The position numbers were made by a program, and so were the translations under genes. Source: Candidatus Calditenuaceae archaeon (lineage in GTDB: Archaea > Thermoproteota > Nitrososphaeria_A > Caldarchaeales > Calditenuaceae). From it: a stretch of DNA of 64,000 nucleotides. Below the pieces are notes generated by a model that was not told the DNA's origin, did not search any database, and saw only the letters and a list, made by a program, of their open reading frames with translations. The stretch lies in the NCBI GenBank assembly GCA_025058175.1, contig JANXED010000002.1, positions 44,505-108,504 on the forward strand, written 5' to 3'. Shown here one piece after another: positions 1-64,000 of this stretch (position 1 is its first letter; every line of letters starts with the position of its first letter).

Positions 1-633
<633 letters not shown>

Positions 634-735
634 ACTTCTCCGACCTACTCTAATCCCTCCCTCCCGCTAAATACCTTGCGGAGAACGGACCGGAGACGCG
701 CCCGAGGTTCCGACTTCACCCGGGTAGTAGGGTAT

Positions 736-1757
<1,022 letters not shown>

Positions 1758-1815
1758 CGCGCACCCGGATAGGTCCCAAACTCTTATGGCGGCCTCTCGG
1801 TGACGAGGTGGGAGC

Positions 1816-2856
1816 ATGGCCGACGGAGCCGAGGCGGGCGTTCAGTTCGTGAAGTTGGACGAGGGGAGGCTCGAGAGGTACAGGAGGGCGGGTTACAGGG
1901 TCCTGGGAGAGCACAATCACAGCGCGGTCGAGGTCTGCAGGTGGACGAAGTCGAGGCTGAGGGGGGAGAGGAACTGCTACAAGTCGATCTACGGGATCGA
2001 CTCCGGTAGGTGCATTCAGATGACCCCGACGCTCGACTTCTGCAACTTCGGGTGCCCCTGGTGCTGGAGGCCTTTCGGGCCATTCAGGCACAAGGCCCAC
2101 GGCACCGATTGGGACGACCCCAAGACCATCGTAGACGAGATGTTGAGGGCCCAGAGGGAGCTCCTCTCGGGGTTCGGAGGGAACCCGAGGACCGACAAGG
2201 CCTACTTCAGGCTCGCGATGAGGCCGGCCCACGTCGCGATCTCGCTGGACGGCGAGCCGACCCTATACCCTATGATCGCGGACCTGATCAAGGAGATCAA
2301 CTCGAGGGGCATGACGACCTTCCTCGTCACCAACGGCACGATGCCCCACAGGTTGAGGGAGATGCTGGAGAAGGGCGCGATACCGACGAACCTCTTCGTC
2401 AGCGTCTACGCCACGAACCCGGAGGAGTACGTGAGGGTGACGAAGTCTGTGGTCCCCGACGCCTACGAGAGGGTGATGGAGAGCCTCTCCCTGCTCGGCG
2501 AGTTCGAGAGGAGGGGGAGCAGGACGGTGATCAGGCTCACGCTCGTCAAGGGCCTCAACATGAAGGACCCCGAAGGCTACGCGGGGATCGTGAACAGGTT
2601 TAGGCCGAACTTCCTCGAGTTCAAGGGCTATGCGTGGCTCGGTCAGTCGAGGCAGAGGCTCGACCAGTCGGCCTCGCCGAGGTTCGAGGAGCTGAAGAAG
2701 TTCGCGGACGAGGTCCTGAGGCACACGGCCTACAGGCCGGTGATGCTTGACAGCGTGAGCGTGATAATCGTCGCGGTCAGGGACGAGGAGAGCTGGAGGA
2801 GGAACGTGGAGACGGCTAAGGTGATCTCGCGCTTACCTGGATGTCCTGTCAGGTAG
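1816..2856 (+). CDS. taw1: tRNA-4-demethylwyosine synthase Taw1 (radical SAM)
   Basis: 346 aa. Makes the tricyclic 4-demethylwyosine base at G37 of tRNA-Phe from N1-methylguanosine and pyruvate. The radical-SAM cluster motif is CNFGCPWC (C76, C80, C83). Three upstream cysteines, C41, C54 and C67, keep the 13-residue spacing of the second Fe-S cluster known in Taw1. The segment CIQMTPTLDFCNFGCPWCWR is diagnostic. A stand-alone gene with an AT-rich element near 1778-1787 upstream. No other wyosine genes are nearby. Confidence 0.95.
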   Translation: MADGAEAGVQFVKLDEGRLERYRRAGYRVLGEHNHSAVEVCRWTKSRLRGERNCYKSIYGIDSGRCIQMTPTLDFCNFGCPWCWRPFGPFRHKAHGTDWDDPKTIVDEMLRAQRELLSGFGGNPRTDKAYFRLAMRPAHVAISLDGEPTLYPMIADLIKEINSRGMTTFLVTNGTMPHRLREMLEKGAIPTNLFVSVYATNPEEYVRVTKSVVPDAYERVMESLSLLGEFERRGSRTVIRLTLVKGLNMKDPEGYAGIVNRFRPNFLEFKGYAWLGQSRQRLDQSASPRFEELKKFADEVLRHTAYRPVMLDSVSVIIVAVRDEESWRRNVETAKVISRLPGCPVR

Positions 2857-2936
2857 AACTCGGCCCTTCGCGCCGAGCAGCCCACTGCAAATCTTAATAC
2901 CGTAAGCCCCGGGTCCCGGGTGGAAGGGGGAGGGCC

Positions 2937-3218
2937 GTGGAGTCGGGAGGGTGGTCGTGGGAGGAGAAGAGGAAGAGGATAGCCCAGATACTCGAGACGA
3001 TCGCGAACGACAACACCGCCCCCCGGAACCTCAGGAAGGCCGTGAAGGGCGCGATGGACGAGCTTTTCAACGAGAAATACTCGCCCTCTGTCAGGGCCGC
3101 GAACGCGATCGAGATGATCGAGGAGGTCCTCTCGGACGGGAACATCCCCTCTTATACCAGGACGCAGCTCTGGCTGGCCATCTCCCTGCTCGAGACAGTC
3201 AAGGCCGGACAGTACTGA
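2937..3218 (+). CDS. UPF0147 family small helical protein
   Basis: 93 aa, matching the archaeal UPF0147 family in size and core sequence (ANDNTAPRNLRKAVKGAMDE, then a helical repeat ending LLETVKAGQY). Function is unknown; members are short all-helical proteins found widely in archaea. The GTG start is preceded by a GGAGGG purine run and a TTAATAC box at about 2893-2900. Neighbours give no functional hint. Confidence 0.85.
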   Translation: MESGGWSWEEKRKRIAQILETIANDNTAPRNLRKAVKGAMDELFNEKYSPSVRAANAIEMIEEVLSDGNIPSYTRTQLWLAISLLETVKAGQY

Positions 3219-3248
3219 CCGAGTTCCTGTTTTGGCGGAAGCGGGTCT

Positions 3249-3440
3249 TCAGTTGGAGAGCGCCGAGCCCAGGAGGGGGACCACGCTGACGAAGGCCAGG
3301 ACTAGGCCCCAGCTCATCATCGCCGCGTTGCTGGTGAGGTAGCCTCCGACGATCAGACCGGTCCCGAGGCCGGCGATCGCGAAGAAGAGGATCAGCCCGA
3401 CCTTCAGCAGCCCCATCGGGATCCGGCCGTGACAGCCCAC
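3249..3440 (-). CDS. Small two-helix membrane protein, unknown function
   Basis: 63 aa from the longest start, 55 aa from the internal ATG at 3416 (MGLLKVGLILFFAIAGLG). Two hydrophobic helices cover most of the protein: KVGLILFFAIAGLGTGLIVGG and WGLVLAFVSVVPLLGSAL, joined by a short polar loop. No recognisable family. It is convergent with UPF0147, with 30 nt between the stop codons. Coding potential is supported by two clean membrane spans but homologues were not checked. Confidence 0.55.
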   Translation of the reverse strand: MGCHGRIPMGLLKVGLILFFAIAGLGTGLIVGGYLTSNAAMMSWGLVLAFVSVVPLLGSALSN

Positions 3441-3733
3441 TCAAAAACCTCTTCGTCCCCTGTTCCCCCCGCGACGTCCGGACATCGTGACCTCTGCTCC
3501 GCCGGATCGCCCGACGCCCTCTGGCCCCTCACGAGGTTCGGTTTCCACGAGGCTGGGGCCAATCAGCGGGGCCCTCCGCGGTTCAGCAGGCCTTGACGAG
3601 AGCACAGCGTCCCGCTCCGGACTGATCATCCCGACCGAGCCGCGTCGGACCCGAACGATACGGACGCCCTCTACTCCCGTCGAGTGCGGTCAACGCTTTT
3701 TACGAGGCTCCTCAATACGCGAGGCGGGTTCTC
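3441..3733. other. Intergenic region, no gene seen
   Basis: 293 nt between the small membrane protein and pyrB. Reading frames here are proline-, serine- and arginine-rich with no family resemblance. A CTTTTTAC element at 3695-3702 is the likely pyrB TATA box (about 35 nt before its GTG). Nothing else is supported. Confidence 0.5.
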
Positions 3734-4708
3734 GTGTCCGGCGAACGTGGGGCCGGAGCTCTCCCGAGGGGCGAGCTCAGGGGAAGGGACGTCGTCAGCG
3801 CGAAGGACCTGACCAGGGAGGATGCGGAGCTGATCTTCGAGGTCGCGAGGGAGGTGGAGGCGGACCCCGGCCGGTTCTCGGGCGTCCTGAGAGGGAAGAG
3901 GGTCGCGCTGCTCTTCGTGGAGCCCTCGACTAGGACCTTCTCGAGCTTCTACATCGCCGCGAGGAGGCTGGGAGGTGACGTGCTGCCGCTGAACGAGCCC
4001 GAGATGACCTCGCTCAGCAAGGGCGAGACCCTCTACGACACCCTCAAGATGCTTGAGGGCTACGGGGTCGACTGCGTCGTGATGCGCCACCCGGCGAGGG
4101 GAGCTGCGAGGTTCGCGGCCGACGTGATCTCCGCTCCGGTGATCAACGCGGGGTCCGGGAGCCAGGAGCACCCGACCCAGGCGCTCCTCGACGTCTACAC
4201 GATCCTGAAGAAGAGGGGCAAGGTCGACGGGACGTCGCTCGGAATGCTCGGGGACCTGAAGTTCTCGAGGACCGTACCTTCGCTGGCCTACCTGATCTCG
4301 AACTTCGACGGAGTCGAGCTGACCTTCATCGCCCCGCCCGCGCTGCAGGTGAGGCAGGAGGTCGAGCTCTTCCTTAGGGAGAGGGCCGTGAGCTACACGA
4401 AGGTCACGAGGCAGCAGGAGATCCCGGACGCGGTCTCGAGGCTCGACGTCCTCTATGTGACCAGGCTCCAGAAGGAGAGGTTCCCGGACCCGTCAGAGTA
4501 CGAGAGGCTGAAGGGGAGCTACAGGGTCGACATGGGGATGCTGAGGCACGCGAGGCCGACGCTGGGTGTGATGCACCCGCTCCCGAGGGTCGATGAGCTC
4601 GACGCCGAGATCGACAGGACGCCGCACGCCTGGTACTTCGACCAGGCCAGCTACGGGCTCCCCGTCAGGATGGCGCTCTACGCGCTGGTCTTGGGTGATG
4701 CCGGATGA
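3734..4708 (+). CDS. pyrB: Aspartate carbamoyltransferase catalytic subunit
   Basis: 324 aa. Condenses carbamoyl phosphate and aspartate in pyrimidine synthesis. Carbamoyl-phosphate loop EPSTRTFSSF (residues 63-72), LSKGET loop (about 94-99), HPTQALLD (146-153) and HPLPR near the C-terminus are all present. The GTG start lies about 35 nt after the CTTTTTAC box; the N-terminus is about 15 residues longer than typical, so an internal start is possible. The stop codon overlaps the pyrI ATG (ATGA at 4705-4708). Confidence 0.96.
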   Translation: MSGERGAGALPRGELRGRDVVSAKDLTREDAELIFEVAREVEADPGRFSGVLRGKRVALLFVEPSTRTFSSFYIAARRLGGDVLPLNEPEMTSLSKGETLYDTLKMLEGYGVDCVVMRHPARGAARFAADVISAPVINAGSGSQEHPTQALLDVYTILKKRGKVDGTSLGMLGDLKFSRTVPSLAYLISNFDGVELTFIAPPALQVRQEVELFLRERAVSYTKVTRQQEIPDAVSRLDVLYVTRLQKERFPDPSEYERLKGSYRVDMGMLRHARPTLGVMHPLPRVDELDAEIDRTPHAWYFDQASYGLPVRMALYALVLGDAG

Positions 4709-5184
4709 GCGGGGAGGAGCAGCTCCTCGTCAGGAAGATCGACTGGGGGACCGTCATCGACCACATCCCGAGCTGGAAGGCCGACCAGGTCTTGAAGCTG
4801 ATCGAGGCCGAGTCGCTGACGAAGGACCCCGACGTCTCGGTGATCGTGCTGAAGAGCGTCCCGAGCAGGAAGTACGGGAGGAAGGACGTGATCAAGCTCT
4901 ACCATTATTACATTAAGGAGCCTGACGCGGCGTTGATCAAGCTGCTCTTCCCCACCGCGACCATCAACTTCATCCGGGACTGGAAGGTCCAGAAGTACGT
5001 CCCGAACCTGCCTGAGGAGCTGGTGGGGAAGGTCAGGTGCCCCGAGGTCACCTGCATCTCGAACGCCAAGAGGGAGCCGGTCGTGAGGAGGTTCAGGGTG
5101 CTCAAGGAGCAGGGGTACGTCCAGTGCTACTACTGCGACGCGCTCCTCGAGATCTCCTCCATACCGGACTTCATCGCCGCGTAG
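4705..5184 (+). CDS. pyrI: Aspartate carbamoyltransferase regulatory subunit
   Basis: 159 aa, normal length. Binds nucleotide effectors in the N-terminal domain and holds the catalytic trimers together through a C-terminal zinc site. The four zinc cysteines are C112, C117, C141 and C144 (CPEVTC and CYYC), with the family spacing. Translationally coupled to pyrB by a 4-nt overlap, so catalytic and regulatory chains should be made together. No other pyr genes are in the window. Confidence 0.96.
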   Translation: MSGEEQLLVRKIDWGTVIDHIPSWKADQVLKLIEAESLTKDPDVSVIVLKSVPSRKYGRKDVIKLYHYYIKEPDAALIKLLFPTATINFIRDWKVQKYVPNLPEELVGKVRCPEVTCISNAKREPVVRRFRVLKEQGYVQCYYCDALLEISSIPDFIAA

Positions 5185-5274
5185 TACTCGGGACACTGGC
5201 CGAGGAAGTTCCTGCACAGAGAGGCCGCTAGCCTTGATAACCTCTTTACGGACTGTGCCCTATGCGGTGACGGG

Positions 5275-6036
5275 ATGGAGGTAGTCCACCTGAGGTTCCC
5301 GAACGCCGACTACGTGACCGACGTGCTGAGGGCCATAACCGCGGTGATCGAGGAGGGGACCTTCAAGGTCTCGCCGGAGTCGGTGAGGTTGACCGCGATG
5401 GACCCGGCCCACATCTCCTTGGTCGACATGGAGCTGAGAAGGGAGGCTGCGGAGGAGTATAAGGTGACGAAGGAGGTCGAGATCACGCTGAACGTAGAGG
5501 AACTCGTGAAGCTCCTCAGGAGGGCTAGGAAGAACGAGGCCCTCGTCCTCTCCTATGACGACGACGTCAGGAGGCTCACCCTCTCGCTGGTCGACGTCAG
5601 GGGAGGGAAGGAGAGGGACTTCGTGGTCAACACCCTCGAGCCGATGGGCGGGACCATCAACCCCCCGAACCTCAGCTTCGAGGCCTGGGCAAGGGTCTCC
5701 TCGGACGAGTTCTACGAGGCGATCGAGGACGCGAAGGCGATCTCGGACGCTGTCAGGATCACAATCAGGCCCGACGCTTTGATCATCCTGGCCAAGGGAG
5801 AGGCGAAGTCGTCCCAACACAAGTTCGTGAAGGGGGGCGCTGCGCTCTACGAGGTCGACGCGAGGTCAGACGTCTCGGCCTCCTTCAGCATCGCGTATCT
5901 GGAGAAGATCGTGAAGCCTGCGAAGCAGCTCTCCGACGAGATGACCGTCCACCTCAGCAACAACAGGCCGATCAAGCTGAGCTTCCCGCTCTCGGGGGGC
6001 AGAGTCGACTACCTGATAGCCCCGAGGATGGACTGA
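5275..6036 (+). CDS. pcn: DNA polymerase sliding clamp PCNA
   Basis: 253 aa, the standard length of an archaeal PCNA monomer. Two similar domains joined by an interdomain connector around residues 115-135. Recognisable features are the opening strand/helix (LRFPNADYVTDVLRAI), LTAMDPAHISLVDMEL and the C-terminal PLSGGRVDYLIAPRMD. The clamp tethers DNA polymerase, Fen1 and ligase. An AT-rich box (GATAACC/TTTACGG) lies about 30-40 nt upstream. Only one PCNA gene is seen here; whether the genome has paralogues forming a heterotrimer cannot be told. Confidence 0.96.
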   Translation: MEVVHLRFPNADYVTDVLRAITAVIEEGTFKVSPESVRLTAMDPAHISLVDMELRREAAEEYKVTKEVEITLNVEELVKLLRRARKNEALVLSYDDDVRRLTLSLVDVRGGKERDFVVNTLEPMGGTINPPNLSFEAWARVSSDEFYEAIEDAKAISDAVRITIRPDALIILAKGEAKSSQHKFVKGGAALYEVDARSDVSASFSIAYLEKIVKPAKQLSDEMTVHLSNNRPIKLSFPLSGGRVDYLIAPRMD

Positions 6037-6037
6037 G

Positions 6038-7180
6038 CTAGGCCTCGGCCCTTACCAGCAGGACCTCCAGGTGACCGTACTTCACCCTCCTCGATGCTGT
6101 GACGCTCCACCCGGCCTCAGCGAGGGCCCTCGTCGCGACCACGTGCTTGCTGAAGATGGCCACCAGCGTCCCGCAGCGCAGCCCCCTCCTGATCGAGGAG
6201 AAGGACCTGACGTAGAACTCGTAGGGGTCGGAGGGCCCGCTCCTGATCCCGAAGGGAGGGTCGGTCACGACGAGCGCATCGGCTCCGAGCTCCCCGAGCT
6301 TCGGCCAGAGCTCAAACCGCTGAGCGTCCAACATCTCCAGCAACACCTTACCCGATAGGCCAGCTGCCTCCACGTTCCTCTTCGCGGCCTCGAGGGCTCT
6401 GGGTGAGACGTCAGACCCGATCACCCTGAGCTCCCTCTCCCTCCGCTCGGACCCGATGAGCTCCGACCTCACCGACTCCACTAGCTCCTCCTCGAAGAGC
6501 CTGAGCCTCGTCAGCGCGAGGTCCCTCGGGTCCCTGTAGACCGTGGGGCAGACGTCGAGCCCGGCCAGCGCGGCCTCGATCGGTATCGTCGCGGTGCCGC
6601 AGAAGGGGTCGATCAGGGCCCTTTCGGGCGTCCAGCCGGAGAACCTGACCATGAGGTACGCGAGGGTGGCGGGGAGGGCGGTCCTGTGGCCAGAGGCCCT
6701 GTAGAACCTCCTCTGGAGCGACCTCCCGACCAGGTTGACCCCGAGCGTGAACCGGTCGTCCCTGAGGAGCGCGAAGAGCTCGACGTCCGGATCGTTCAGG
6801 TCCACCCTCAACCTCACGCCGGTCGCCTCCAGGTAGGACTGGATCACGGCGGCCCCGACCTCAGCGGCCACGTCCATGCTCGTGAAGTCATGCGTCCCTA
6901 CCCTCTCCGCCCTGACCGCGAAGCTCTGGTCCTGCGAGACGACACCCCTCAGGTCCAGGGACCTCACTATGTCGCCGACCTCCCTCAGCCCGGAGACGGT
7001 CGCGTCGACGAGCTCAAGGAAGACCTTGTTTATCCCACGGGAGGCCAGGACGAGCCTCACCAACTCCCTCTTGTCACACTCGACGACCACCTTCGAGACG
7101 TCCAGCTCGGCCCTCCTCCCTAGCAGCGACTCGACTTCGGACGCCGCGACGTCCTCGAGCCCGGTGAACGTCGTCGCCAT
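6038..7180 (-). CDS. THUMP-domain class I RNA N2-guanine methyltransferase (Trm14/TrmN-like)
   Basis: 380 aa from the ATG at 7178-7180. A longer frame extends to 7369, but it overlaps the divergent gene at 7295 and its extra residues look random. An N-terminal THUMP region (ATTFTGLEDVAASEVESLLG) is followed by a Rossmann methyltransferase with LIDPFCGTATIPIEAAL (SAM-binding loop) and VVTDPPFGIR (catalytic DPPF/NPPY-type motif of N2-guanine methylases). Likely modifies a tRNA guanosine. The exact position (G6, G10 or other) is not decided by these motifs. Convergent with pcn, with 1 nt between stops. Confidence 0.88.
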   Translation of the reverse strand: MATTFTGLEDVAASEVESLLGRRAELDVSKVVVECDKRELVRLVLASRGINKVFLELVDATVSGLREVGDIVRSLDLRGVVSQDQSFAVRAERVGTHDFTSMDVAAEVGAAVIQSYLEATGVRLRVDLNDPDVELFALLRDDRFTLGVNLVGRSLQRRFYRASGHRTALPATLAYLMVRFSGWTPERALIDPFCGTATIPIEAALAGLDVCPTVYRDPRDLALTRLRLFEEELVESVRSELIGSERRERELRVIGSDVSPRALEAAKRNVEAAGLSGKVLLEMLDAQRFELWPKLGELGADALVVTDPPFGIRSGPSDPYEFYVRSFSSIRRGLRCGTLVAIFSKHVVATRALAEAGWSVTASRRVKYGHLEVLLVRAEA

Positions 7181-7264
7181 CGCCCTCAAGCGGCTTCCGG
7201 CCCGACGCGGTCCGCCGACCCGATTAATACTGCGCGAACCGTCGGCCGGTTGACCGCTGAACCC

Positions 7265-7272
7265 TCTAATAT
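7265..7272 (+). promoter_or_regulatory. TATA box of the DUF2095-like gene
   Basis: TCTAATAT is centred about 27 nt before the GTG at 7295, so the transcript is predicted to begin at the start codon itself (leaderless). Confidence 0.5.
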
Positions 7273-7294
7273 CCGGGGTAGAACGTGAAAGGGC

Positions 7295-7606
7295 GTGAGC
7301 GAGTGGAACCTCGAGGACTTCGAGAAGGTCTTCCCGCACCTCTCCGGGGAGCTCAGGTCGAGGCCGCAACTCAGGGCGAGGGTCGACGCGCTCAGGGGCT
7401 TCATGCCCGGCCCCATCGACTACCTCTCTAGGTGTTCCAGCAACGAGGAGGCGATCAGCGTGGTCGACTACCTCCTGGAGAGGGGAGAGCTGACCGAGAG
7501 GGAGGCAGAGGAGCTCAAGTCGAGGATCCGGAGCGAAGGGGTCCGCGGGCTGGTCGAGAAGCGGGAGGAGGGCTACTACCTCAGGAGGTTCGGGTCAGGC
7601 GTTTAG
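7295..7606 (+). CDS. DUF2095-like archaeal protein
   Basis: 103 aa. The pattern FEKVFPHLSGEL, then PIDYLSRCSSNEEAISVVDYLLERGELTEREAEEL and a final KREEGYYLRRFG, resembles archaeal DUF2095 proteins of unknown function. The fold looks mostly helical. The GTG start matches the predicted leaderless transcript start. Its 3' end overlaps the stop of convergent rps3ae by 4 nt (7603-7606). Family name is from memory of the pattern, not a search. Confidence 0.7.
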   Translation: MSEWNLEDFEKVFPHLSGELRSRPQLRARVDALRGFMPGPIDYLSRCSSNEEAISVVDYLLERGELTEREAEELKSRIRSEGVRGLVEKREEGYYLRRFGSGV

Positions 7607-8217
7607 GTCCTAACGGCCTCCGCGGCCCTCGCTGGAGGCTCAGGAGAAGTGTAGACCCAGTTCGGGAGCGCGACGACCTTGGACTTACATACCCCGACGT
7701 GCCTTGGTATCAGGATCCTCTTGACCTGGTTGACGACGTCCGAGCCCATCTTCCCCAACACCATCTCGATCGCGAACTGGTCGTGGTTGAGCCTCGAGGC
7801 CGCGTCCTCGAAGACCGAGCGCATCGTCCTCCTGATGTCCACGATCTTCCCGCGCCTTATTCGCCTGTTGGTGAAGACGACGCCGTAGACCCTCAGCCCG
7901 AACCCGTCCAGCGTGGTGACGTCGAAGACCCCTTCGACCATCGTCGTACCCCTCCTGATCAGGCTCCTGAGGAATTCCCTCCCGTACTCGTGGCCGTAGA
8001 AGACGGTCTCGGCGTACCTGCCGTTGACCCGCACCACCCTGAACTTCACCAGCATGTACTGCTTAGTGATGTCGTCGGTGAGCGTGTAAAGACTGACCGT
8101 GACCGTCCTCCCGATCAGTTTAGCAGGGTCGTCGGCGTAGGTGTAACCCAGCTCCCGCTCGCCGAAGTACCTCGGAGCCCTGATCACGTACTCGTCCTTC
8201 GCCCTCTCCTCGGGCAT
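7603..8217 (-). CDS. rps3ae: Small-subunit ribosomal protein S3Ae (eS1)
   Basis: 204 aa. Archaeal/eukaryotic S1e protein of the 30S subunit platform. Recognised by APRYFGERELGYTYADDP near the start, LIRRGTTMVEGVFDVTTLDG in the middle, and RRTMRSVFEDAASRLNHDQF with LIPRHVGVCKSKV late in the chain. The C-terminal 20 residues are a short Ala/Pro tail. The ATG falls about 27 nt from a symmetrical TATA element at 8241-8248, so the message is probably leaderless. Confidence 0.95.
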   Translation of the reverse strand: MPEERAKDEYVIRAPRYFGERELGYTYADDPAKLIGRTVTVSLYTLTDDITKQYMLVKFRVVRVNGRYAETVFYGHEYGREFLRSLIRRGTTMVEGVFDVTTLDGFGLRVYGVVFTNRRIRRGKIVDIRRTMRSVFEDAASRLNHDQFAIEMVLGKMGSDVVNQVKRILIPRHVGVCKSKVVALPNWVYTSPEPPARAAEAVRT

Positions 8218-8240
8218 CCTCGCGCCAGCTCCGTGCCGGA

Positions 8241-8248
8241 TTTAATAA
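8241..8248. promoter_or_regulatory. Shared TATA element between rps3ae and a luciferase-like oxidoreductase
   Basis: TTTAATAA reads as a good TATA box on both strands. On the minus strand its centre is about 27 nt from the rps3ae ATG; on the plus strand it is about 35 nt from the TTG at 8280. Only 62 nt separate the two divergent starts and no second AT-rich box is present, so one element probably serves both genes. Confidence 0.5.
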
Positions 8249-8279
8249 CCCCATCGAGGCCGCGTGAACCCGGGCAGGC

Positions 8280-9242
8280 TTGACCGCGGGTAAGCACTCG
8301 GGGCTACCCTCCCTCGGGATAGTCCTCGAGGGCGACAGGCCTCACGCCGAGCTGGTGCGCCTCGCCTCGCTCGCGGAGAGGCTCGGGTTCGACTCGGTCC
8401 ACCTCTACGAACATCTGCCCCACAGGCCGGCATGGGCGTCGGCTTTCCTCGTGGCTAGGGAGACCTCGATGGTCCGAGTGGGCCCGGTGACCGTGCCGGC
8501 GTTCGCCTACGTGCCGGTGGTCCTCGCGAGGTTCGCGGCCGCGCTGAGCGAGGTCGCGGGGAGCAGGGCGGTGCTCGGCGTCTCGAGGGGAGCCTTCGGG
8601 GAGCTGATCGGGAGAAAGAGGCCGAGCGTCAGCGAGTTCGTCGCGTACCTGAAGGCCCTTAACGGTCTCCTGGCCGGCGACCCGAGCCCTCCGGCGCTGG
8701 GCTGGGCCGTCGGGAAGACTCCGAGGCTCTACGTCGGGACCTCAGGGACGAGGCTCTGCGCGATCGCTGCTTCGCTGCGCTTCGTCTCGGGCATCGTGGT
8801 CGACAACCTCTGGGACCCGGAGTACGCGAGGTTGATGGCGACGACCGCGAGGGAGGCTAGGGCCTCGGCCTCCTCGGACCCTGAGGGCTTCGAGCTGGTC
8901 GCGAGGCCGTTCTGTTACGTCTCAGAAGATAGAAGAGAGGCGCTCTCGGCCCTCCTCCCAGTCCTGAGGGAGTACTTGGTCCAATTGGTCGGGAACTCGC
9001 CGATGCTCAGGCACGCGGGGCTCGACGTCGCTTCAGTGGAGGAGGCGCTCCGGGGGCCCTCCGACATGGCCGAGGAGGTCGCTAGGAGGTTCGCGTTCTT
9101 CGGGACCGTCGAGGAGCTCGAGCAGCAGCTGCGCGAGATATCGAAGTCCGGGGTTACTTTGGTCTGCCTCGGTTACCCCCTCGGCAAGGACCCGGAAGAG
9201 GCGATTAGGTCAGTCGGTAGTGCCCTGCTCCCGCGTCGGTAG
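8280..9242 (+). CDS. LLM-class (luciferase-like, probably F420-dependent) oxidoreductase
   Basis: 320 aa TIM-barrel protein of the bacterial luciferase/F420 reductase superfamily. Typical sequence: LPSLGIVLEGDRPHAELVRLASLAERLGFDSVHLYEH, then RETSMVRVGPVTVPAFAYVPVVLARFAAALSEV and RAVLGVSRGAFG. In archaea such proteins usually transfer hydride with coenzyme F420 (methylene-tetrahydromethanopterin reductase relatives). The substrate is unknown. TTG start about 35 nt after the shared TATA element. No neighbouring partner gene. Confidence 0.85.
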   Translation: MTAGKHSGLPSLGIVLEGDRPHAELVRLASLAERLGFDSVHLYEHLPHRPAWASAFLVARETSMVRVGPVTVPAFAYVPVVLARFAAALSEVAGSRAVLGVSRGAFGELIGRKRPSVSEFVAYLKALNGLLAGDPSPPALGWAVGKTPRLYVGTSGTRLCAIAASLRFVSGIVVDNLWDPEYARLMATTAREARASASSDPEGFELVARPFCYVSEDRREALSALLPVLREYLVQLVGNSPMLRHAGLDVASVEEALRGPSDMAEEVARRFAFFGTVEELEQQLREISKSGVTLVCLGYPLGKDPEEAIRSVGSALLPRR

Positions 9243-9293
9243 ACCGGCCGTCGCGTCGCTATACTTTTAAGAAGCCGACGTCGAATGACGCCG

Positions 9294-9824
9294 ATGCCCG
9301 CCGCCTACGCGAGGCTCAACGAGCTCTGGAGGGAGAGGCCGGAGGAGCTGGTGAGGCTCCTGAGGGAGAGGCGGATCGGGTGGAGGAGGGAGCCGTCGGT
9401 CGTGAGGGTCGAGAGGCCGCTCAGGCTCGACAGGGCGAGGCGGATCGGCTACAGGGCGAAGCAGGGCTTCGTCGTCCTGAGGGTCAGGGTGAGGAGGGGA
9501 GGTTTCGCGAGGCCGAGGCCGAACTCCGGGAGGAGGCCGAAGGCGCTGGGCGTCGTGAAGCACAAGGTAAACGTCACGGCGCTCGAGGAGGCGATCTCAA
9601 GGGTCAAGAGGAGGTACCCGAACCTCCACGTCCTGGGAGGATACCTCCTCACGTCGGACAGCCTCTACCAATGGTTCGAGGTGATCGCGGTCGACCCTTA
9701 CCACCCGTCCGTCTACAACGACCGGCAGCTGAGGATCCCCGACCCGCTCAGGAGGAGGGTAGTGAAGAGGCTCGCGAGGAGGGGCGTCAAGCCGGTCGGC
9801 CAGGTGCTCCAGCCGTTCGAATGA
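9294..9824 (+). CDS. rpl15e: Large-subunit ribosomal protein L15e
   Basis: 176 aa from the ATG at 9294; another ATG lies 9 nt upstream at 9285. The later start is preferred because the CTTTTAA box at about 9263-9269 is centred about 27 nt from it and MPAAYARLNELWRERPEELV is the usual N-terminus. Strongly basic, with RIGYRAKQGFVVLRVRVRRG and RPKALGVVKHKVN as in archaeal and eukaryotic L15e. The stop overlaps the ATG of the DUF309 gene (ATGA at 9821-9824). Confidence 0.95.
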   Translation: MPAAYARLNELWRERPEELVRLLRERRIGWRREPSVVRVERPLRLDRARRIGYRAKQGFVVLRVRVRRGGFARPRPNSGRRPKALGVVKHKVNVTALEEAISRVKRRYPNLHVLGGYLLTSDSLYQWFEVIAVDPYHPSVYNDRQLRIPDPLRRRVVKRLARRGVKPVGQVLQPFE

Positions 9825-10417
9825 CCCGAGCTCCGCGTCCGAGGCGTTACCTGATAGGCCTCTCAATCCTAGGGGCTGATCCGTCGGACCACCAGGCCCT
9901 CCTCTCCGAGGTGAGGTCGCTCCTGAGCGGGACCAGCGCTCAGGTCATCGAGGTGAGGATCTCCGACGCGAGGGTCGAGGTGGACCTGAGGACGGAGGCG
10001 ATCTCCGAGGCCCTCGAGGTGCTCGGAAAGCTCGGCGAGGTCCAGCACTGCGTCGAGGTTGGGGTCGAGGAGCCCGGCGCGGACCCCTTCGAGAGGGCGG
10101 TAAGGCTTTACACCGAGAGGAGGTACTGGGAGGCCCACGAGGCCCTCGAGTCGCTCTGGAGGAAGTCCGGGGGCCAGGAGAGGGCCCTGCTCAACGGGCT
10201 GATCCTGATCGCGGCGGCACACGTCAAGCTCCAGACCGGCGACCGGGAGGGATACTTCAGGCTCCTCAGGAGGGCCCTCGGGAGGCTCGAGGCGTCGGAG
10301 ATCCGGGAGTACAGGGGGCTCGACGTCAGTGCGATGGTTGATGCGATCAGGCAGGTCCTCGAGGAGGGCCGCACGGGCTTCGGGCTGATCCCGCTGGTCC
10401 GGAGAGGGGACGCGTAA
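9821..10417 (+). CDS. DUF309-domain protein
   Basis: 198 aa from the ATG that overlaps the L15e stop codon. An N-terminal region of about 80 residues resembles a small alpha/beta (ferredoxin-like) domain: RRYLIGLSILGADPSDHQALLSEVRSLLSG. The C-terminal part carries the DUF309 pattern, RYWEAHEALESLWR and LLNGLILIAAAHVKLQTGD, a helical domain of unknown function with conserved W, HE and H residues. Coupled translation with L15e suggests co-expression but does not reveal a role. The same frame stays open across the L15e gene; that upstream part is an artefact. Confidence 0.8.
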   Translation: MTRAPRPRRYLIGLSILGADPSDHQALLSEVRSLLSGTSAQVIEVRISDARVEVDLRTEAISEALEVLGKLGEVQHCVEVGVEEPGADPFERAVRLYTERRYWEAHEALESLWRKSGGQERALLNGLILIAAAHVKLQTGDREGYFRLLRRALGRLEASEIREYRGLDVSAMVDAIRQVLEEGRTGFGLIPLVRRGDA

Positions 10418-10450
10418 ACACATATTGAGTCCCCGGCGATCTCAAGGGCG

Positions 10451-11347
10451 ATGAGCGAGCAGCGCGAACCGCTCGTCTACATCGACGGCGAGTTCTACCC
10501 CAAGTCCCAAGCGAAGGTCTCGGTCTTCGACCACGGACTCCTTTACGGAGACGGCGTCTTCGAGGGGATCAGGGTCTACGACGGTGTGGTCTTCAAGCTC
10601 AAGGAGCACATCGACAGGCTCTACAATTCCGCGAAGGTCCTCAGGATCAGAATACCGATGGACAAGGAGACGATGATCGGCGAGGTCGTGAGGACAGTCA
10701 GGGCCAACGGCTTCAGGGACGCGTACATCAGGCTAGTGGTCACGAGGGGCGTCGGCGACCTGGGCCTGGACCCGAGGAAGTGCGGGAGGCCGAGCGTGAT
10801 CATCATCGTCGAGCACCTGGAGCCGATACTGGGGAAGGGCGAGAGGGAGTTCGGTGTATCGGTGATCATCAGCTCGACGAGAAGGGACCCGGTCTACGCC
10901 ACGAGCCACGAGGTCAAGTCCCTCAACTACCTCAACTCGATCCTCGCGAAGATCGAAGCGATTGAGGCTGGCGCCGACGACGCGATCATGCTCGACAGCC
11001 GAGGCTTCCTCTCCGAGGCCACAGGCGCGAACCTCTTCATCGTGCGGGACGGGAAGCTCTACACGCCGCCTGTCACCGCGGGCATCCTCCCCGGGATAAC
11101 GAGGGCGGTCGTGATGGAGATCGCCGCGAGGCTCGGGATACCCGTGATCGAGCGGGACCTCACACCGGTCGAGCTGATGATCGCCGACGAGGCCTTCGTC
11201 ACCGGCACGGGAGCGGAGCTGGTGCCGATAGGGTTCGTGAACAAACTCCCGATCAACGACGGCCGTCCCGGCCCAGTCTTCAGGAAGATCCTCGAGGAGT
11301 TCAACAGGGTGAAGAGGGACCCACGTAACGGAGTGAAGGCACTATAG
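10451..11347 (+). CDS. ilvE: Branched-chain amino acid aminotransferase (class IV)
   Basis: 298 aa, class IV PLP enzyme. Opens with VYIDGEFYPKSQAKVSVFDHGLLYGDGVFEGIR, the family N-terminus. The PLP lysine is in SHEVKSLNYLNSILAKIEA. LSEATGANLFIV, PPVTAGILPGITR and DEAFVTGTGAELVPI complete the active site. Makes or breaks down leucine, isoleucine and valine with glutamate/2-oxoglutarate. The family also contains D-amino acid transaminases and aminodeoxychorismate lyases, but the full-length pattern favours IlvE. An ACACATATT box sits about 30 nt upstream. Confidence 0.93.
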   Translation: MSEQREPLVYIDGEFYPKSQAKVSVFDHGLLYGDGVFEGIRVYDGVVFKLKEHIDRLYNSAKVLRIRIPMDKETMIGEVVRTVRANGFRDAYIRLVVTRGVGDLGLDPRKCGRPSVIIIVEHLEPILGKGEREFGVSVIISSTRRDPVYATSHEVKSLNYLNSILAKIEAIEAGADDAIMLDSRGFLSEATGANLFIVRDGKLYTPPVTAGILPGITRAVVMEIAARLGIPVIERDLTPVELMIADEAFVTGTGAELVPIGFVNKLPINDGRPGPVFRKILEEFNRVKRDPRNGVKAL

Positions 11348-11370
11348 GGCCTGAAACCCGAGCGTCTTCT

Positions 11371-12852
11371 CTAGGCGCCCAACCAATAGAGGATCAGGGA
11401 CTGGACCTGGGGCAGGTAGAGCCCGAACGAGGCTATCAGCGCGAGGAGTACTGCCATCGGAACGGCCATGCTGATCGGCGCGTCGTGGGTGTGCCTGTAC
11501 TCTCCGACCTGGAAGACGTACATGAAGGTCCTGGTGTAGTACCCGAGGGTTATCGCCGTCGCGAGGATCGCGACGAAGGTCAGGGTCCACAGTCCGGCCT
11601 GGAAGCCTCCAAGGAAGATCACCAGCTCGCTGAAGAAGCCCGCGAGGGGCGGGGTGCCGGCGATCGAGAGGCCGCCCACGAGGAAGGCGACCGCGGTGAA
11701 GGGCATCGCGCCGATAAGGCCTCCTAACTTCCTGATGTCCCTCTCCCCCACCGAGTGGATTATCACTCCTGCGGTCATGAAGAGCAGCGACTTCGCGAGC
11801 CCGTGGGTGAAGACCTGAAGTAGGCCGCCGTTGACGCCGAGCGGTATGAAGACCGAGAGGCCGAAGGAGATGTACCCGATCTGGCTGACGGAGCTGTACG
11901 CGAGTATCCTCTTTATGTCGGTCTGGACCAGCGCCATCGCGCCACCCCAGATCATGGTAACGACCGAGAGGAGCGCGACCACGTCGGAGTAGACCCTGAA
12001 CGCGTCGCCCAGCATTCCGATCACGATCCTCGCGAAGGCATAGGCGCCGGTCTTGATCATCACGCCGCTCAGCAGGACGCTTATCGGGGTCGGGGCCTCG
12101 GCGTGGGCGTCGGGGAGCCAAGTGTGAACGGGGAAGAGGGCCATCTTGACCGCGGCCCCCACGAGAATCAGCGCGGATATCGTTACCAGCTCAGGCCTCG
12201 GGCTCGCGGCCGCCATCCTCTCGATCGTCGAGAACTCTACGTTGCCGTAGAGGGCGTTGAGCCAGATGATCCCCGCGAGCAGGGAGAGCGCTCCTGCGTG
12301 GGTCATCGCGAAGTACTTGAACCCGATCACCCTCGCGTTCCCTGTACCCCAGTAGGCGATGAGGAAGTAGCTCGGTATCAGCATGACCTCCCAGAAGATG
12401 TAGAACAGGAAGAGGTTCGTGACCAGCACGACCCCGATCATCCCCCCGACAAAGAGCATCAGGAGCGGGTAGTACACCTCCAGGGCCCTCTCCTTCTCCA
12501 TGTACCTCCACGAGTAGACGCTGGAGAGGAACCCGACGAGCGTGATCAGGAGGAGGAAGAAGTAGCTGAGGCCGTCGAGCCTGAAGCCGAGCGTGAGGCC
12601 GAGCTGCGGGAGCCACGGTATCGACTCTTCGACCACCCTGCCCGCCAGGACGTCGGGGAGGTGAAGGAGCGTGAGGGCGAACGGCACGGCCAGCGTGACC
12701 GAGGAGATCGCCGCGGAGGCCCTCCAGCCCGCGACCCTCCCGTAGATCAGGGCGAGGGGCGCGAAGCCCAGGGGGACCGCGACCATCAGGAGTAACGTCG
12801 GGAAGCCCGGGGCAAGCGACATTTCACGATCCGTCGCGCTGTAGAACCTCAT
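11371..12852 (-). CDS. NuoM/MrpD-like proton-translocating membrane subunit (no partner genes nearby)
   Basis: 493 aa, about 14 membrane helices, the size of complex I subunit M/N or Mrp D subunits. Signature segments are FYIFWEVMLIPSYFLIAYWG (functional Glu) and MALFPVHTWLPDAHAEAPTP (functional Lys/His). Such subunits move protons or sodium in complex I, Fpo, membrane hydrogenases or Mrp antiporters. None of the usual neighbours (NuoL/N/K/H, Mrp subunits, hydrogenase genes) is present. Start may be the second Met, codon 11 (12822). The 3' end is convergent with ilvE, 23 nt apart. Confidence 0.88.
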   Translation of the reverse strand: MRFYSATDREMSLAPGFPTLLLMVAVPLGFAPLALIYGRVAGWRASAAISSVTLAVPFALTLLHLPDVLAGRVVEESIPWLPQLGLTLGFRLDGLSYFFLLLITLVGFLSSVYSWRYMEKERALEVYYPLLMLFVGGMIGVVLVTNLFLFYIFWEVMLIPSYFLIAYWGTGNARVIGFKYFAMTHAGALSLLAGIIWLNALYGNVEFSTIERMAAASPRPELVTISALILVGAAVKMALFPVHTWLPDAHAEAPTPISVLLSGVMIKTGAYAFARIVIGMLGDAFRVYSDVVALLSVVTMIWGGAMALVQTDIKRILAYSSVSQIGYISFGLSVFIPLGVNGGLLQVFTHGLAKSLLFMTAGVIIHSVGERDIRKLGGLIGAMPFTAVAFLVGGLSIAGTPPLAGFFSELVIFLGGFQAGLWTLTFVAILATAITLGYYTRTFMYVFQVGEYRHTHDAPISMAVPMAVLLALIASFGLYLPQVQSLILYWLGA

Positions 12853-12909
12853 AAACCGTTCACGGCGCGAAGAGGAACGGGCAGTCCGGGTCCGCGCGGG
12901 GGAGTAGGA

Positions 12910-12917
12910 GATAAATC
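12910..12917 (+). promoter_or_regulatory. TATA box of the nitroreductase gene
   Basis: GATAAATC is centred 27-28 nt before the ATG at 12942, predicting a leaderless transcript. The reverse reading GATTTATC could also serve the divergent NuoM-like gene with a leader of about 35 nt. Confidence 0.5.
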
Positions 12918-12941
12918 CGGAGGGGCGAAGGCCCCAACGGA

Positions 12942-13457
12942 ATGCCCCAGACGGTCTCGGAGGCGATCCGGAGGAGGCTCGACTGGAGGAGCTTCGCGGA
13001 GAGGCCCGTCCCGAGGGAGGATGTGATCGCGATACTCGACGCAGCGAGGTGGGCGGGGAGCGGGAAGAACGCCCAGCACTGGAGGTTCGTGCTGGTCGAG
13101 GGCAGGGAGGAGCTGAAGTGGCTCGCGGACCACTCTCCGAGCGGCAGGTGGTTGGCTGGGGCAGCGTTCGCGGTGATCGTGACGACTGACCCCTCCTATC
13201 CCTACCACAAGCTCGACGCCGGCAGGGCCCTCACCAACATGCAGCTCGAGGCCTGGAGCAGGGGAATAGTCTCCTGCATCACGACGGGCTTCGACGAGAG
13301 GGCTATCAGGGAGAGGTACGGCATACCGGAGGGGCGCTCGATCGACCTGATCGTCGGCTTCGGCTACCCCGATAGGAGGCTGGTCGGTAGGAAGAGCAGG
13401 AGGCCGTTACGGGAGCTGGCGTACGAGGGCAGGTACGGCGCGCCTCTCGGGGCATGA
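12942..13457 (+). CDS. Nitroreductase family FMN protein
   Basis: 171 aa, compact member of the nitroreductase superfamily. The family opening is recognisable (AIRRRLDWRSFAERPVPREDVIAILDAARWAGSGKNAQHWRF), including the FMN-binding RR-SF and the AxSGxNxQxWRF-like motif. It ends with LIVGFGYPDRR. NAD(P)H- or F420-dependent reduction of an unknown substrate is expected. The stop overlaps the elp3 start by 4 nt (13454-13457), so the two form an operon without obvious functional link. Confidence 0.88.
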   Translation: MPQTVSEAIRRRLDWRSFAERPVPREDVIAILDAARWAGSGKNAQHWRFVLVEGREELKWLADHSPSGRWLAGAAFAVIVTTDPSYPYHKLDAGRALTNMQLEAWSRGIVSCITTGFDERAIRERYGIPEGRSIDLIVGFGYPDRRLVGRKSRRPLRELAYEGRYGAPLGA

Positions 13458-15034
13458 GCGGGACGGCAGCGGGCCTCGCGAGGACAGTGGCCGCGGAGAT
13501 CGCGAGGAGGGGAGTCACAGACAAGTCCGAGGCGAACAGGGTCAAAGTCGAGGTCGCGAAGTCGCTGAGGGCGGGCTTCGTCCCGTCGGACGCAGAGGTC
13601 GTCCGCGCGCTGATCGAGATGGGCCACCGGGAGATCGCGGAGGCGCTCAGGGCGAAGCCGGTGAAGACGAGGTCAGGCGTCTCGGTCATCACGGTGGTCC
13701 TTCCGCTCTTCCTCTGCCCCCACGGTCGCTGCGTCTACTGCCCGGGAGGAGGAAGCACCGGAGTTCCCCAGAGCTACACGGGAAGGGAGGCGTGGGTCGA
13801 CTTCGCGAGGTCGATCGGCTATGACGTCAGGCTCCAGGTCGAGGCCCAGGCCTCCAAGCTGGGGAGTATGGGCCATCGGGTCGACAAGGTCGAGCTGATC
13901 TTCATCGGCGGGACGTTCACCGCGGCTCCCCTCGAGTTCCAGAGGAGGGCGATCAAGGAGGCGCTCGACGGACTCCACGGCCCCTCCACCTCGCTAAGGG
14001 AGGCGCTCGAGAGGGCCGAGAGCGCGATGCCCCGGGTCTCGGGGATTACCGTCGAGACGAAGCCCGATTGGGCGAAGGGGAGCGTCGGCGACGAGCTACT
14101 CCGGATGGGCGTCACGAGGGTCGAGATAGGCGTACAGGCGCTCGACGACGAAGTCTACCGGATCGTGAGGAGGGGCCATACGGTCCAGGACGTCGCCTAC
14201 GCGACCGCGGACCTGAGGGACAGGGCCTTTAAGGTGACCTACCACGTGATGCCGGGCCTCCCAAGGAGCACGCCCCAGAGGGACCGGGAGTGGTTCAGGC
14301 AGCTCTTCGACGACCCGAGGTTCAGGCCCGACGCGCTTAAGGTCTACCCGACGATGGTCCTGCCCGGGACGCCGCTTCACGCGATGTACGCGCGGGGCGA
14401 GTACGAGCCCTACGACCTCGAGGAGATGGTGGAGCTGCTGGTGGACTGGCTGAGCTTCGTACCTCCCTACGTCAGGGTGAACAGGATCAGGAGGGAGATA
14501 CCGGAGGAGGCAGCAGTCGCCGGCGCGTGGCCCGGGAACCTAAGGCAGCTGGTCGAGGCGAGGATGCGGAGCAGGGGCCTGAGGTGCAGGTGCGTGAGGT
14601 GCAGGGAGGTCGGGAACCCGGAGGCCTGGGACGGAGTAGACCCTTCCGAGGTGACTTTCGAGGTCTCGGAGCTCCGGTATGAGGCCTCGGGAGGCACGGA
14701 GTTCTTCCTCTCCTACGAGGACCCGGAGAGTGGGCTACTGGCCGGACTCCTGAGGCTCAGGCTCCCGGAGAGGGACGTTAACGGGCTGACTGAGGGCGCG
14801 GCGCTCGTGAGGGAGCTCCACGTCTACGGCCCGTTGGTCCCGGTCGGTCGCAAGGACCCGGTGTCATGGCAGCACAAGGGCATCGGCGCAAAGCTGATGG
14901 CGAGGGCAGAGGAGATCGCCGGTTCAGAGGGGAGAAGGAGGGTGCTGGTGATCAGCGGCGTCGGTGTGAGGGAGTACTACTACAGGCTTGGGTACAGGAG
15001 GTTCGGGCCCTACGTCGCCAAGGACCTCCGCTGA
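13454..15034 (+). CDS. elp3: Elp3 tRNA uridine-34 carboxymethylase (radical SAM + GNAT)
   Basis: 526 aa. Archaeal single-protein Elp3 that adds a carboxymethyl-type group to C5 of wobble uridine. The Fe-S motif is CPHGRCVYC (C88, C93, C96), followed by IFIGGTFTAAP and the radical-SAM barrel (GITVETKPDW, VTRVEIGVQALDDEVYRIVRRGH). A C-terminal GNAT acetyltransferase domain covers roughly 370-526 (QHKGIGAKLMARAEEIA, ISGVGVREYYYRLGY). The central IRREIPEEAAVAG and CRCVRCREVG segments match the family. Co-transcribed with the nitroreductase gene. Confidence 0.96.
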   Translation: MSGTAAGLARTVAAEIARRGVTDKSEANRVKVEVAKSLRAGFVPSDAEVVRALIEMGHREIAEALRAKPVKTRSGVSVITVVLPLFLCPHGRCVYCPGGGSTGVPQSYTGREAWVDFARSIGYDVRLQVEAQASKLGSMGHRVDKVELIFIGGTFTAAPLEFQRRAIKEALDGLHGPSTSLREALERAESAMPRVSGITVETKPDWAKGSVGDELLRMGVTRVEIGVQALDDEVYRIVRRGHTVQDVAYATADLRDRAFKVTYHVMPGLPRSTPQRDREWFRQLFDDPRFRPDALKVYPTMVLPGTPLHAMYARGEYEPYDLEEMVELLVDWLSFVPPYVRVNRIRREIPEEAAVAGAWPGNLRQLVEARMRSRGLRCRCVRCREVGNPEAWDGVDPSEVTFEVSELRYEASGGTEFFLSYEDPESGLLAGLLRLRLPERDVNGLTEGAALVRELHVYGPLVPVGRKDPVSWQHKGIGAKLMARAEEIAGSEGRRRVLVISGVGVREYYYRLGYRRFGPYVAKDLR

Positions 15035-15036
15035 CC

Positions 15037-16275
15037 TCAGAAGAGCGTTACCTTCCCCTCCAGTATCTCCGACGTCAGCCTGGTGACGTTGTCGAGCTCC
15101 TCGTTGACGATGCTGTTGACCTCGTAGACGTCGCCCGACCTGACGGCCCTCGCGGGGACGTAGCTGACCGTGACTGAGAGCGGCTGGTCGATCCTCTTCC
15201 CTATTTGGGACAGGAGCTTGACGTAGACCTCATCGAAGGCGTCCGTGCTCTCATAGATCCTCCTGGCCATCTTGAACGCGAGGACGTTGTAGATCTTCCC
15301 GACGTGAGAGATGGGGTTCTTCCCCGCGGTGGCCTCCATCGACATGTACCTGAAAGGCGTTATCAGCCCCGAGGCCCTATTGCCCCTCCCCGCGTTGCCG
15401 TCGTCGCCGTGCTCCGCGGAGGTCCCCGTCACCGTGAGGTAAACGGTGCTCCTCTCGGGCTGGCCGGGGTAGATCCTGTCGGCGGTGTTGACGTTCACCG
15501 TGACCTCGAACTCGGGCGCTATCTTGGTGGCGAGGTCCGCGACCTCATCGGCCAATTGCTGCTTCACGTTGACGTAGTGATCGAGGTCATAGGTCAGGTG
15601 GGAGACGATGCCGTTGGCGACGGTCAACGTCACCTTGTTACCGATTCTCAGGCCCATGACCTTGCAGTCCTCCCCGCTCTCCTTGATCCTCGACTTGAAC
15701 TCCTTCGAGTTGATCGTCCTCTCGGTCATCAGGACCAGTCTCTCGAGGGGCGTGAAGGGCGCGAACCCTACGCCGAAGGACGTGTCGTTAGCTAGCGGGA
15801 CCTCCTCGCGGGCCTCCACGACGCTCACGAGGTCGACGCTCCCGGGCTTCACCTTGTAGTCGAAGATGACGTGCCTATCGGGGTCGAGGAACCTGAAGTT
15901 CCCCTTGACGAACTCCTTTCCCGCCTCCAGGATGATCTCCCCCACGGGTATCTCCTCGTTGTTGCTGCCCTTGTTCACCTGCGTCGTCGCCCTCCCCGCG
16001 ACCACGATCAGTATCGGCTCGAGGAGCTCTCCTCCCCCGAACCTCGGGGCCGACCTCCCTCCGACGAGGAGGCCCTTGTCGAGGTTGTGGTGGAGTATCC
16101 TGTTGAACCGCTCGAGGTAGTACTTCGAGAGCTTCACGCTCGACGCCTCACAGACCGAGTCGATGATGAAGTCCGGGTGGCCCAATCCCTTCCGCTCGAC
16201 GATCTCAGCGTCCCTTCTGTGCACTGGCAGGGACTTCACCTCCTCGAAGACGACGTTACGGCCTGACATCGTCAT
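15037..16275 (-). CDS. mat: Archaeal S-adenosylmethionine synthetase
   Basis: 412 aa, about the normal length of the archaeal MAT family, which is distinct from bacterial MetK. Diagnostic sequence: [65 protein letters not shown] and [18 protein letters not shown]. Makes SAM from ATP and methionine, feeding the radical-SAM enzymes and methyltransferases in this window. Its stop is only 2 nt from the elp3 stop (convergent). [10 protein letters not shown] (second Met) is an alternative start. Confidence 0.97.
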
Positions 16276-16333
16276 CTCTACGCGTTCTCCCGGAGATAGC
16301 TCCTATTTTGATCTACCCCCCTCGACTGAGCCT

Positions 16334-16573
16334 TCAGAGGGAGTCGACGACGGCGACGTAAACGATGTTGTTGCCGCGTATGAGGAGGTGCGGGTAAGAG
16401 GCCCTGCGGTTGCCGTTGACGTATTCCTCGACCCGCTCCAAGACCAGGTTCATGTAAGTGTCGACCTCGATCAGCCTCCCGACGTACTCCGCCTCGTTCT
16501 TCAGAACCACGCGCACCTCCTTATTGACGGAGTTCCTCAGCACCTCGATCGGCCTTCCGGTCTGCAACGACAA
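16334..16573 (-). CDS. lsm: Sm-like (Lsm) RNA-binding protein
   Basis: 79 aa, an archaeal Lsm monomer expected to form a heptameric ring that binds U-rich RNA. Sm1 motif: VRVVLKNEAEYVGRLIEVDTYMNLVLE. Sm2 motif: PHLLIRGNNIVYV. In many archaea this gene is followed by rpl37e, but here the downstream neighbour is mat, so that linkage is absent. Confidence 0.93.
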   Translation of the reverse strand: MSLQTGRPIEVLRNSVNKEVRVVLKNEAEYVGRLIEVDTYMNLVLERVEEYVNGNRRASYPHLLIRGNNIVYVAVVDSL

Positions 16574-16647
16574 CCTCCCTTCTCACCCGCAGTTGCCCGC
16601 CAGATCCTCATAAGTGTATTCCCGTGGGAGAGCGAGGGACGAGGCAG

Positions 16648-17304
16648 TCAGGACGCGACCTTGACGAGCTCGCTGAAGCAGATACCGCACGCGTAAAGGT
16701 TCCCGGAGATCCGCCTAGCGTAGCTGAGCGGCGCGCCGCAGACCGGACAAGAGTCGGCGTGAGACTTGGGGAACACGTAGCCGCAGTAACCGCACGAGTC
16801 GGCCTGGAGCTCCGCGCTCTGCCCGCACTGGGGACACACCTTCCATTCGCTCCTCGTCTTCACGGAGAACTGCTTGGTCACAGGTGCCGGAGGGCTGGAG
16901 TTGCTCTGCCTCGCCGGAGGCGCCGACCTCACCGATGGGCTCGGGGCCGACGTTCGCCCAGCAGTAGCCTGCTGGGACTGCTTGGGCCCGACCGACATGG
17001 CGGGTGCCTCCCGGACAACTCCCTTCAGTGACACCGCCCCTTCCGCCTCCGCGAGTCTCGACTCTAGGATCTGCGACGCGACCAGCTCCCTCACGCCCTT
17101 CCTGAACGTGTAGGCGCCTATGAGCGAGGGAGGAACTCCGGCCATCGAGAGGAGGAGGTAGATCGGGACCGAGGGGATCACCTCGACCGCGAGGGCGTCC
17201 CCCAAAGGCGTCCCGAGGGCGATCAGGTAGATGAGGGTCGGGGCGAGGGCGACACCGAGCCCCAGAACGGAGAGCACAAGCCCCACGGTAATCTTCGATG
17301 CCAT
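16648..17304 (-). CDS. Membrane-anchored double zinc-ribbon protein, unknown function
   Basis: 218 aa. Two N-terminal membrane helices (VGLVLSVLGLGVALAPTLIY and PIYLLLSMAGVPPSLIGAY) end in a basic TFRKGVREL. A Ser/Pro/Ala-rich linker follows (about 95-145). The C-terminus has two zinc-ribbon-like modules: CPQCGQSAELQADSCGYCG and CPVCGAPLSYA, then YACGICF. The zinc part is predicted to lie in the cytoplasm. The membrane module is clearly similar to the 80-aa protein at 47445-47687. No known function. Confidence 0.7.
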   Translation of the reverse strand: MASKITVGLVLSVLGLGVALAPTLIYLIALGTPLGDALAVEVIPSVPIYLLLSMAGVPPSLIGAYTFRKGVRELVASQILESRLAEAEGAVSLKGVVREAPAMSVGPKQSQQATAGRTSAPSPSVRSAPPARQSNSSPPAPVTKQFSVKTRSEWKVCPQCGQSAELQADSCGYCGYVFPKSHADSCPVCGAPLSYARRISGNLYACGICFSELVKVAS

Positions 17305-17365
17305 GCTTACCCCCCGCTCCGGCCCGGCCGTATTTATAACATTATTTCCGAACTGTCCCTCGGTC

Positions 17366-18265
17366 TTACTGCGGGGCGCCCGACTGGAGGACCGAGCTCA
17401 GGAAGTCCTCGACCATCGTCGGAGGGACCTCGAGGTGGTAGCGCCTGACGAAGAAGTAGACGACGTTCTGGACGTCCCTTCTGAGGTAGAACTCGGCGTT
17501 AGGGTGGTCCCTGCCGACCCACTGCGGCCAGTCTATTATCCAGGGCCTCCCCTCTTGGTCGAGCATCACGTTGTATGCGCTGAGGTCCCTGTGGATTACC
17601 CCGGCCTCGTAGGCGTCCTTGATCGACTTAAGGAGCTCCTCGAGGATCAGCTCCGGCGGCCTCTGGACCGACCTGACCCTCACCAGCAGGCGGCCCTCGA
17701 TCAGCTGGGCGACGACCGCGTGCCTGTTCCTGTAGACCGGACGGGGGACCGGGAGACCGGCAGCGCTCAGGGTCCTGAGGGCGCTGATTTCGTTGGACGC
17801 GAACCTCACCGACGCGGCCAGGTAACTCCCGAGCTCGGAGGGGATCTCCCTCGTCCTCCTGTACCTAGTCATGCTGGTCCTGCCTGCCCTGTACAGCTTC
17901 AGGGAGACCCGCTCGCCCTCTGGGGTGACCGCCTCGTAGACGTCGGCCTCCTTCCCGACCCCGAGCGCTCCGCCGACCGAGGCCAGGATGCCCCTCCTCA
18001 GCATCGTCCTGAGGGCGAGTGCGTCGAGGCCGGCGTAGTTCAGGACGTATCCCTGAGCCCTCCCGTGGGGAGCCCAGACCAGCGAGGCTCCGTGGAGGTC
18101 CTTCAGCAGCTTCGCGACGTAATCCCCGGAGAGCCCGAGGTCCCTCGAGATCGCCTCTGGGAGGGCCGCGGAGCCCCTCAGCGAGCTCCGCTCGATCGCC
18201 CGGAGAACGTTGAAATGCCTGTCTGAGAGCTCTTCGACCGCCCTCAGCGTCCTAGCCAGCTCCAA
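17366..18265 (-). CDS. rio2: Rio2-type serine kinase/ATPase
   Basis: 299 aa. An N-terminal winged helix (about 10-85: DRHFNVLRAIERSS) precedes a RIO kinase core. ATP-binding region GVGKEADVYEAV, catalytic loop HRDLSAYNVML and metal-binding IIDWPQWV are diagnostic of Rio2, which acts in late 30S subunit maturation. Its start overlaps the last codons of ileS by 14 nt, so it is the second gene of an ileS-rio2 operon. Confidence 0.95.
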   Translation of the reverse strand: MELARTLRAVEELSDRHFNVLRAIERSSLRGSAALPEAISRDLGLSGDYVAKLLKDLHGASLVWAPHGRAQGYVLNYAGLDALALRTMLRRGILASVGGALGVGKEADVYEAVTPEGERVSLKLYRAGRTSMTRYRRTREIPSELGSYLAASVRFASNEISALRTLSAAGLPVPRPVYRNRHAVVAQLIEGRLLVRVRSVQRPPELILEELLKSIKDAYEAGVIHRDLSAYNVMLDQEGRPWIIDWPQWVGRDHPNAEFYLRRDVQNVVYFFVRRYHLEVPPTMVEDFLSSVLQSGAPQ

Positions 18266-21200
18266 CGCCTCTCCTTCTCACCAGCCCGATTACGAGCTTC
18301 GCGCCCTCGACTACCCACTCGCTGACCTTGACGAACTCCTCCTCCGAGGGCGGGGAGCCTGCGAGCTCGAGCCTCGTCCTCGTCTCCTCCTCGATGTGTT
18401 CGACGAAGGACTTGAGCCCCTCAACCCTTAGTGGGTCGGAGACGTAGACGCTGCAGTCGACGACCTCGGTCAACTCAAGGCTTAGCTCCTTCCTCATCAC
18501 CTGGACCCGCCTGATCACCTCGTTCGAGAAGGCGATCGACCTCAGGACCTCGTCTGTCCTCGCGTCGACGTAGACGGTCGCGAACCTCCCGCTCGACGAC
18601 TTGAGCCAGTCCGGCATCCTCTCGACGACCTGCACGTGTTCGGGCCTCAGGACGAAGACTGACCCGTCGGGGAGGTTGAGGACGCACTCGCCGTTCGAGT
18701 TGAGCGCCTCGATCACCTCGACAGGCTTGGAGGACTTGAGGGCCGCCAACACGTCGTTGAACCTCCTGCCCGCGGCCGGCCCCAGCTCGCTAAAGACGGG
18801 CTCGAGCTCCCTCCACGCCTCCTTGGGCAATTCGCCAACCTCCAGAACCTCGACGCGCATCGCGTTCGTCATCCTGGTGATGTAGTCTGAGAGCCTGAGT
18901 ATCGAGTCCCTGGCCCTCGGGGAGTTGGGCGACACGACAACCCTCGAGACGGGCCACCTCAGCTTGTACCCGGCCTTCTGCCTCGCGCTGAGGGAAGCTG
19001 TGATGACGTCGTCGACCACCTCCATCGCGTCCTCGAGCTCCTGGTCGATCTTCTCGGGCTCGACCCTCGGCCACTTCGTCAGGGAGACGCTCTCCGGCAT
19101 GGACTTCGTCCGCAGGCGCTGGTAGAGGTACTCTGCGATGTAAGGCGCGAAGGCCGAGAGCATCGTCAGGTACCTCACGAGCACGTAGTAGGTCGCGGCG
19201 TAGGAGGCGATCTTCTTCGGGGACCTCGTCTCCTCCCAGAACCTCCTCCTTACGGCCCTGATGTACCTCCTGCTCAGCTCGTCCGTCGCGAACCTCAGCA
19301 GCGCCCTCGCGGCATCCGTGAGCTCGTACCTCTCGATCGAAGAGGTGACCGACCTTATCAGCGAGTTGACCCTTGATACGATCCACTTGTCCTCGGGCTC
19401 CGCGAACCTCTCGTAGGCGTCGTAGCCCTCCCGCTCCGGGTCGTACCTGTCCAGGTCGAAGTAGGTCTTCGCGAAGGAGACGACGTTCCAGAGGACGTTG
19501 AGATTGGCTTGGACCTGCCTGACCTCGTCTGGATCGAAGTTCATAGTCTCCCAGACCTGAGACTTGACGAGAAGGTAGAGGCGGAGGTTGTCGACCCCGA
19601 ACCTCTCGAACGACTCCCTGGCCCAGATGACGTTCCCTCTGCTCTTGGACATCTTCTTCCCCTCCTTATCGAGGACGTGGCTCTGCGTCAGGACCGACTT
19701 GAAGGGCGACCTGCCGAAGATGAGGGCCGAGGTGAAGAGGAGCGTGTAGAACCACCCGCGGGTCTGGTCGATCGCCTCGGTGATGAAGTCGTAAGGGAAG
19801 AGCCTGTTGAAAAGGCTTGGGTTCGAGAGGTAGTCTACGCTAGCGAAGTGGGCGACGCCTGAGTCGAGCCAGGTGTCCAGTACGAACGGCTCCCTCCTCA
19901 TCATCCCCCCACACCTCTCGCACCTGAAGACGACCGCGTCGATCCACGGCCTGTGGAGCCTGAGAGGCCTCGGGACCTCGGTAGCGTCCCTCTCAATCTC
20001 GGCCTTCGACCCGACGACCCTCCTGGAGCCGCAGGACTCGCAGGTCCACACGTTCAGAGGGGTTCCCCAGACTTTGGTCCTCGAGATGCACCAGTCCTCA
20101 GCGTTCTCGAGCCACTCCCTGAACCTCGCCGAACCAGCCCAGGCCGGGACCCACCTGACCCTGCTGTTCTCCTCGAGCATCAGCCTCTTTATTCGGTCGA
20201 CCCTGAGGAACCACTGCCTGCTCGCGAGGTAGACGAGGGGCGTCCCGCACCTCCAGCAGTGAGGGTAGTTGTGGACGACCGTACCTCTGTGGAGCAGGAG
20301 GCCCTTCCTCGAGAGGAGCTGGATGATGTCATCCGCGGACTCCCTGTGGTCCCTCCCGGAAAAGGGCCCGACCTCGTCCGTGAAGGCGCCGTTGGTGGCG
20401 ATCGGGCAGAAGACCGGAAGACCGTGCCTCTTCCCGAGCTCGAAGTCCTCGGGGCCGTGGCCGGGCGCGATGTGGACGAGCCCTGTCCCCTCCTCCATCG
20501 AGACGAACTCGGCCGTGAGTATCGAGTGCGCGGGGTGTTTGTGCTGACCGTGGACCCTTACCTCCTCCGCGAACGGATGAACGTACTTCAGGCCCTCGAG
20601 CTCGGAGCCCGGGAACCTCCTCACCACTTCCGCTGTCCTGAGCCTCGCGTCGCTCCTGACCCGTTCGAGCAGCTTCTCCGCGACGATCAGTTTGCCGCGG
20701 TCGGTGCTGACCTCGACGTAGACCTCGTCGCCGTTCACCGCTATCGCCTCGTTGGCCAGCAGCGTCCAGGGAGTCGTCGTCCAGATGACCGCGTAGGTCC
20801 CGGGCTTGGACTCGATCGGGAAGAGGACGTACAGCGAGAAGTCCTCGACCTCCTCGTAGCCCTGGGAGACCTCGTGGGAGGAGAGGGGGGTCTCGCACCT
20901 AGGGCAGAAGGGGACTACCTTGTAGCTGACGACCAGGTCGCCCTCCTCATGGGCCTTCTTGAGGAGGTACCAAATGTGCTCCATGTACCGCTCGTTCCTG
21001 GTCTCGTAGGCGGTGTCGTAGTCGAGCCAGAGTCCTAGCCTCTCCGAGTCGGCCCTCCAGTGACCGATGTAATGATCGACCAGCCTGTTCGCCTCCTCGA
21101 CGAACCTCTCCATCCCTATCGCCTCGATGTCCTTCTTCGACCTGATCCCGAGCGCCTTCTCGACCTCGATCTCCGTCGGGAGGCCCTGGCAGTCCCACCC

Positions 21201-21446
21201 GGCCCTCTTCCAGACGTAGAACCCCTGCATCGCCTTAAACCTCAGGACCACGTCCTTGCAGACCCTACCCCTCGCGTGCCCGACGTGCATGTACCCGTTG
21301 ACCGTCGGCGGCCCCTCTAGGAACGAGAAGACGGGCCCTCCCTTGTTCAGCTCGAGGAACTTCCTGACCACGTCGTGCTCCCTCCAGAACCTCGCGACTT
21401 CTTCCTCGACCTTGGCCGGCTCGTAGATCGGCGGGAGGGCGTACAT
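18252..21446 (-). CDS. ileS: Isoleucyl-tRNA synthetase
   Basis: 1064 aa, the archaeal/eukaryotic-type IleRS length. Class I signatures: HVGHARGR (HIGH motif, residues 54-57) and KKMSKSRGN (KMSKS). The editing (CP1) domain includes WTTTPWTLLANEAIAV. C-terminal anticodon-binding domain follows. A strongly AT-rich element (AAAAATAAAAG on this strand, about 21475-21485) lies 30 nt upstream of the ATG, predicting a leaderless message. Overlaps rio2 downstream. Confidence 0.97.
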   Translation of the reverse strand: MYALPPIYEPAKVEEEVARFWREHDVVRKFLELNKGGPVFSFLEGPPTVNGYMHVGHARGRVCKDVVLRFKAMQGFYVWKRAGWDCQGLPTEIEVEKALGIRSKKDIEAIGMERFVEEANRLVDHYIGHWRADSERLGLWLDYDTAYETRNERYMEHIWYLLKKAHEEGDLVVSYKVVPFCPRCETPLSSHEVSQGYEEVEDFSLYVLFPIESKPGTYAVIWTTTPWTLLANEAIAVNGDEVYVEVSTDRGKLIVAEKLLERVRSDARLRTAEVVRRFPGSELEGLKYVHPFAEEVRVHGQHKHPAHSILTAEFVSMEEGTGLVHIAPGHGPEDFELGKRHGLPVFCPIATNGAFTDEVGPFSGRDHRESADDIIQLLSRKGLLLHRGTVVHNYPHCWRCGTPLVYLASRQWFLRVDRIKRLMLEENSRVRWVPAWAGSARFREWLENAEDWCISRTKVWGTPLNVWTCESCGSRRVVGSKAEIERDATEVPRPLRLHRPWIDAVVFRCERCGGMMRREPFVLDTWLDSGVAHFASVDYLSNPSLFNRLFPYDFITEAIDQTRGWFYTLLFTSALIFGRSPFKSVLTQSHVLDKEGKKMSKSRGNVIWARESFERFGVDNLRLYLLVKSQVWETMNFDPDEVRQVQANLNVLWNVVSFAKTYFDLDRYDPEREGYDAYERFAEPEDKWIVSRVNSLIRSVTSSIERYELTDAARALLRFATDELSRRYIRAVRRRFWEETRSPKKIASYAATYYVLVRYLTMLSAFAPYIAEYLYQRLRTKSMPESVSLTKWPRVEPEKIDQELEDAMEVVDDVITASLSARQKAGYKLRWPVSRVVVSPNSPRARDSILRLSDYITRMTNAMRVEVLEVGELPKEAWRELEPVFSELGPAAGRRFNDVLAALKSSKPVEVIEALNSNGECVLNLPDGSVFVLRPEHVQVVERMPDWLKSSSGRFATVYVDARTDEVLRSIAFSNEVIRRVQVMRKELSLELTEVVDCSVYVSDPLRVEGLKSFVEHIEEETRTRLELAGSPPSEEEFVKVSEWVVEGAKLVIGLVRRRGVGAG

Positions 21447-21513
21447 GCTCTGCCAATCGGGTTGAGCTTGGGTTCTTTTATTTTTCCCTGACCTCGAGAA
21501 GTAACGGAGTACC

Positions 21514-23298
21514 CTAAGATAGGTGTCTGAGGAGGAAGTCCACCACGGCCTTGTACTGCCTCACGAAGTTCTCGAGCCGCTGGGGTCCGTGCCCCTCGCC
21601 CTCCACGACGTGGAACTCGTGCGGCCTCCCGAGCTCCTTCAACCTCTCCACGAACCTAACCACCGGCCGAAGCGGGCACCTGCTGTCGTTGGCCCTGTGC
21701 CAGACCAGTATGGGAGCCCTGATCCGGTGGACGAAGTTGATCGGCGACCTGTCCCTGAAGAGCTCGGGCCTAGCCTCGGGCTTCCCGAGGAGCTGCTCGA
21801 TGAAGTTCCTGAAGGCCGCGTCGGAGAGCCTGTACATCTCCTCCCAGTCGGTGACTCCCACGATCGCCGCGCCGGCCCTCCAGACCTCCGGGTGCTTGAC
21901 CATTGCGAGGAAGGCCATGAAGCCGCCATAGCTCGCGCCGACGATCGCGACCCTGTCGTCGTCGAGGAGGCCCTCCCTGCGGAGGAACTCGACGCCGCGG
22001 AGAACGTCCATCAGGTCTCTGCCGCCAGGGTCGCCGACGTTCATCCGCTCGAACTCCGCACCGTACCCTGTGCTGCCCCTGAAGTTAGGGCAGAGGACGT
22101 GGAAGCCCGCGACCGAGATCGCCTGGATCGCAGCGTTCCACTCGTCCGCGACCTCCGACCAGGGACCACCGTGCACCCAGACGACGCAGGCCCTCCTGTC
22201 CCTGAGGCCGCTATGGAGCACGAGGAAGGCGGGCACCTCGAGGCCGTCGAAGGACCTGTAGGTCACGAACTCCGCCCTACTAAGCTCCAACCCTTCGGGC
22301 GCCTTGACGGAGTAGACCTCGGAGACGGAGCGCGACTTCACGTCGAGCCTGAAGAGGGCTGGAGGCCTCGAGAGCGAGGACCAGGTAAAAGCCCCGACCG
22401 AGCCCGAGCCGTCGAACGAGACGCCGCTCAAAGTGCCTTCCGTTGCGGGAAGCTCTTCGACCGAGCCGTCGCGCCTCCTCACGCAGAGCCTCGTCCTGCC
22501 CCTCCTCTTCGCAGCGAACCAGACGTCGCCACCTTCGCCGAGCCATCCGAAGTCGGTGAAGTCGACGCCGTAACCTGAGAGCCCGAGGAGCTGTGTGGAC
22601 TCCGACTCGAGGTCATGGACTGCGATGTCGTACTCGCCGGCTGAGTTGGTCTTGAAGAGGACCTTCGGATCGCTGGGATGCCACCGGGGCTCGACGTTCT
22701 CGCTGCCGGGCTTAGGCGTGAAGACCTCGGCACTGCCATCGTCGACGTGGACGAACACGAGCTCCGAGGACCTCGGCACCTCCGTGGTGACCGCGGAGGC
22801 CGCGATGACGTCTCCCCTCTCGTGCCAAGCTGGGGAGAAGACCCAGCCCCTCGACTCGAAGAGGACCTCGGAACTGCGCGACCGTAAGTCGTGGACAATC
22901 AGGACGTTGGACCTGCTGGTGCTCCCGGTCACCGCCAGCTCGTCCATCTTCGGCGACCACGCGAGGCCCGAGACCCTCAGCTCCTCGAACTCGGAGACTT
23001 GAACCACCTCGGGTTCCCCTTCGAGCGAGGTCAAGAAGAGCTGGTGCCGCTCGGCGCCGCCGAAGTCCCTCGCGAAGGCCACCGACCTCGAGTCCGGGGC
23101 GATCGCTGCGTGGGTGACCCTCTGGTCGCCGTGCGTCACCTGCCTCGCGCCGCCGTCCCTCACCCCGAAGGCCCAGAGCTGATGAGAACCGCTGAGGTTC
23201 GAGAGGGCCAGGGCGCGTTCATCGTCCCGCGAGAGGTCGAGGAGGACGAGGTCCGGCGTCCTCAGCACACTCTCGATCCGCTCGAGAGCCGATCCCAC
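21514..23298 (-). CDS. S9-family serine peptidase (acylaminoacyl-peptidase/prolyl oligopeptidase type)
   Basis: 594 aa. The first 340 residues look like a beta-propeller (repeated strands such as VSGLAWSPKMDELAV). The C-terminal 250 form an alpha/beta hydrolase. Catalytic Ser456 is in VGASYGGF, Asp538 in RANDSRCPL and His570 in EGEGHG. The oxyanion-site region reads VWVHGGPWS. Cytoplasmic, no signal peptide. Probably removes N-acylated residues or trims oligopeptides. A GGATAAAG box about 27 nt upstream supports the GTG start. Confidence 0.92.
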   Translation of the reverse strand: MGSALERIESVLRTPDLVLLDLSRDDERALALSNLSGSHQLWAFGVRDGGARQVTHGDQRVTHAAIAPDSRSVAFARDFGGAERHQLFLTSLEGEPEVVQVSEFEELRVSGLAWSPKMDELAVTGSTSRSNVLIVHDLRSRSSEVLFESRGWVFSPAWHERGDVIAASAVTTEVPRSSELVFVHVDDGSAEVFTPKPGSENVEPRWHPSDPKVLFKTNSAGEYDIAVHDLESESTQLLGLSGYGVDFTDFGWLGEGGDVWFAAKRRGRTRLCVRRRDGSVEELPATEGTLSGVSFDGSGSVGAFTWSSLSRPPALFRLDVKSRSVSEVYSVKAPEGLELSRAEFVTYRSFDGLEVPAFLVLHSGLRDRRACVVWVHGGPWSEVADEWNAAIQAISVAGFHVLCPNFRGSTGYGAEFERMNVGDPGGRDLMDVLRGVEFLRREGLLDDDRVAIVGASYGGFMAFLAMVKHPEVWRAGAAIVGVTDWEEMYRLSDAAFRNFIEQLLGKPEARPELFRDRSPINFVHRIRAPILVWHRANDSRCPLRPVVRFVERLKELGRPHEFHVVEGEGHGPQRLENFVRQYKAVVDFLLRHLS

Positions 23299-23412
23299 GC
23301 CGCCGATCCGACCGCCACCGCTTTATCCCTTGCTAAGGGTTCGGCCCGCTGCTCGGCTTTCCGGGATTAAGGCTAATAGGACGGCTCGGAACTCGCCCGG
23401 TGAGACGGTGAA

Positions 23413-23497
23413 GCGGGGGTAGCCAAGCCTGGTCAAAGGCGCAGGGTTGAGGGCCCTGTCCCGTAGGGGTTCGTGGGTTCGAATCCCACCCCCCGCA
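23413..23497 (+). tRNA. tRNA-Leu (anticodon GAG)
   Basis: 85 nt, no intron. Acceptor stem GCGGGGG/CCCCCGC pairs fully. The anticodon stem CAGGG/CCCTG encloses loop TTGAGGG, giving anticodon GAG. A long variable arm (class II, as expected for Leu) and T-arm GTGGG-TTCGAAT-CCCAC are present. Discriminator A. The 3' CCA is not encoded. A CTAATAGG element about 40 nt upstream could be its promoter. Confidence 0.96.
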
Positions 23498-23516
23498 CCG
23501 TGTCACGAGCCGCGCC

Positions 23517-24719
23517 CTATCTGAAGGCCTCGAAGGACTGGAGGACCGCGCCAGTGTGGACCGACTCGATCTGCAAGTAGCAGGTCTCGCTGTAGGTGAC
23601 GAGCGGCTGCCGGATCCCCGCCGTCAGTCTGCGGCAGAGCTCGACCGAGTCGGCCCTGTTCCTCGCGAACATCCCCCAGACGCCTCCCATCCCGCAGCAC
23701 TCGCCCCTCACCTCCCGCACCGACGCTCCCGTAACCCTCAGGGTCCTTGCTATCTTCTCGGTGAGCCCCAAGAACTGCGAGAGGCAGCTCGAGTGGAGGA
23801 CAACCTCCTCGGCCCTGGGCGCGAGGGACCCGGGCCTCGACTCCGCGAGCTCGAGGAGCAACTCGTTGACGTCGACGACGTTCTCCGCCACAAGCTCCGC
23901 CTCTCGGGTCCCGAGGACCTTCGGGTAGACCGATCTGAGCATCATCGTCGACGCGGGTGAGCAGGTGAGCACCCTCTCACCATCCCTGACCCTTTCGGCC
24001 AGGCTTAGCGCGTTGACCGCCGCGACCTCCTTGAGCTCTTCGAGGAAGCCGTGCTCGTACAGCAGGACGCCAGAGTCCCTCTGGGGAGGCAGCGAGACCG
24101 AGACCCCTTTGCGCGATAACAGCTCGACGACCCTGAGGGCCGAAGAGGGCCTCACGTACCGGTAGAAGGTGTCCGCGAAGAGTGCCAACCTCACGGCACC
24201 CCGATCGCGGGGGAGCCCGCGCAGAAGGTCGTCGAGGCTTCCGCCCTCCGGGAGGGGAAGGGGCGCGTCCCGCGACGTCCCGATCGCCCACTCGAGGAGG
24301 ACCCTGCTCGGCCTCTTCGTGAGGGCTCTGAGCAGTGAGCGCGGCAGTCTCGAGAGGAGCGGCGCGTACCTGTGGTAACCGAGGACGAGGGCCTCCTCGC
24401 GGCGGACGCCGACCGCCCTGTGGTACGCGTGCCTGTACCCCCTGACGACGTCAGGGATGGGAATGCCGGCTGGACAGACCTTCACGCACCTGTTGCACCC
24501 GAAGCAGAGGTCCATGAGCTCCGCGAGCTCCTCGTCGAAGACGTCGTCAAGGTGACCTTCGAGGGCCGACTGGACCAGCACGATCCTTCCACGTGAGGTC
24601 CTCGAGGGCCTGTAGGCGGACCTGACAAGACTCGTCGGGCAGACCGAGTTGCAGAACCCGCACCTGACGCACCTCTCCGCGAGGAGGGCGTCGCCGCCCA
24701 GCAGCTCCCTGAGGCTCAA
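23517..24719 (-). CDS. CCG/4Fe-4S protein (GlcF/HdrD/LutA-like oxidoreductase subunit)
   Basis: 400 aa. Two N-terminal 4Fe-4S motifs: C17, C20, C23, C27 (CVRCGFCNSVCP) and C72, C75, C78, C82 (CFGCNRCVKVCP). C-terminal CCG-type region with SSCLSQFLG and GECCGMGGVWG, as in glycolate oxidase GlcF, heterodisulfide reductase HdrD and anaerobic glycerol-3-phosphate dehydrogenase subunit C. Such proteins pass electrons from an FAD dehydrogenase to quinone or another acceptor. No flavin partner is adjacent; the FAD oxidoreductase at 33670 is 9 kb away and not obviously linked. Confidence 0.85.
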   Translation of the reverse strand: MSLRELLGGDALLAERCVRCGFCNSVCPTSLVRSAYRPSRTSRGRIVLVQSALEGHLDDVFDEELAELMDLCFGCNRCVKVCPAGIPIPDVVRGYRHAYHRAVGVRREEALVLGYHRYAPLLSRLPRSLLRALTKRPSRVLLEWAIGTSRDAPLPLPEGGSLDDLLRGLPRDRGAVRLALFADTFYRYVRPSSALRVVELLSRKGVSVSLPPQRDSGVLLYEHGFLEELKEVAAVNALSLAERVRDGERVLTCSPASTMMLRSVYPKVLGTREAELVAENVVDVNELLLELAESRPGSLAPRAEEVVLHSSCLSQFLGLTEKIARTLRVTGASVREVRGECCGMGGVWGMFARNRADSVELCRRLTAGIRQPLVTYSETCYLQIESVHTGAVLQSFEAFR

Positions 24720-24812
24720 GCGCGCTGAGACCTCGGTCCCTCGGGATATTCATTCCTCCCCCCCGCGGGCGGCGTGAAGGCTTTATCGGATGCCCCTCGT
24801 GGTCACGAGCGG

Positions 24813-25394
24813 TTGAGGGCCTATCAGGTCCGCGTGACGGGCAGGGTGCAGAGGGTCGGGTACAGGAGGCACGTCCTCGAGGCGGCCCAGGAGCTGGGCC
24901 TCGCGGGCTTCGTCAGGAACGAGGAGGACGGCTCGGTCTCGGTCTTCGTCCAGGGCGAGGAGAAGTCGGTCGAGGAGTTCCTCGAGAGGATCAGGTCTCC
25001 CCCGCCGCCGGCCTTAGTCAGGGACCTCTCGGTGAAGGAGAGGAGGCCGAGGAAGGGGCTGAAGTCCTTCAGAGTGATCTACGGTAGGCTCGCCGACGAG
25101 CTGCAGGAGGGCTTCGGCGCGATGCAGTCGGTCTTCATGAATTACTGGGGAGAGTTCCGGGACTTCAGGCAGGAGTTTCGTGACTTCAGACAGGAGTTTC
25201 AGGACTTCAGACAAGAGTTCCGGGAATTTAGACAGGAGTTTCGTGACTTCAGGGACGCCTCTCTGAGGCTGAGCGAGCAGACGCTCGAGGAGGTGAGGGC
25301 GATGAGGCAGGACCTGAAGGCGATCCTGGACGAGCGGCTCGCCCGCATCGAGAAGGACATAGCGGAGATCAAGGCCCGGCTGGGGCTTGCCTGA
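24813..25394 (+). CDS. Acylphosphatase fused to a heptad-repeat coiled coil
   Basis: 193 aa from the TTG at 24813. This start is preferred because the GCTTTATC box near 24778-24785 is about 30 nt upstream and the acylphosphatase fold begins right there (LRAYQVRVTGRVQRVGYR); the frame is open back to a GTG at 24774. Residues 1-90 are a full acylphosphatase with the phosphate loop GRVQRVGYR and FVRNEEDGSV containing the catalytic Asn. Residues 114-148 are five tandem 7-residue repeats (EFRDFRQ-like), followed by a charged helical tail. Normal acylphosphatases stop at about 90-100 aa, so the tail is an addition. Confidence 0.85.
   Translation: MRAYQVRVTGRVQRVGYRRHVLEAAQELGLAGFVRNEEDGSVSVFVQGEEKSVEEFLERIRSPPPPALVRDLSVKERRPRKGLKSFRVIYGRLADELQEGFGAMQSVFMNYWGEFRDFRQEFRDFRQEFQDFRQEFREFRQEFRDFRDASLRLSEQTLEEVRAMRQDLKAILDERLARIEKDIAEIKARLGLA
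25152..25256 (+). repeat. Five 21-bp tandem repeats coding heptads
   Basis: Five in-frame copies of a 21-bp unit beginning GAGTTYCG/CAG, each coding seven residues of the EFRDFRQ type. Copies differ at a few bases, mainly in third positions and in R/Q/E replacements (EFQDFRQ, EFREFRQ). Unit length equals one coiled-coil heptad. Confidence 0.9.
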
Positions 25395-25523
25395 TCGAGA
25401 TTCTTCCGAGGTAGTCTGTCAGGCGGGGTCGGGTTGTGGGTCGGCCCCGACAGCGGTTTCCAGTTCAGCGTCGAGGCGCGTCGACGGCGCTCAGTTAAAT
25501 CCGGGGCCGGTACCCGGGAGCTG

Positions 25524-25979
25524 ATGGCTGAGGCCTTCAGGAGAACCTCGCTGCCCGAGCGGGTCCTCTGCGGCAGGTACGTCGCGTCGAGCTTCTGGGA
25601 AGCGGTCAACCATCTCGGGGAGGTCAGGATGGTACTCCACTCCCACGCGATCGAGCCCGCCAGCGGTCCAGTCCTGGTGCTGCTGGGCAGGGAGAACAAC
25701 AGTTCGTCACTAAAGGGCTACGTGGGATACCTGCTCGACATGGAGCGCGCCGTGCCCCTCCTGAGGGTCAGGTTACCGGCTGGGGAGCATGCGGAGCTCC
25801 GGGTTAAGGGGAGGCTCGAGGACCAGCTGGCCTCCGTCGCAAGGAGTTGTCCATGGGACTTCGTGAGAGTGGAGCTCGAGTTCCTCGCGAACCCACTGGA
25901 CGTCCCCGAGGAGAGGCTCGAGTCAATCGCTAGGGTCCCGCTTGAGGAGGGTGTTCAGGGCCTCGGCAAGGCTCGGTGA
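25524..25979 (+). CDS. Conserved-looking protein of unknown function
   Basis: 151 aa from the ATG at 25524. The frame stays open upstream to 25434, but a GTTAAAT box at 25494-25500 places the transcript start next to this ATG. Soluble alpha/beta look: LCGRYVASSFWEAVNHLGEVRM, VLVLLGRENNSSSLKGYVGYLLDM, DFVRVELEFLANPLDVPEERLES. No family recognised. Its 3' end overlaps the convergent HAD gene by 57 nt, which is long for this genome; the frame of the last 19 codons is therefore less certain. Confidence 0.55.
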   Translation: MAEAFRRTSLPERVLCGRYVASSFWEAVNHLGEVRMVLHSHAIEPASGPVLVLLGRENNSSSLKGYVGYLLDMERAVPLLRVRLPAGEHAELRVKGRLEDQLASVARSCPWDFVRVELEFLANPLDVPEERLESIARVPLEEGVQGLGKAR

Positions 25980-26699
25980 GAACTCGACGCCCTTGCCGGC
26001 TAGACTGGGGTCCGGCCGACCGCCCACCAACACGCACTTCACTCCTGCCCTGACTGCCATCTCCGCGTCGGTCTCCGGGTTGTCGCCGATCACCACCACC
26101 TCCTCTCTCCCCAACCCCATCCTCCTCATCGCAAACTCGAGCATCTCGACGTTCGGCTTCCCCACCACGACGGGACTCCTGTTCGTCGCCGCCTCGATGA
26201 AGGCCACGATCGACCCGGCGCCGGGGATGCCACCGTCCTCGAGCGGGAGGTACCTGTCCCTGTTAGTCGCGACGAACTCGGCTCCTCTCAGGACCGCTCT
26301 GCAGGCCTCGGCGAGCTTGGAGTAGGTGACGTTCCTGTCGAGCCCTACCACGACGACCTCCGACTCCGCAGCTCCAACCACCGAGTGTCCCGACCTGACC
26401 AGCTCCTCGATCAGCCCCGCTTCGCCGATCACATAGGCCCTGACCTCGCCGTGGTTCTCGAGCAGGTACTTCGCGGTCGCGTAGCTCGAGGTGATAATCT
26501 CTTCGAGCCTGCAGTCGAGGCCCAGGGACCGGAGCTTCCAAAGGACGTACCTGACGCTGTAGGTGGAGTTGTTCGTGAGGAAGGTCAGCCTCAGACCCGC
26601 GTCCCTGCAGGCGGCTATCGACTCCACCGCGCGCTCTACCAGCCTCGAGCCCAAGATGACCGTCCCGTCCAGGTCCAAGACCAGACCCTTGACCGACAT
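25923..26699 (-). CDS. HAD-superfamily (IIA, NagD-like) sugar-phosphate phosphatase
   Basis: 258 aa from the ATG at 26697-26699; a TTG at 26711 is an in-frame alternative. HAD motif I is LVLDLDGTVILG, motif II is FLTNNST, the motif III Lys lies in VVVGKPNVEM, and motif IV is VVIGDNPETDAEMAV. The C2-type cap lies between motifs II and III, as in NagD, p-nitrophenylphosphatase and phosphoglycolate phosphatase relatives. Substrate unknown. A GGTAAAG box at about 26730-26736 is the likely promoter. Convergent overlap with the gene at 25524. Confidence 0.9.
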   Translation of the reverse strand: MSVKGLVLDLDGTVILGSRLVERAVESIAACRDAGLRLTFLTNNSTYSVRYVLWKLRSLGLDCRLEEIITSSYATAKYLLENHGEVRAYVIGEAGLIEELVRSGHSVVGAAESEVVVVGLDRNVTYSKLAEACRAVLRGAEFVATNRDRYLPLEDGGIPGAGSIVAFIEAATNRSPVVVGKPNVEMLEFAMRRMGLGREEVVVIGDNPETDAEMAVRAGVKCVLVGGRPDPSLAGKGVEFSPSLAEALNTLLKRDPSD

Positions 26700-26829
26700 C
26701 CGGACCTTCAACGCGCCGGGCGCTGTCTTTACCTTTCGCTGTCCGCGAAAACGATGCGACTCCGTCTAAAAGGCGACGCTTCTGGCCACAATATATTTCA
26801 GATGGGGAGCAACTGTTATAACCCGAACC

Positions 26830-29490
26830 ATGCAAAAGCGGTACGTTTACCTCTTCGAGGAGGCGAAGGGCCTCACGAGGTTCGAGTTAGGGGGAAAGGG
26901 GTACGGTCTAGTTGAGATGAGCGCCGCCGGGCTGCCGGTCCCTCCTGGACTCGTTATAACGACGGAGGCCTGCAAGGAATACTACAGGAACGGAGGCAGA
27001 ACGCCCGAGGGGCTGATGGAGCAGGTCGCGGAGAAGCTCAAGCAGCTCGAGGCGAAGACCGGGAAAAGGCTCGGTGACCCGGAGAGGCCGCTACTGGTCT
27101 CCGTCAGGTCCGGCGCGCCATACTCGATGCCGGGGATGATGGACACGATACTAAATGTCGGGATGAACGACGAGGTGGTGAAGGCGCTCGCGAGGGCGAC
27201 AGGGAACGAGAGGTTCGCCTACGACGCGTACCGAAGGCTCCTCCAGATGTTCGGGAGGATAGTCCTGGGGATCCCGGGCGAGATGTTCGAGTCGGTGCTC
27301 AGGCGGCACAAGGAAAGGGAGGGAGTCAAGCACGACCACGAGCTCTCGGTCGGCGCGCTGAAGTCGATCGTCGAGGAGTTCAAGGCGATCATCGAGGAGC
27401 ACTCTGGGAAGGAGTTCCCTCAGGACCCACGGGAGCAGATCAGGATGGCTATCGAGGCGGTTTTCAGGTCCTGGAACAACCCGAGGGCAGTAGAGTACCG
27501 TAGATACTACAGGATCAGCGACGAGCTGGGGACCGCGGTCAACATCCAGACGATGGTCTTCGGGAACATGGGCTTCGACTCAGGTACCGGCGTGGGGTTC
27601 ACCAGGGACCCGTCGACGGGCGAGAAGAGGCTCTACGGCGAGTACCTGCCCAACGCGCAGGGCGAGGACGTGGTCGCCGGGATAAGGACGCCCTTACCGA
27701 TCGAGAGCGTGGACCCGGAGCTGAGGAAAAAGCTGATGGAGGTCGCGGATCTCCTCGAGAGGCACTTCAGGGACATGCAGGACTTCGAGTTCACCGTCGA
27801 GTCGGGGAAGCTATACCTCCTCCAGACGAGGAACGGCAAGAGGACCGCCCAGGCCGCGGTCAAGATAGCGGTCGACATGGTCAGGGAGGGCCTGATAACG
27901 GTCGAGGAGGCGCTGGTGAGGGTCGAGCCCTCCGAGCTCGTCCACTTGCTCCACAGGAGGCTTGACCCGCGGGCCAAGGTCCAGCCGATCGCCAGGGGGC
28001 TCAACGCATCGCCCGGCGTCGCGACAGGCAAGGTCGTCTTCACCGTCGAGGAGGCGGTCAGGCTGTCCTCTCGAGGCGAGAGGGTGATACTCGTGAGGCC
28101 GGAGACCACACCCGACGACATCAAGGGGATCATCGCGGCCCAGGGGGTGCTGACCAGCAGGGGAGGGATGACGAGCCACGCCGCGGTCGTAACGAGGGGC
28201 ATGGGAAAGCCCGCAGTGGTGGGCTGCGAGAGCATCAGGATCGACCTGGAGGCGGAGCAGTTCGTGACCGAGGGCGGGGTCGTGGTGAGGAAGGGCGACG
28301 TCATCACGATCGACGGGTCGACGGGGAACGTGATGCTGGGGGAGGTCCCGACCGTTGAGCCGGAGATGACCGAGGAGCTGAGGACGCTGCTCGGCTGGGC
28401 CGACGAGGTGAGGAGGCTCGGCGTAAGGGCCAACGCGGACACGCCCGAGGCCGCGAGAAGGGCGAGGGAGTTCGGGGCCGAGGGGATCGGCCTCTGCAGG
28501 ACCGAGAGGATGTTCAACGCGCCCGAGAGGCTCCCGATCGTGAGGGAGATGATAATGGCGACGACCGAAGAGGAGAGGAAGAGGGCCCTCGAGAAGCTCT
28601 TCCCGCTCCAGTTGGCCGACTTCAAGGAGATCTTCAGGGTGATGAGGGGTCTGCCGGTGACGGTGAGGCTGCTCGACCTCCCGCTCCACGAGTTCCTCCC
28701 GCCCATGGAGTCCCTCCTCACCGAGATCTACGAGGCCAGGCTGAGGGGCGTCCCGGAGGAGCAGCTCGCGGAGAGGAAGTCGGTCCTCGCGAAGGTGGAG
28801 CAGCTCAGGGAGCACAACCCGATGATCGGGCAAAGGGGATGCAGGCTCGCGGTCACGTACCCGGAGATCTACAGGATGCAGGTCAGGGCGATACTCAGGG
28901 CCGCGATAGAGGTCTTGAGGGAGGAGGGCGAGACGGCGGAGGTCCAGATCATGGTGCCTCAGACGTCGATGGCCTCCGAGCTCGCTTACCTGAGGAGGCT
29001 CGTCGAGGAGACCGCCGAGGGGGTCTTCGCGGAGATGGGGACCAGGATACCGTTCAAGTTCGGGACGATGATCGAGACGCCGAGGGCGGCGCTCACGGCG
29101 GCGGAGGTCGCGAAGCACGCCGACTTCTTCTCCTTCGGGACCAACGACCTGACCCAGACGACCTTCGCGTTCAGCAGGGACGACGCGGAGGCCAAGTTCC
29201 TCGCGCCGTACCTCGAGAAGGGACTGCTGAAGGAGAACCCGTTCGAGGTCTTGGACCAAGAGGGCGTGGGGAGGCTTGTCAGGATCGCGACCGAGGAGGG
29301 GAGGGCTTCAAACCCGAGGCTGGAGGTCGGGATCTGCGGCGAGCACGGCGGCGAGCCGAAGAGCATCGAGTTCTTTCACTCGGCGGGCCTGAACTACGTC
29401 AGCTGCTCTCCGTTCAGGATACCGATAGCGAGGCTCGCGGCCGCGAGGGCAGCGCTCAAGGGCAAGGTGGCCCAGGCGATAACTGTCTAG
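26830..29490 (+). CDS. ppdK: Pyruvate, phosphate dikinase
   Basis: 886 aa, full length. Interconverts pyruvate + ATP + Pi and phosphoenolpyruvate + AMP + PPi, serving gluconeogenesis or glycolysis. The N-terminal ATP-grasp region includes LVSVRSGAPYSMPGMMDTIL. The swivelling phosphohistidine is His450 in GGMTSHAAVVTRGMGKPA. The C-terminal PEP/pyruvate barrel includes GLCRTERMF, MIGQRGCRLAVTYPEIYRMQ, FSFGTNDLTQTTFAFSRDD and VGICGEHGG. A TTATAACC element lies about 12-18 nt before the ATG, and an AT-rich stretch about 30-40 nt upstream (near 26790) is a better-spaced promoter candidate. Convergent with the next gene, overlapping by 4 nt. Confidence 0.97.
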   Translation: MQKRYVYLFEEAKGLTRFELGGKGYGLVEMSAAGLPVPPGLVITTEACKEYYRNGGRTPEGLMEQVAEKLKQLEAKTGKRLGDPERPLLVSVRSGAPYSMPGMMDTILNVGMNDEVVKALARATGNERFAYDAYRRLLQMFGRIVLGIPGEMFESVLRRHKEREGVKHDHELSVGALKSIVEEFKAIIEEHSGKEFPQDPREQIRMAIEAVFRSWNNPRAVEYRRYYRISDELGTAVNIQTMVFGNMGFDSGTGVGFTRDPSTGEKRLYGEYLPNAQGEDVVAGIRTPLPIESVDPELRKKLMEVADLLERHFRDMQDFEFTVESGKLYLLQTRNGKRTAQAAVKIAVDMVREGLITVEEALVRVEPSELVHLLHRRLDPRAKVQPIARGLNASPGVATGKVVFTVEEAVRLSSRGERVILVRPETTPDDIKGIIAAQGVLTSRGGMTSHAAVVTRGMGKPAVVGCESIRIDLEAEQFVTEGGVVVRKGDVITIDGSTGNVMLGEVPTVEPEMTEELRTLLGWADEVRRLGVRANADTPEAARRAREFGAEGIGLCRTERMFNAPERLPIVREMIMATTEEERKRALEKLFPLQLADFKEIFRVMRGLPVTVRLLDLPLHEFLPPMESLLTEIYEARLRGVPEEQLAERKSVLAKVEQLREHNPMIGQRGCRLAVTYPEIYRMQVRAILRAAIEVLREEGETAEVQIMVPQTSMASELAYLRRLVEETAEGVFAEMGTRIPFKFGTMIETPRAALTAAEVAKHADFFSFGTNDLTQTTFAFSRDDAEAKFLAPYLEKGLLKENPFEVLDQEGVGRLVRIATEEGRASNPRLEVGICGEHGGEPKSIEFFHSAGLNYVSCSPFRIPIARLAAARAALKGKVAQAITV

Positions 29491-29807
29491 CCGCAGCCGG
29501 CCTCGATGCTCAGCAGTATCGCGTACCCTCTGTAGGAGAACCTCACCGGAAGGCCTCCGACGAGCCCGACCTCAGAGAGAGCGGAGCCGAGCGCGTCCAA
29601 GTCGACCTCGATCACGACCGGGTCCGGGAGGACCGAGGGCACCTCGCCGCCGAACCTCTCGACCAGTGACCTCCTCGACTCGAACCTCTCGACCGCCAAC
29701 CTCACCGCCTCGGCGAGCCCGAGCCTGGAGAGCGCCTCCTCCCCGAGCTCGGGAAGCGGGCCGTCGCTGAACGTGGCCGCGACCTTCACCCTGACTGTCC
29801 GCGACAA
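29487..29807 (-). CDS. Hypothetical protein
   Basis: 106 aa, soluble, no recognised family. Opens with short strands (TVRVKVAATFSDG), has an amphipathic helical middle (LSRLGLAEAVRLAVERFESR) and ends in beta-type sequence (RFSYRGYAILLSIEAGCG). Lies 8 nt downstream of the SRPBCC-membrane gene, so probably its operon partner. Codon use resembles the neighbours. Confidence 0.5.
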   Translation of the reverse strand: MSRTVRVKVAATFSDGPLPELGEEALSRLGLAEAVRLAVERFESRRSLVERFGGEVPSVLPDPVVIEVDLDALGSALSEVGLVGGLPVRFSYRGYAILLSIEAGCG

Positions 29808-29815
29808 GGGCCCCG

Positions 29816-30871
29816 CTACTGAGATCGAAGTTCCTGTATGTTAACGTCCTCGCGGCCAGATGACGACTTAGTCCGCTGAGCCGGCCCAACACCCGACCTG
29901 AGCGACCTGAGGCCCCTGCCGATACAACCGAACTTCGTGCTCATGTACGAGGAGAAGGCTGCGTTGCCGATCGAGGCCGCGAGCAGGAGCAGTCCCACCG
30001 CGTCGCTCGGGTCCCTGAGAAGGAGGACCGCCGGCACCGCGAAGGGGAAGACCATGGACGCGAGGGCCCCTGCGAAGTACATCGCCGCGAAGCCCCGGTC
30101 GCTCGCCGTGCTCCTCTTCCTGTCGATCTTGATGCCCAGGGCCAGCACGAAGGGCTTGAGCTTGGAGGGGAAGAACGGGGCCTTGACCATCGCGGAGATC
30201 CCGAGGAAGTAATGGCTGAACTTCACGCCCACCAGCTCCCCGACGGCCCAGTGCATGAAGTCGTGGGTGAAGAACCAGAGCAGGAACCAGGCCGCGAACT
30301 TCCCGACGGGGTAGAGGGGCCAGGGCAGGTCGATAAACGCCAGGACTAACGCCAGCGAGATCATGAGGGCGCTGAGCGCGTTCCCGAGGCCCAACGGTAT
30401 CCTGAAGGGGTCCCTAAAGGCCGGCTTGACGTCGACGCCAAAGAAGCTCCTGATCGCGTCGACCCTGTAGTCGAGGGCCCTCCTGAGGACCAGCTCCGCG
30501 ACCGGTTTGAGAGGCGTGCCCCTGACCTCGAACTCCTCGCGAACCTTAGTGGAGCCGCTCGCGGGCTCAAAGCGCTGACTGTGCCAGAGCTTCCCGATGG
30601 GGAACTCGTGGGTCTCGTGGATCGACCCGAGGTCGTTGAGCTGGACGATCCTGAAGGCCGCGGGGAACTCCTGGTTGAACAGCCGGACCGTCACCCTGTA
30701 CTCCGCGCCCTCCCTCAGGGGCGTGGGGTCGCTCAGGAGCCTGATCCTGAACTGGCTCGGCCAGACCCTCTCGAGGTTGCGCGGGTCGTAGAAGAACCTC
30801 CGGACCTCATCGACCGGTGCCGGAAGTACATACTCGTACTTGATGGTCAAGTCCGGGTGATTATAGAACAT
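29816..30871 (-). CDS. SRPBCC (START-like) domain fused to a multi-helix membrane domain
   Basis: 351 aa from the ATG at 30869-30871. A CTTATCC box near 30877-30883 would better suit the TTG at 30850, just before TIKYEYVLPAP, so the true start is one of these two. Residues 10-150 resemble an SRPBCC/polyketide-cyclase ligand-binding domain (YVLPAPVDEVRRFFYDPRNLERVWP). The rest has about five membrane helices and a HDFMHW motif (His-x3-His) in a helix, faintly reminiscent of membrane metalloproteases though not HExxH. Function unknown; a membrane protein handling a hydrophobic ligand is a guess. Confidence 0.6.
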   Translation of the reverse strand: MFYNHPDLTIKYEYVLPAPVDEVRRFFYDPRNLERVWPSQFRIRLLSDPTPLREGAEYRVTVRLFNQEFPAAFRIVQLNDLGSIHETHEFPIGKLWHSQRFEPASGSTKVREEFEVRGTPLKPVAELVLRRALDYRVDAIRSFFGVDVKPAFRDPFRIPLGLGNALSALMISLALVLAFIDLPWPLYPVGKFAAWFLLWFFTHDFMHWAVGELVGVKFSHYFLGISAMVKAPFFPSKLKPFVLALGIKIDRKRSTASDRGFAAMYFAGALASMVFPFAVPAVLLLRDPSDAVGLLLLAASIGNAAFSSYMSTKFGCIGRGLRSLRSGVGPAQRTKSSSGREDVNIQELRSQ

Positions 30872-31015
30872 CGAGGATAAGAGCGTCTCAGCTCGACGCC
30901 GCTCTGAGAGGAGGGGCCGCCGTCGGACCGGGGGCACGCCACCGGCATGACTTTGACCACGACTGGGTGCTGGACGGCCATCAGGTTTATGGGTCCGCGA
31001 TCGGGGAGGAGCCGG

Positions 31016-31171
31016 ATGAACGGCGACCTAGGTGAGCTCGGGCGGAGGCTCTCGCAGCTCGAGGCGGAGCTCAAGGAGCTGAGGAGGACGGTGGAGAGGC
31101 TCGCGGACGAGGTCAGGGAGATCAGGCTGGAGCTCGAGGACCTCTCCGCCAGGCTTGAGGGAAGGGCTTGA
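31016..31171 (+). CDS. Short coiled-coil protein
   Basis: 51 aa from the ATG at 31016, which sits about 27 nt after a GGTTTATG box. Almost the whole chain is heptad-patterned (LGRRLSQLEAELKELRRTVERLADEVREIRLELEDL), so a coiled-coil oligomer is expected. Its stop overlaps the TTG start of the VIT1-type transporter (TTGA at 31168-31171), so they are co-expressed. Confidence 0.6.
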   Translation: MNGDLGELGRRLSQLEAELKELRRTVERLADEVREIRLELEDLSARLEGRA

Positions 31172-32076
31172 GCACCGTCGGGACCAGTGACCGTCTAACG
31201 GCCGCGGATGCGGAGTTCTTCTGCAAGGACGAGTACTTCGACCACGTCGTCTACAGGGAGCTCGCGAGGGCCGAGAGGGACGGGCAGAGGAGGGAGCTGC
31301 TAGAGCGGCTCTCGGAGATGGAGGAGAAGCACTACAGGTTCTGGAGCGGCTACGCGGGCTCAGCTAGGATGAGGGGCCTCAGGCTCAGGCTCTTCCTGAT
31401 ACTGCTCCTCAGGAGGCTGATGGGAGTGGTCTTCGTCATCAAGCTGCTCGAGCGCCACGAGTCCGAGGTGGTCGCGAGATACAGGAGGCTCCTCGAGGGG
31501 CTCGACGGCGAGGTCCGTGAGAAGGTCGAGGAGTTCCTCAGGGACGAGGAGGTCCACGAGAAGTCCCTCATGTCCCAGATCGACGAGCCAGTCCTCAGGT
31601 ACATCGGGTTCGTCGCGCTCGGCCTCTCCGACTCGATCATCGAGATCACCGGCGTCCACGCGGGCTTCCTGGGCGTGACGGCCTCCACGCTCGTCGCGGG
31701 CGTCGCGGGCCTGATCGTTGGCTTCGCGGCCTCGATCTCGATGGGCGTCGCGGCTTACCTGAAGGCCAAGAGCGAGCTGAGGCACAGGCCGATCAGCTCA
31801 GGGCTCGTGACCGGTCTCGCGTACATGCTCAGCACCGTGCTGCTGGCCTTCCCGTACTTCCTTACCCATGAGATGTTGGCGGCCTTCGCGGGCTCCGTGG
31901 CCTTCGCGGTCCTCCTAGCCACCGTGTTCTCGTACTACGTCGCGGTCGTCCAGGACCTGGGCTTCAGGAGGGAGGCGCTGGAGAACACGGCGCTCCTGTT
32001 GGGCACCGCGGTGGCCACCTACCTCTTCGGTGAGGCCCTAGGGACGGCCTTCGGGATAAGGGCCGCGATCCACTGA
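31168..32076 (+). CDS. VIT1/CCC1-family metal transporter with N-terminal ferritin-like domain
   Basis: 302 aa. Residues 10-135 form a four-helix ferritin-like domain with Glu and ExxH-type metal residues (MEEKHYRFW, LRDEEVHEKSL). The C-terminal half has the VIT1/CCC1 core (ALGLSDSIIEITGVHAGFLG, IVGFAASISMGVAAYL) and about five membrane helices. Likely moves ferrous iron or manganese, with the ferritin-like part sensing or binding metal. TTG start coupled to the coiled-coil gene upstream. Confidence 0.88.
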   Translation: MSTVGTSDRLTAADAEFFCKDEYFDHVVYRELARAERDGQRRELLERLSEMEEKHYRFWSGYAGSARMRGLRLRLFLILLLRRLMGVVFVIKLLERHESEVVARYRRLLEGLDGEVREKVEEFLRDEEVHEKSLMSQIDEPVLRYIGFVALGLSDSIIEITGVHAGFLGVTASTLVAGVAGLIVGFAASISMGVAAYLKAKSELRHRPISSGLVTGLAYMLSTVLLAFPYFLTHEMLAAFAGSVAFAVLLATVFSYYVAVVQDLGFRREALENTALLLGTAVATYLFGEALGTAFGIRAAIH

Positions 32077-32080
32077 AGCT

Positions 32081-33559
32081 TCAGGCGATCCCCAGCTTCT
32101 CGTTCGCCTCGCGGAGCTCCCTCAGCAGCCTCGCCCTCCACCTCTCGAAGCCCTCGGGCCTCTCCGGGTACTCGAGGTAGAGCGAGATCAGCCTCCTGCT
32201 CTTGTCAGCGACGTAGCTCAGACCCCTCGCGAGCTTAGGTCTCTCCCTAACCCTCTTCCTCAGCTCACCGTCCATGAGGACCCTCAGGAAGTTCGTCAGG
32301 AGCGGGAACCTCGGGTGCTCCCTCCTCTTGATGCTCTCGATGTCGTCCTGTGAGAGGAAGTGCTTCATCCCGAAGGAGATGTCGTCGTTCGGCAGGGTCT
32401 GGAGGTACCTCCTGAGGACCTCGAAGCTCGCCATCTGATAGCCGTACTCGTGGACGTAGTTGACGTTATAGCTCCAGAGCCCGGCCTCGCTGACGTCGTT
32501 CGCCTCAATCGCCTCGGCCAGCGTCCTCCCGAGTATCACGGAGGCGTAGAGGGCCGGCCCGATCCCTCCGGCGTCGATCGGCCTCGGCATCCAGGCCGCG
32601 TCTCCGACCACGACGAAGCCGTTCCCGACCAGGCAGTCGTTCTGCCTCCTAACGGGGACCTGCCAGACGCTGTAGACGTTCCCCCTGTCCGCCTCGCCCT
32701 CGGGGGGCCTGGGGTTCGAGATGACCCTGTTAGCCCTGACGTACTGGTCGATCAGCGAGGCCAGGTTGTCCCTCAGGCCGTGGGCCGCGTTCCTCCGGTC
32801 CAGGGCTGCCTTCTGGACTCCCAACCCGATGTTGACTTTGTTCTCGCCCTTCGGGAAGGTCCAGCAATACCCTCCGGGAGCGAGGAACTGGTCGAGGTGG
32901 ATGATGCAGTACCTTGGGTCGAACCACGTGCGGTCCTCGACGGCCCTCTCGAACTCGAGGATGTATCTCCCAGTCCCCTCCATGTCGTGCTCCTTGTCTA
33001 TCTCCCTCTCCATCTTCGCCGCGATGGGGAGGTTGGTCCTCAGGACCGAGGCCGAGCCCGACGCGTCGACCACGACTTTCGCCATGACCTCGATCGGACT
33101 TCCGTCCCGCGAGGTGCACCTGACCCCCTTGACGAAGCCGTCCTCCGCGATCAGCGACCTCGCGTCCACCCCGAACATCACCTCCACCCCGAACCTCTCC
33201 AAGTGCTTGAGAGTCCTCTGAGGCCAAAGCTTCCTGTTGAGGAGGTAGCCTTCGCCGTCGAAGAGGACTTTCGTCTCGTGGTCGGGGGAGATGACCAGCA
33301 CGCCGTCCACGTGGTGCTCCACCTCCGGCCACTCGTACCTGATGCCGAGTGAGTTCATCACGTGATCGAGGCTCCTCTTGCTCACCGCGTCGCCGCAGGC
33401 CCAACCGCTCTTCGTCTTCTTTCCGAACTCCTCCCGCGTGTTCCTGTCGATCAGGAGGACCCTCGCGTTCCCCTTAGAGAACTTCGCGACCGCCATCGCG
33501 GTGTGGGCTCCAGCTGGCCCGCCGCCGACTACCGCGACGTCGCATTCCAGTCTCATCAC
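32081..33559 (-). CDS. Geranylgeranyl reductase family FAD protein
   Basis: 492 aa. FAD-binding DVAVVGGGPAGAHTAMAVAKF at the N-terminus, then the family sequence GWACGDAVSKRS, VVDASGSASVLRTNLP, GGYCWTFPKGENKVNIGLGV and VGDAAWMPRPIDAGGIGPAL. Archaeal members reduce the isoprenoid double bonds of membrane lipids (digeranylgeranyl-glycerophospholipid reductase) or of quinone side chains; which one is not decided here. A TTTTATAA box about 20-27 nt upstream of the ATG fits a leaderless transcript. Confidence 0.9.
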   Translation of the reverse strand: MMRLECDVAVVGGGPAGAHTAMAVAKFSKGNARVLLIDRNTREEFGKKTKSGWACGDAVSKRSLDHVMNSLGIRYEWPEVEHHVDGVLVISPDHETKVLFDGEGYLLNRKLWPQRTLKHLERFGVEVMFGVDARSLIAEDGFVKGVRCTSRDGSPIEVMAKVVVDASGSASVLRTNLPIAAKMEREIDKEHDMEGTGRYILEFERAVEDRTWFDPRYCIIHLDQFLAPGGYCWTFPKGENKVNIGLGVQKAALDRRNAAHGLRDNLASLIDQYVRANRVISNPRPPEGEADRGNVYSVWQVPVRRQNDCLVGNGFVVVGDAAWMPRPIDAGGIGPALYASVILGRTLAEAIEANDVSEAGLWSYNVNYVHEYGYQMASFEVLRRYLQTLPNDDISFGMKHFLSQDDIESIKRREHPRFPLLTNFLRVLMDGELRKRVRERPKLARGLSYVADKSRRLISLYLEYPERPEGFERWRARLLRELREANEKLGIA

Positions 33560-33669
33560 GGAGTCGGCCCGTGAGATGTTATAAAACGTGATCGCGGCGA
33601 CCGGGAGGGGACGCGGCCAGCGGTCTTCGGATACGACCTTATAGTCCGAGCGGTCCGTTTGAGCTCGAG

Positions 33670-34941
33670 TTGGACAGGTACGACGTCGTCGTCGTGGGAG
33701 CGGGCGCCTTCGGGCTCGGGTCGGCCTACCACCTGGCGAGGAGGGGCGCGGGGAGGATCGCGCTCGTGGACTCGCTCCCTGGACCGGGACAGGGCAACAC
33801 GGGCAGGAGCGTCGGGGGCTTCAGGAAGGGCCTCTTCACCTCCGAGCTGAACAGGATGCTCTCCGAGTCGACGGTCGCGTTCCTCGCCGACCTCCAGAGG
33901 TCAGGAGTCGACCTCGGCATGCACAGCGTCGGGTACCTCGTCCTCCTGAACGGACCGCAGCTCGAGGCGAACGAGCGGGCCATCAGGGAGCTGGTGAGGA
34001 GGGGGAACGCGAGGCTCATCGACGCAGGCGAGCTCAAGGGGCTCGTGCCTTGGATGAGGCTCGAATTCGACGGAGACGAGGAGGCGGCGATCCTAGGTCT
34101 CAGGAACGTCGAGGCAGCGCTCTTCTCCGGCCAGTCGGGTTACCTGGACGTCGAGAAGCTGGTCGGCTACCTCCACAGGGAGGTCCTCGACGCGGGGGTC
34201 GAGCCGAGGTTCAACGAGCGGGTGAGGAGGCTGAGGCTCGGGCCGGTCGTCTCGATAGGCCACCCGAGGGAGCCCCTTGCCTGGCAGGAGAAGAGGGTCG
34301 AGGCCCTCGAGACCGACAGGGGAGAGCTAAGGGCGGACGTAGTCGTTCTAGCGACGGGTGCTTGGATCAACGAGCTCCTCGACCCGATAGGGATAGACTC
34401 GCACGTCAAGCCGAAGAAGCGCCAGGTCTTCTCGATCGAGGCGAAGGGAGGACTGAGGAGGTTCTTCGAGGTAGAGGGCTTCAACGGGTACTCCTCGCTC
34501 CCGATGACCTTCTTCCCGAGGGGGCCGTACGTAGTCCCGAGGGTGAGGGAGAGAGTGCTCTGGACCGGGATGAGCGACGACGTCGGCAGGCCATGGGGGA
34601 TAGACTTCTCGCCCGAGGAGAGTTTCTACCTCGACAACATCTACCCGACGCTGAGCAAGGTGTTCCCGGTCCTCAGGGACGTGAGGCCGACCAGCATGTG
34701 GGCTGGGTGTTACTCGATTAACACGATCGACGAGAACCCGATCGCCTTCAGGTCGATGAACCTGGTCGTGGTGACCGGAGGGAGCGGGAGTGGTGTGATG
34801 AAGTTCGACGCAATGAGCAGGGTCGCCGCGTCCCTCGCTCTGGGGGAGGAGGAGGCGGTCCTCTACACTGGTGAAAGGCTCCCGGTCTCCTGGTTGGGGA
34901 TAAGGGATAGGAGGGCGGAGCCAGAGTCGTTCGTCTTCTAG
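33670..34941 (+). CDS. FAD-dependent amine/amino acid oxidoreductase (DAO family)
   Basis: 423 aa, D-amino-acid oxidase/sarcosine oxidase-like fold. Dinucleotide-binding YDVVVVGAGAFGLGSAYHLARRGAG, then TGRSVGGFRKGLFT, with VVLATGAWINELL in the middle and VVTGGSGSGVMKFDAMSRV near the end. Substrate (glycine, sarcosine, proline or other amines) unknown. The TTG start is about 28 nt after a CTTATAG box. Not in an operon. Confidence 0.85.
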   Translation: MDRYDVVVVGAGAFGLGSAYHLARRGAGRIALVDSLPGPGQGNTGRSVGGFRKGLFTSELNRMLSESTVAFLADLQRSGVDLGMHSVGYLVLLNGPQLEANERAIRELVRRGNARLIDAGELKGLVPWMRLEFDGDEEAAILGLRNVEAALFSGQSGYLDVEKLVGYLHREVLDAGVEPRFNERVRRLRLGPVVSIGHPREPLAWQEKRVEALETDRGELRADVVVLATGAWINELLDPIGIDSHVKPKKRQVFSIEAKGGLRRFFEVEGFNGYSSLPMTFFPRGPYVVPRVRERVLWTGMSDDVGRPWGIDFSPEESFYLDNIYPTLSKVFPVLRDVRPTSMWAGCYSINTIDENPIAFRSMNLVVVTGGSGSGVMKFDAMSRVAASLALGEEEAVLYTGERLPVSWLGIRDRRAEPESFVF

Positions 34942-34974
34942 CGCAGCTAAGTCAATAGAACAGACACCGCGATT

Positions 34975-36378
34975 TCAGACGCCCTTCAAGTAAGGGAGGC
35001 CATTGACCCAGGGGAGCTCCCGCTCAAGTCGCCTCAGGGACTCCCTGATCTGCTCCTCCGGGTAGTCGTAGGGCTGGAGCCTCCCATCGAGGTGCTCGCC
35101 GTAGGCCTGTAGGTCGAAGTAGCCGTGTCCGGAGAGGTTGAAGAGGATGACCTCCTCTTCTCCGGTCCCCTTGCACCTGAGTGCCTCGTCGATAGCGAAC
35201 TTGATCGCGTGGGCCGACTCCGGTGCGGGCAGGATGCCCTCTGTCCTGGCGAAGAGCGTCGCAGCCTCGAAGACCTCGGTCTGGTTGTAGGCGCGGGCCT
35301 CGATCAGGCCCTTCCTCAACAGGAGGCAGAGGGTGGGCGCGTCCCCGTGGTACCTGAGGCCTCCTGCGTGGATAGGAGGAGGCACGAAGTCGGACCCGAG
35401 CGTGTACATCGGGAGGAGCGGTGTGAGCTTCGCGGTATCGCCGTAGTCGTAGGTGTAGACGCCCTTAGTGAGCGTCGGACACGCGGTGGGCTCGGTCGCG
35501 ACGAACCTCGTCCGCTTCGGAGCCCTCTTCGCCACGTGGACGTCGTAGTAGAAGGGCCAGAAGATCCCAGAGAACGAGCTCCCGCCTCCGACGCAACCGG
35601 CGACCACGTCGGGATACTCGTCGAGCTTCGCGAGCTGCTCCCTCGCCTCGAGTCCGATGACCGTCTGGTGAATCAGCACGTGGTTCAGGACGGACCCGAG
35701 GGAGTACTTCGTGTCATCGTGCTTCACGGCGTCCTCGAGCGCCTCGCTGATCGCGATCCCCAGGCTCCCCGGATGCTCGGGATCGGACTTCAGGAGACTG
35801 CGGCCGTACTCGGTCCTGTCGCTCGGGCTCGGGTGGATCTCCGCCCCCCAGACCCTCATCAGGAGCGACCTATAGGGCTTCTGCCTGTAGGAGGCCCTGA
35901 CCATGTAGACCGTGCACCTCAGCCCGAAGAGCATCGTCGCGAAAGCTAACGCTGAGCCCCACTGGCCAGCGCCGGTCTCGGTCGTGAGCCGCTGGACGCC
36001 CTCCTTCGCGTTGTAATAGGCCTGCGCGACAGCGGTGTTGGGCTTGTGGGACCCCGGAGGGCTGACGCCCTCGTACTTGAAGTAGATCCTCGCGGGCGTC
36101 CTCAGGTACCCCTCGAGCCTCTCGGCCCTGTAGAGCGGCGTCGGCCTCCAGATCCTGTAGATCTCCCTCACTTCCTGGGGGATCGGGATCCACCTCTCCC
36201 GGCTGACCTCCTGCTCCACCAGCTCCCTCGGGAAGATCCGCTCGAGGGCCTTCGGGTCGACCGGCTCCCTCGTGCCCGGGTCGATCGGCGGCGGCAGCGG
36301 AGTCGGGAGGTCCGGGACCAAGTTGTACCACGACTTCGGGAGCGCGTCCTCGTCCAGCAGGACCTTCCTCTCGGCCAT
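34975..36378 (-). CDS. trpB: Tryptophan synthase beta chain, TrpB2 type
   Basis: 467 aa, longer than TrpB1 and with the TrpB2 N-terminus ([28 protein letters not shown]). The PLP lysine is in [19 protein letters not shown]; the phosphate loop is [12 protein letters not shown]. Joins indole and serine to make tryptophan; stand-alone TrpB2 often acts as indole salvage. No trpA or other trp genes are adjacent. An ATTTGAAT box near 36404-36412 predicts a leaderless start at the ATG. Confidence 0.95.
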
Positions 36379-36461
36379 GCGCGCCCATCAGCTTGAGGCA
36401 GTCTATTCAAATCTTCTTCGGGGACAATCTTAAATGCTCAGCCGGAAAACTGGAGCTCGGG

Positions 36462-36533
36462 GCCCGGGTGGCCGAGCGGCGAGGCGGCGGCCTGCAGAGC
36501 CGCTTCACGCGGGTTCGAGTCCCGCCCCGGGCT
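36462..36533 (+). tRNA. tRNA-Cys (anticodon GCA)
   Basis: 72 nt, no intron. Acceptor stem GCCCGGG/CCCGGGC, D-stem GCC/GGC, anticodon stem GCGGC/GCCGC with loop CTGCAGA, T-arm GCGGG-TTCGAGT-CCCGC. Discriminator U73, as tRNA-Cys requires. CCA not encoded. A CTTAAATG element about 30 nt upstream is its likely TATA box. An AT-rich patch begins immediately downstream. Confidence 0.96.
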
Positions 36534-36883
36534 TAAACATATCACATTAACTAATAATTTGATGAGAGGAGAAATGGAGAACCAAAGAGGGAGGGGGAAC
36601 TCAAGCGCCAATGACCAGTTCCCGAGTTGAACAACGGCTCTCCGCAGTAAACAGAGCATCTGAACCCATGGTATACTACGTCGCTGCTTGTGATGATGAA
36701 CGTAACCTTTTCACCTTTCCTGACTACAAACTCGTTCGGCTCGAGGATCCATGATAGAGGAACATGCAACTATACATACATCGATGTTCCACCTGATTCA
36801 TGAGGAGAGGTGAATGTTCGTGCAATAGCAGTCGGGCGCTTCGAGCACATCCCAAAAATTCCTTATTGTCGATGGGCGCGGAA
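36534..36883. other. AT-rich gap after tRNA-Cys
   Basis: 350 nt with a visibly lower GC content than either flank (runs such as ACATATCACATTAACTAATA). It contains a CoxII-like remnant on the minus strand and no intact gene. No duplicated tRNA end, insertion-sequence termini or integrase was seen. Confidence 0.6.
36551..36769 (-). pseudogene. Remnant of a CoxII-like cupredoxin (CuA) domain
   Basis: A 72-codon frame reads EPNEFVVRKGEKVTFIITSS, then DVVYHGF and directly CSVYCGEP. In cytochrome oxidase subunit II and related CuA proteins the HGF strand and the C-S-x-Y-C-G ligand loop are separated by about 30-40 residues. Those are missing here, and after CSVYCGEP the sequence loses resemblance (the downstream His/Met ligands are absent). 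No membrane helices precede it. Codon use is AT-rich (GTA, TTT, AAA), unlike neighbours. Best read as a truncated relic. A functional mini-protein is much less likely. Confidence 0.6.
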
Positions 36884-37426
36884 TCAGAGGGCCATCAGCA
36901 TGACCTCTGTCGCCTTCACCACGACCGCGACCCTGCTCCCCTTCCTAAGGCCCAGCCTCTCGACCGACTGGGTCGTGACGACCGCCCTCACGGACTGCGC
37001 GGGCTCGAGCTCCACCTCGACCATCGAGACGACGTCGCTCCTCGTCACGGAGGTGACCCTGCCGGTGAGCCTGTTCCTAGCGCTGAACACCTCCTCGATC
37101 AGCGACGCGACGAACCCGGGCCTGACGACCGACATCGCGCCGTAGTACGCGACCAAGAGCTCGCTCCCCCTCTCGGTCAGCTGGGCCCCACCTCCGCCCC
37201 TTCCGCCCCGCGACCTGACGACGAGCCTGAGGCCGGTCGTCGCCTCCGCGGACCTTATCCAGCCCAGCCCGGTCTTCAGCGTGACCCCCAGTGCCTCACA
37301 GGCCCTCGAGACCGACCCGAACCTCCTGATCCCGTCCAGCAACTCGAAGAGGTCCCTTCTGAGCCTCACGGCCCCGCTCGGGAGCTCAACCTCGACCCAT
37401 CTGCCCTCGATCTTAGCGACCGTCAT
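36884..37426 (-). CDS. modE: ModE-type molybdate/tungstate-responsive regulator
   Basis: 180 aa. The N-terminal 110 residues form the ModE LysR-like winged helix (GSVSRACEALGVTLKTGLGWIRSAE, then VRSRGGRGGGGAQLTERG). The C-terminal 65 residues form one TOBE/molbindin domain (SARNRLTGRVTSVTRSDVVSMVEVEL) that binds the oxyanion. Divergent from modA with a shared AT-rich element, the classic arrangement for an autoregulated repressor of the transporter. The ATG is about 34 nt from that element, giving a leader of only a few nt. Confidence 0.92.
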   Translation of the reverse strand: MTVAKIEGRWVEVELPSGAVRLRRDLFELLDGIRRFGSVSRACEALGVTLKTGLGWIRSAEATTGLRLVVRSRGGRGGGGAQLTERGSELLVAYYGAMSVVRPGFVASLIEEVFSARNRLTGRVTSVTRSDVVSMVEVELEPAQSVRAVVTTQSVERLGLRKGSRVAVVVKATEVMLMAL

Positions 37427-37455
37427 GTACCGTTGGGTAATTCCCTACTCCACCC

Positions 37456-37463
37456 TTAAATTT
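37456..37463. promoter_or_regulatory. Shared TATA element of modE and modA
   Basis: TTAAATTT is nearly symmetrical. Leftward it is about 34 nt from the modE ATG. Rightward it predicts a transcript start near 37487, next to the modA TTG (37489) and ATG (37498). Only 62 nt lie between the two genes. Confidence 0.55.
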
Positions 37464-37469
37464 CTACCC

Positions 37470-37482
37470 CCGGTAATACCGG
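37470..37482. promoter_or_regulatory. Perfect inverted repeat, candidate ModE operator
   Basis: CCGGTA-A-TACCGG, a 6-1-6 perfect palindrome lying between the shared TATA element and the predicted modA transcript start. A regulator bound here would block modA transcription. Assignment to ModE rests on position alone; it does not match the E. coli ModE consensus that I can recall. Confidence 0.45.
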
Positions 37483-37488
37483 CTGGCG

Positions 37489-38358
37489 TTGTTACGGATG
37501 AGGCTGTTCGTCGCGGCGGTTGCGGTCGGGCTCGCGGTCGCGGCAGCTCTGGCAGCTCTCGCGTCCATCTCATCGGATCGGAGGCGGGTGGTCGTCTTCG
37601 CGGCGCCGACGCTCTACGAGCTCGCGGCGGAGGCGGCGAGGCTCACGGGCGGGAAGGTGGACGTCGTCTCGATGGGGAGCGTGGCCGCGGTCAGGCAGGT
37701 CCAGCTCGGAAGGATCCCGGACGCGCTGGTGAGCGTCGACGCGGAGCTGGTCCAGTTCCTCCCGCGCCTCAGGAGGGTCGAGCCGCTGGGAGGTTTCAGG
37801 CTGCTCCTCCTCTGCAGGGATCGGGTCGACCTGATGGACCTCAGGCGCGTCAGGTTCGGCCTGGCAGACCCCAACACGGCCCCGATCGGGTACAGGGCGG
37901 TCGCGGCGCTCTACTGGCTCGCGGTGACCAGGAACTCGGTCGACGTCGTGGAACTCGAGAGGGCCCTCTCGGTCAGGTTCGAGCGCTCGTCGGACGGCGG
38001 TGAGGTCGTGATGAGGCTGGAGTCCTTCAGGCCCAGCGGCAACTTCCTAGTGAGGGACGACCTCGCCGGAGCCTTCCTGCTCCTCGAGAACGGCGCGGTC
38101 GACTGCGTCTTCGCCCACTCACCCTTCGTCGTCTCGAGGAGGCTCGAGGGGAGGTACGCGGTGGTCGAGATGCCGGAGGAGCTGACGTTCTTGGGGGATC
38201 CACCGGTGAGGTTCGTCGCGGTCACCGAGCTCGGCGCGGTCGATGTGAGGAGGTTCGAGGCGGTCGCGGTCTCCTTCACCGAGGCCGGCGACTCCTACCT
38301 GAGGGCCTTGACGTCCGTCGATGCAGAGAGGTTCGGGCTGGTGACCCGGGATGGATAG
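37489..38358 (+). CDS. modA: Molybdate/tungstate ABC transporter, substrate-binding protein
   Basis: 289 aa. An N-terminal hydrophobic signal/anchor (LFVAAVAVGLAVAAALAALA) is followed by a periplasmic-binding fold (VVVFAAPTLYELAAEAARLT, DALVSVDAELVQ, FGLADPNTAPIGYRAVAAL). The ADPNTAPxGYRA segment is typical of archaeal tungstate/molybdate binders (WtpA/ModA). ATG at 37498 is an alternative start. Its stop overlaps the modB start by 8 nt. Confidence 0.9.
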   Translation: MLRMRLFVAAVAVGLAVAAALAALASISSDRRRVVVFAAPTLYELAAEAARLTGGKVDVVSMGSVAAVRQVQLGRIPDALVSVDAELVQFLPRLRRVEPLGGFRLLLLCRDRVDLMDLRRVRFGLADPNTAPIGYRAVAALYWLAVTRNSVDVVELERALSVRFERSSDGGEVVMRLESFRPSGNFLVRDDLAGAFLLLENGAVDCVFAHSPFVVSRRLEGRYAVVEMPEELTFLGDPPVRFVAVTELGAVDVRRFEAVAVSFTEAGDSYLRALTSVDAERFGLVTRDG

Positions 38359-39049
38359 AGTCCAGGCCCTCTGCCTCGGAGTCTCGCTGGCCTACTTTTC
38401 TCTACTCACGGTTCCCGCGCTGCTGACGTACAGGCCCGAGTTCGAGCCCACCTTCCTCGAGGCACTGGTCAACACGGCACTCCTCGCGACCGTCTCGACC
38501 TCGGTCTCCGTCCCCCTTGGCGTGGTCCTCGCCTACGGGACGCTCCCAGCTCCCTGGAGGCTCATCGCTCCGGTCGTGACCTTCACGGTCTCGGTCCCCC
38601 ACACCGCGATCGGGGTGCTCCTTGCGCCCGCGGTCTTCGGAGCCGGGCTAGCGGACACCGCGACGGCGGTGGCGCTGGCGATGATAGTGGTCTCTACGCC
38701 GATGAGCTTCTCGGTCCTGAGGGGAGCCTTCGCGTCGCTGGGGAGCTGCTACGTCGAGTTCCTCAGGGCGATGGGGATGAGAGGGTTAGGGGTGGCCGCG
38801 ATGATGCTCAGGTCCACCAGGACCGCGCTCGTCTCCGCATCCGTCCTCACGTGGTTCAGGTCCTTCTCCGAGCTCGGTGCGCTGCTGATCCTCGCCCACA
38901 GGCCGTTGACGGTCGGCGTCTACGTCTACGAGGAGTTCCTGAGGAGGGGAGCGGGGCCGGTGATCGGGGCGTCGCTTGTCCTCGCGCTCGTGGCCCTCGC
39001 GGTCGCCATCGTCCTCGAGAGGTGGTCCGGAGACGCTGGAGGTCGTTGA
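38351..39049 (+). CDS. modB: Molybdate/tungstate ABC transporter, permease
   Basis: 232 aa with five to six membrane helices. The inner-membrane-component loop that contacts the ATPase is recognisable (SLGSCYVEFLRAMGMRGLGV). N-terminal sequence TFLEALVNTALLATVSTSVSVPLGVVLAYG is typical of ModB/CysT-type permeases. Overlaps modA upstream and the ATPase frame downstream, so modABC is one operon. Confidence 0.92.
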   Translation: MDRVQALCLGVSLAYFSLLTVPALLTYRPEFEPTFLEALVNTALLATVSTSVSVPLGVVLAYGTLPAPWRLIAPVVTFTVSVPHTAIGVLLAPAVFGAGLADTATAVALAMIVVSTPMSFSVLRGAFASLGSCYVEFLRAMGMRGLGVAAMMLRSTRTALVSASVLTWFRSFSELGALLILAHRPLTVGVYVYEEFLRRGAGPVIGASLVLALVALAVAIVLERWSGDAGGR

Positions 39050-39692
39050 CTACCTGGTGAAGGCCTACGGCCGCTCAGTATCGGTCGGGGAGCTGAGTGT
39101 GAAGGGGACGACCGCGCTGTTGGGGAGGAACGGGGCCGGGAAGACGATCCTCGCGAGGTCCCTGATGGGCTTCATCAGGCCCGCGAGGGGCAGGGTCTAC
39201 GTCGGCGGCGAGGACGTCACGGACCTCCCTCCCGAGGAGAGGCCGATCAGCTACCTCCCCCAGACGCAGGTCGCTCTCCCCCTGAGGCCCGTGTCCCAGC
39301 TCGAGCTCTTCGCTAGGCGCCACGGCTCTGACTGGAGGTGGGTCGTCGGGAGGCTGGGTCTCGAGGGGCTTCTCCGGAAGGAGGGGCTCTCCGGAGGCGA
39401 GAGGCAGCTCCTGAACCTCGCGACGGTCCTCTTGAAGAGGCCGAAGGCCCTGATCCTTGACGAGCCGACATCACACCTCGACTTCGCGAACAAGGCCATG
39501 GTCCTCGAGGCCCTGATGTCGATCGACGTTCCCATGCTCTTCATCACCCACGACCCGATAGAGGCCGCTTACCTCGCCGACGAGATCGTCGTCCTGAGGG
39601 ACGGCAAGTTGACCGGTCCCGTGAAGAACGGCATGAGGGGGTGGGCGGAGGAGGTGCTGAGGGAGGCCGGAGAGGTCCTAGGGGTCCACTAG
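38976..39692 (+). CDS. modC: Molybdate/tungstate ABC transporter, ATPase
   Basis: 238 aa from the longest start. Walker A is GRNGAGKT, the signature is LSGGERQ, Walker B is ALILDEPTS and the H-loop is FITHDPIEAA. Residues 1-20 are Ser/Arg-rich and overlap the last 74 nt of modB, so they look unnatural. The ABC fold starts at LEVVDYLVKAYG, whose first codon is CTG at 39036; the next standard start is GTG at 39057. A CTG start, or an unusually short N-terminus, is therefore likely. No extra regulatory C-terminal domain is present. Confidence 0.9.
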   Translation: MSSRSWPSRSPSSSRGGPETLEVVDYLVKAYGRSVSVGELSVKGTTALLGRNGAGKTILARSLMGFIRPARGRVYVGGEDVTDLPPEERPISYLPQTQVALPLRPVSQLELFARRHGSDWRWVVGRLGLEGLLRKEGLSGGERQLLNLATVLLKRPKALILDEPTSHLDFANKAMVLEALMSIDVPMLFITHDPIEAAYLADEIVVLRDGKLTGPVKNGMRGWAEEVLREAGEVLGVH

Positions 39693-39705
39693 AGTCCCTG
39701 GGCGC

Positions 39706-41895
39706 TCAGGCCTCCTCGATATAGTCCTCGATCGTCGGGAGCTTCAGCGGCATCCCCTTCCTCTTCCTGATCTCCGTGATGACCCTCTCGAAGAGCGAGG
39801 CCGGCACGGGGCGCCAGGCGGCGAACTCCATCCCCCAGAAGGCCTTCCCCATCGTAGCGGCCCTCATCTGGTCCGCGAGGTCTCCGGCCTCGGCAGCGGG
39901 TATCTCGCCGATCACGGTCGTGACGTACTCGGTCTGGACGACGTTCGCGATCCTGCCGCGCCTCGACGAGATGATCGAGGTCACCGCGCCCATGAAGTCC
40001 TGGGGGACCTTCACGTCGATCCTCATTATCGGCTCCAGCAGCGTCGGCTCCGCGGTCAGCATGCTGGCGTAGATGGACCTCCAGGTCGCGGGCGCTATCT
40101 GGGCGAGGCCCCTGTGGACCGGGTCCTCGTGGAGGTCGACGTTGACCAGGACAACCTTGAGGCCCCTGACCTTCTCGCCAGCTAATGGCCCCTCCTGCAC
40201 GACCCTCTGGAACCCGCTCAGGATGTAGGCCTTCGTCTCGTGGAGGTACTGGGCGCCCTTGGTCATGTCGACGAAGACGTTCCCGTTCGGGTCGATCGAC
40301 CAGACGCCCCTCGCCTCGTCCGAGTCCCACCCGTGGTCCCTCAGGATCTTCGCGATCGTCCTCCTGTCCATCTCCTCGAAGAGCTCTCCCCTCCTGATCA
40401 GCTCTACGATCTCGTCCTCGAGCTTCTCGACGTAGATGTAGATCTTGTTGTGCTTGTTAGGCGACTTGCCCTCGAAGACCTTCCCGCGCTTCAGCACCGA
40501 CTCCCTGTAGAGGATGATCGGCTTTCCGGCGACCACCTCCAGGCCGGCCTTCTGGATCCAGGTCAGGGCGATCTCGAGGTGGAGGGTCCCCATCCCGCTG
40601 ATCAGGTATTCCCCGGTCTCGGGGCGTATCGTCGTGACGAGGGTCGGGTCCTCGATCGTGAGCTTGTTCAGGAACTCGACGAGCTTAGGGAGGTCCCTGC
40701 TGTGCTTCGGCTCTATCGCGACCGTCACCACCGGGTCCGAGACGTACTTCAGCGACTCGAACGGAACCATATCGATCGTCGAGATCGTGTCCCCGGCCCT
40801 CGCGTCCTCTATCCCGAGGAGCGCCGGTATGTTGCCCGCGGGGAGCTCGTTGACTATCTCCCTGTTCGGGCCCATGTAGACGGTGACCTGCTGAACCCTC
40901 GACTCGATGTTCCTCCCCACCAGCTTAACGACGTCACCGTCCTTGATCGTACCACTGAAGAGCCTGCCCGTCGCCACCACTCCGGCTTGCGGGTCGACCT
41001 TGACGTCCGTGACGATCATGACTGGAATTCCCGAATCGCTGCACTCGATCATGTCCTTCCCGACCTCGGACTCGATGTCGCCCTTCCAGATCTTCGGGAT
41101 CCTGTAGCGCTGCGCGACGTTCGGCGACGGGTGGTTCCTCACGACCATCTCGAGCACGGCCTCGTGAAGGGGCAGGTTTTCCCTCAGCCAGTCCATGTTC
41201 CCCTCGTTGAAGGCCTTGACGATGTCGCTGAACTTGATCCCCTTCCTCTGGGCCTGCTGGAGCGTAAAGCCCCACCGGTCCTTCGAGCTGCCCATCGCGA
41301 CCGTCCCGGCCTGGAAGCTGACCTTCCAAGCGTCCCTGTACTGAGGCTCCGCGTACATCTCGATCAGCCTGTTGACCTCCAGCACGATCCTGCTGATAAT
41401 CTCCTGTATCTTGTCTGGAGTCAGCCTCAGCTCCTTGATCAATCGGTCGATCTTGTTGATGTAGAGGACCGGCCTCACCCTCTCCGCGAGGGCCTGCCTG
41501 ATGACCGTCTCGGTCTGGGTCATCACGCCCTCCACCGAGTCGACGACCACGATCGCACCGTCGATCGCCCTCAGGGCCCTCGTGACCCTCCCCGAGAAGT
41601 CGACGTGACCCGGTGTGTCTATCAGGTTGATCACGTAGGGCTTCCCGTCCATCTCGTAGTAGAGCGAGATGTTCGCGGCCTTGATCGTCATCTGCCTCTG
41701 CTGTTCCTCCTCGAGGTAGTCGAGGGCCAGCGCCCTCCCCGCGAGCGCCGGAGAGAGGAGGCCCGCCGCCGCCAGCAGCGAGTCGGTCGTCGTGGTCTTC
41801 CCGTGGTCGACGTGGGCTATGATCCCTATGTTCCTGATCTGCTCCTTGTTCCGCAGTATCTCCTTTACCTCCGAGATCTTCTTCACCCTAGGCAT
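39706..41895 (-). CDS. fusA: Translation elongation factor 2
   Basis: 729 aa from the ATG at 41893-41895, about 32 nt after a TTTTTAAG box; the frame is open 10 codons further but those look random. GTPase motifs: AHVDHGKTTT (G1), DTPGHVDF (G3), NKIDR (G4). Domain IV carries DPVHRGLAQIAPATWRSIYA, with the His that becomes diphthamide in archaeal EF-2 conserved. Translocates tRNA and mRNA on the ribosome. Convergent with modC, 13 nt apart. Confidence 0.97.
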   Translation of the reverse strand: MPRVKKISEVKEILRNKEQIRNIGIIAHVDHGKTTTTDSLLAAAGLLSPALAGRALALDYLEEEQQRQMTIKAANISLYYEMDGKPYVINLIDTPGHVDFSGRVTRALRAIDGAIVVVDSVEGVMTQTETVIRQALAERVRPVLYINKIDRLIKELRLTPDKIQEIISRIVLEVNRLIEMYAEPQYRDAWKVSFQAGTVAMGSSKDRWGFTLQQAQRKGIKFSDIVKAFNEGNMDWLRENLPLHEAVLEMVVRNHPSPNVAQRYRIPKIWKGDIESEVGKDMIECSDSGIPVMIVTDVKVDPQAGVVATGRLFSGTIKDGDVVKLVGRNIESRVQQVTVYMGPNREIVNELPAGNIPALLGIEDARAGDTISTIDMVPFESLKYVSDPVVTVAIEPKHSRDLPKLVEFLNKLTIEDPTLVTTIRPETGEYLISGMGTLHLEIALTWIQKAGLEVVAGKPIILYRESVLKRGKVFEGKSPNKHNKIYIYVEKLEDEIVELIRRGELFEEMDRRTIAKILRDHGWDSDEARGVWSIDPNGNVFVDMTKGAQYLHETKAYILSGFQRVVQEGPLAGEKVRGLKVVLVNVDLHEDPVHRGLAQIAPATWRSIYASMLTAEPTLLEPIMRIDVKVPQDFMGAVTSIISSRRGRIANVVQTEYVTTVIGEIPAAEAGDLADQMRAATMGKAFWGMEFAAWRPVPASLFERVITEIRKRKGMPLKLPTIEDYIEEA

Positions 41896-42005
41896 CCCGC
41901 ACCGCCGATCCTCCGCCCCGCTCACTTAAAAACTGAAGGACGAAAGGCGTCACGAGGGCTTCGCGCTCCTCTCTTCGGGAAGATCCACTTTGCCACCATG
42001 CCATA

Positions 42006-42080
42006 TAGCGGGGGGTGGATTTGAACCACCGATCTCCGGGTTATGAGCCCGGCGGGTTAACCTGGCTACCCTACCCCGCT
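42006..42080 (-). tRNA. Initiator tRNA-Met (anticodon CAT)
   Basis: 75 nt, no intron. Acceptor AGCGGGG/CCCCGCT gives the A1-U72 pair of archaeal initiators. The anticodon stem CCGGG/CCCGG with loop CTCATAA has the three consecutive G-C pairs of initiator tRNA. T-arm GGTGG-TTCAAAT-CCACC. Discriminator A, CCA not encoded. A GTTTAAATT element about 25-30 nt upstream (about 42103-42112) is its likely promoter. Confidence 0.95.
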
Positions 42081-42212
42081 ACCGATATACTCTCGTGCCC
42101 GCAATTTAAACTTCGCAAACTGCGCCATAAGGACCACGCGGTAGAGAAGGCGAAGCGATGCGCTCAGGCCGGCGAGGATCCCCGGCCCCGACCTCTACAC
42201 CGGAGACCTAAC

Positions 42213-42491
42213 TCAGATCTCGAACTTCTCCTCCTCGACCTCTCCGCCGGGCTTGTTGAGGCGCTCGACGGCCCACACGATCTCCTCGAGCCGCTTGTCG
42301 TTGATCAGCCTCCTGAACGTCTCCAGCTCCGGGACCGTCCTGATTATCAGACCTCTCCTCTTCTTCGGGAGGCCGTACTCGTCGACCGGGTTGATCTCGA
42401 CGATCAGCGCTGCGGGCTTCCTCTTCCCCGCAGGCGTCCAGATGACGAACGCTCGACCACACAGATCGCGATAAGTTCGCCGCGGCGTCAC
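42213..42491 (-). CDS. Conserved-looking small protein of unknown function
   Basis: 92 aa. GTG start, about 31 nt after a TTATTTATC box, which is the usual leaderless geometry here. Sequence such as LCGRAFVIWTPAG, AALIVEINPVDEYGLPKKRRGLIIRT and LETFRRLINDKRLEEIVWAVERLN looks like a small alpha/beta soluble protein, with an acidic tail. No family recognised. Confidence 0.6.
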   Translation of the reverse strand: MTPRRTYRDLCGRAFVIWTPAGKRKPAALIVEINPVDEYGLPKKRRGLIIRTVPELETFRRLINDKRLEEIVWAVERLNKPGGEVEEEKFEI

Positions 42492-42920
42492 CAGATCCGG
42501 TCCCGCATTCTATTGGGACGATAAATAACATAAAACTGAGCGAGCGGACCTCTTCGTGTCGACGAGCGCTGAACGCGCTCGGGCCTATGAACGCCCTCCG
42601 CCCCTGCTCAGCGAGAACTGAGTCGACTGTCGGCAGCACGCCCCGCCCCTTGAAGGGCGACCCACGGACGCTCAATACGCCCCTCCGAGTCCGCGAACTT
42701 CGCTAAACGGATGTCCAGTGCTGTTATGTCATTTGCTAAGTCGCATGGGTGCTTATTATCTAATGATCACAGCATACTCGCCTTTACCGATTCAAATGTA
42801 CGCCATTATAGAACTCTTCACGATTTGTGTCCACAGACTTAACGCACCGGGCTTGATCGCAGGCCGGTGATATGAATAGGCAAGGTTAATATAATAGCAG
42901 CAGACGGGGGCGCGGCAGCG
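42492..42920. other. Long intergenic region before the glutamate synthase locus
   Basis: 429 nt. The left part (to about 42700) is GC-rich without a credible frame. The right part (about 42710-42900) is AT-rich (TGCTTATTATCTAATGATCA, ATTATAGAAC) and ends with the TATA box of the leader ORF. A regulatory RNA or degraded gene is possible; no tRNA, box C/D pattern or known riboswitch was recognised. Confidence 0.5.
42886..42893 (+). promoter_or_regulatory. TATA box of the glutamate synthase operon
   Basis: TTAATATA, centred about 31 nt before the ATG at 42921 and about 75 nt before the GTG of the first glutamate synthase gene. The predicted transcript start is near 42916, so the first codon reached is that of the short leader ORF. 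Confidence 0.55.
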
Positions 42921-42968
42921 ATGCTAAAGGACGGACAGAAGCCGCGAGGGGGTGTCCATAAGCCGTGA
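42921..42968 (+). CDS. Possible 15-aa leader peptide
   Basis: ATG to TGA, coding [15 protein letters not shown]. It begins about 5 nt after the predicted transcript start and its stop TGA overlaps the GTG start of the downstream glutamate synthase gene (GTGA at 42965-42968), the same coupling seen between real genes here. Could be a translational-coupling leader. The residue content (no Gln/Glu/Asn run) gives no attenuation logic, and chance is possible. Confidence 0.35.
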
Positions 42969-44269
42969 AGGAGGCGGTATCGGTGTCGGAAGGACGGGCG
43001 GTCGTAGCGAGCTACCTGAGACTTCCTAAGAGGGAGGCGATCGAGTTCTGGAACGACGATCGTATAACGCATATTAGAGCTTTGGCGACAACTGGAAAGC
43101 CTCAGTTCGTTTGGGACCCTTGCAAAGAGGGGTCGCGGAGGGTCTTGGACAGGGTGAAGTTCAGGGCGGAGCTCGAGGACCGCGGGGACCAGGTGGACGC
43201 GACGGAGCCCGGAGACGGATTCGACGTCTCAGTGGAGATCGGATACGGGAGGATCTGGATGGCGGCTCCCCTCTACCTCGGGGACATGTCGTTCGGCGCG
43301 CTGAGCGGCGTCCCTAACGTCGCGCTCGCGAGGGCTGCGGACGAGACCTACACCCTCTGCGGGATCGGGGAGGGAGGAGTCCACCCCGATGTCGGGAGGT
43401 GCAGGAGGATCTTCGTCCAGTGGGCCTCGGCGAGGTTCGGGCTGGACCTGGGAGCGCTCAGGCTCGGGATGGGAACGGTCATCAAGATCGGGCAGGGAGC
43501 GAAGCCGGGGATAGGTGGGCACCTGCCAGGGACCAAGGTCGTAGAGGTCATCTCGAGGACTAGGAGGATCCCGGTCGGGGTCGACGCGATATCACCGGCG
43601 CCGCACCACGACATTTACTCGATCGAGGACCTGGAGCAGAGGATCTGGGCCCTGAAGGAGGCTACGGGCAAGCCGGTCTTCGTGAAGGTCGCCGCGACCA
43701 ATTACGTCCCCTATGTCGCCGCCGGCGTCGCGAGGATGGGCGCCGACGGGATCATCATCGACGGCCACGGCGCAGGGACCGGCGCGGCTCCATGGGTCGT
43801 GAGGGACAACGTCGGCATACCGATTGAGCTCGCGGTCTCCTCAGTGGATAGGATGCTGAGGAGGGAGGGCATGAGGGAAGGCTTCACGGTCATCGCGGCG
43901 GGGAGGGTCAGCAGCGCCGAGGACACTGCGAAGCTGATGGCGCTCGGGGCCGACTGCGTCTCCATAGCCACCGCGGCGCTCATCGCGATGGGGTGCGTCA
44001 TGGTCCACAAGTGCCACTTGGGCTTCTGCCCCGCAGTCCTGACCAACAGGATAGAGGACGACCCGAGGAAGGTGCTCTCGCTTGAGACGGCGACGAGGTG
44101 GGTCGTGAACCTGATCAAGGGGTGGTCGGCTGAGCTGAAGCTGATCCTCGAGAGGATCGGCGTGAACAGCGTCAGGGAGCTCGTCGGGAGGAGGGACCTG
44201 CTGGTCGCTGACGGCGTCTCTGAGGACTCGAGGAGGGCGATGGGCCTCGAGGGGCGAGGTCTGGACTAA
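42965..44269 (+). CDS. gltB: Glutamate synthase FMN-domain protein (GltB central/FMN domain)
   Basis: 434 aa. FMN-binding TIM barrel of glutamate synthase as a stand-alone subunit: [84 protein letters not shown] and [26 protein letters not shown]. The late cysteines resemble the 3Fe-4S ligands of the enzyme (C-x5-C pattern). Takes ammonia from the amidotransferase subunit to aminate 2-oxoglutarate. GTG start coupled to the leader ORF; an internal GTG (42991) is an alternative. Confidence 0.9.
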
Positions 44270-44315
44270 GGAGCTCGCGTCGAGGCTCAGGCAGCTCTCC
44301 GGAGCCGAAGGCAAG

Positions 44316-45272
44316 TTGGCAGGCGAGCCCCCGATCGTCAGCATGGGGTCGACCGCGCCGCCCTCGGTCGACGAGCCTAGATTCATCCTCGACCGCATCG
44401 TCTCAGACGGCGCCCAGGTTACCAGGCCCAGCATAGACCCTTACAGGGAACCTGTCGAGACGCACCTCTACCTCTTCGCGGGATCGGTGAGGCTCTCGAT
44501 GCCCGTCGCGGTCGGAGGCCTCGCGGAGCTGACCTTCAAGGAGGCCGCCGAGGTCGTGAAGGCCTGTTATAGGATGGGCGTCCTCGTCGACCTCCACGGT
44601 CTTAGGGAGATCCCTGTCGAGGCAGTCAGGAGGGGGACCCACGTCCTGGCTCCGCACGACGCGGTCAACTCGGGAGAGTTCAACGCGGTCCAAATGACCG
44701 TCAGGAGCCCCGGAGCCCTGAACGAGGTCGCCGGCGCACTACCCTTTGAGAGGAAGTCGGTGGTGGCAAGGGTTCCGCCCCTGGAGGACTCTGAGTTCTA
44801 CAGGAGCGTCTGCGCTGCCGGCTTCAACGGGATAATCGTCGACGAGGAGATCGGGCACCGGGATGCGGTGGAGCTCGAGATCGCCACGTCGGCATGCGAC
44901 AGGGCCCTGAAGGTCCCTGGGCCCGACGGCCTCCCCCTTAGGAACCGCGTGAACCTCATGGCCTCCTCGGAGAGGATCAGGTCCTCAGCCGACGCGTTCA
45001 AGTTGATCGGGCTGGGAGCGGAAGTCGTCGTGTTCACGAGGAGCTGGAAAGTCGCGGTCGACTACGGCCCCGGGATGGAAGAGTCCCTGCTCGCGGAGAG
45101 GCTCGAGTACTTCTTGACTGGCGTCCAGAGGGAGCTCAAGCTGCTGGCCGGCGCCGCGGGGGTTAGCTCGCTCTGGTCCTCGCTGACCGGGTCCAGGGAG
45201 CTCTTCAGGTCGATCGAGCTCGAGAGGCCCGTCAGGTTGAAGCTGGGGGTGAAGTCCGCGGGTGAGTGGTGA
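44316..45272 (+). CDS. Second, divergent glutamate-synthase-like barrel protein
   Basis: 318 aa from a TTG. It parallels the preceding FMN protein: SMPVAVGGLAELTFKEAAEVVKACYRMGV near the start and IGLGAEVVVFTRSWKVAVDY, then LEYFLTGVQRELKLLAGAAGVSSLWSLT-like sequence near the end, but it lacks the HGAG and Cys motifs. I read it as a duplicated, degenerate GltB barrel, perhaps structural. The frame is open back into the previous gene with no standard start before 44316, so the real N-terminus may be longer if a rare codon is used. Its stop overlaps the GTG of the next gene by 11 nt. Confidence 0.65.
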   Translation: MAGEPPIVSMGSTAPPSVDEPRFILDRIVSDGAQVTRPSIDPYREPVETHLYLFAGSVRLSMPVAVGGLAELTFKEAAEVVKACYRMGVLVDLHGLREIPVEAVRRGTHVLAPHDAVNSGEFNAVQMTVRSPGALNEVAGALPFERKSVVARVPPLEDSEFYRSVCAAGFNGIIVDEEIGHRDAVELEIATSACDRALKVPGPDGLPLRNRVNLMASSERIRSSADAFKLIGLGAEVVVFTRSWKVAVDYGPGMEESLLAERLEYFLTGVQRELKLLAGAAGVSSLWSSLTGSRELFRSIELERPVRLKLGVKSAGEW

Positions 45273-47346
45273 ACCCCTCGACCTTACCCACGTGAAGTCC
45301 GGGTGCGGCGTCTTCGGCGTCCTGAAGAAGAGGGGAGCCCCGCCGATCGGCCCGGAGGTCGCGTTGACCGGGATAGAGTGCGTCAGGTACAGGGGGAGCA
45401 GGTTCGGTGCGGGCTTCGGGCTGGTCAGGCTGGACCAGCGCAGGAGGAGGGTCAAGGCCTTCGCGGCGTCGAAGGAGGTCGCAGAGGAGCTGAAGGAGGA
45501 GCTCCTGAGGAGGGTCGGCAATGTCGAGTCGATCGGGCCGGAATACGCCTTCGACGGCAAGGTCTACACGTCCTACGTCTTCGAGCTAGTCGACGAGCCC
45601 GGAGAGAGGCAGCTGAGGAGGGCCGTCAACGAGGTCAACCGGGCCTTCTCGAAGCCGAACCTGAGGGCGAGGGTCTACTCCTGGGGGAGGCACGTCGAGG
45701 TCTTCAAGGGCGTCGGGTACCCCTCCGACGTCTACGAGCTCTACTCGCTGGGAGAGCGGATCGATGCCGCCGACGTCTGGCTATCTCACACGAGACAGCC
45801 GACGAACTCCCCGGGCAGGCTCCCGATCTGGTCCCACCCGTTCTCCTCCGGGGAGTGGGCGATAGTCCACAACGGCGACGTCAGCTCCTTCGGCGCTAAC
45901 ATGGAGTTCCTCTCGGCGCTCGGCGTCGAAAGCTTCGTCGGGACTGACAGCGAGGTCATCGCGCTCCTGCTCGACTACCTCACTTCGGAGCTCGGGCTCG
46001 GGCTCGAGGACGCCTGCAGGGCCCTCGTGAACCCCTTCGAGTCATCGGGGGACGGGCTGTCGGGTAGGCTCCTCAGCGCGCTCAGGGGCTCCCAGCTCGA
46101 CGGCCCCTTCTCGATCGTCGCGGGGTTCTCCGACGGCACCGATGCCTACATGGTCGTGCTCGTGGACCGGTTCAAGTTCAGGCCGCTGGTGGTGGGCGAG
46201 GACGAGCATTACGTTTACGCGGCGAGCGAGGAGGCCCAGATCAGGACGGTCTCCCCCGACGCGAGGGTCTGGACGATCGAGCCTGGAGGGTACATGATCG
46301 CCTCGACCAGCAAAGGCGTGATCAGGCACGGGAGGAGGGCCGTGGAGCTCTTCACGAGGTTCAGCGCGACCTTAAGGCCTCCGAGCCCCTCGGGGGTAGT
46401 GATAGACGCGCGCGGGCTCAGCTACCCCAAGATCAACGCGACTCTGAGGGAGCTCGCGGCACGGGGGCACCCGGAGGCGAGCCTGCTCAACGTCTCCGGC
46501 CAGAGGTACATCGGAGTGGGCGTCGACAGGCCGATCAGGGTCAAGGTCTACGGGACGCCTGGCAACTGCCTCGCGAACCTCAACGACTGCGTCGACTTCG
46601 AGGTCTTCGGGTCCGTGCAGGACGACGTCGCGGACGTGATGCACGGCGGGAGCGTCGTGGTCCACGGCGACGCGAGGGACGTTCTGGGTCAGGCGCTGCA
46701 GGGCGGGCACGTCTTCGTCAGGGGCAACGCGGGGAACAGGTGCGGGATCCAGATGAGGGAGTACGCGCACAAGAGGCCGTACCTAGTGGTCGGTGGCAGG
46801 GTCGACGATTACCTCGGCGAGTACATGGCCGGAGGCGTCGCCGTGGTCCTCGGTCTGGGCTACGTCGAGAGCGGGATCGTCCCGGTCGGCAGGTTCGTCG
46901 GCTCCGGGATGGTCGGCGGCAGGATACTGGTCAGGGGGGTGGTCCCCAGGGACAGGATCGGCTACCTCCCGCCGAGGGAGGACGTCCTTCAGTACCTCAG
47001 GGGCCTCGCGCTCGATGGCGACCTAAACCATGAGACGTACAGGAGGCTCGCCTCGGAGCCGCACCTAGACTACGACTCACTGAGGGCGGTCCTTCCGCAG
47101 GACCTCCTCAGGAGGGTCGCGAAGCTCTTCGAGCACAAATACTTCCGGAGGCTAAAGGTGGAGCGGGTCTCCCTCTACGACGAGGGGTTCGCGGACGTCG
47201 AGTCGGTCCTGGTGGAGTTCGCGAAAAAGCTCTCGATCGAGCGCGAGGTCAGCGCGGCTCTCGAGGATGACTTCACGCTCATCGAGCCGCACCGCGACGC
47301 AAGGTCCGTGACTCCGAGGGCCGAGACGCCGAAGGAGGAGGGATGA
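45262..47346 (+). CDS. gltB: Glutamate synthase amidotransferase + GXGXG domain fusion
   Basis: 694 aa. Residues 15-370 form a class II glutamine amidotransferase. The nucleophile is probably Cys15 in VKSGCGVFGVLKKRG, which implies removal of a 14-residue propeptide. LSHTRQPTNSPGRLPIWSHPF and WAIVHNGDVSSFGANMEFL are the glutamine-site motifs. Residues about 430-610 form the GltB C-terminal GXGXG beta-helix (GGSVVVHGDARDVLGQALQG, FVRGNAGNRCGIQM, YMAGGVAVVLGLG). Bacterial GltB has both plus the FMN barrel in one chain; here the barrel is separate. Confidence 0.9.
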   Translation: MSGEPLDLTHVKSGCGVFGVLKKRGAPPIGPEVALTGIECVRYRGSRFGAGFGLVRLDQRRRRVKAFAASKEVAEELKEELLRRVGNVESIGPEYAFDGKVYTSYVFELVDEPGERQLRRAVNEVNRAFSKPNLRARVYSWGRHVEVFKGVGYPSDVYELYSLGERIDAADVWLSHTRQPTNSPGRLPIWSHPFSSGEWAIVHNGDVSSFGANMEFLSALGVESFVGTDSEVIALLLDYLTSELGLGLEDACRALVNPFESSGDGLSGRLLSALRGSQLDGPFSIVAGFSDGTDAYMVVLVDRFKFRPLVVGEDEHYVYAASEEAQIRTVSPDARVWTIEPGGYMIASTSKGVIRHGRRAVELFTRFSATLRPPSPSGVVIDARGLSYPKINATLRELAARGHPEASLLNVSGQRYIGVGVDRPIRVKVYGTPGNCLANLNDCVDFEVFGSVQDDVADVMHGGSVVVHGDARDVLGQALQGGHVFVRGNAGNRCGIQMREYAHKRPYLVVGGRVDDYLGEYMAGGVAVVLGLGYVESGIVPVGRFVGSGMVGGRILVRGVVPRDRIGYLPPREDVLQYLRGLALDGDLNHETYRRLASEPHLDYDSLRAVLPQDLLRRVAKLFEHKYFRRLKVERVSLYDEGFADVESVLVEFAKKLSIEREVSAALEDDFTLIEPHRDARSVTPRAETPKEEG

Positions 47347-47444
47347 CCCGCAAGCTCTCCACGTAGTACCTCGAAGCTTCGCAGGACTTGGCCGAAATCG
47401 GCGAGTCATCAACGGCTAAATGCGGACCTTCTGGACGTCACGCC

Positions 47445-47687
47445 GTGAACGGGGCCAGGCTCGGACTGGTGCTCTCGCTTGCGGGGATCGCACTCTCACT
47501 GGGGCCCGTGCTCTCTGGAGCGATGCTCTTCCACGCCGGACTCCACGGCCTCTACGAGCTCCTGATAGTCGGGAACGCCTCAACGCTGCAGGTCCCCCTA
47601 TCACTGTTCCTCTCGCTGCTCGCGGCCCCCCTGACGCTAGTCGGGCTCCGGGAGTTCAGGAAGGGTGTTCGGGAGAACGGGGGCTAG
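47445..47687 (+). CDS. Small two-helix membrane protein (paralogue of the 16648 membrane module)
   Basis: 80 aa from the GTG at 47445; a GGCTAAATG element about 27 nt upstream supports it over the longer frame from 47388. Two membrane helices (GLVLSLAGIALSLGPVLSG and SLFLSLLAAPLTLVGL) end in REFRKGVREN. The whole protein parallels the N-terminal 75 residues of the zinc-ribbon protein at 16648-17304 (TFRKGVREL end). Function unknown. Convergent with sucC, 4-nt overlap. Confidence 0.6.
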   Translation: MNGARLGLVLSLAGIALSLGPVLSGAMLFHAGLHGLYELLIVGNASTLQVPLSLFLSLLAAPLTLVGLREFRKGVRENGG

Positions 47688-48805
47688 GCCTCTCTGGCCA
47701 ACTCGACGGCCCTCCTCGCGGCCTCCTCCATTGACCTGAAGTACTCGTACCCGTTCTCCTTCAAGATCCTCTGGCCCTCCTCCTCCCGCGTCCCGACGAG
47801 CCTCACGACCAGCTTCACGTCCCTCCCCGACGACTTGAGGGCCCTCACCAGACCCGTCGCGACCTCGTCGCAGCGCGTTATCCCTCCCAGCACGTTGACG
47901 AAGACGACCTTCACCGACTCCTTCGAGAGGAGCAGGCTCACAGCGCTCTCGACCCTCTTCGCGTCCGCGCCTCCCCCGATGTCGAGGAAGTTCGCTGGAC
48001 GACCGCCGTAGTGCTTGACGAGGTCCATCGTGGCCATCGTGAGACCGGCGCCGTTGCAGATTACCCCGATGTTCCCGTCGAGCTCGACGTAGCTGAACCC
48101 CAGCTCCCTCGCGACCTCCTCCAGGTCCCTCTCCCTCTCGAACTTCAGGCCGTTGACCCGGGCGAAGTTGTCGTCGACGATGACCTTCGCGTCCAGGGCG
48201 AGGAGCCTGCCGTCCTCGGTGACGGCCAAGGGGTTGATCTCCGCCAGCTCGCATCCGTAATCCGCGTAGAGCGAGTAGAGGCCCCTCAGCGTCCTCGAGA
48301 GATCGCCGGCGAGCTCGCCCGGGACACCTAGGAATGAGTGGACCTTCCTCACGTGGTAGTCCCTGATCCCTACGAGCGGGCTGAGCGTCAGCCTCAGTAT
48401 TCTGTCTGGATGGGTCGCTGCGATCTCCTCGATGTCGACGCCGCCCATCGGCGAGGCGAGGAGGACGTGGCCCCTGTTTGTCCTGTCGACCGTCAGCGAG
48501 AGGTAAAGCTCCCTCGAGACCCTCACCAGCTCCGCGACCAGCAGCCTCCTGACGGCCTCGCCCCTGATCCGCATCGAGAGGAGCTCCCTCGCGACCGCCT
48601 CGGCCTCCTCCGGCGACCTCACCGCCCTTATCCCGCCCGCCTTCCCCCTACCGCCGACTAGGACCTGCGCCTTGAGGACCGCCTGGCCGCCCAACCGCTC
48701 GACCGCCCTCCTAGCCTCCTCGGGCGTCGACGCGAGGAAGGACTTCGGTGCAGGGATGTTGTACCTGTTGAAGAGCTCGACCGCCTCGTGCTCGTAAAGC
48801 TTCAT
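47684..48805 (-). CDS. sucC: Succinyl-CoA synthetase (ADP-forming) beta subunit
   Basis: 373 aa. ATP-grasp domain at the N-terminus (LYEHEAVELFNRYNIPAP, VLKAQVLVGGRGKAGG), Mg site ELAEINPLAVTEDGRLLALDAK and the CoA-ligase domain with GNIGVICNGAGLTMATMDLV and ANFLDIGGGADA. Makes ATP from succinyl-CoA, or runs in reverse in reductive pathways. sucD, which usually follows, is absent; the downstream gene is convergent. Confidence 0.95.
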   Translation of the reverse strand: MKLYEHEAVELFNRYNIPAPKSFLASTPEEARRAVERLGGQAVLKAQVLVGGRGKAGGIRAVRSPEEAEAVARELLSMRIRGEAVRRLLVAELVRVSRELYLSLTVDRTNRGHVLLASPMGGVDIEEIAATHPDRILRLTLSPLVGIRDYHVRKVHSFLGVPGELAGDLSRTLRGLYSLYADYGCELAEINPLAVTEDGRLLALDAKVIVDDNFARVNGLKFERERDLEEVARELGFSYVELDGNIGVICNGAGLTMATMDLVKHYGGRPANFLDIGGGADAKRVESAVSLLLSKESVKVVFVNVLGGITRCDEVATGLVRALKSSGRDVKLVVRLVGTREEEGQRILKENGYEYFRSMEEAARRAVELAREA

Positions 48806-48906
48806 TCACGGTCCCGCGCCAGCCTCGGTTAATAACTATACGCGCCGTCGGCCCAACCTCGTCGTTCTTGTGCGATCCTTAAAGCCGGGGACGGCTACGT
48901 CGGGAC

Positions 48907-49686
48907 GTGGTAGAGGTCCACGTCTGCGTGAAGGAGAGCGTGGACGTCTCTAGCCTCGAGCACGACCCGAGGACCTTGAGCCCGCTGCTGGAGAAGGCGC
49001 AGAGGAAGGTGGGAGACTTCGAGATGAACGCCCTCGAGGAGGCGGTGAGGATCAAGGAGAGGCACGGCGGCGTCGTGAAGATCCTTTCGGTGGGGCCGGC
49101 GGTCCAGACGATCACGCTGAGGGAGGCGCTAGCGATCGGGGCCGACGAGGCCTACGTCGTCTCGTCGCCGGAGCTGAGGGACGCTGACCCGTGGGTCCTC
49201 GCGAACGTGCTGGCAGCGCTCTCTAAGAGGGCTGGGAAGGCAGACGTGATCGTATGCGGAGAGGCCTCGGTCGACGAGAGCAATTACCAGGTTGGCCCTA
49301 GGATCGCCGAGGAGCTCGGTATCCCCTCGCTGACCCACGTCTCGAGGCTAGAGATCAGCGACGGTAAGGCGATCGCTCAGAGATCACTGGAGGACGGGAT
49401 CGAAGTGGTGGAGGTCCGGCTCCCGGCAGTCTTCACCGTCGGCCTCGAGATCAACACGCCCAGGCTCCCGAGCCTCTTGATGATACGGGCCTCAGCGAAG
49501 AAGCCTATCCATCAGGTCCAGCTCCACGAGCTCGGGCTCCCACGCGAGAAGCTCACGCCGAAGGTGAAAACGACGTCCGTCAAGGTGATGAGGACCGAGA
49601 GGAAGAGGGTAGTCCTAGAGGGGAAGCCGGACGAGGTCGCGGAGAAGCTGATCGCGAGCCTCAGGAGCGATGGCGTCCTCAGGTGA
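48907..49686 (+). CDS. etfB: Electron transfer flavoprotein beta subunit
   Basis: 259 aa, alpha/beta FixA/EtfB fold. Opens with VEVHVCVKESVDVSS; the family core is EMNALEEAVRIKERHGGVVKILSVGP, LREALAIGADEAYVV and IVCGEASVDESNYQVGPRIAEELGIPS. Carries electrons from dehydrogenases to an ETF:quinone oxidoreductase or bifurcating complex. The alpha subunit and FixC/X are not adjacent. GTG start. Confidence 0.92.
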   Translation: MVEVHVCVKESVDVSSLEHDPRTLSPLLEKAQRKVGDFEMNALEEAVRIKERHGGVVKILSVGPAVQTITLREALAIGADEAYVVSSPELRDADPWVLANVLAALSKRAGKADVIVCGEASVDESNYQVGPRIAEELGIPSLTHVSRLEISDGKAIAQRSLEDGIEVVEVRLPAVFTVGLEINTPRLPSLLMIRASAKKPIHQVQLHELGLPREKLTPKVKTTSVKVMRTERKRVVLEGKPDEVAEKLIASLRSDGVLR

Positions 49687-49801
49687 GCTCAGGCCTCTTC
49701 GTGGCCCTGAGGTACTCGTAGACGACGTAGAGTACCATGCCCAGCGCGAAGGAGAGGAAGGCGTAGCCGTAGAACGCGTCGAACATCTGCTCCCAGGTCA
49801 T
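49679..49801 (-). CDS. 40-aa single-helix membrane protein
   Basis: ATG (49799-49801) to TGA. Sequence opens MTWEQMFDAFYGYAFLSFAL, continues through a membrane helix (LGMVLYVVYEYL) and ends in a short basic/acidic tail. A GTGATAAGTG box is centred about 26 nt upstream, the standard leaderless spacing. Its 3' end overlaps the end of etfB by 8 nt. Aromatic residues before the helix and a positive C-terminus suggest a small inserted subunit of some membrane complex. Unknown family. Confidence 0.5.
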   Translation of the reverse strand: MTWEQMFDAFYGYAFLSFALGMVLYVVYEYLRATKRPELT

Positions 49802-49926
49802 CGGGCTCTCCCCTGAGCGCCCACTTATCACCGTATCCTCGACAGTTTCCCCAAACGGCGGAGTTCTCGAGTCCGGTTAACATGGTCAGGCTGATATCAT
49901 CGACGGGACGGTCGGCGGCCAAAGGG

Positions 49927-50541
49927 ATGGAGCTCGAGGTGGAGACGCTCGTCGTCGGACCCTTGAGCACCAACTGCTACGTCGTCTCTAGCGGAGGGGA
50001 GGCACTGATCGTGGACCCCGGCTGGGACGCGGAGAGGGTCTTGAGGGCAGTGAGCGGGATGAAGGTGGTGGGTATAGTCGCGACCCATGGACACTTCGAC
50101 CACGTCGGCGCTGTAGAGGAGCTGAAGAGGAGGCTCGGCGTCGAGTTCGTGATCCACCGGCTCGACGAGGGACTGCTCGACGTCGCGGTCAACCACGGCG
50201 AGAGGTTCGGGTTGAGGTTCGAGAGGCCCAGGCCTGACAGGTTCATCGAGGAGGGCGAGAGGATCGAGTTGGGAGGCGTAGAGATCGAGGTGATCCACAC
50301 TCCGGGCCACAGCCCCGGGAGCGTCTGCCTCCGCGGGGCGTTCACTCTCTTCAGCGGCGACACGCTCTTCATGGGGTCGGTCGGGAGGACGGACATTTTC
50401 GGCGGGAGCTTCGAGCAGCTCGAGCGGTCGATCAGGGACAAGCTCTACGTCCTCGACGACGCGACCGTCGTCTACCCGGGCCATGGTCCCGCGACGACGA
50501 TCGGGTTCGAGAAGCGCCACAACCCATTCGTGAGGCCCTGA
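49927..50541 (+). CDS. Metallo-beta-lactamase-fold hydrolase (glyoxalase II-like)
   Basis: 204 aa from the ATG at 49927; an ATG at 49882 adds 15 residues that fall outside the fold, so the later start is preferred. Metal ligands are in THGHFDHVGA, HTPGHSPGS (His) and FSGDTLFMGSVGRTD (Asp), with a final YPGHGPATTIGFEKRHNPF. These are the marks of the YcbL/GloB hydrolase group, which cleaves thioesters such as S-lactoylglutathione analogues. Physiological substrate unknown. Lies upstream of the E1 operon but ends before its promoter. Confidence 0.88.
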   Translation: MELEVETLVVGPLSTNCYVVSSGGEALIVDPGWDAERVLRAVSGMKVVGIVATHGHFDHVGAVEELKRRLGVEFVIHRLDEGLLDVAVNHGERFGLRFERPRPDRFIEEGERIELGGVEIEVIHTPGHSPGSVCLRGAFTLFSGDTLFMGSVGRTDIFGGSFEQLERSIRDKLYVLDDATVVYPGHGPATTIGFEKRHNPFVRP

Positions 50542-50567
50542 GGCAATACTTTTAGCGCAGACGTGAA

Positions 50568-51272
50568 GTGAACGCCTCCGAGTTGGAGTTAGGCGACGTT
50601 TTCAGGACCGCGGTTCCACCCCTGTTGTCAGCTATGTTAGTCCTAGGAGTTGTCGTTCTGTTCCCCGGGCTGATCCCCGGGACCTACAAGGTCACGACCG
50701 CGACCGTTCCAGTCCCCGTCTTCACGACACGGTTCGTTAACGTCACGACGACCCTGACCACCGCCTACCTCGTCGACTCCCGGGGACCTGTTTGGGAGCC
50801 AGTGTTCGTGGACCTCTCGGAAAGGCCCACCGAGGGGACGATCACCGTCCTTAACAGGACGCTGACCAAGGAGAAGCCAGCGCTCGCAATAGTCTTCATA
50901 GCCGCGGCGCCCCGAGGTTACGAGTTCGCGAGCACGGTGAACGGCTTCGTCTACAGGCTCGAGGCTAAAGTCGCGAACAGGGTCACGGCGCTCGTCGCGG
51001 AGGCGTCACCTCCAGTCATCCCAGGGCTCAGCCGCGAGAACTTCAGGGACCTGCTGACGGAGAGGGCGTTCTCACCGGTTAACGTCCTGCCGTTCCAGAA
51101 CCCGAGGAGGACCGAAGTCTCACCGGGGCCCTTCACACTCCAGAGGGAGCGTGGAGCCTACGTGCCGTATCCGTGGCTCGCGATCTGGCCGATCTCGGTT
51201 CACCTCTACGGCATCGAGAGGGACGTCCACGTGACGGTCACGCTCTCCTACAGCCTGGTCGGGGCGAAGTGA
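50568..51272 (+). CDS. Membrane-anchored extracellular protein coupled to the E1 gene
   Basis: 234 aa. One membrane helix at about 15-40 (VPPLLSAMLVLGVVVLFPGLIPG) after a short acidic N-terminus, then a Thr/Val-rich, beta-type domain outside the cell (TTATVPVPVFTTRFVNVTTT). No family recognised. GTG start; a CTTTTAG box at 50549-50555 would suit the in-frame TTG at 50583 better. The stop overlaps the E1 start (GTGA at 51269-51272), so both come from one message. That coupling ties an envelope protein to ubiquitin-like activation. Confidence 0.65.
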   Translation: MNASELELGDVFRTAVPPLLSAMLVLGVVVLFPGLIPGTYKVTTATVPVPVFTTRFVNVTTTLTTAYLVDSRGPVWEPVFVDLSERPTEGTITVLNRTLTKEKPALAIVFIAAAPRGYEFASTVNGFVYRLEAKVANRVTALVAEASPPVIPGLSRENFRDLLTERAFSPVNVLPFQNPRRTEVSPGPFTLQRERGAYVPYPWLAIWPISVHLYGIERDVHVTVTLSYSLVGAK

Positions 51273-52111
51273 GGCAGGAGCTCGCGCGGCGGACTCGGGT
51301 CTTCGAGATCTTCAGGATGGACGAGGACCGGTATGAGCGGCAGAGGAGGCTCTGGGACCAGAGGAGGATATCGTCCCTGAAGGTCCTAGTGGGAGGTGCA
51401 GGGGCGCTCGGGAACGAGGTCGTGAAGAACCTGGTCCAGATCGGCGTGAAGAGGGTCTACGTCGTCGACTTCGACAGGGTCGTCCACTCGAACCTGAACA
51501 GGTGCCTCTTCTTCAGGAGAAGCGACGCGACCAAGAGGGCGAAGAAGGTCGATGCGCTCGCGAGGAGGGCCTCGGACCTCAACCCGGACGTGGAGGTCAT
51601 TCCGGTCTTCGGGGACATTCGCGACCTCCCGAGCGACGTGATCAAGGACGTCGACATGGCCCTTGGGGCCTTCGACAACCTCTTCGCTAGGCTCGTCCTC
51701 AACGCGATGTGCTACTCTAACGGTAAGCCCCTAGTTGACGGCGGAATGGAGGGGGTGCTCGGGACGGTCCAGGTCGTCCTCCCCCCGGAGAGCCCCTGCC
51801 TGGAGTGCGGGATGAGTGAGCGGGACCTCGAGCACATGTGGGAGAGGATCTCCTGCAGCGGCGACGTCGTCGTCGATGACGGTCCGAAGCTGCCCTACAT
51901 TCCAATGACCGGAGCCCTCGTCGGAGCTCTGCAGGTCATGGAGGCGGTCAAGATAGTCCTCGGCCTCGAGTCCTACAGGTCTTCCGGGAGGTGGAACGAG
52001 TCGGTCGGAGCACCCCTCGTCGGCAAGTCCCTCTTCATCGACCTCAGGTCCAACCTGAGCTACGCCTACGACCTCCACAAGAGGAGCGACTGCAACGTCT
52101 GCGCCCCCTGA
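51269..52111 (+). CDS. E1-like ubiquitin-activating enzyme (ThiF/MoeB/UBA fold)
   Basis: 280 aa from the GTG that overlaps the upstream stop. RYERQRRLW (21-29) is the family N-terminal motif. Nucleotide-binding VGGAGALGNEVVKNL has its glycine loop at 43-48. VVDFDRVVHSNLNR (65-78) supplies the ATP/Mg acidic residues and Arg. Zinc cysteines are C177/C180 (CLEC) and C275/C278 (CNVC). The best catalytic Cys is C196 in RISCSG, ahead of MTGALVGALQVMEAVK. Should adenylate the C-terminal Gly of the Ubl and pass it to the E2. MoeB or ThiF activity is an alternative, but the neighbouring Ubl, E2 and JAMM genes argue for ubiquitin-like activation. Confidence 0.92.
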   Translation: MRQELARRTRVFEIFRMDEDRYERQRRLWDQRRISSLKVLVGGAGALGNEVVKNLVQIGVKRVYVVDFDRVVHSNLNRCLFFRRSDATKRAKKVDALARRASDLNPDVEVIPVFGDIRDLPSDVIKDVDMALGAFDNLFARLVLNAMCYSNGKPLVDGGMEGVLGTVQVVLPPESPCLECGMSERDLEHMWERISCSGDVVVDDGPKLPYIPMTGALVGALQVMEAVKIVLGLESYRSSGRWNESVGAPLVGKSLFIDLRSNLSYAYDLHKRSDCNVCAP

Positions 52112-52165
52112 TCGGGCAGTCCTCGCCTCGACCCCTGCCCGTTTCTCTCGCGTTCTGTGTCAAGA

Positions 52166-52173
52166 TTTTATAG
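52166..52173 (+). promoter_or_regulatory. TATA box of the pilin-like gene
   Basis: TTTTATAG, centred about 27 nt before the GTG at 52196, so transcription is predicted to start at the first codon. The pilin-like gene therefore has its own promoter inside the ubiquitin-like cluster. Confidence 0.6.
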
Positions 52174-52195
52174 GTGCCACTAATTCACTCCACGC

Positions 52196-52609
52196 GTGGA
52201 AAGAACTAGGTCGAGGGCAGGCCTCAGCGAAGCCGTAACGGCCATTCTGCTGGTGGTGATCGGGATTGCGATGGCGCTCATGATCTGGCAGTTCTTCACA
52301 CCACGTCCGACTGAGGAGCTGAGAATAGGGCCCGTCGACGTCTCGGGAGGGGTGGTCGTCTTCACGGCGCAGAACGTCGGGAGCGTAGACGCGGAGATAA
52401 TCGGAGTCGCGTGCTACACCGCGGGACAGCCTCCGGCGGCCGGAGGAGGGGTGACTCCCTTGGGCGGCGCGGACACCAAGCTTCAGCAGGGCGAGTCGAG
52501 CACCTTCACCGGGAGCTGCGGAGGCGCGGAGCCAGGCAAGCCGATCAACGTGATGGTCTATACCAAGAACAAGGCCTACGGTCCTTTCACGGTCATCGTC
52601 AGGTCGTGA
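52196..52609 (+). CDS. Type IV pilin-like protein
   Basis: 137 aa. Class III signal peptide: basic ERTRSRAG, then LSEAVTAILLVVIGIAMALM, the typical archaeal pilin/archaellin N-terminus; prepilin peptidase should cut after Gly9. The rest is a beta-rich Gly/Pro domain with a likely disulfide pair (ACYT and GSCGG). Would be assembled into a pilus by the secretion ATPase/platform pair at 60.9-64 kb. It sits between the E1 and the Ubl-E2 genes in the same direction. Confidence 0.88.
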   Translation: MERTRSRAGLSEAVTAILLVVIGIAMALMIWQFFTPRPTEELRIGPVDVSGGVVVFTAQNVGSVDAEIIGVACYTAGQPPAAGGGVTPLGGADTKLQQGESSTFTGSCGGAEPGKPINVMVYTKNKAYGPFTVIVRS

Positions 52610-52688
52610 CGAGTTCACCTCCTCAACGAGAGTTGATTTTTCGCATTGATAATCGAGCAAACCCGCGTTCTTCGATTGACGAGAAACA

Positions 52689-52696
52689 CATATATC
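52689..52696 (+). promoter_or_regulatory. TATA box of the Ubl-E2 gene
   Basis: CATATATC, centred about 32 nt before the ATG at 52725, giving a leader of only about 5 nt. It implies a separate transcript for Ubl-E2, JAMM and the 55-aa protein. Confidence 0.55.
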
Positions 52697-52724
52697 ATGC
52701 CGGCACGAAGCAAACTTGATTGAC

Positions 52725-53546
52725 ATGATCGTTACCGTGAACGAGCTGACCACTAAGCGAAGCGTCAGGTTGGAGGTCGAGCCCGGCCACACGGTGAGGG
52801 CGGTCGTCGAGGAGGTGATGAAAGCGCTGAAGGTCCCGCCGCAGACGACGTACAGGCTGGTACTGGGCGGGAAGGAGATCGGGCCAGAACTCTTCGACAA
52901 GACGCTGGGCGAGCTGGGCATATCGGACGGTGCTGTGATGGACCTCGTCCCGAGGCCCGTCGGCGGATCAACCCTCTTGCCCAAGGAGAAGTTCCTGAAG
53001 AGGCTGGAGAGGGAGGAGGAGGACCTGAGGAACGGCGGGTACCCTTTCACCAGACAAGACGTCTGGAGTCCGATGAACTTCCCGATGGTCTACAGCGCAG
53101 GCTACGAGACGGTCAACGTGGCGGTGAGGTACACGGTCTCCTTCAGGGCCAGGGGGTTCGTCATGACGAAGAGGGGGATCGAGGAGCAGTGGGACCACTT
53201 GGCGAGCCTCTACGTCCTCGACTACTACCCCTACATGGATCCAAAGAAGGGTGCACCGATGAGGATATTCTGGGAGAGCGACATTTTCCACCCTAACATC
53301 TGCCCTGGGCCCCGCTTCAACGGAAACGGGCTCGTCTGCTGGAAGATGATCAAGGAATGGGGGAAGACCTTCTCGCTCGCGACGCTCGTGAGGGGGCTTC
53401 AGCTCCTCGTCGAGAACCCAAACCCCGAAGACCCGCTCAGCAAGATACCGATATGCATGCACGCAGCGTCCTTCTTCAAGGAGAACCCGCACCTCACGGG
53501 CACCTACAGGCCAGATACCGGAAGCAGGCCCAGAGTGATCGAATAG
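52725..53546 (+). CDS. Ubiquitin-like domain fused to an E2 conjugating domain
   Basis: 273 aa from the ATG at 52725 (TTG at 52716 is also in frame). Residues 1-77 read as a beta-grasp Ubl: IVTVNELTTKRSVRLEVEPG, a central helix (TVRAVVEEVMKAL), YRLVLGGKEI, and LGELGISDGAVMDLVPRP. Then comes Gly80-Gly81 and Ser82, exactly where a ubiquitin would end. Residues about 86-260 form an E2: an N-terminal helix (KEKFLKRLEREEEDL), FHPNI (His-Pro-Asn 189-191), catalytic Cys205 in GLVCWKMIKEW, and LLVENPNPEDPLSK. The HPN-to-Cys distance is longer than in most E2s. Either the fusion is cut after Gly-Gly or the Ubl acts in cis. Confidence 0.93.
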   Translation: MIVTVNELTTKRSVRLEVEPGHTVRAVVEEVMKALKVPPQTTYRLVLGGKEIGPELFDKTLGELGISDGAVMDLVPRPVGGSTLLPKEKFLKRLEREEEDLRNGGYPFTRQDVWSPMNFPMVYSAGYETVNVAVRYTVSFRARGFVMTKRGIEEQWDHLASLYVLDYYPYMDPKKGAPMRIFWESDIFHPNICPGPRFNGNGLVCWKMIKEWGKTFSLATLVRGLQLLVENPNPEDPLSKIPICMHAASFFKENPHLTGTYRPDTGSRPRVIE

Positions 53547-53556
53547 GTGCGAGGAC

Positions 53557-54039
53557 TTGAGGGGAGAGGAGGCGGGCGTCCTCCCCGTCTACGTCGAGCT
53601 GGAGGCCCTCGTTAAGGCCGTCAGGCACTGTAGGGAGGGACTGCCTTACGAGGTCATCGGTTTCCTGATTGGAGAGCGGCTGAGGTGGAGGGACAAGCTC
53701 TACGTCTTAATCACCGACACCGTGAGGGGTAGGTCGGTTCAAACCCGCACCTACGTCGAGTTCGATCAGGACGCGCTGGCGGAGGTCGCGGGGCTCATCA
53801 GGGAGGAACACCCGGACGCTGAGATCGTGGGCTGGTACCACTCTCACCCGGGATACGGTTGCTTCATGTCCCCTACTGACATTCGCTCCCATACGACCTG
53901 TTTCCCCTATCCACATCAGGTCGCGCTCGTCATCGACCCAGTCAGAGGCGAGGCCTCGTTCTTCAAGGTCGATGGGGAAGGGGATTACCGAACCGTCCCA
54001 TCTGCGGTGGTGAGGAGGACGCGTGGTCAGGATCGTTGA
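53557..54039 (+). CDS. Rpn11-like JAMM/MPN+ deubiquitinase
   Basis: 160 aa. The complete JAMM zinc motif is present: Glu32 (YEVIGFLIG), His95 and His97, Ser105 and Asp108 in HSHPGYGCFMSPTD. The HSHPGxGC form is that of Rpn11/CSN5-type isopeptidases more than of bacterial RadC-like JABs. Expected to cleave after the Gly-Gly of the Ubl, maturing the fusion or removing Ubl from targets. TTG start 10 nt after the Ubl-E2 stop, so the same message. The 3' end overlaps the next small gene by 17 nt. Confidence 0.93.
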   Translation: MRGEEAGVLPVYVELEALVKAVRHCREGLPYEVIGFLIGERLRWRDKLYVLITDTVRGRSVQTRTYVEFDQDALAEVAGLIREEHPDAEIVGWYHSHPGYGCFMSPTDIRSHTTCFPYPHQVALVIDPVRGEASFFKVDGEGDYRTVPSAVVRRTRGQDR

Positions 54040-54190
54040 GGTAAGGGAGAGGGACGTCAGGGAGGCTCCGCCCCCCGTTGACGGGGAATACGAGCTGATA
54101 GCTGTCGACTGGGAAGGCGTCGGTTACGATCTCTCGGACCTTTTGAGCCAGTTGGAAGATGAAGCGAGCAGGGCTCGGACGGAAGACTAG
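54023..54190 (+). CDS. 55-aa acidic protein overlapping the JAMM gene
   Basis: GTG at 54023 to TAG at 54190. Reads VVRIVEVRERDVREAPPPVD, then EYELIAVDWEGVGYDLSDLL and an acidic end. Alternating hydrophobic strands followed by a helix suggest a small folded protein. Codon choice resembles its neighbours. It overlaps the JAMM 3' end by 17 nt in another frame and stops 4 nt before the convergent helical gene ends. No family recognised; could be a partner or substrate of the cascade. Not checked for conservation. Confidence 0.5.
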   Translation: MVRIVEVRERDVREAPPPVDGEYELIAVDWEGVGYDLSDLLSQLEDEASRARTED

Positions 54191-54194
54191 GCGG

Positions 54195-54974
54195 TCAGGG
54201 TCCACGTCCTTCCGTGCCTCTTCGCGATATGCCCATGACGGCGGCCTTCGACTCGTTCAGGGCCTTCGCTAGAAGGCGCTCCTTCGGGCCGAGCCTCGTC
54301 CCCAGCGCGCTAAGGGCGAAGTCGATCTCGGAGGTGACCAACCTCGCGACCTCCTCGATAAGTGGTTCAAGGGCACTCGAGCCCGACTCGTACTCCCTAA
54401 GGAGGACAGCCAAGTCGTCGCCGATGTAGAGGGCCCTGTAGATCGACCGATCAAGCCTCTTGTAGAGTTTCCTGGAGATCCTGATGAGCCGCAGCTCCCA
54501 GAGGGCGAGGTCCAGCAGCGCCCGAGCCTCCCTCTCCCTGCCGAGGGACTTCAGTATTCCGAGCGACGCTACTGCGCCGATGAACGCCCTGTAGAGTTTG
54601 CCAGCCTCAGCGACCGTGAGGGGGATCAGCTTGGTGTTGAGCATGAAAGCGATCTGCGCCTCGTCCTTCAACGTGAGGACACTCTTCGCCTCCTCGCCGA
54701 TGGCCTTGGCTAGGTCCTCCTTGCTCTGCTGGTCTGCCAACAGCGATGACGACTGTTCTCTGACGTCCGTCCACGACTTGCTCACGGCCAGCATCTTATC
54801 GAGGAGCGCCCCTATCGAGGACTCCCCAATCAACGGCGCCTCGGAGACGTAAAGTACAGTTGGAGGCGGTAGAACGTATTGATTCACCTTTAGGACCTTG
54901 GGTCTGCTTCTCTTCAGCGACTCAGTTCGCCCCCGAAAGAAGAGAGAGCCCGACCGATGTCCGCCACGACTCAT
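54195..54974 (-). CDS. Helical cytoplasmic protein in the pilin-like operon
   Basis: 259 aa, predominantly alpha-helical, no membrane helix. After a basic, low-complexity 30-residue start comes a helical body (LLDKMLAVSKSWTDVREQSS, ALLDLALWELRLIRISRKLYK, IEEVARLVTSEIDFALSAL). No family recognised. Its ATG overlaps the stop of the pilin-like gene upstream (ATGA at 54971-54974). Third gene of a minus-strand operon that starts at 56166. Could be a cytoplasmic partner of the pilus parts. Confidence 0.65.
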   Translation of the reverse strand: MSRGGHRSGSLFFRGRTESLKRSRPKVLKVNQYVLPPPTVLYVSEAPLIGESSIGALLDKMLAVSKSWTDVREQSSSLLADQQSKEDLAKAIGEEAKSVLTLKDEAQIAFMLNTKLIPLTVAEAGKLYRAFIGAVASLGILKSLGREREARALLDLALWELRLIRISRKLYKRLDRSIYRALYIGDDLAVLLREYESGSSALEPLIEEVARLVTSEIDFALSALGTRLGPKERLLAKALNESKAAVMGISRRGTEGRGP

Positions 54975-55429
54975 CCCCTGCTCACCGCTAGGATCCCGAC
55001 CCTATCAGCGGAACAGGTAAGCCTCGCGGTCCACGCGGAGAACGACCTGGTCGGGTCATAAGTTCCCCAGACGACCGAGAAGAGCCTGTGGCCTATCACG
55101 ACGGTACCGTCGGAGTTCCTGACCAGCTTGATGACCGTGAAGTTCACTGAGACGCTCGGCGGTGCAACTGACGCGATGATGGCGAGGGCCTCGTCGACGG
55201 GGATGCCGTCCTCCCGGCATACTAGGGCCTCCATCTGACCGCGCTCCGTCAGGGCCGCGACCATTTTGTTAGCGAGCTCCTCGAGGTCATTCCTCTGCTC
55301 AGAGACCGAGACGGTCTTCATGGAGACGATCTGATAGAAGAGGACAATCCCTATGACAATGATGATTGAGGCCAGGATCGCCTCAACGGTCCAAACCATC
55401 CCGAGACGCCTGGAGCTCGACGTCCTCAT
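54971..55429 (-). CDS. Pilin-like single-helix membrane protein
   Basis: 152 aa from the ATG that overlaps the previous stop (ATGA at 55426-55429). N-terminus RTSSSRRLGMVWTVEAILAS runs into IIIVIGIVLFYQIV: basic residues, Gly, then a hydrophobic helix, as in class III signal peptides (cut after RRLG). The extracellular part has two cysteines (VCRED and LTCSAD) that could pair, and ends GILAVSRG. Predicted minor pilin or pilus-associated protein. Confidence 0.7.
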   Translation of the reverse strand: MRTSSSRRLGMVWTVEAILASIIIVIGIVLFYQIVSMKTVSVSEQRNDLEELANKMVAALTERGQMEALVCREDGIPVDEALAIIASVAPPSVSVNFTVIKLVRNSDGTVVIGHRLFSVVWGTYDPTRSFSAWTARLTCSADRVGILAVSRG

Positions 55430-56166
55430 GACACACCACCCGACCAAGCCCAGACCTCCACGCTCAGGGTCACCCCGTTCTCTGATACGGTCGTCTCCGA
55501 AAGGTAAACCGCATCGGGCGGTATCGAGACCCTGGACGGCTCGACAAAGCGGCCCTTCACGAACGCCACCACTAATTCGGGGTATACAGCCGGCACGACG
55601 TGATAAGAAGACTCCGTGAAGACCACCACGGGCGACTCGAAGATAATCGGTGCGATCTCGTAACCGGACTCGACTACCGTTGACCCACCGTAATAGCAGA
55701 GGCTTGCGCTTCCAGAGACCCGTGTAGTTCCGTCTTCCCCGTAATTCACGAGGCGGGGATCGAGCCGCAGGCCCCTCACGAGGACGCCGTACTGCGTCAC
55801 TACGATCGTACCCCCGCCTCCTGTCGCGCAGGTCGTGTAATCGGACGGGAACGAGAGGGCGACAGCAGGGCCCGATTGCACTATCCTCTGCGTGAACGAG
55901 ACCCTTGCGACGAAGTCGACCCTGATTCCCCTGAAGTCGTAGGAAGGCGCTCCCACGTAGGCGGGGTTCAGGAAGAAGGCGTCCCTCGAGGACCTGGAGA
56001 CGAGCGATTTGATGAGGTTAAGGGCCGCCCTCGACTCGACGCGGACCATCGCGTCCTCAGTGAAGGAGAGGTAGCTCGATGCTCCGGAGAGCGCGGAGAA
56101 GACTACTAGACCAGCGACTAGCGCGAAGAGCGAGACCCCGATTGCCGCGTCAACCACCGCCTCCAT
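55426..56166 (-). CDS. Pilin-like membrane protein with large beta-rich domain
   Basis: 246 aa. The N-terminal helix (AAIGVSLFALVAGLVVFSAL) begins almost at residue 1, without a basic prepilin leader. An extracellular region of about 200 residues follows, rich in beta strands, with two cysteines (TTCATG, SLCYYG). First gene of a three-gene operon on the minus strand. The ATG lies about 28 nt from an ATAAGC element at 56192-56197. Looks like a pseudopilin or tip-type component; family unrecognised. Confidence 0.65.
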   Translation of the reverse strand: MEAVVDAAIGVSLFALVAGLVVFSALSGASSYLSFTEDAMVRVESRAALNLIKSLVSRSSRDAFFLNPAYVGAPSYDFRGIRVDFVARVSFTQRIVQSGPAVALSFPSDYTTCATGGGGTIVVTQYGVLVRGLRLDPRLVNYGEDGTTRVSGSASLCYYGGSTVVESGYEIAPIIFESPVVVFTESSYHVVPAVYPELVVAFVKGRFVEPSRVSIPPDAVYLSETTVSENGVTLSVEVWAWSGGVS

Positions 56167-56170
56167 TCTC

Positions 56171-56205
56171 GGTATATATCGGTCACCAACAGATAAGCAT
56201 AATGC
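56171..56205. promoter_or_regulatory. Divergent promoter region between the pilin-like operon and the RING gene
   Basis: Two AT-rich elements, GGTATATATC (56171-56180) and AGATAAGCATAATG (56191-56204), lie in the 79-nt gap. The second fits leaderless transcription of the leftward operon; either could serve the rightward RING gene with a leader of about 20-45 nt. Shared control of envelope and RING genes is possible. Confidence 0.45.
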
Positions 56206-56245
56206 TGACTAGGGAAGGCAGATCTGTGAGAACGATTTATTACGT

Positions 56246-56572
56246 ATGAGCGCGGGGAGCGGCGGATTGGAGGACCTGCTCAAGAGGCTGAGGCTGGAGA
56301 TCGTCGGCGACTTCAGGCAGTACCTGAACGCGCTTGAGCAGACCGGGGACGGCTCCTGGGAGGTGGCACTGACCGAGAAGGCAGAGGCCTTCGCGGGAAC
56401 GATGGAGTGTCCGGTCGATAGGGAGGAGGTGCGGATCGAGGAGAGCGTGCTGTGCCCCATCTGTTACACGCCATATCACGTGGACTGTGCCAAGATCCTC
56501 GCCAGCAGGTCGGAGAAGTGCTGGAAGTGCGAGCGGTTCGACAGGTTCGACCTCCTTCTGAGGGGCAGGTGA
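56246..56572 (+). CDS. Small RING-like zinc-finger protein (candidate E3)
   Basis: 108 aa. The N-terminal 50 residues are helical (LEDLLKRLRLEIVGDFRQYL). The C-terminal part has the order C55-P-V-D58, C70-P-I-C73, H78, C81, C92-W-K-C95, resembling prokaryotic RING fingers of the CPVD...CPICxTPYHxDC...CWKC type. One expected first-site ligand is Asp (D58) rather than Cys. By comparison with the small RING protein of the Caldiarchaeum cluster, a ligase role with the E2 is likely. Six nt upstream of the next gene, so an operon. Confidence 0.78.
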   Translation: MSAGSGGLEDLLKRLRLEIVGDFRQYLNALEQTGDGSWEVALTEKAEAFAGTMECPVDREEVRIEESVLCPICYTPYHVDCAKILASRSEKCWKCERFDRFDLLLRGR

Positions 56573-56578
56573 CGCAAA

Positions 56579-57436
56579 ATGAGCCTGGAGCACGAGGCGA
56601 GTCGTCGGATCCTGATCAGCCTGCTGACTGATCCTCACAGGTCAGGCAGGACAATTTACTTCGACCCAGATGCGCTATCGGCGAGGCTGGGTGGACAGGC
56701 ATGGGACCACCTCGAGGCGATGATCGAGCTGGGCGAGAAGGGGCTCATCAAGTTCCACTTCACCAAGGAAGTGGAACTTCTGTTCAGGTTCATACGCGCA
56801 AGGGCGAGGCTTGAGCACGTGGCCGGGTTGAAAGAGGTGGATGAGGTCGCCGACGAGCTGAGGAAGGCGAAGATCCTCGGCAGGATCGTAGGGAGGGACC
56901 TCGAGGTGATTAGGGATCAGAGGGTTCCTGACCACCTCGAGGCGCTCAGGGCCCTCTCGGTTCAACTCGGCAAGCTGCTGAAGCTCCTCGAGGGGAAGAA
57001 ACTGGTCAGCAGGGAGGTCTACGAGATGGTTGCAGCGTCAGTGCTGTCCCAGACCGCTAACGTCGTTCAGTCTACGGAGCAGGTCCTCTCCTCTCTCAGG
57101 ACGGCCCTAGCCGAACTCGTGGAGGTGATGAACGCATTGATTCAAGAGCGGGCGAGGATATTGGGGCTCCGCGACAGGCTAGGCTTCAATCTCGAGGAGC
57201 TCGACTTGGTGTCGAACTCCTACCTCTCGGGCATCGAGGAGTTCAGGCGCCTCCTTCAGCAGATCGATCGACTGTTGAGGGGAGCCATACCGAACTGGGA
57301 CGAGGTGATAGGGTCAGCTCAAAAGATGAGCTCGGAGTTCGCGCAGAGGGCGCCATTCGTTGACGTCGTCCTTAAACAGATGACCTCCATCAACGAGATG
57401 CTGAAGGCTGGAATTGAGACTGAACTTGGCCGATGA
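56579..57436 (+). CDS. Winged-helix-like plus coiled-coil protein, operon partner of the RING protein
   Basis: 285 aa, soluble. The first 65 residues look like a winged helix (SRRILISLLTDPHRSGRTIY, then WDHLEAMIELGEKGLIKF). The rest is long helices with coiled-coil character (VLSSLRTALAELVEVMNALI, IEEFRRLLQQIDRLLR). No known family. Follows the RING gene by 6 nt. Its layout parallels the convergent gene at 57390-58466, whose end it overlaps by 47 nt. Confidence 0.7.
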   Translation: MSLEHEASRRILISLLTDPHRSGRTIYFDPDALSARLGGQAWDHLEAMIELGEKGLIKFHFTKEVELLFRFIRARARLEHVAGLKEVDEVADELRKAKILGRIVGRDLEVIRDQRVPDHLEALRALSVQLGKLLKLLEGKKLVSREVYEMVAASVLSQTANVVQSTEQVLSSLRTALAELVEVMNALIQERARILGLRDRLGFNLEELDLVSNSYLSGIEEFRRLLQQIDRLLRGAIPNWDEVIGSAQKMSSEFAQRAPFVDVVLKQMTSINEMLKAGIETELGR

Positions 57437-58466
57437 GGAACTTCACCCTCTTGACCTCCTCGGTGACCCCCTCGAGTACCTTAAGCGCCCGCTGGAGCCT
57501 ATCGATGGAACCGTTCACGAAGTTGAGGTTGAGGTCTGAGCCTACCCGGAGCAGGCTTCTCATGGCATCGAGCTGCTCGCGCAACCTCTCGATGCTCCTC
57601 TCGAGGACCTCAACGTCTGTTTTACGCCTGCGAGTGAGCTCAGAGGCCCTCCTGGTCAACTCATGATAAAGGAAGTCGTACTCATCTTGGCTGATCTCGC
57701 CTATGCCGAGTCTCGCCTTGAGGAGCTCGAACTCTAACTTCAACTCGGCGGGAATGTCCTCCTGACCCTCGTCCTCAAGGAACTGCTTCGCAAACGACTC
57801 TAGGACCTCCTCGACCACCTCGTTTGACCAGGACGCGGTCGCGACGAGCTGCTCGGGCTGGAGGTCTCCGATGATGGTTCTCAGCAAGTCCGCCTCGAGC
57901 TTCTCCCGAACCTTTGAGAGGGTCTCCAGGGCCTCGCTCCCGAGACCTTTCGACCCCTCGAGCATCACCATAGACTCCTCGACCTCCCTCAGCGACCTCA
58001 GAAGGTCCTCGATCACCGCTGAGTTCCGGTCCTTCGATCCCAGGTAGTTGATCAGCGAGGAGATTAGCAGCGACCTCCTCCTGAGCAGAACGCCCATGAG
58101 GCTCGGCGAGGGCGGGACGTCATTGAGCGACGACCCGGGGATCGACAGCACGAGCTCCGTCATGACCCTCCTTACGCTCTCGTACTCGTACTCCTCGACC
58201 TTCCCGGACATGAATCCGTAGTCGAGCAGCCGGATCGCTTGGATCAGCATCTCCTTGGCCTCCTCATGGTCGGGGACTCCGACGATCGAGACCAGCCCGA
58301 GGGACTGCAGCCTGATCAGCCCCATCAGGACCTTCAGCTCATCGAGCCTGACGGCCTCCGCGGCCCCCTTCAGATCCACACGGACTCTGCCCCCCCTCCT
58401 CGGTAGCGAGGTCAGGTGCTGGATCAGCCGCACGTCCTCCTCCCTTATGCTCAACCCGCACCTCAC
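57390..58466 (-). CDS. Winged-helix-like plus coiled-coil protein
   Basis: 358 aa from a GTG; a TTG at 58454 fits the TTTTATTC box near 58483-58490 better. N-terminal 60 residues resemble a winged helix (IREEDVRLIQHLTSLPRRGG, LDELKVLMGLIRLQSLGLV). Long helical segments follow, including FELLKARLGIGEISQDEYDF (short C-terminal SHOCT-like pattern) and LERSIERLREQLDAMRSLL. No membrane helix. Family unknown. Architecture is like the convergent neighbour at 56579, suggesting two partner scaffold proteins. Confidence 0.68.
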   Translation of the reverse strand: MRCGLSIREEDVRLIQHLTSLPRRGGRVRVDLKGAAEAVRLDELKVLMGLIRLQSLGLVSIVGVPDHEEAKEMLIQAIRLLDYGFMSGKVEEYEYESVRRVMTELVLSIPGSSLNDVPPSPSLMGVLLRRRSLLISSLINYLGSKDRNSAVIEDLLRSLREVEESMVMLEGSKGLGSEALETLSKVREKLEADLLRTIIGDLQPEQLVATASWSNEVVEEVLESFAKQFLEDEGQEDIPAELKLEFELLKARLGIGEISQDEYDFLYHELTRRASELTRRRKTDVEVLERSIERLREQLDAMRSLLRVGSDLNLNFVNGSIDRLQRALKVLEGVTEEVKRVKFLIGQVQSQFQPSASR

Positions 58467-58523
58467 CAGCCGTGCCGAATAAAAGCCGTTCGTGGGACAT
58501 TAGGGGTGAGGGAACCTCTCACG

Positions 58524-60047
58524 TCAGGTCAAGTACTTCGTGCCTCCATGGACGAGCGCCCTGTAGACGACCGCCGCGAAGGCCGCTACGTACACCGAAG
58601 CGGCCGCGATGACCGTCGGCGTCGGGGAGCTGGCCAAAGGTTCGAAAGTCCTGAGGACGAGAACCGGGAGGGAGAGGAGGGCGGAGCCAGCTAGAGGGAC
58701 GACGATGAAGACCAGCGAGCCCAGCGAGAGCGGCGATGACTCGATCCTGACAGTCAGGGACGTGAGCACCGCGAGCGCCGAGCCGAAGTAGGACATGGAC
58801 GCGAGCAGGATCAGGTCCACCGCGAGGAACGGCAACTCCCCGACGCCTACCGAGACGAGCGAGTAGAGGAAGAGCGAGAACGGCAGGGTCACGGTCACGT
58901 AAGCCAGCAGGAGGCCCGAGAGGTACGGCCTCTCGCTCCAAGGTGACATCTTGACCAACCAAAGGTTCCTCCGCTCCGAGAGGCCCCAGTTTATCGCCAG
59001 CAGGGCAGGGAGCAGGGGGACGTAGAGCGCAATCATCGTGAGCTGGGCCAGCTCGGGGAACGTGAACGACCCCATAATTCTCGGGACCGCGATGTTACCG
59101 AGCGTGAGCAAAACGAGGACCGTCGCACCCGTGAAAAGGCTACCCTCCCTGGCGACCCTCGTGAGGTGTAGGGCGTACATCAGTCCGGTTAGGCGGGAAC
59201 TGGCCCTAAGTCCGAGCACCCGTAACAGGGCAGCTGGGACCGCAACGCGGCCCGTGATCATCGTGGGCCTGTCCATTAACGCCGAGACCAGCAAGGGCGT
59301 TACCGAGGGGTAGAAGTTCGTCCCGGAGAGCCGAACGTAAACCGCCAGCGAGGCCGCGACGTAAGGAAGCAAGTACAGGAGGACTGAAGTTGAGCCTTCG
59401 GTCACCGCGTGGGAGAGGATCAGGGCTGGGTGATAACTGAGCTCTGACGGCCGGGGGACTCCGAGCGCGGAGAGGCCCAAGGGCATCAGGACCGACGCCA
59501 TTAGACCCCAGCCGAGCAACCTCGAACCCCTGTCGCCTAACTTCGTCCTCGAGAGCCCGATCACGTGGGACAGCATGATCGCCATCACCATCGCGATCGC
59601 GTAGCACGGTATGGCGACCGCTAGGTACGTCACATGGGCCGGGTAAGTGATTGTCCCAATCATGAGGGCGACTGGCGGAACGACGAAGAGGGAGAGCATG
59701 ACGAACTGGAAGATCGCGTCCGAGACTAGGAAGGTCCTCGGCTTCACGCGCGACGGCAAGACGAAGTCGATCTCGTAGGGGAAGGCGGTGACCCCACCCT
59801 TCAGGCCGAGGTATATGCCGGCAGCCATGACGGCGGCCATGGTGACCTCGGTCAGGACCGGAAGGAAGCCCGCGGGGCCTGACCCCGACACGACGCCCGC
59901 GACCCGGAGCGCGAGCGAGAAGAGGCCGGTCCCGACGAGCCAGAGTCCATAGACGATGAACAAGAAGACGACGTTCCTCGGCCTACCGACGACGGGCCCC
60001 AAGTATTGGCGGAGTTTGACCCTCAGGAGGACGAAAGCGACCCTCAT
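58524..60047 (-). CDS. ABC-2-type exporter, membrane subunit
   Basis: 507 aa with about 11-12 membrane helices and short loops (VVFLFIVYGLWLVGTGLFSL, MLSLFVVPPVALMIGTITYP, LLLASMSYFGSALAVLTSL). The size and helix density fit large ABC-2 permeases. Start overlaps the end of the ATPase gene by 4 nt (60044-60047), so the pair forms one exporter. Cargo unknown. It lies between the ubiquitin-like cluster and the pilus ATPase. Confidence 0.82.
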   Translation of the reverse strand: MRVAFVLLRVKLRQYLGPVVGRPRNVVFLFIVYGLWLVGTGLFSLALRVAGVVSGSGPAGFLPVLTEVTMAAVMAAGIYLGLKGGVTAFPYEIDFVLPSRVKPRTFLVSDAIFQFVMLSLFVVPPVALMIGTITYPAHVTYLAVAIPCYAIAMVMAIMLSHVIGLSRTKLGDRGSRLLGWGLMASVLMPLGLSALGVPRPSELSYHPALILSHAVTEGSTSVLLYLLPYVAASLAVYVRLSGTNFYPSVTPLLVSALMDRPTMITGRVAVPAALLRVLGLRASSRLTGLMYALHLTRVAREGSLFTGATVLVLLTLGNIAVPRIMGSFTFPELAQLTMIALYVPLLPALLAINWGLSERRNLWLVKMSPWSERPYLSGLLLAYVTVTLPFSLFLYSLVSVGVGELPFLAVDLILLASMSYFGSALAVLTSLTVRIESSPLSLGSLVFIVVPLAGSALLSLPVLVLRTFEPLASSPTPTVIAAASVYVAAFAAVVYRALVHGGTKYLT

Positions 60048-60778
60048 TCCCTCACCCGGGAGACCGTCCTCAAGAAGGCCTCTTCCAGCGACGCCGAAGA
60101 GTCGAGCCCCGCAGACCGCTTGAGCTCTTCGAGGCTCCCTGAGGCCAAATCTTTTCCACGGTGGACGATCGTCGCCGAGTTGCAGACCCTCTCTATCGTG
60201 TCGAGGAGGTGCGTGCTGACCAGTACCGATCCCCCGCGCTTCGATATCTCCTTCATCTCCGCCTTAGCGACGCTCTGGACTTCGGGGTCGAGACCGTTAA
60301 AGGGCTCGTCGAGGACGAGGATGAGTGGGTCGTTGACGATCGCCGACGCGAACGCGACCCGCTGCTTCAGGCCCTTCGAGAGGCCGAAGATCAGTTTGTC
60401 GAGGAGACCGTTCAACCCGAAGAGCTCCGCGACCTCCGAAACGCTGGTCTGCAACTCCCTCCCCCCGAGGCCCTTTAGCCTCGCGACGAAGACGAGGAAC
60501 TCCCTCACGGTCAGGTACTCCGGTAGCGACGGGTTCTCGGGGAGGTACCCAATCAGGGACTTGTAGGAGACGTCCTCTGTGGCCGAGCGGCCCGCCACTC
60601 TGACATGGCCGCGGTCGGGCCTGAGCAGCCCCACGACGCACTTGACGGTCGTGGTCTTGCCCGCGCCGTTCAGCCCCAGGAGGCCGTGCACGCTCCCCGC
60701 CCTCACGGTGAGGTTGAGGCCCCGAACTGCTGGCTCTCCGTCGAAGCTCTTCCAGAGGTCCTTGACCTCGATCATCAT
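60044..60778 (-). CDS. ABC-2-type exporter, ATPase subunit
   Basis: 244 aa. Walker A is GLNGAGKTTT, the signature is LSKGLKQR (the LSKGMKQ variant common in ABC-2 exporters), Walker B is LILVLDEPFNGLD and the switch is VSTHLLDTIE. Start may be the second Met (60775). First gene of a two-gene operon with the permease. Divergent from the secretion ATPase at 60920. Confidence 0.93.
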   Translation of the reverse strand: MMIEVKDLWKSFDGEPAVRGLNLTVRAGSVHGLLGLNGAGKTTTVKCVVGLLRPDRGHVRVAGRSATEDVSYKSLIGYLPENPSLPEYLTVREFLVFVARLKGLGGRELQTSVSEVAELFGLNGLLDKLIFGLSKGLKQRVAFASAIVNDPLILVLDEPFNGLDPEVQSVAKAEMKEISKRGGSVLVSTHLLDTIERVCNSATIVHRGKDLASGSLEELKRSAGLDSSASLEEAFLRTVSRVRE

Positions 60779-60889
60779 TCGGCCGATCGCCTCCCTCTCG
60801 GTTGTACTTCTGGCAGAACTTTGCCCTTTCTGCGACGCAGTAATAGAAAAAGTGCTTTCAGCGACTTTGGTCCTTACTCACGGGATACC

Positions 60890-60897
60890 CTTATCAA
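60890..60897 (+). promoter_or_regulatory. TATA box of the secretion ATPase operon
   Basis: CTTATCAA, centred 26-27 nt before the ATG at 60920, predicting a leaderless transcript for the ATPase and platform genes. Confidence 0.55.
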
Positions 60898-60919
60898 TCG
60901 GTAACCGCATATACGCTCA

Positions 60920-62722
60920 ATGAGAAGACGAGACTCTCCCGCTAAGAGCCCTAGCATCGTTATCAAGTTCAAGAGGTGGGACGCGCCGAAGAACTTCGAG
61001 GTTTTTGACAGGTATAAGACTGGAATGAGCGAGGTCCTGATAGGCAGGGAGCCCAATTCACCGGCCCTGAAATACGCGGTTCAGGACCCGCCAGTCAGCG
61101 ACAAGGAGCTGGAGGAGCTCGGGGCGCTCGCGGGCGAGCTCATCTACACGATAAGGTCGAAGGAGGAGTTCACGAAGGAGAAGTTCGAGGAGGTGCTAAA
61201 GAAGAGAAACCTGCACAACCCGATCCTGCTCCACTACATCGAGAGGGAGCTCTGGGGATACGGGCCGTTGGCCGCGGTGATGGCTGACCCTAGGGTCGAG
61301 AACGTCGAGTGCAACAAGGCCAACAGCCCGGTGACGGTCACTCATACGGACTACGGCCGGATAGAGACCAACATGGTTTTCACCGATGAGGAGCTGGACA
61401 GGCTGGTGATGAGGCTCGCCCACCTCGCGGGAAAGAGCGTCTCGATCTTCAAGCCGTTCCTAGACGGCGTGACGATACCTGGAGGTCACCGGTACACCTG
61501 CACCTACAGGACAGAGATCTCCTCGAGCAGCACCTTCGCGATCAGGAAGTTCCCTGAGAAGCCGTGGACCATCACCAAGCTACTCATGAACGAGACCATC
61601 ACCCCCGAGATGGCGGCCTGGATTTGGTTGATGATCGAGACGAGGCAGGCTACGCTGGTCGCGGGGGTCATGGGCTCCGGCAAGACCTCTCTCATCAACG
61701 CTCTGGCTTCGTTCGCACCGCCTCACATGAAGATCGGGAGCGCGGAGGACGTCCCCGAGTTCAGGTTGCCTCACACTTACTGGCTGAGGTACGTCATCAG
61801 GGAGGCACAGACCATAGAGGGCACCGGCGCCGTAACGATCTTCGACCTCCTCAAGCTGCTCCTCAGGAGCAACGTCGACTACATTCTGGTCAACGAGATC
61901 AGGGGCGAGGACGCGAAGGTCTGGATGCAGGCGGTCGCGACCGGGCACGGCGGAGTCACCAGCATCCACGCGGAGGACCCGGAGAGCGTCTTCGCGAGGC
62001 TCGAGCAGCTTGGAATTCCGCCGGCCCACCTCTCGGCCCTGAAGGGGATCGCGTTCATCGGCTTCATCTTCCAGGACATAGGGAGGGGTTACTTCAAAAG
62101 GATCAGGAAGGTAAGGGAGTTCTTCGAGGTTAAGCTCGGCGAGGGCGAGAAGGAGGTCAAGAGGCTCTTCTGGTACGAGGCGGGCCCACAGGGAGGCCCC
62201 CGAAGCGTTCCCTTGGAGGAGCTCCTCTCCACCAACTCCGCAAAGGTTGTCTCAGAGTACCTGGGGCTCTCGAAGGAGAGGCTCAAGGAGGAGTACCTCA
62301 ACAGGGTGGAGTTCCTCAAGTGGATGAGGGACATGGCGCTCGCGAAACCTGAGACCGCGGAGATGGAGTACGTCAAGCAGTTCATGACGAACTTCTACAT
62401 CGACAAGACTTTCTATAAGTCAATTCCGATCCCGGCTAGACCGGAGCACGCCGTGAAGGAGAAGAAGGAGGTCCCGGTCGTTAAGCCGAAGGTGACGATT
62501 CAGGGGCTGACGCCCACAGGTGCGGCAGGTCCTGCGACCGAGGCCAAGACCGCATCCGGGTCCGGGGAGAAGGGGTTAGGCGACGTCAAACTCGTGGGAG
62601 TCGGCGACTTAGTACTGAAGCCTCCGAGAGTGGTCAAGAAGGGCAGGATGGTTGAATCGAAGGAGGAGACGGAGGAGGACTCCGGCGGGATTCTCACCAA
62701 GCTCAGGAGGGAGAGGAGATAG
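60920..62722 (+). CDS. Type II/IV secretion ATPase (archaeal GspE/FlaI/TadA type)
   Basis: 600 aa. An N-terminal domain (about 1-240) precedes the RecA-like motor. Walker A is GVMGSGKTSLINAL, the Asp box is SAEDVPEFRLPH (usually IEDTPE), Walker B is DYILVNEIRGEDA, and the His box is GHGGVTSIHAEDPESVFARL. Residues 500-600 are a Lys/Pro/Gly-rich disordered tail, longer than in FlaI. Powers pilus or archaellum-type assembly at the membrane. The platform gene follows 3 nt downstream. No FlaH, FlaX or other archaellum gene is seen, so a pilus is favoured. Confidence 0.93.
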   Translation: MRRRDSPAKSPSIVIKFKRWDAPKNFEVFDRYKTGMSEVLIGREPNSPALKYAVQDPPVSDKELEELGALAGELIYTIRSKEEFTKEKFEEVLKKRNLHNPILLHYIERELWGYGPLAAVMADPRVENVECNKANSPVTVTHTDYGRIETNMVFTDEELDRLVMRLAHLAGKSVSIFKPFLDGVTIPGGHRYTCTYRTEISSSSTFAIRKFPEKPWTITKLLMNETITPEMAAWIWLMIETRQATLVAGVMGSGKTSLINALASFAPPHMKIGSAEDVPEFRLPHTYWLRYVIREAQTIEGTGAVTIFDLLKLLLRSNVDYILVNEIRGEDAKVWMQAVATGHGGVTSIHAEDPESVFARLEQLGIPPAHLSALKGIAFIGFIFQDIGRGYFKRIRKVREFFEVKLGEGEKEVKRLFWYEAGPQGGPRSVPLEELLSTNSAKVVSEYLGLSKERLKEEYLNRVEFLKWMRDMALAKPETAEMEYVKQFMTNFYIDKTFYKSIPIPARPEHAVKEKKEVPVVKPKVTIQGLTPTGAAGPATEAKTASGSGEKGLGDVKLVGVGDLVLKPPRVVKKGRMVESKEETEEDSGGILTKLRRERR

Positions 62723-62725
62723 CCC

Positions 62726-64000
62726 ATGGCGCTGACCGGCAGGCTCGAGCGCTTCCTCGCGAACTACATCTATCTCAGCGGGATCAACGTCCTCCCGAGC
62801 AGTTACGCCAAGAAGGTGCTCAACCTGCTAATTGCGTCGGCCGCGCTCTCCGGGTTCCTGATCTACTTCTCGCTGGTCGTCGTGGGCGTTCCTGCTTTCG
62901 TGATTATTGGGGTCATGCCGCTGGCCTATTCCGTCTACCTCTTATTCAGGCCTATAGTGAAGGCGAGAGCCCTTGAGTCCGGCTGCATCAGGGAGCTGCC
63001 TTACGTGGCCGCCCTCATGACCTCCTACGCCGCGGTGGGAATTCCGCCTCACAGGAGCATGGCGGTCGCGGGGATGAAGGAGAGGCTGTTCCCGTACTTC
63101 TCCAAGCTGGTCAAGCGGATCGAGACGGTCCGGATAGTGGCCGTTAAGGACGTCCTGGAGGCGATCGAGGAGGAGGCCGACAAACTCAACTCGCTCACGC
63201 TCAAGGACTACCTGCAGTCGGCGGTCGGAGCTGAACGCGGCGGAGGTGGGATGTACAACGTCCTGAAGGACAAGATGAGGTCCCTGTTCAACGACCTGAA
63301 GGAGAAGTACAAGGCGTTGGGCGACCAGCTCAAGCTCTTCGGAGACCTGCTGCTGGTCTTCTTCGGGGTGCTACCGCTTCTCCTCTACACGATGCTGACG
63401 GTCTTCGCGAGCGACATGGCCATAGACACCTCCCGGACCTTCACGTTCATCATCACGCCGATGCTGGTCCTGGTCCTCGGGCTGATGATCGACTCGGGAT
63501 ATCCCACGACGCCTCAGAGCTTCGACAAGTACTACGTCAGGACGCTCACCATCGGTCTGCCCATCGCAGCCGCCGTCGCCGGCGTGATCTACCTCTCTCC
63601 GACCGTGGCAGAGGCCGTGCTGGGCGCGAGGCTGCTCCAATACAAGCTCGCATTCGCGCTGGGAGGCGCCCTCATAGCCATCTCTGCGGTTGGGACTTGG
63701 CTCTTTTACAGGGATTACAACTTCATGAACGGAGTAGACTACGCGATCCCGAGCTTCGTCAGGGACCTGACCGAGGAGGTGAAGAAGGGGAAGAGCCCTG
63801 CGATGTCGATAATTTACCTCGCCGAGGTCAGGAGCTACGGGAAGCACTTCGACTCCGTGCTGCACCACGTCGCGGCACAGCTCAAGATAGGAAGGAGCAT
63901 CAGGGGGGCCCTCGAGCCTTACAGGGGAAAGATTTCTTGGAGGTCCGAGCTGATCCTCGACCTGATCGCAGACGCTGAGGAACTCGGCGCCCAGAGGGAG
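62726..64000 (+). CDS. Type II secretion system F (TadC/FlaJ-type) platform protein, partial
   Basis: 425 codons from the ATG at 62726, open to the right edge. Membrane helices: VLNLLIASAALSGFLIYFSL and the next span near 55-80, then LFGDLLLVFFGVLPLLLYTM, FIITPMLVLVLGLMI, TIGLPIAAAVAGVIYL and LAFALGGALIAISAVGTWLF. Cytoplasmic T2SSF-type segments: ALESGCIRELPYVAALMTSY, and IPSFVRDLTEEVKKGKSPAM at the start of a second copy. Forms the membrane base of the pilus with the ATPase. The C-terminus is outside the window. Confidence 0.9.
   Translation, partial: MALTGRLERFLANYIYLSGINVLPSSYAKKVLNLLIASAALSGFLIYFSLVVVGVPAFVIIGVMPLAYSVYLLFRPIVKARALESGCIRELPYVAALMTSYAAVGIPPHRSMAVAGMKERLFPYFSKLVKRIETVRIVAVKDVLEAIEEEADKLNSLTLKDYLQSAVGAERGGGGMYNVLKDKMRSLFNDLKEKYKALGDQLKLFGDLLLVFFGVLPLLLYTMLTVFASDMAIDTSRTFTFIITPMLVLVLGLMIDSGYPTTPQSFDKYYVRTLTIGLPIAAAVAGVIYLSPTVAEAVLGARLLQYKLAFALGGALIAISAVGTWLFYRDYNFMNGVDYAIPSFVRDLTEEVKKGKSPAMSIIYLAEVRSYGKHFDSVLHHVAAQLKIGRSIRGALEPYRGKISWRSELILDLIADAEELGAQRE

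What the first reader, a model, noticed from the sequence alone, without database searches (positions are those of the whole stretch)
51269..56572. Complete ubiquitin-like cascade in about 5.3 kb of archaeal DNA
Seen: an E1-like enzyme (glycine loop, RYERQ, two CxxC pairs), a Ubl joined to an E2 with HPN and catalytic Cys, an Rpn11-type JAMM with all zinc and acid residues, and a small RING-like protein. Known: a Ubl, E1, E2, small RING and Rpn11 cluster is described for Candidatus Caldiarchaeum subterraneum. Here the gene order differs, Ubl and E2 are one chain, and other genes are interleaved. Inferred: a working conjugation and deconjugation pathway in a distinct form.
Basis: partly seen in the sequence, partly recalled or inferred. 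Interest (0 to 1): 0.95.

Follow-up and report, generated by a model that had tools for sequence, protein, structure and literature searches.

The report
Archaeal ubiquitin-like modifier fused to E2
A hot-spring archaeon carries genes for a divergent ubiquitin-like tagging system in which the tag and its carrier enzyme are encoded as one chain joined at an invariant Gly-Gly, and a neighbouring protease is predicted to cut the chain there, much as eukaryotes release ubiquitin from fusion precursors.

Summary
In detail: window 51269-56572 encodes an E1-like adenylyltransferase, a Ubl-E2 single chain, an Rpn11-type JAMM and a small RING-like protein, conserved in four genomes of one genus (Candidatus Calditenuis, Caldarchaeales). 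One correction: it is not a rearranged Caldiarchaeum operon. All three congeners held also carry the canonical Ubl, E2, E1 cluster and an Rpn11 elsewhere; the window set is a second cassette whose E1, E2 and JAMM each fall outside the canonical Caldarchaeales clade. The modifier is joined to the E2 at PR-P-[VI]-GG: Gly-Gly in 10 of 10 distinct fusions, two or three variable residues before the E2's usual start, no free copy found. In published work C. subterraneum E1 rejects extended ubiquitin and its Rpn11 cuts linear fusions after Gly-Gly, so the best reading is a Ubl-E2 precursor predicted to be cut by the adjacent JAMM. Nothing was assayed. Against: a separate archaeal Ubl-E2 fusion lineage keeps Gly-Gly in only 3 of 7 members; Cys196 of this E1 is shared with MoeB-type rows; the RING has Asp for one ligand and misses all Pfam cut-offs. 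New variant of a known kind.

The parts
51269..52111 (+). E1' : compact ThiF/E1-like adenylyltransferase, 280 aa, GTG start (ATG alternative at 51317); Cys196 at the crossover-loop position; no C-terminal ubiquitin-fold domain
   Evidence: Pfam, alignments, tree; canonical E1 C-terminus hits the ubiquitin family, E1' does not
52725..53546 (+). Ubl-E2 fusion, 273 aa
   Evidence: continuous frame in 4 genomes and 6 further metagenome proteins; alignments
52725..52967 (+). Ubl half, residues 1-81, ending PRPVGG
52962..52967 (+). Gly80-Gly81, predicted cleavage site after Gly81
   Evidence: 10 of 10 distinct fusions; dN 0 over RPVGG
52968..53543 (+). E2 half, residues 82-273; HPN at 53289-53297, catalytic Cys205 at 53337-53339
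53557..54039 (+). JAMM', Rpn11-type protease, 160 aa, TTG start; 10 bases after Ubl-E2
54023..54190 (+). p55, small conserved protein overlapping JAMM'; unknown role
   Evidence: 4 of 4 genomes
54195..54974 (-). helical protein of the conserved block; unknown role
   Evidence: no Pfam match over cut-off
54971..55447 (-). membrane-anchored, pilin-like N-terminus (by eye); DUF7288 just under cut-off
55426..56166 (-). membrane-anchored, pilin-like N-terminus (by eye)
56246..56572 (+). RING', small RING-like protein, 108 aa; CxxD-x11-CxxC-x4-HxxC-x10-CxxC
56579..57436 (+). helical protein next to RING' in 4 of 4 genomes; in G155 a helical protein carries a RING-like C-terminus in one chain
57390..58466 (-). 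helical protein of the conserved block
52196..52609 (+). pilin-like gene (by eye) between E1' and Ubl-E2; present in G002, not found at the G001 locus

Best explanation
This cassette encodes a divergent ubiquitin-like system whose modifier and E2 are one chain joined at Gly80-Gly81, and the neighbouring JAMM protease likely cuts that chain after the Gly-Gly to release an activatable modifier and an E2 with a near-native N-terminus. Shown by sequence: all parts, the invariant junction, conservation in four genomes, presence beside the canonical cascade in three congeners, and descent apart from it. Inferred: after the cut, E1' would adenylate the Ubl C-terminus and pass it, probably through Cys196, to Cys205 of the E2; RING' with its helical partner would direct it to substrates; JAMM' would also remove it. 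The fusion would supply modifier and E2 in equal amounts and keep the modifier inactive until JAMM' acts. Substrates are unknown; the membrane-anchored neighbours hint at a cell-surface role (a guess).
For: Gly-Gly in 10 of 10 distinct fusions, with variable residues right after it. dN 0 over RPVGG, 0.29-0.42 over the five linker codons, against three congeners (few codons). The E2 starts where unfused E2s start (MLP, MPELP), so the join is at the natural end of one protein and the natural start of the other. No free copy of this Ubl in G001-G003. JAMM' is the next gene in 4 of 4 genomes, and its best solved relative is C. subterraneum Rpn11 (E 6e-24). Published: full-length C. subterraneum pro-ubiquitin is refractory to E1 until Rpn11 exposes Gly-Gly (PMC5654768 section 6); CsRpn11 cuts linear CsUb fusions, and a three-residue linker lets it cut ahead of folded DHFR (PMC6043591 sections 13-14). 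The residue after the site is S, A, I or L in the fusions.
Against: No activity was tested. A separate archaeal Ubl-E2 fusion lineage has Ala-Gly in 4 of 7 members, so fused Ubls can persist without a clean Gly-Gly; CsRpn11 cuts the corresponding Gly77Ala mutant much more slowly. Folded DHFR without a linker blocked CsRpn11, and the linker here is only two or three residues. Cys196 is shared with MoeB-type rows. RING' misses all Pfam cut-offs. An internal start could yield free E2 without cleavage: Met stands at the junction in 5 of 10 fusions and TTG codes Leu85 in the window.
Confidence: 0.6

Rival explanations
1. The chain stays whole: the Ubl is a built-in domain that docks the E2 on E1' (replacing the missing ubiquitin-fold domain) or regulates the E2, and the modifier that is conjugated is the canonical Ubl.
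For: E1' lacks the C-terminal domain that in canonical E1s scores as ubiquitin-like, so another way to recruit E2 is needed; the other fusion lineage has lost Gly-Gly in 4 of 7 members.
Against: Gly-Gly is kept in 10 of 10 while the next residues vary; a docking domain needs no Gly-Gly; JAMM' next door would have no obvious substrate of its own.
Confidence: 0.27
2. A sulfur-carrier system of SAMP/Urm1/MoaD type: E1' and the Ubl serve sulfur transfer and the E2-like half has another role.
For: E1' is short and shares Cys196 and both CxxC pairs with MoeB-type rows; its best NCBIfam matches are ThiF and MoeB models, all far below their cut-offs; best single PDB stretch is 85.1 bits for UBA1 against 80.4 for MoeB.
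Against: HPN and Cys205 of the E2 are invariant in 10 of 10 and the E2 fold is clear; a separate MoeB-rhodanese protein is present in G001-G003 and does not group with E1'.
Confidence: 0.06
3. A decaying duplicate of the canonical cluster with no present function.
For: It exists beside the canonical cluster.
Against: Low dN with high dS over Ubl and E2, catalytic residues invariant, and trees that place E1', E2' and JAMM' outside the canonical clade.
Confidence: 0.03

Closest known systems
Candidatus Caldiarchaeum subterraneum ubiquitin operon (PMC5654768, PMC6043591)
   Same: Ubl, E1, E2, Rpn11-type JAMM and small RING; Ubl made as a precursor extended beyond Gly-Gly
   Different: There the Ubl is a separate gene with a nine-residue tail; E1 has an insertion and a ubiquitin-like C-terminal domain; here Ubl and E2 are one chain, E1 is compact, and all three enzymes are of another lineage
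G155 cassette (unnamed Thermoproteota genome, L099)
   Same: E1', E2', JAMM' of the same lineages in one operon; a helical protein with a RING-like end on the other strand; a candidate Ubl with Gly-Gly plus a 19-residue tail
   Different: Candidate Ubl and E2 are separate genes, with E1' between them; the candidate Ubl is not confirmed by profile methods
Ubl-E2 fusion of the other archaeal type (L125; P0176-P0181)
   Same: Ubl joined to E2 at the modifier's C-terminus with almost no linker
   Different: Other E1 and E2 lineages; Gly-Gly in 3 of 7, Ala-Gly in 4 of 7
Eukaryotic ubiquitin fusions to ribosomal proteins L40 and S27a (PMC11354881, passages)
   Same: Modifier made as the N-terminal half of a fusion and joined through Gly-Gly
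   Different: The partner here is the system's own E2, and the candidate protease is encoded next to it
Bacterial polyUbl fused to an E2-like domain (PMC1779556, passages)
   Same: Ubl and E2-like fold in one chain
   Different: The bacterial E2-like domain is described as inactive and the Ubl is repeated; here one Ubl and an E2 with HPN and Cys

Membership tests
Caldiarchaeum-type archaeal ubiquitin cascade | Ubl, E1, E2, JAMM and RING genes together | tested here: met
   All five activities present in 5.3 kb, RING only by spacing and weak similarity
Caldiarchaeum-type archaeal ubiquitin cascade | Separate Ubl gene | tested here: not met
   Single chain in 4 of 4 genomes
Caldiarchaeum-type archaeal ubiquitin cascade | E1, E2 and JAMM in the canonical Caldarchaeales clades | tested here: not met
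   Canonical rows form clades of their own: E1 100/96, E2 100/99, JAMM 95/97
Caldiarchaeum-type archaeal ubiquitin cascade | E1 with ubiquitin-like C-terminal domain | tested here: not met
   E1' ends at its second CxxC; canonical E1 C-terminus hits PF00240, at E up to 0.17
E2 (UBC) enzyme | UBC fold, HPN and catalytic Cys | tested here: met
JAMM/Rpn11 protease | E and HxHx7Sx2D | tested here: met
   best PDB matches CsRpn11
RING finger | Eight zinc ligands in cross-brace spacing | tested here: inconclusive
   Seven positions invariant in 7 aligned rows, ligand 2 is Asp in the four genus proteins; under Pfam cut-offs
SAMP/Urm1 system | No E2 required (recalled; also PMC11354881 passage) | tested here: not met
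   An E2 with intact motif is part of the set
CBASS-type E1-E2 protein | E1 and E2 domains in one chain (recalled) | tested here: not met
   E1' is a separate gene; PADLOC E1-E2 models match only its ThiF part
Ubiquitin fusion precursor | Cut after Gly-Gly by a deubiquitinase | not testable with these tools
   Gly-Gly is at the junction; cleavage needs an assay

The most novel reading that the evidence does not exclude
One archaeal genus runs two separately inherited ubiquitin-like cascades side by side, and the second makes its modifier only as a ubiquitin-E2 polyprotein that its own JAMM must cut before the cascade can start; joining the modifier to its E2 at its C-terminal glycines has arisen at least twice in archaea.
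Probability: 0.5. Interest if true: 0.88.

Novelty: new variant of a known kind. Interest (0 to 1): 0.76.

Why it matters
It would be a natural precursor whose cleavage by the deconjugating enzyme yields modifier and E2 in equal amounts, and a case of two ubiquitin-like cascades that must be kept apart in one archaeal cell. Three small proteins from a thermophile make it directly testable. It also ties compact E1s without a ubiquitin-fold domain to real E2s in archaea, which bears on how the eukaryotic E1 was built up.

Tried and rejected
Considered and rejected: a frameshift or assembly artefact (continuous frame in four genomes and six further metagenome proteins); a rearranged canonical operon; an anti-phage system (PADLOC: E1-E2 models match the ThiF part of E1' up to E 8.5e-15, JAB models match JAMM' up to 1.4e-5, and two other proteins match at 0.0017-0.0092 only).

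Weak or led nowhere: Rfam scan of 49000-60000 at gathering cut-offs, 0 matches. The G155 candidate Ubl has no Pfam match and hhalign against the fusion profile gave E 0.57; its identity rests on position, length and the Gly-Gly tail. p55 against the tail of a G155 membrane protein: 16 columns, probability 4%. RING' against the G155 RING-like end: probability 8%. The helical families did not match each other or the G155 and G342 helical proteins. First AF2 model poor (pLDDT 65; residues 78-84 under 50); in the better one residues 78-86 are coil but not under 50. The listed PDB fold rows cover residues 81-260, so the Ubl half was not tested by fold. In the E2 tree three type-3 fusion rows kept their Ubl half because the script looked for GG; columns filled in under 30% of rows were dropped. 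Of the eight rows labelled Asgard there, three carry Asgard names. In alignment A8, P0001 and L024 are the same protein; with L023 there are 10 distinct fusions. P0008 (chimeric second half) was read but not aligned. Literature searches were word searches in open-licence papers only; no supplementary file was read.
Full report
What is there. On the + strand lie E1' (51269-52111), a pilin-like gene (52196-52609), Ubl-E2 (52725-53546), JAMM' (53557-54039) and p55 (54023-54190); on the - strand a helical protein and two genes with pilin-like N-termini by eye (54195-56166); then on + RING' (56246-56572) and a helical protein (56579-57436), and on - another helical protein (57390-58466). Pfam: ThiF 2.7e-46, UQ_con 2.2e-7, JAB 3.8e-14; the Ubl half at 5e-5, a little under the cut-offs; RING' under all cut-offs.

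Where it is. The window's genome, G000, is in the same genus and 57% complete. The fusion is found in 4 of the 44 genomes searched in the order, and these are the four genomes of the genus; of 398 genomes drawn from the phylum 13 have some match and the same 4 the full-length fusion. Of 55 proteins found in the large protein set, P0001-P0007 are fusions at 62-90% identity (P0007 lacks its N-terminus), P0008 is fused but chimeric, and the other 47 are 156-193 aa, too short for both halves; P0009 comes from a 711-base contig and may be cut.

A second cassette. In 3 of 3 congeners the canonical Ubl, E2 and E1 lie together at another place (L022, L025, L026) and a canonical Rpn11-like JAMM at yet another. 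E2 hits: two in each congener, one in each of the eight other family members, one in the incomplete window genome. E1 tree, 51 rows: 12 canonical rows are one clade (100/96), 3 MoeB-rhodanese rows another (100/100), and a branch at 99/97 parts both from E1' and the type-3 E1s; E1' as a whole is held together at 94/82 and inner branches there are partly weak. E2 tree, 43 rows: canonical 10 rows 100/99, fused 8 rows 100/100; a branch at 97/96 puts the fused E2s with unfused archaeal E2s, G155 and the rows labelled Asgard. JAMM tree, 18 rows: window, G002, G001 and G155 group at 97/94, apart from 10 canonical rows at 95/97; G155's branch is long. So the parts were inherited apart from the canonical set, and together as far as these trees resolve.

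The unfused sister. G155 (L099) has on one strand a 105-aa ORF with RVVGG and a 19-residue tail (9781-10098), E1' (8961-9851), E2' (8318-8959) and JAMM' (7846-8328); on the other strand a 434-aa helical protein ends in a RING-like motif (5396-6700). The Ubl nature of the 105-aa ORF is not backed by profile methods. The Calditenuis fusion is thus probably the derived state (inference).

The junction. The order is Ubl, PRP, V or I, GG, two or three residues, LP, first E2 helix; unfused E2s start MLP or MPELP. Gly-Gly is in 10 of 10 distinct fusions; the next residue is S in 4, A in 4, I in 1, L in 1. Against G002, G003 and G001, dN is 0 for RPVGG, 0.006-0.065 for the Ubl, 0.08-0.19 for the E2, and 0.29-0.42 for the five linker codons (four against G001), while dS is 1.1-1.5 for the Ubl and 0.6-0.7 for the E2. 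The glycine codons differ between genomes. Invariant columns: Ubl 45 of 76, E2 78 of 187, gaps skipped. Aligned with ubiquitin, Leu8, Val46 and Val75 fall on the Leu8-Ile44-Val70 patch, Lys50 on Lys48 and Arg77 on Arg72 (ubiquitin numbering recalled); Val46, Lys50, Val75 and Arg77 are in 10 of 10 rows.

Why cleavage is the best reading. In G001-G003 the ubiquitin-family search finds three places each: canonical Ubl, fused Ubl and the C-terminus of canonical E1; no free copy of the fused Ubl (the genomes are 73-91% complete). Locus L029 matches C. subterraneum: its Ubl is 87 aa with Gly77-Gly78-Cys79-Gly80-Glu81, as in the paper's mutants. [quoted passage not shown] CsRpn11 cuts CsUb-GFP and CsUb-lactalbumin fusions; stably folded DHFR blocked it unless a short linker was put in; Cys79Gly sped cleavage, Cys79Glu and Gly80Trp stopped it (PMC6043591 sections 13-14). 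This is analogy; JAMM' itself is 36% identical to that enzyme and was not tested.

Against. Another Ubl-E2 fusion exists in a different archaeal type (G342, L125:9569-10444). With P0176-P0181 there are seven: L125, P0176 and P0179 have Gly-Gly; P0177, P0178, P0180 and P0181 Ala-Gly. There the fused state may not depend on a clean cut. The E2 tree keeps the two kinds of fusion apart, so at least two joins occurred. Free E2 could also come from an internal start: Met stands at the junction in 5 of 10 fusions, and Leu85 of the window is TTG.

E1'. Adenylation residues R24, R78, K93 and D136 are in all 51 rows; Cys196 is in 6 of 6 genus rows, 24 of 24 other E1' rows, 6 of 6 type-3 rows and 3 of 3 MoeB rows, and in 0 of 12 canonical rows at that column, whose insertion moves it. 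Against solved structures UBA1 scores 118.7 bits over several stretches (best 85.1) and MoeB 80.4. E1' must recruit its E2 without a ubiquitin-fold domain; whether an uncut Ubl-E2 helps is the main rival.

E3 and surroundings. RING' shares seven of eight ligand positions with L029, L030 and G155. RING' and the helical gene at 56579 are adjacent in 4 of 4 genomes, and G155 has a helical protein with a RING-like end in one chain, which suggests a joint E3, though the helical parts are not detectably alike. A nine-gene block is kept in G001 although its two halves are swapped.

In print. The C. subterraneum work is as cited (PMC5654768: section 6 and passages; PMC6043591: sections 6, 13, 14 and passages). 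PMC6053391 (passages) states a ubiquitin system for all six Aigarchaeota bins. PMC1779556 (passages) has a bacterial polyUbl fused to an inactive E2-like domain. Passages of PMC11354881 and PMC10547907 add nothing on Calditenuis. In searches I found no report of a second cascade in Calditenuis or of a Ubl fused to an intact E2 in archaea; supplementary files, where the 2017 paper details its clusters I-III, could not be read.

Noticed in passing
L125:9569-10444 (-) and P0176-P0181: An independent Ubl-E2 fusion in another archaeal type, with Gly-Gly in 3 of 7 and Ala-Gly in 4 of 7 members.
   Followed up: partly
L125:4687-6474, L127:10180-11757, L128:6013-7617, L129:5674-7257: In the type-3 clusters the JAMM domain is the N-terminus of a 525-595 aa protein with what looks by eye like a membrane helix and a long outer domain, which suggests a membrane-bound deconjugating enzyme.
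   Followed up: no
L099:5396-6700: A 434-aa helical protein with a RING-like C-terminus beside the unfused cassette; the window has helical protein and RING' as neighbouring genes.
   Followed up: partly
L099:7158-7874 (-) and window 54023-54190: The gene after JAMM' in G155 is a membrane protein whose tail holds a PPP motif resembling p55 (ETPPPSPPDYQLI against EAPPPVDGEYELI); hhalign support is poor.
   Followed up: partly
52690-52695: TATA-like ATATAT 30 bases before the Ubl-E2 ATG (by eye), consistent with a promoter of its own for Ubl-E2, JAMM' and p55.
   Followed up: no
54971-56166 (-) and 52196-52609: Pilin-like membrane-anchored genes are interleaved with the cassette; the two on the - strand are kept in 4 of 4 genomes.
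   Followed up: partly
P0178, P0253: Archaeal-type E2 proteins filed under bacterial MAG names (Fervidobacterium sp., Methylomirabilota); misbinning or transfer.
   Followed up: no
52160-53050 (-): A 296-aa open frame antisense to the pilin-like and Ubl-E2 genes; only shorter antisense frames are seen in relatives, so most likely a by-product of GC-rich codon use.
   Followed up: no
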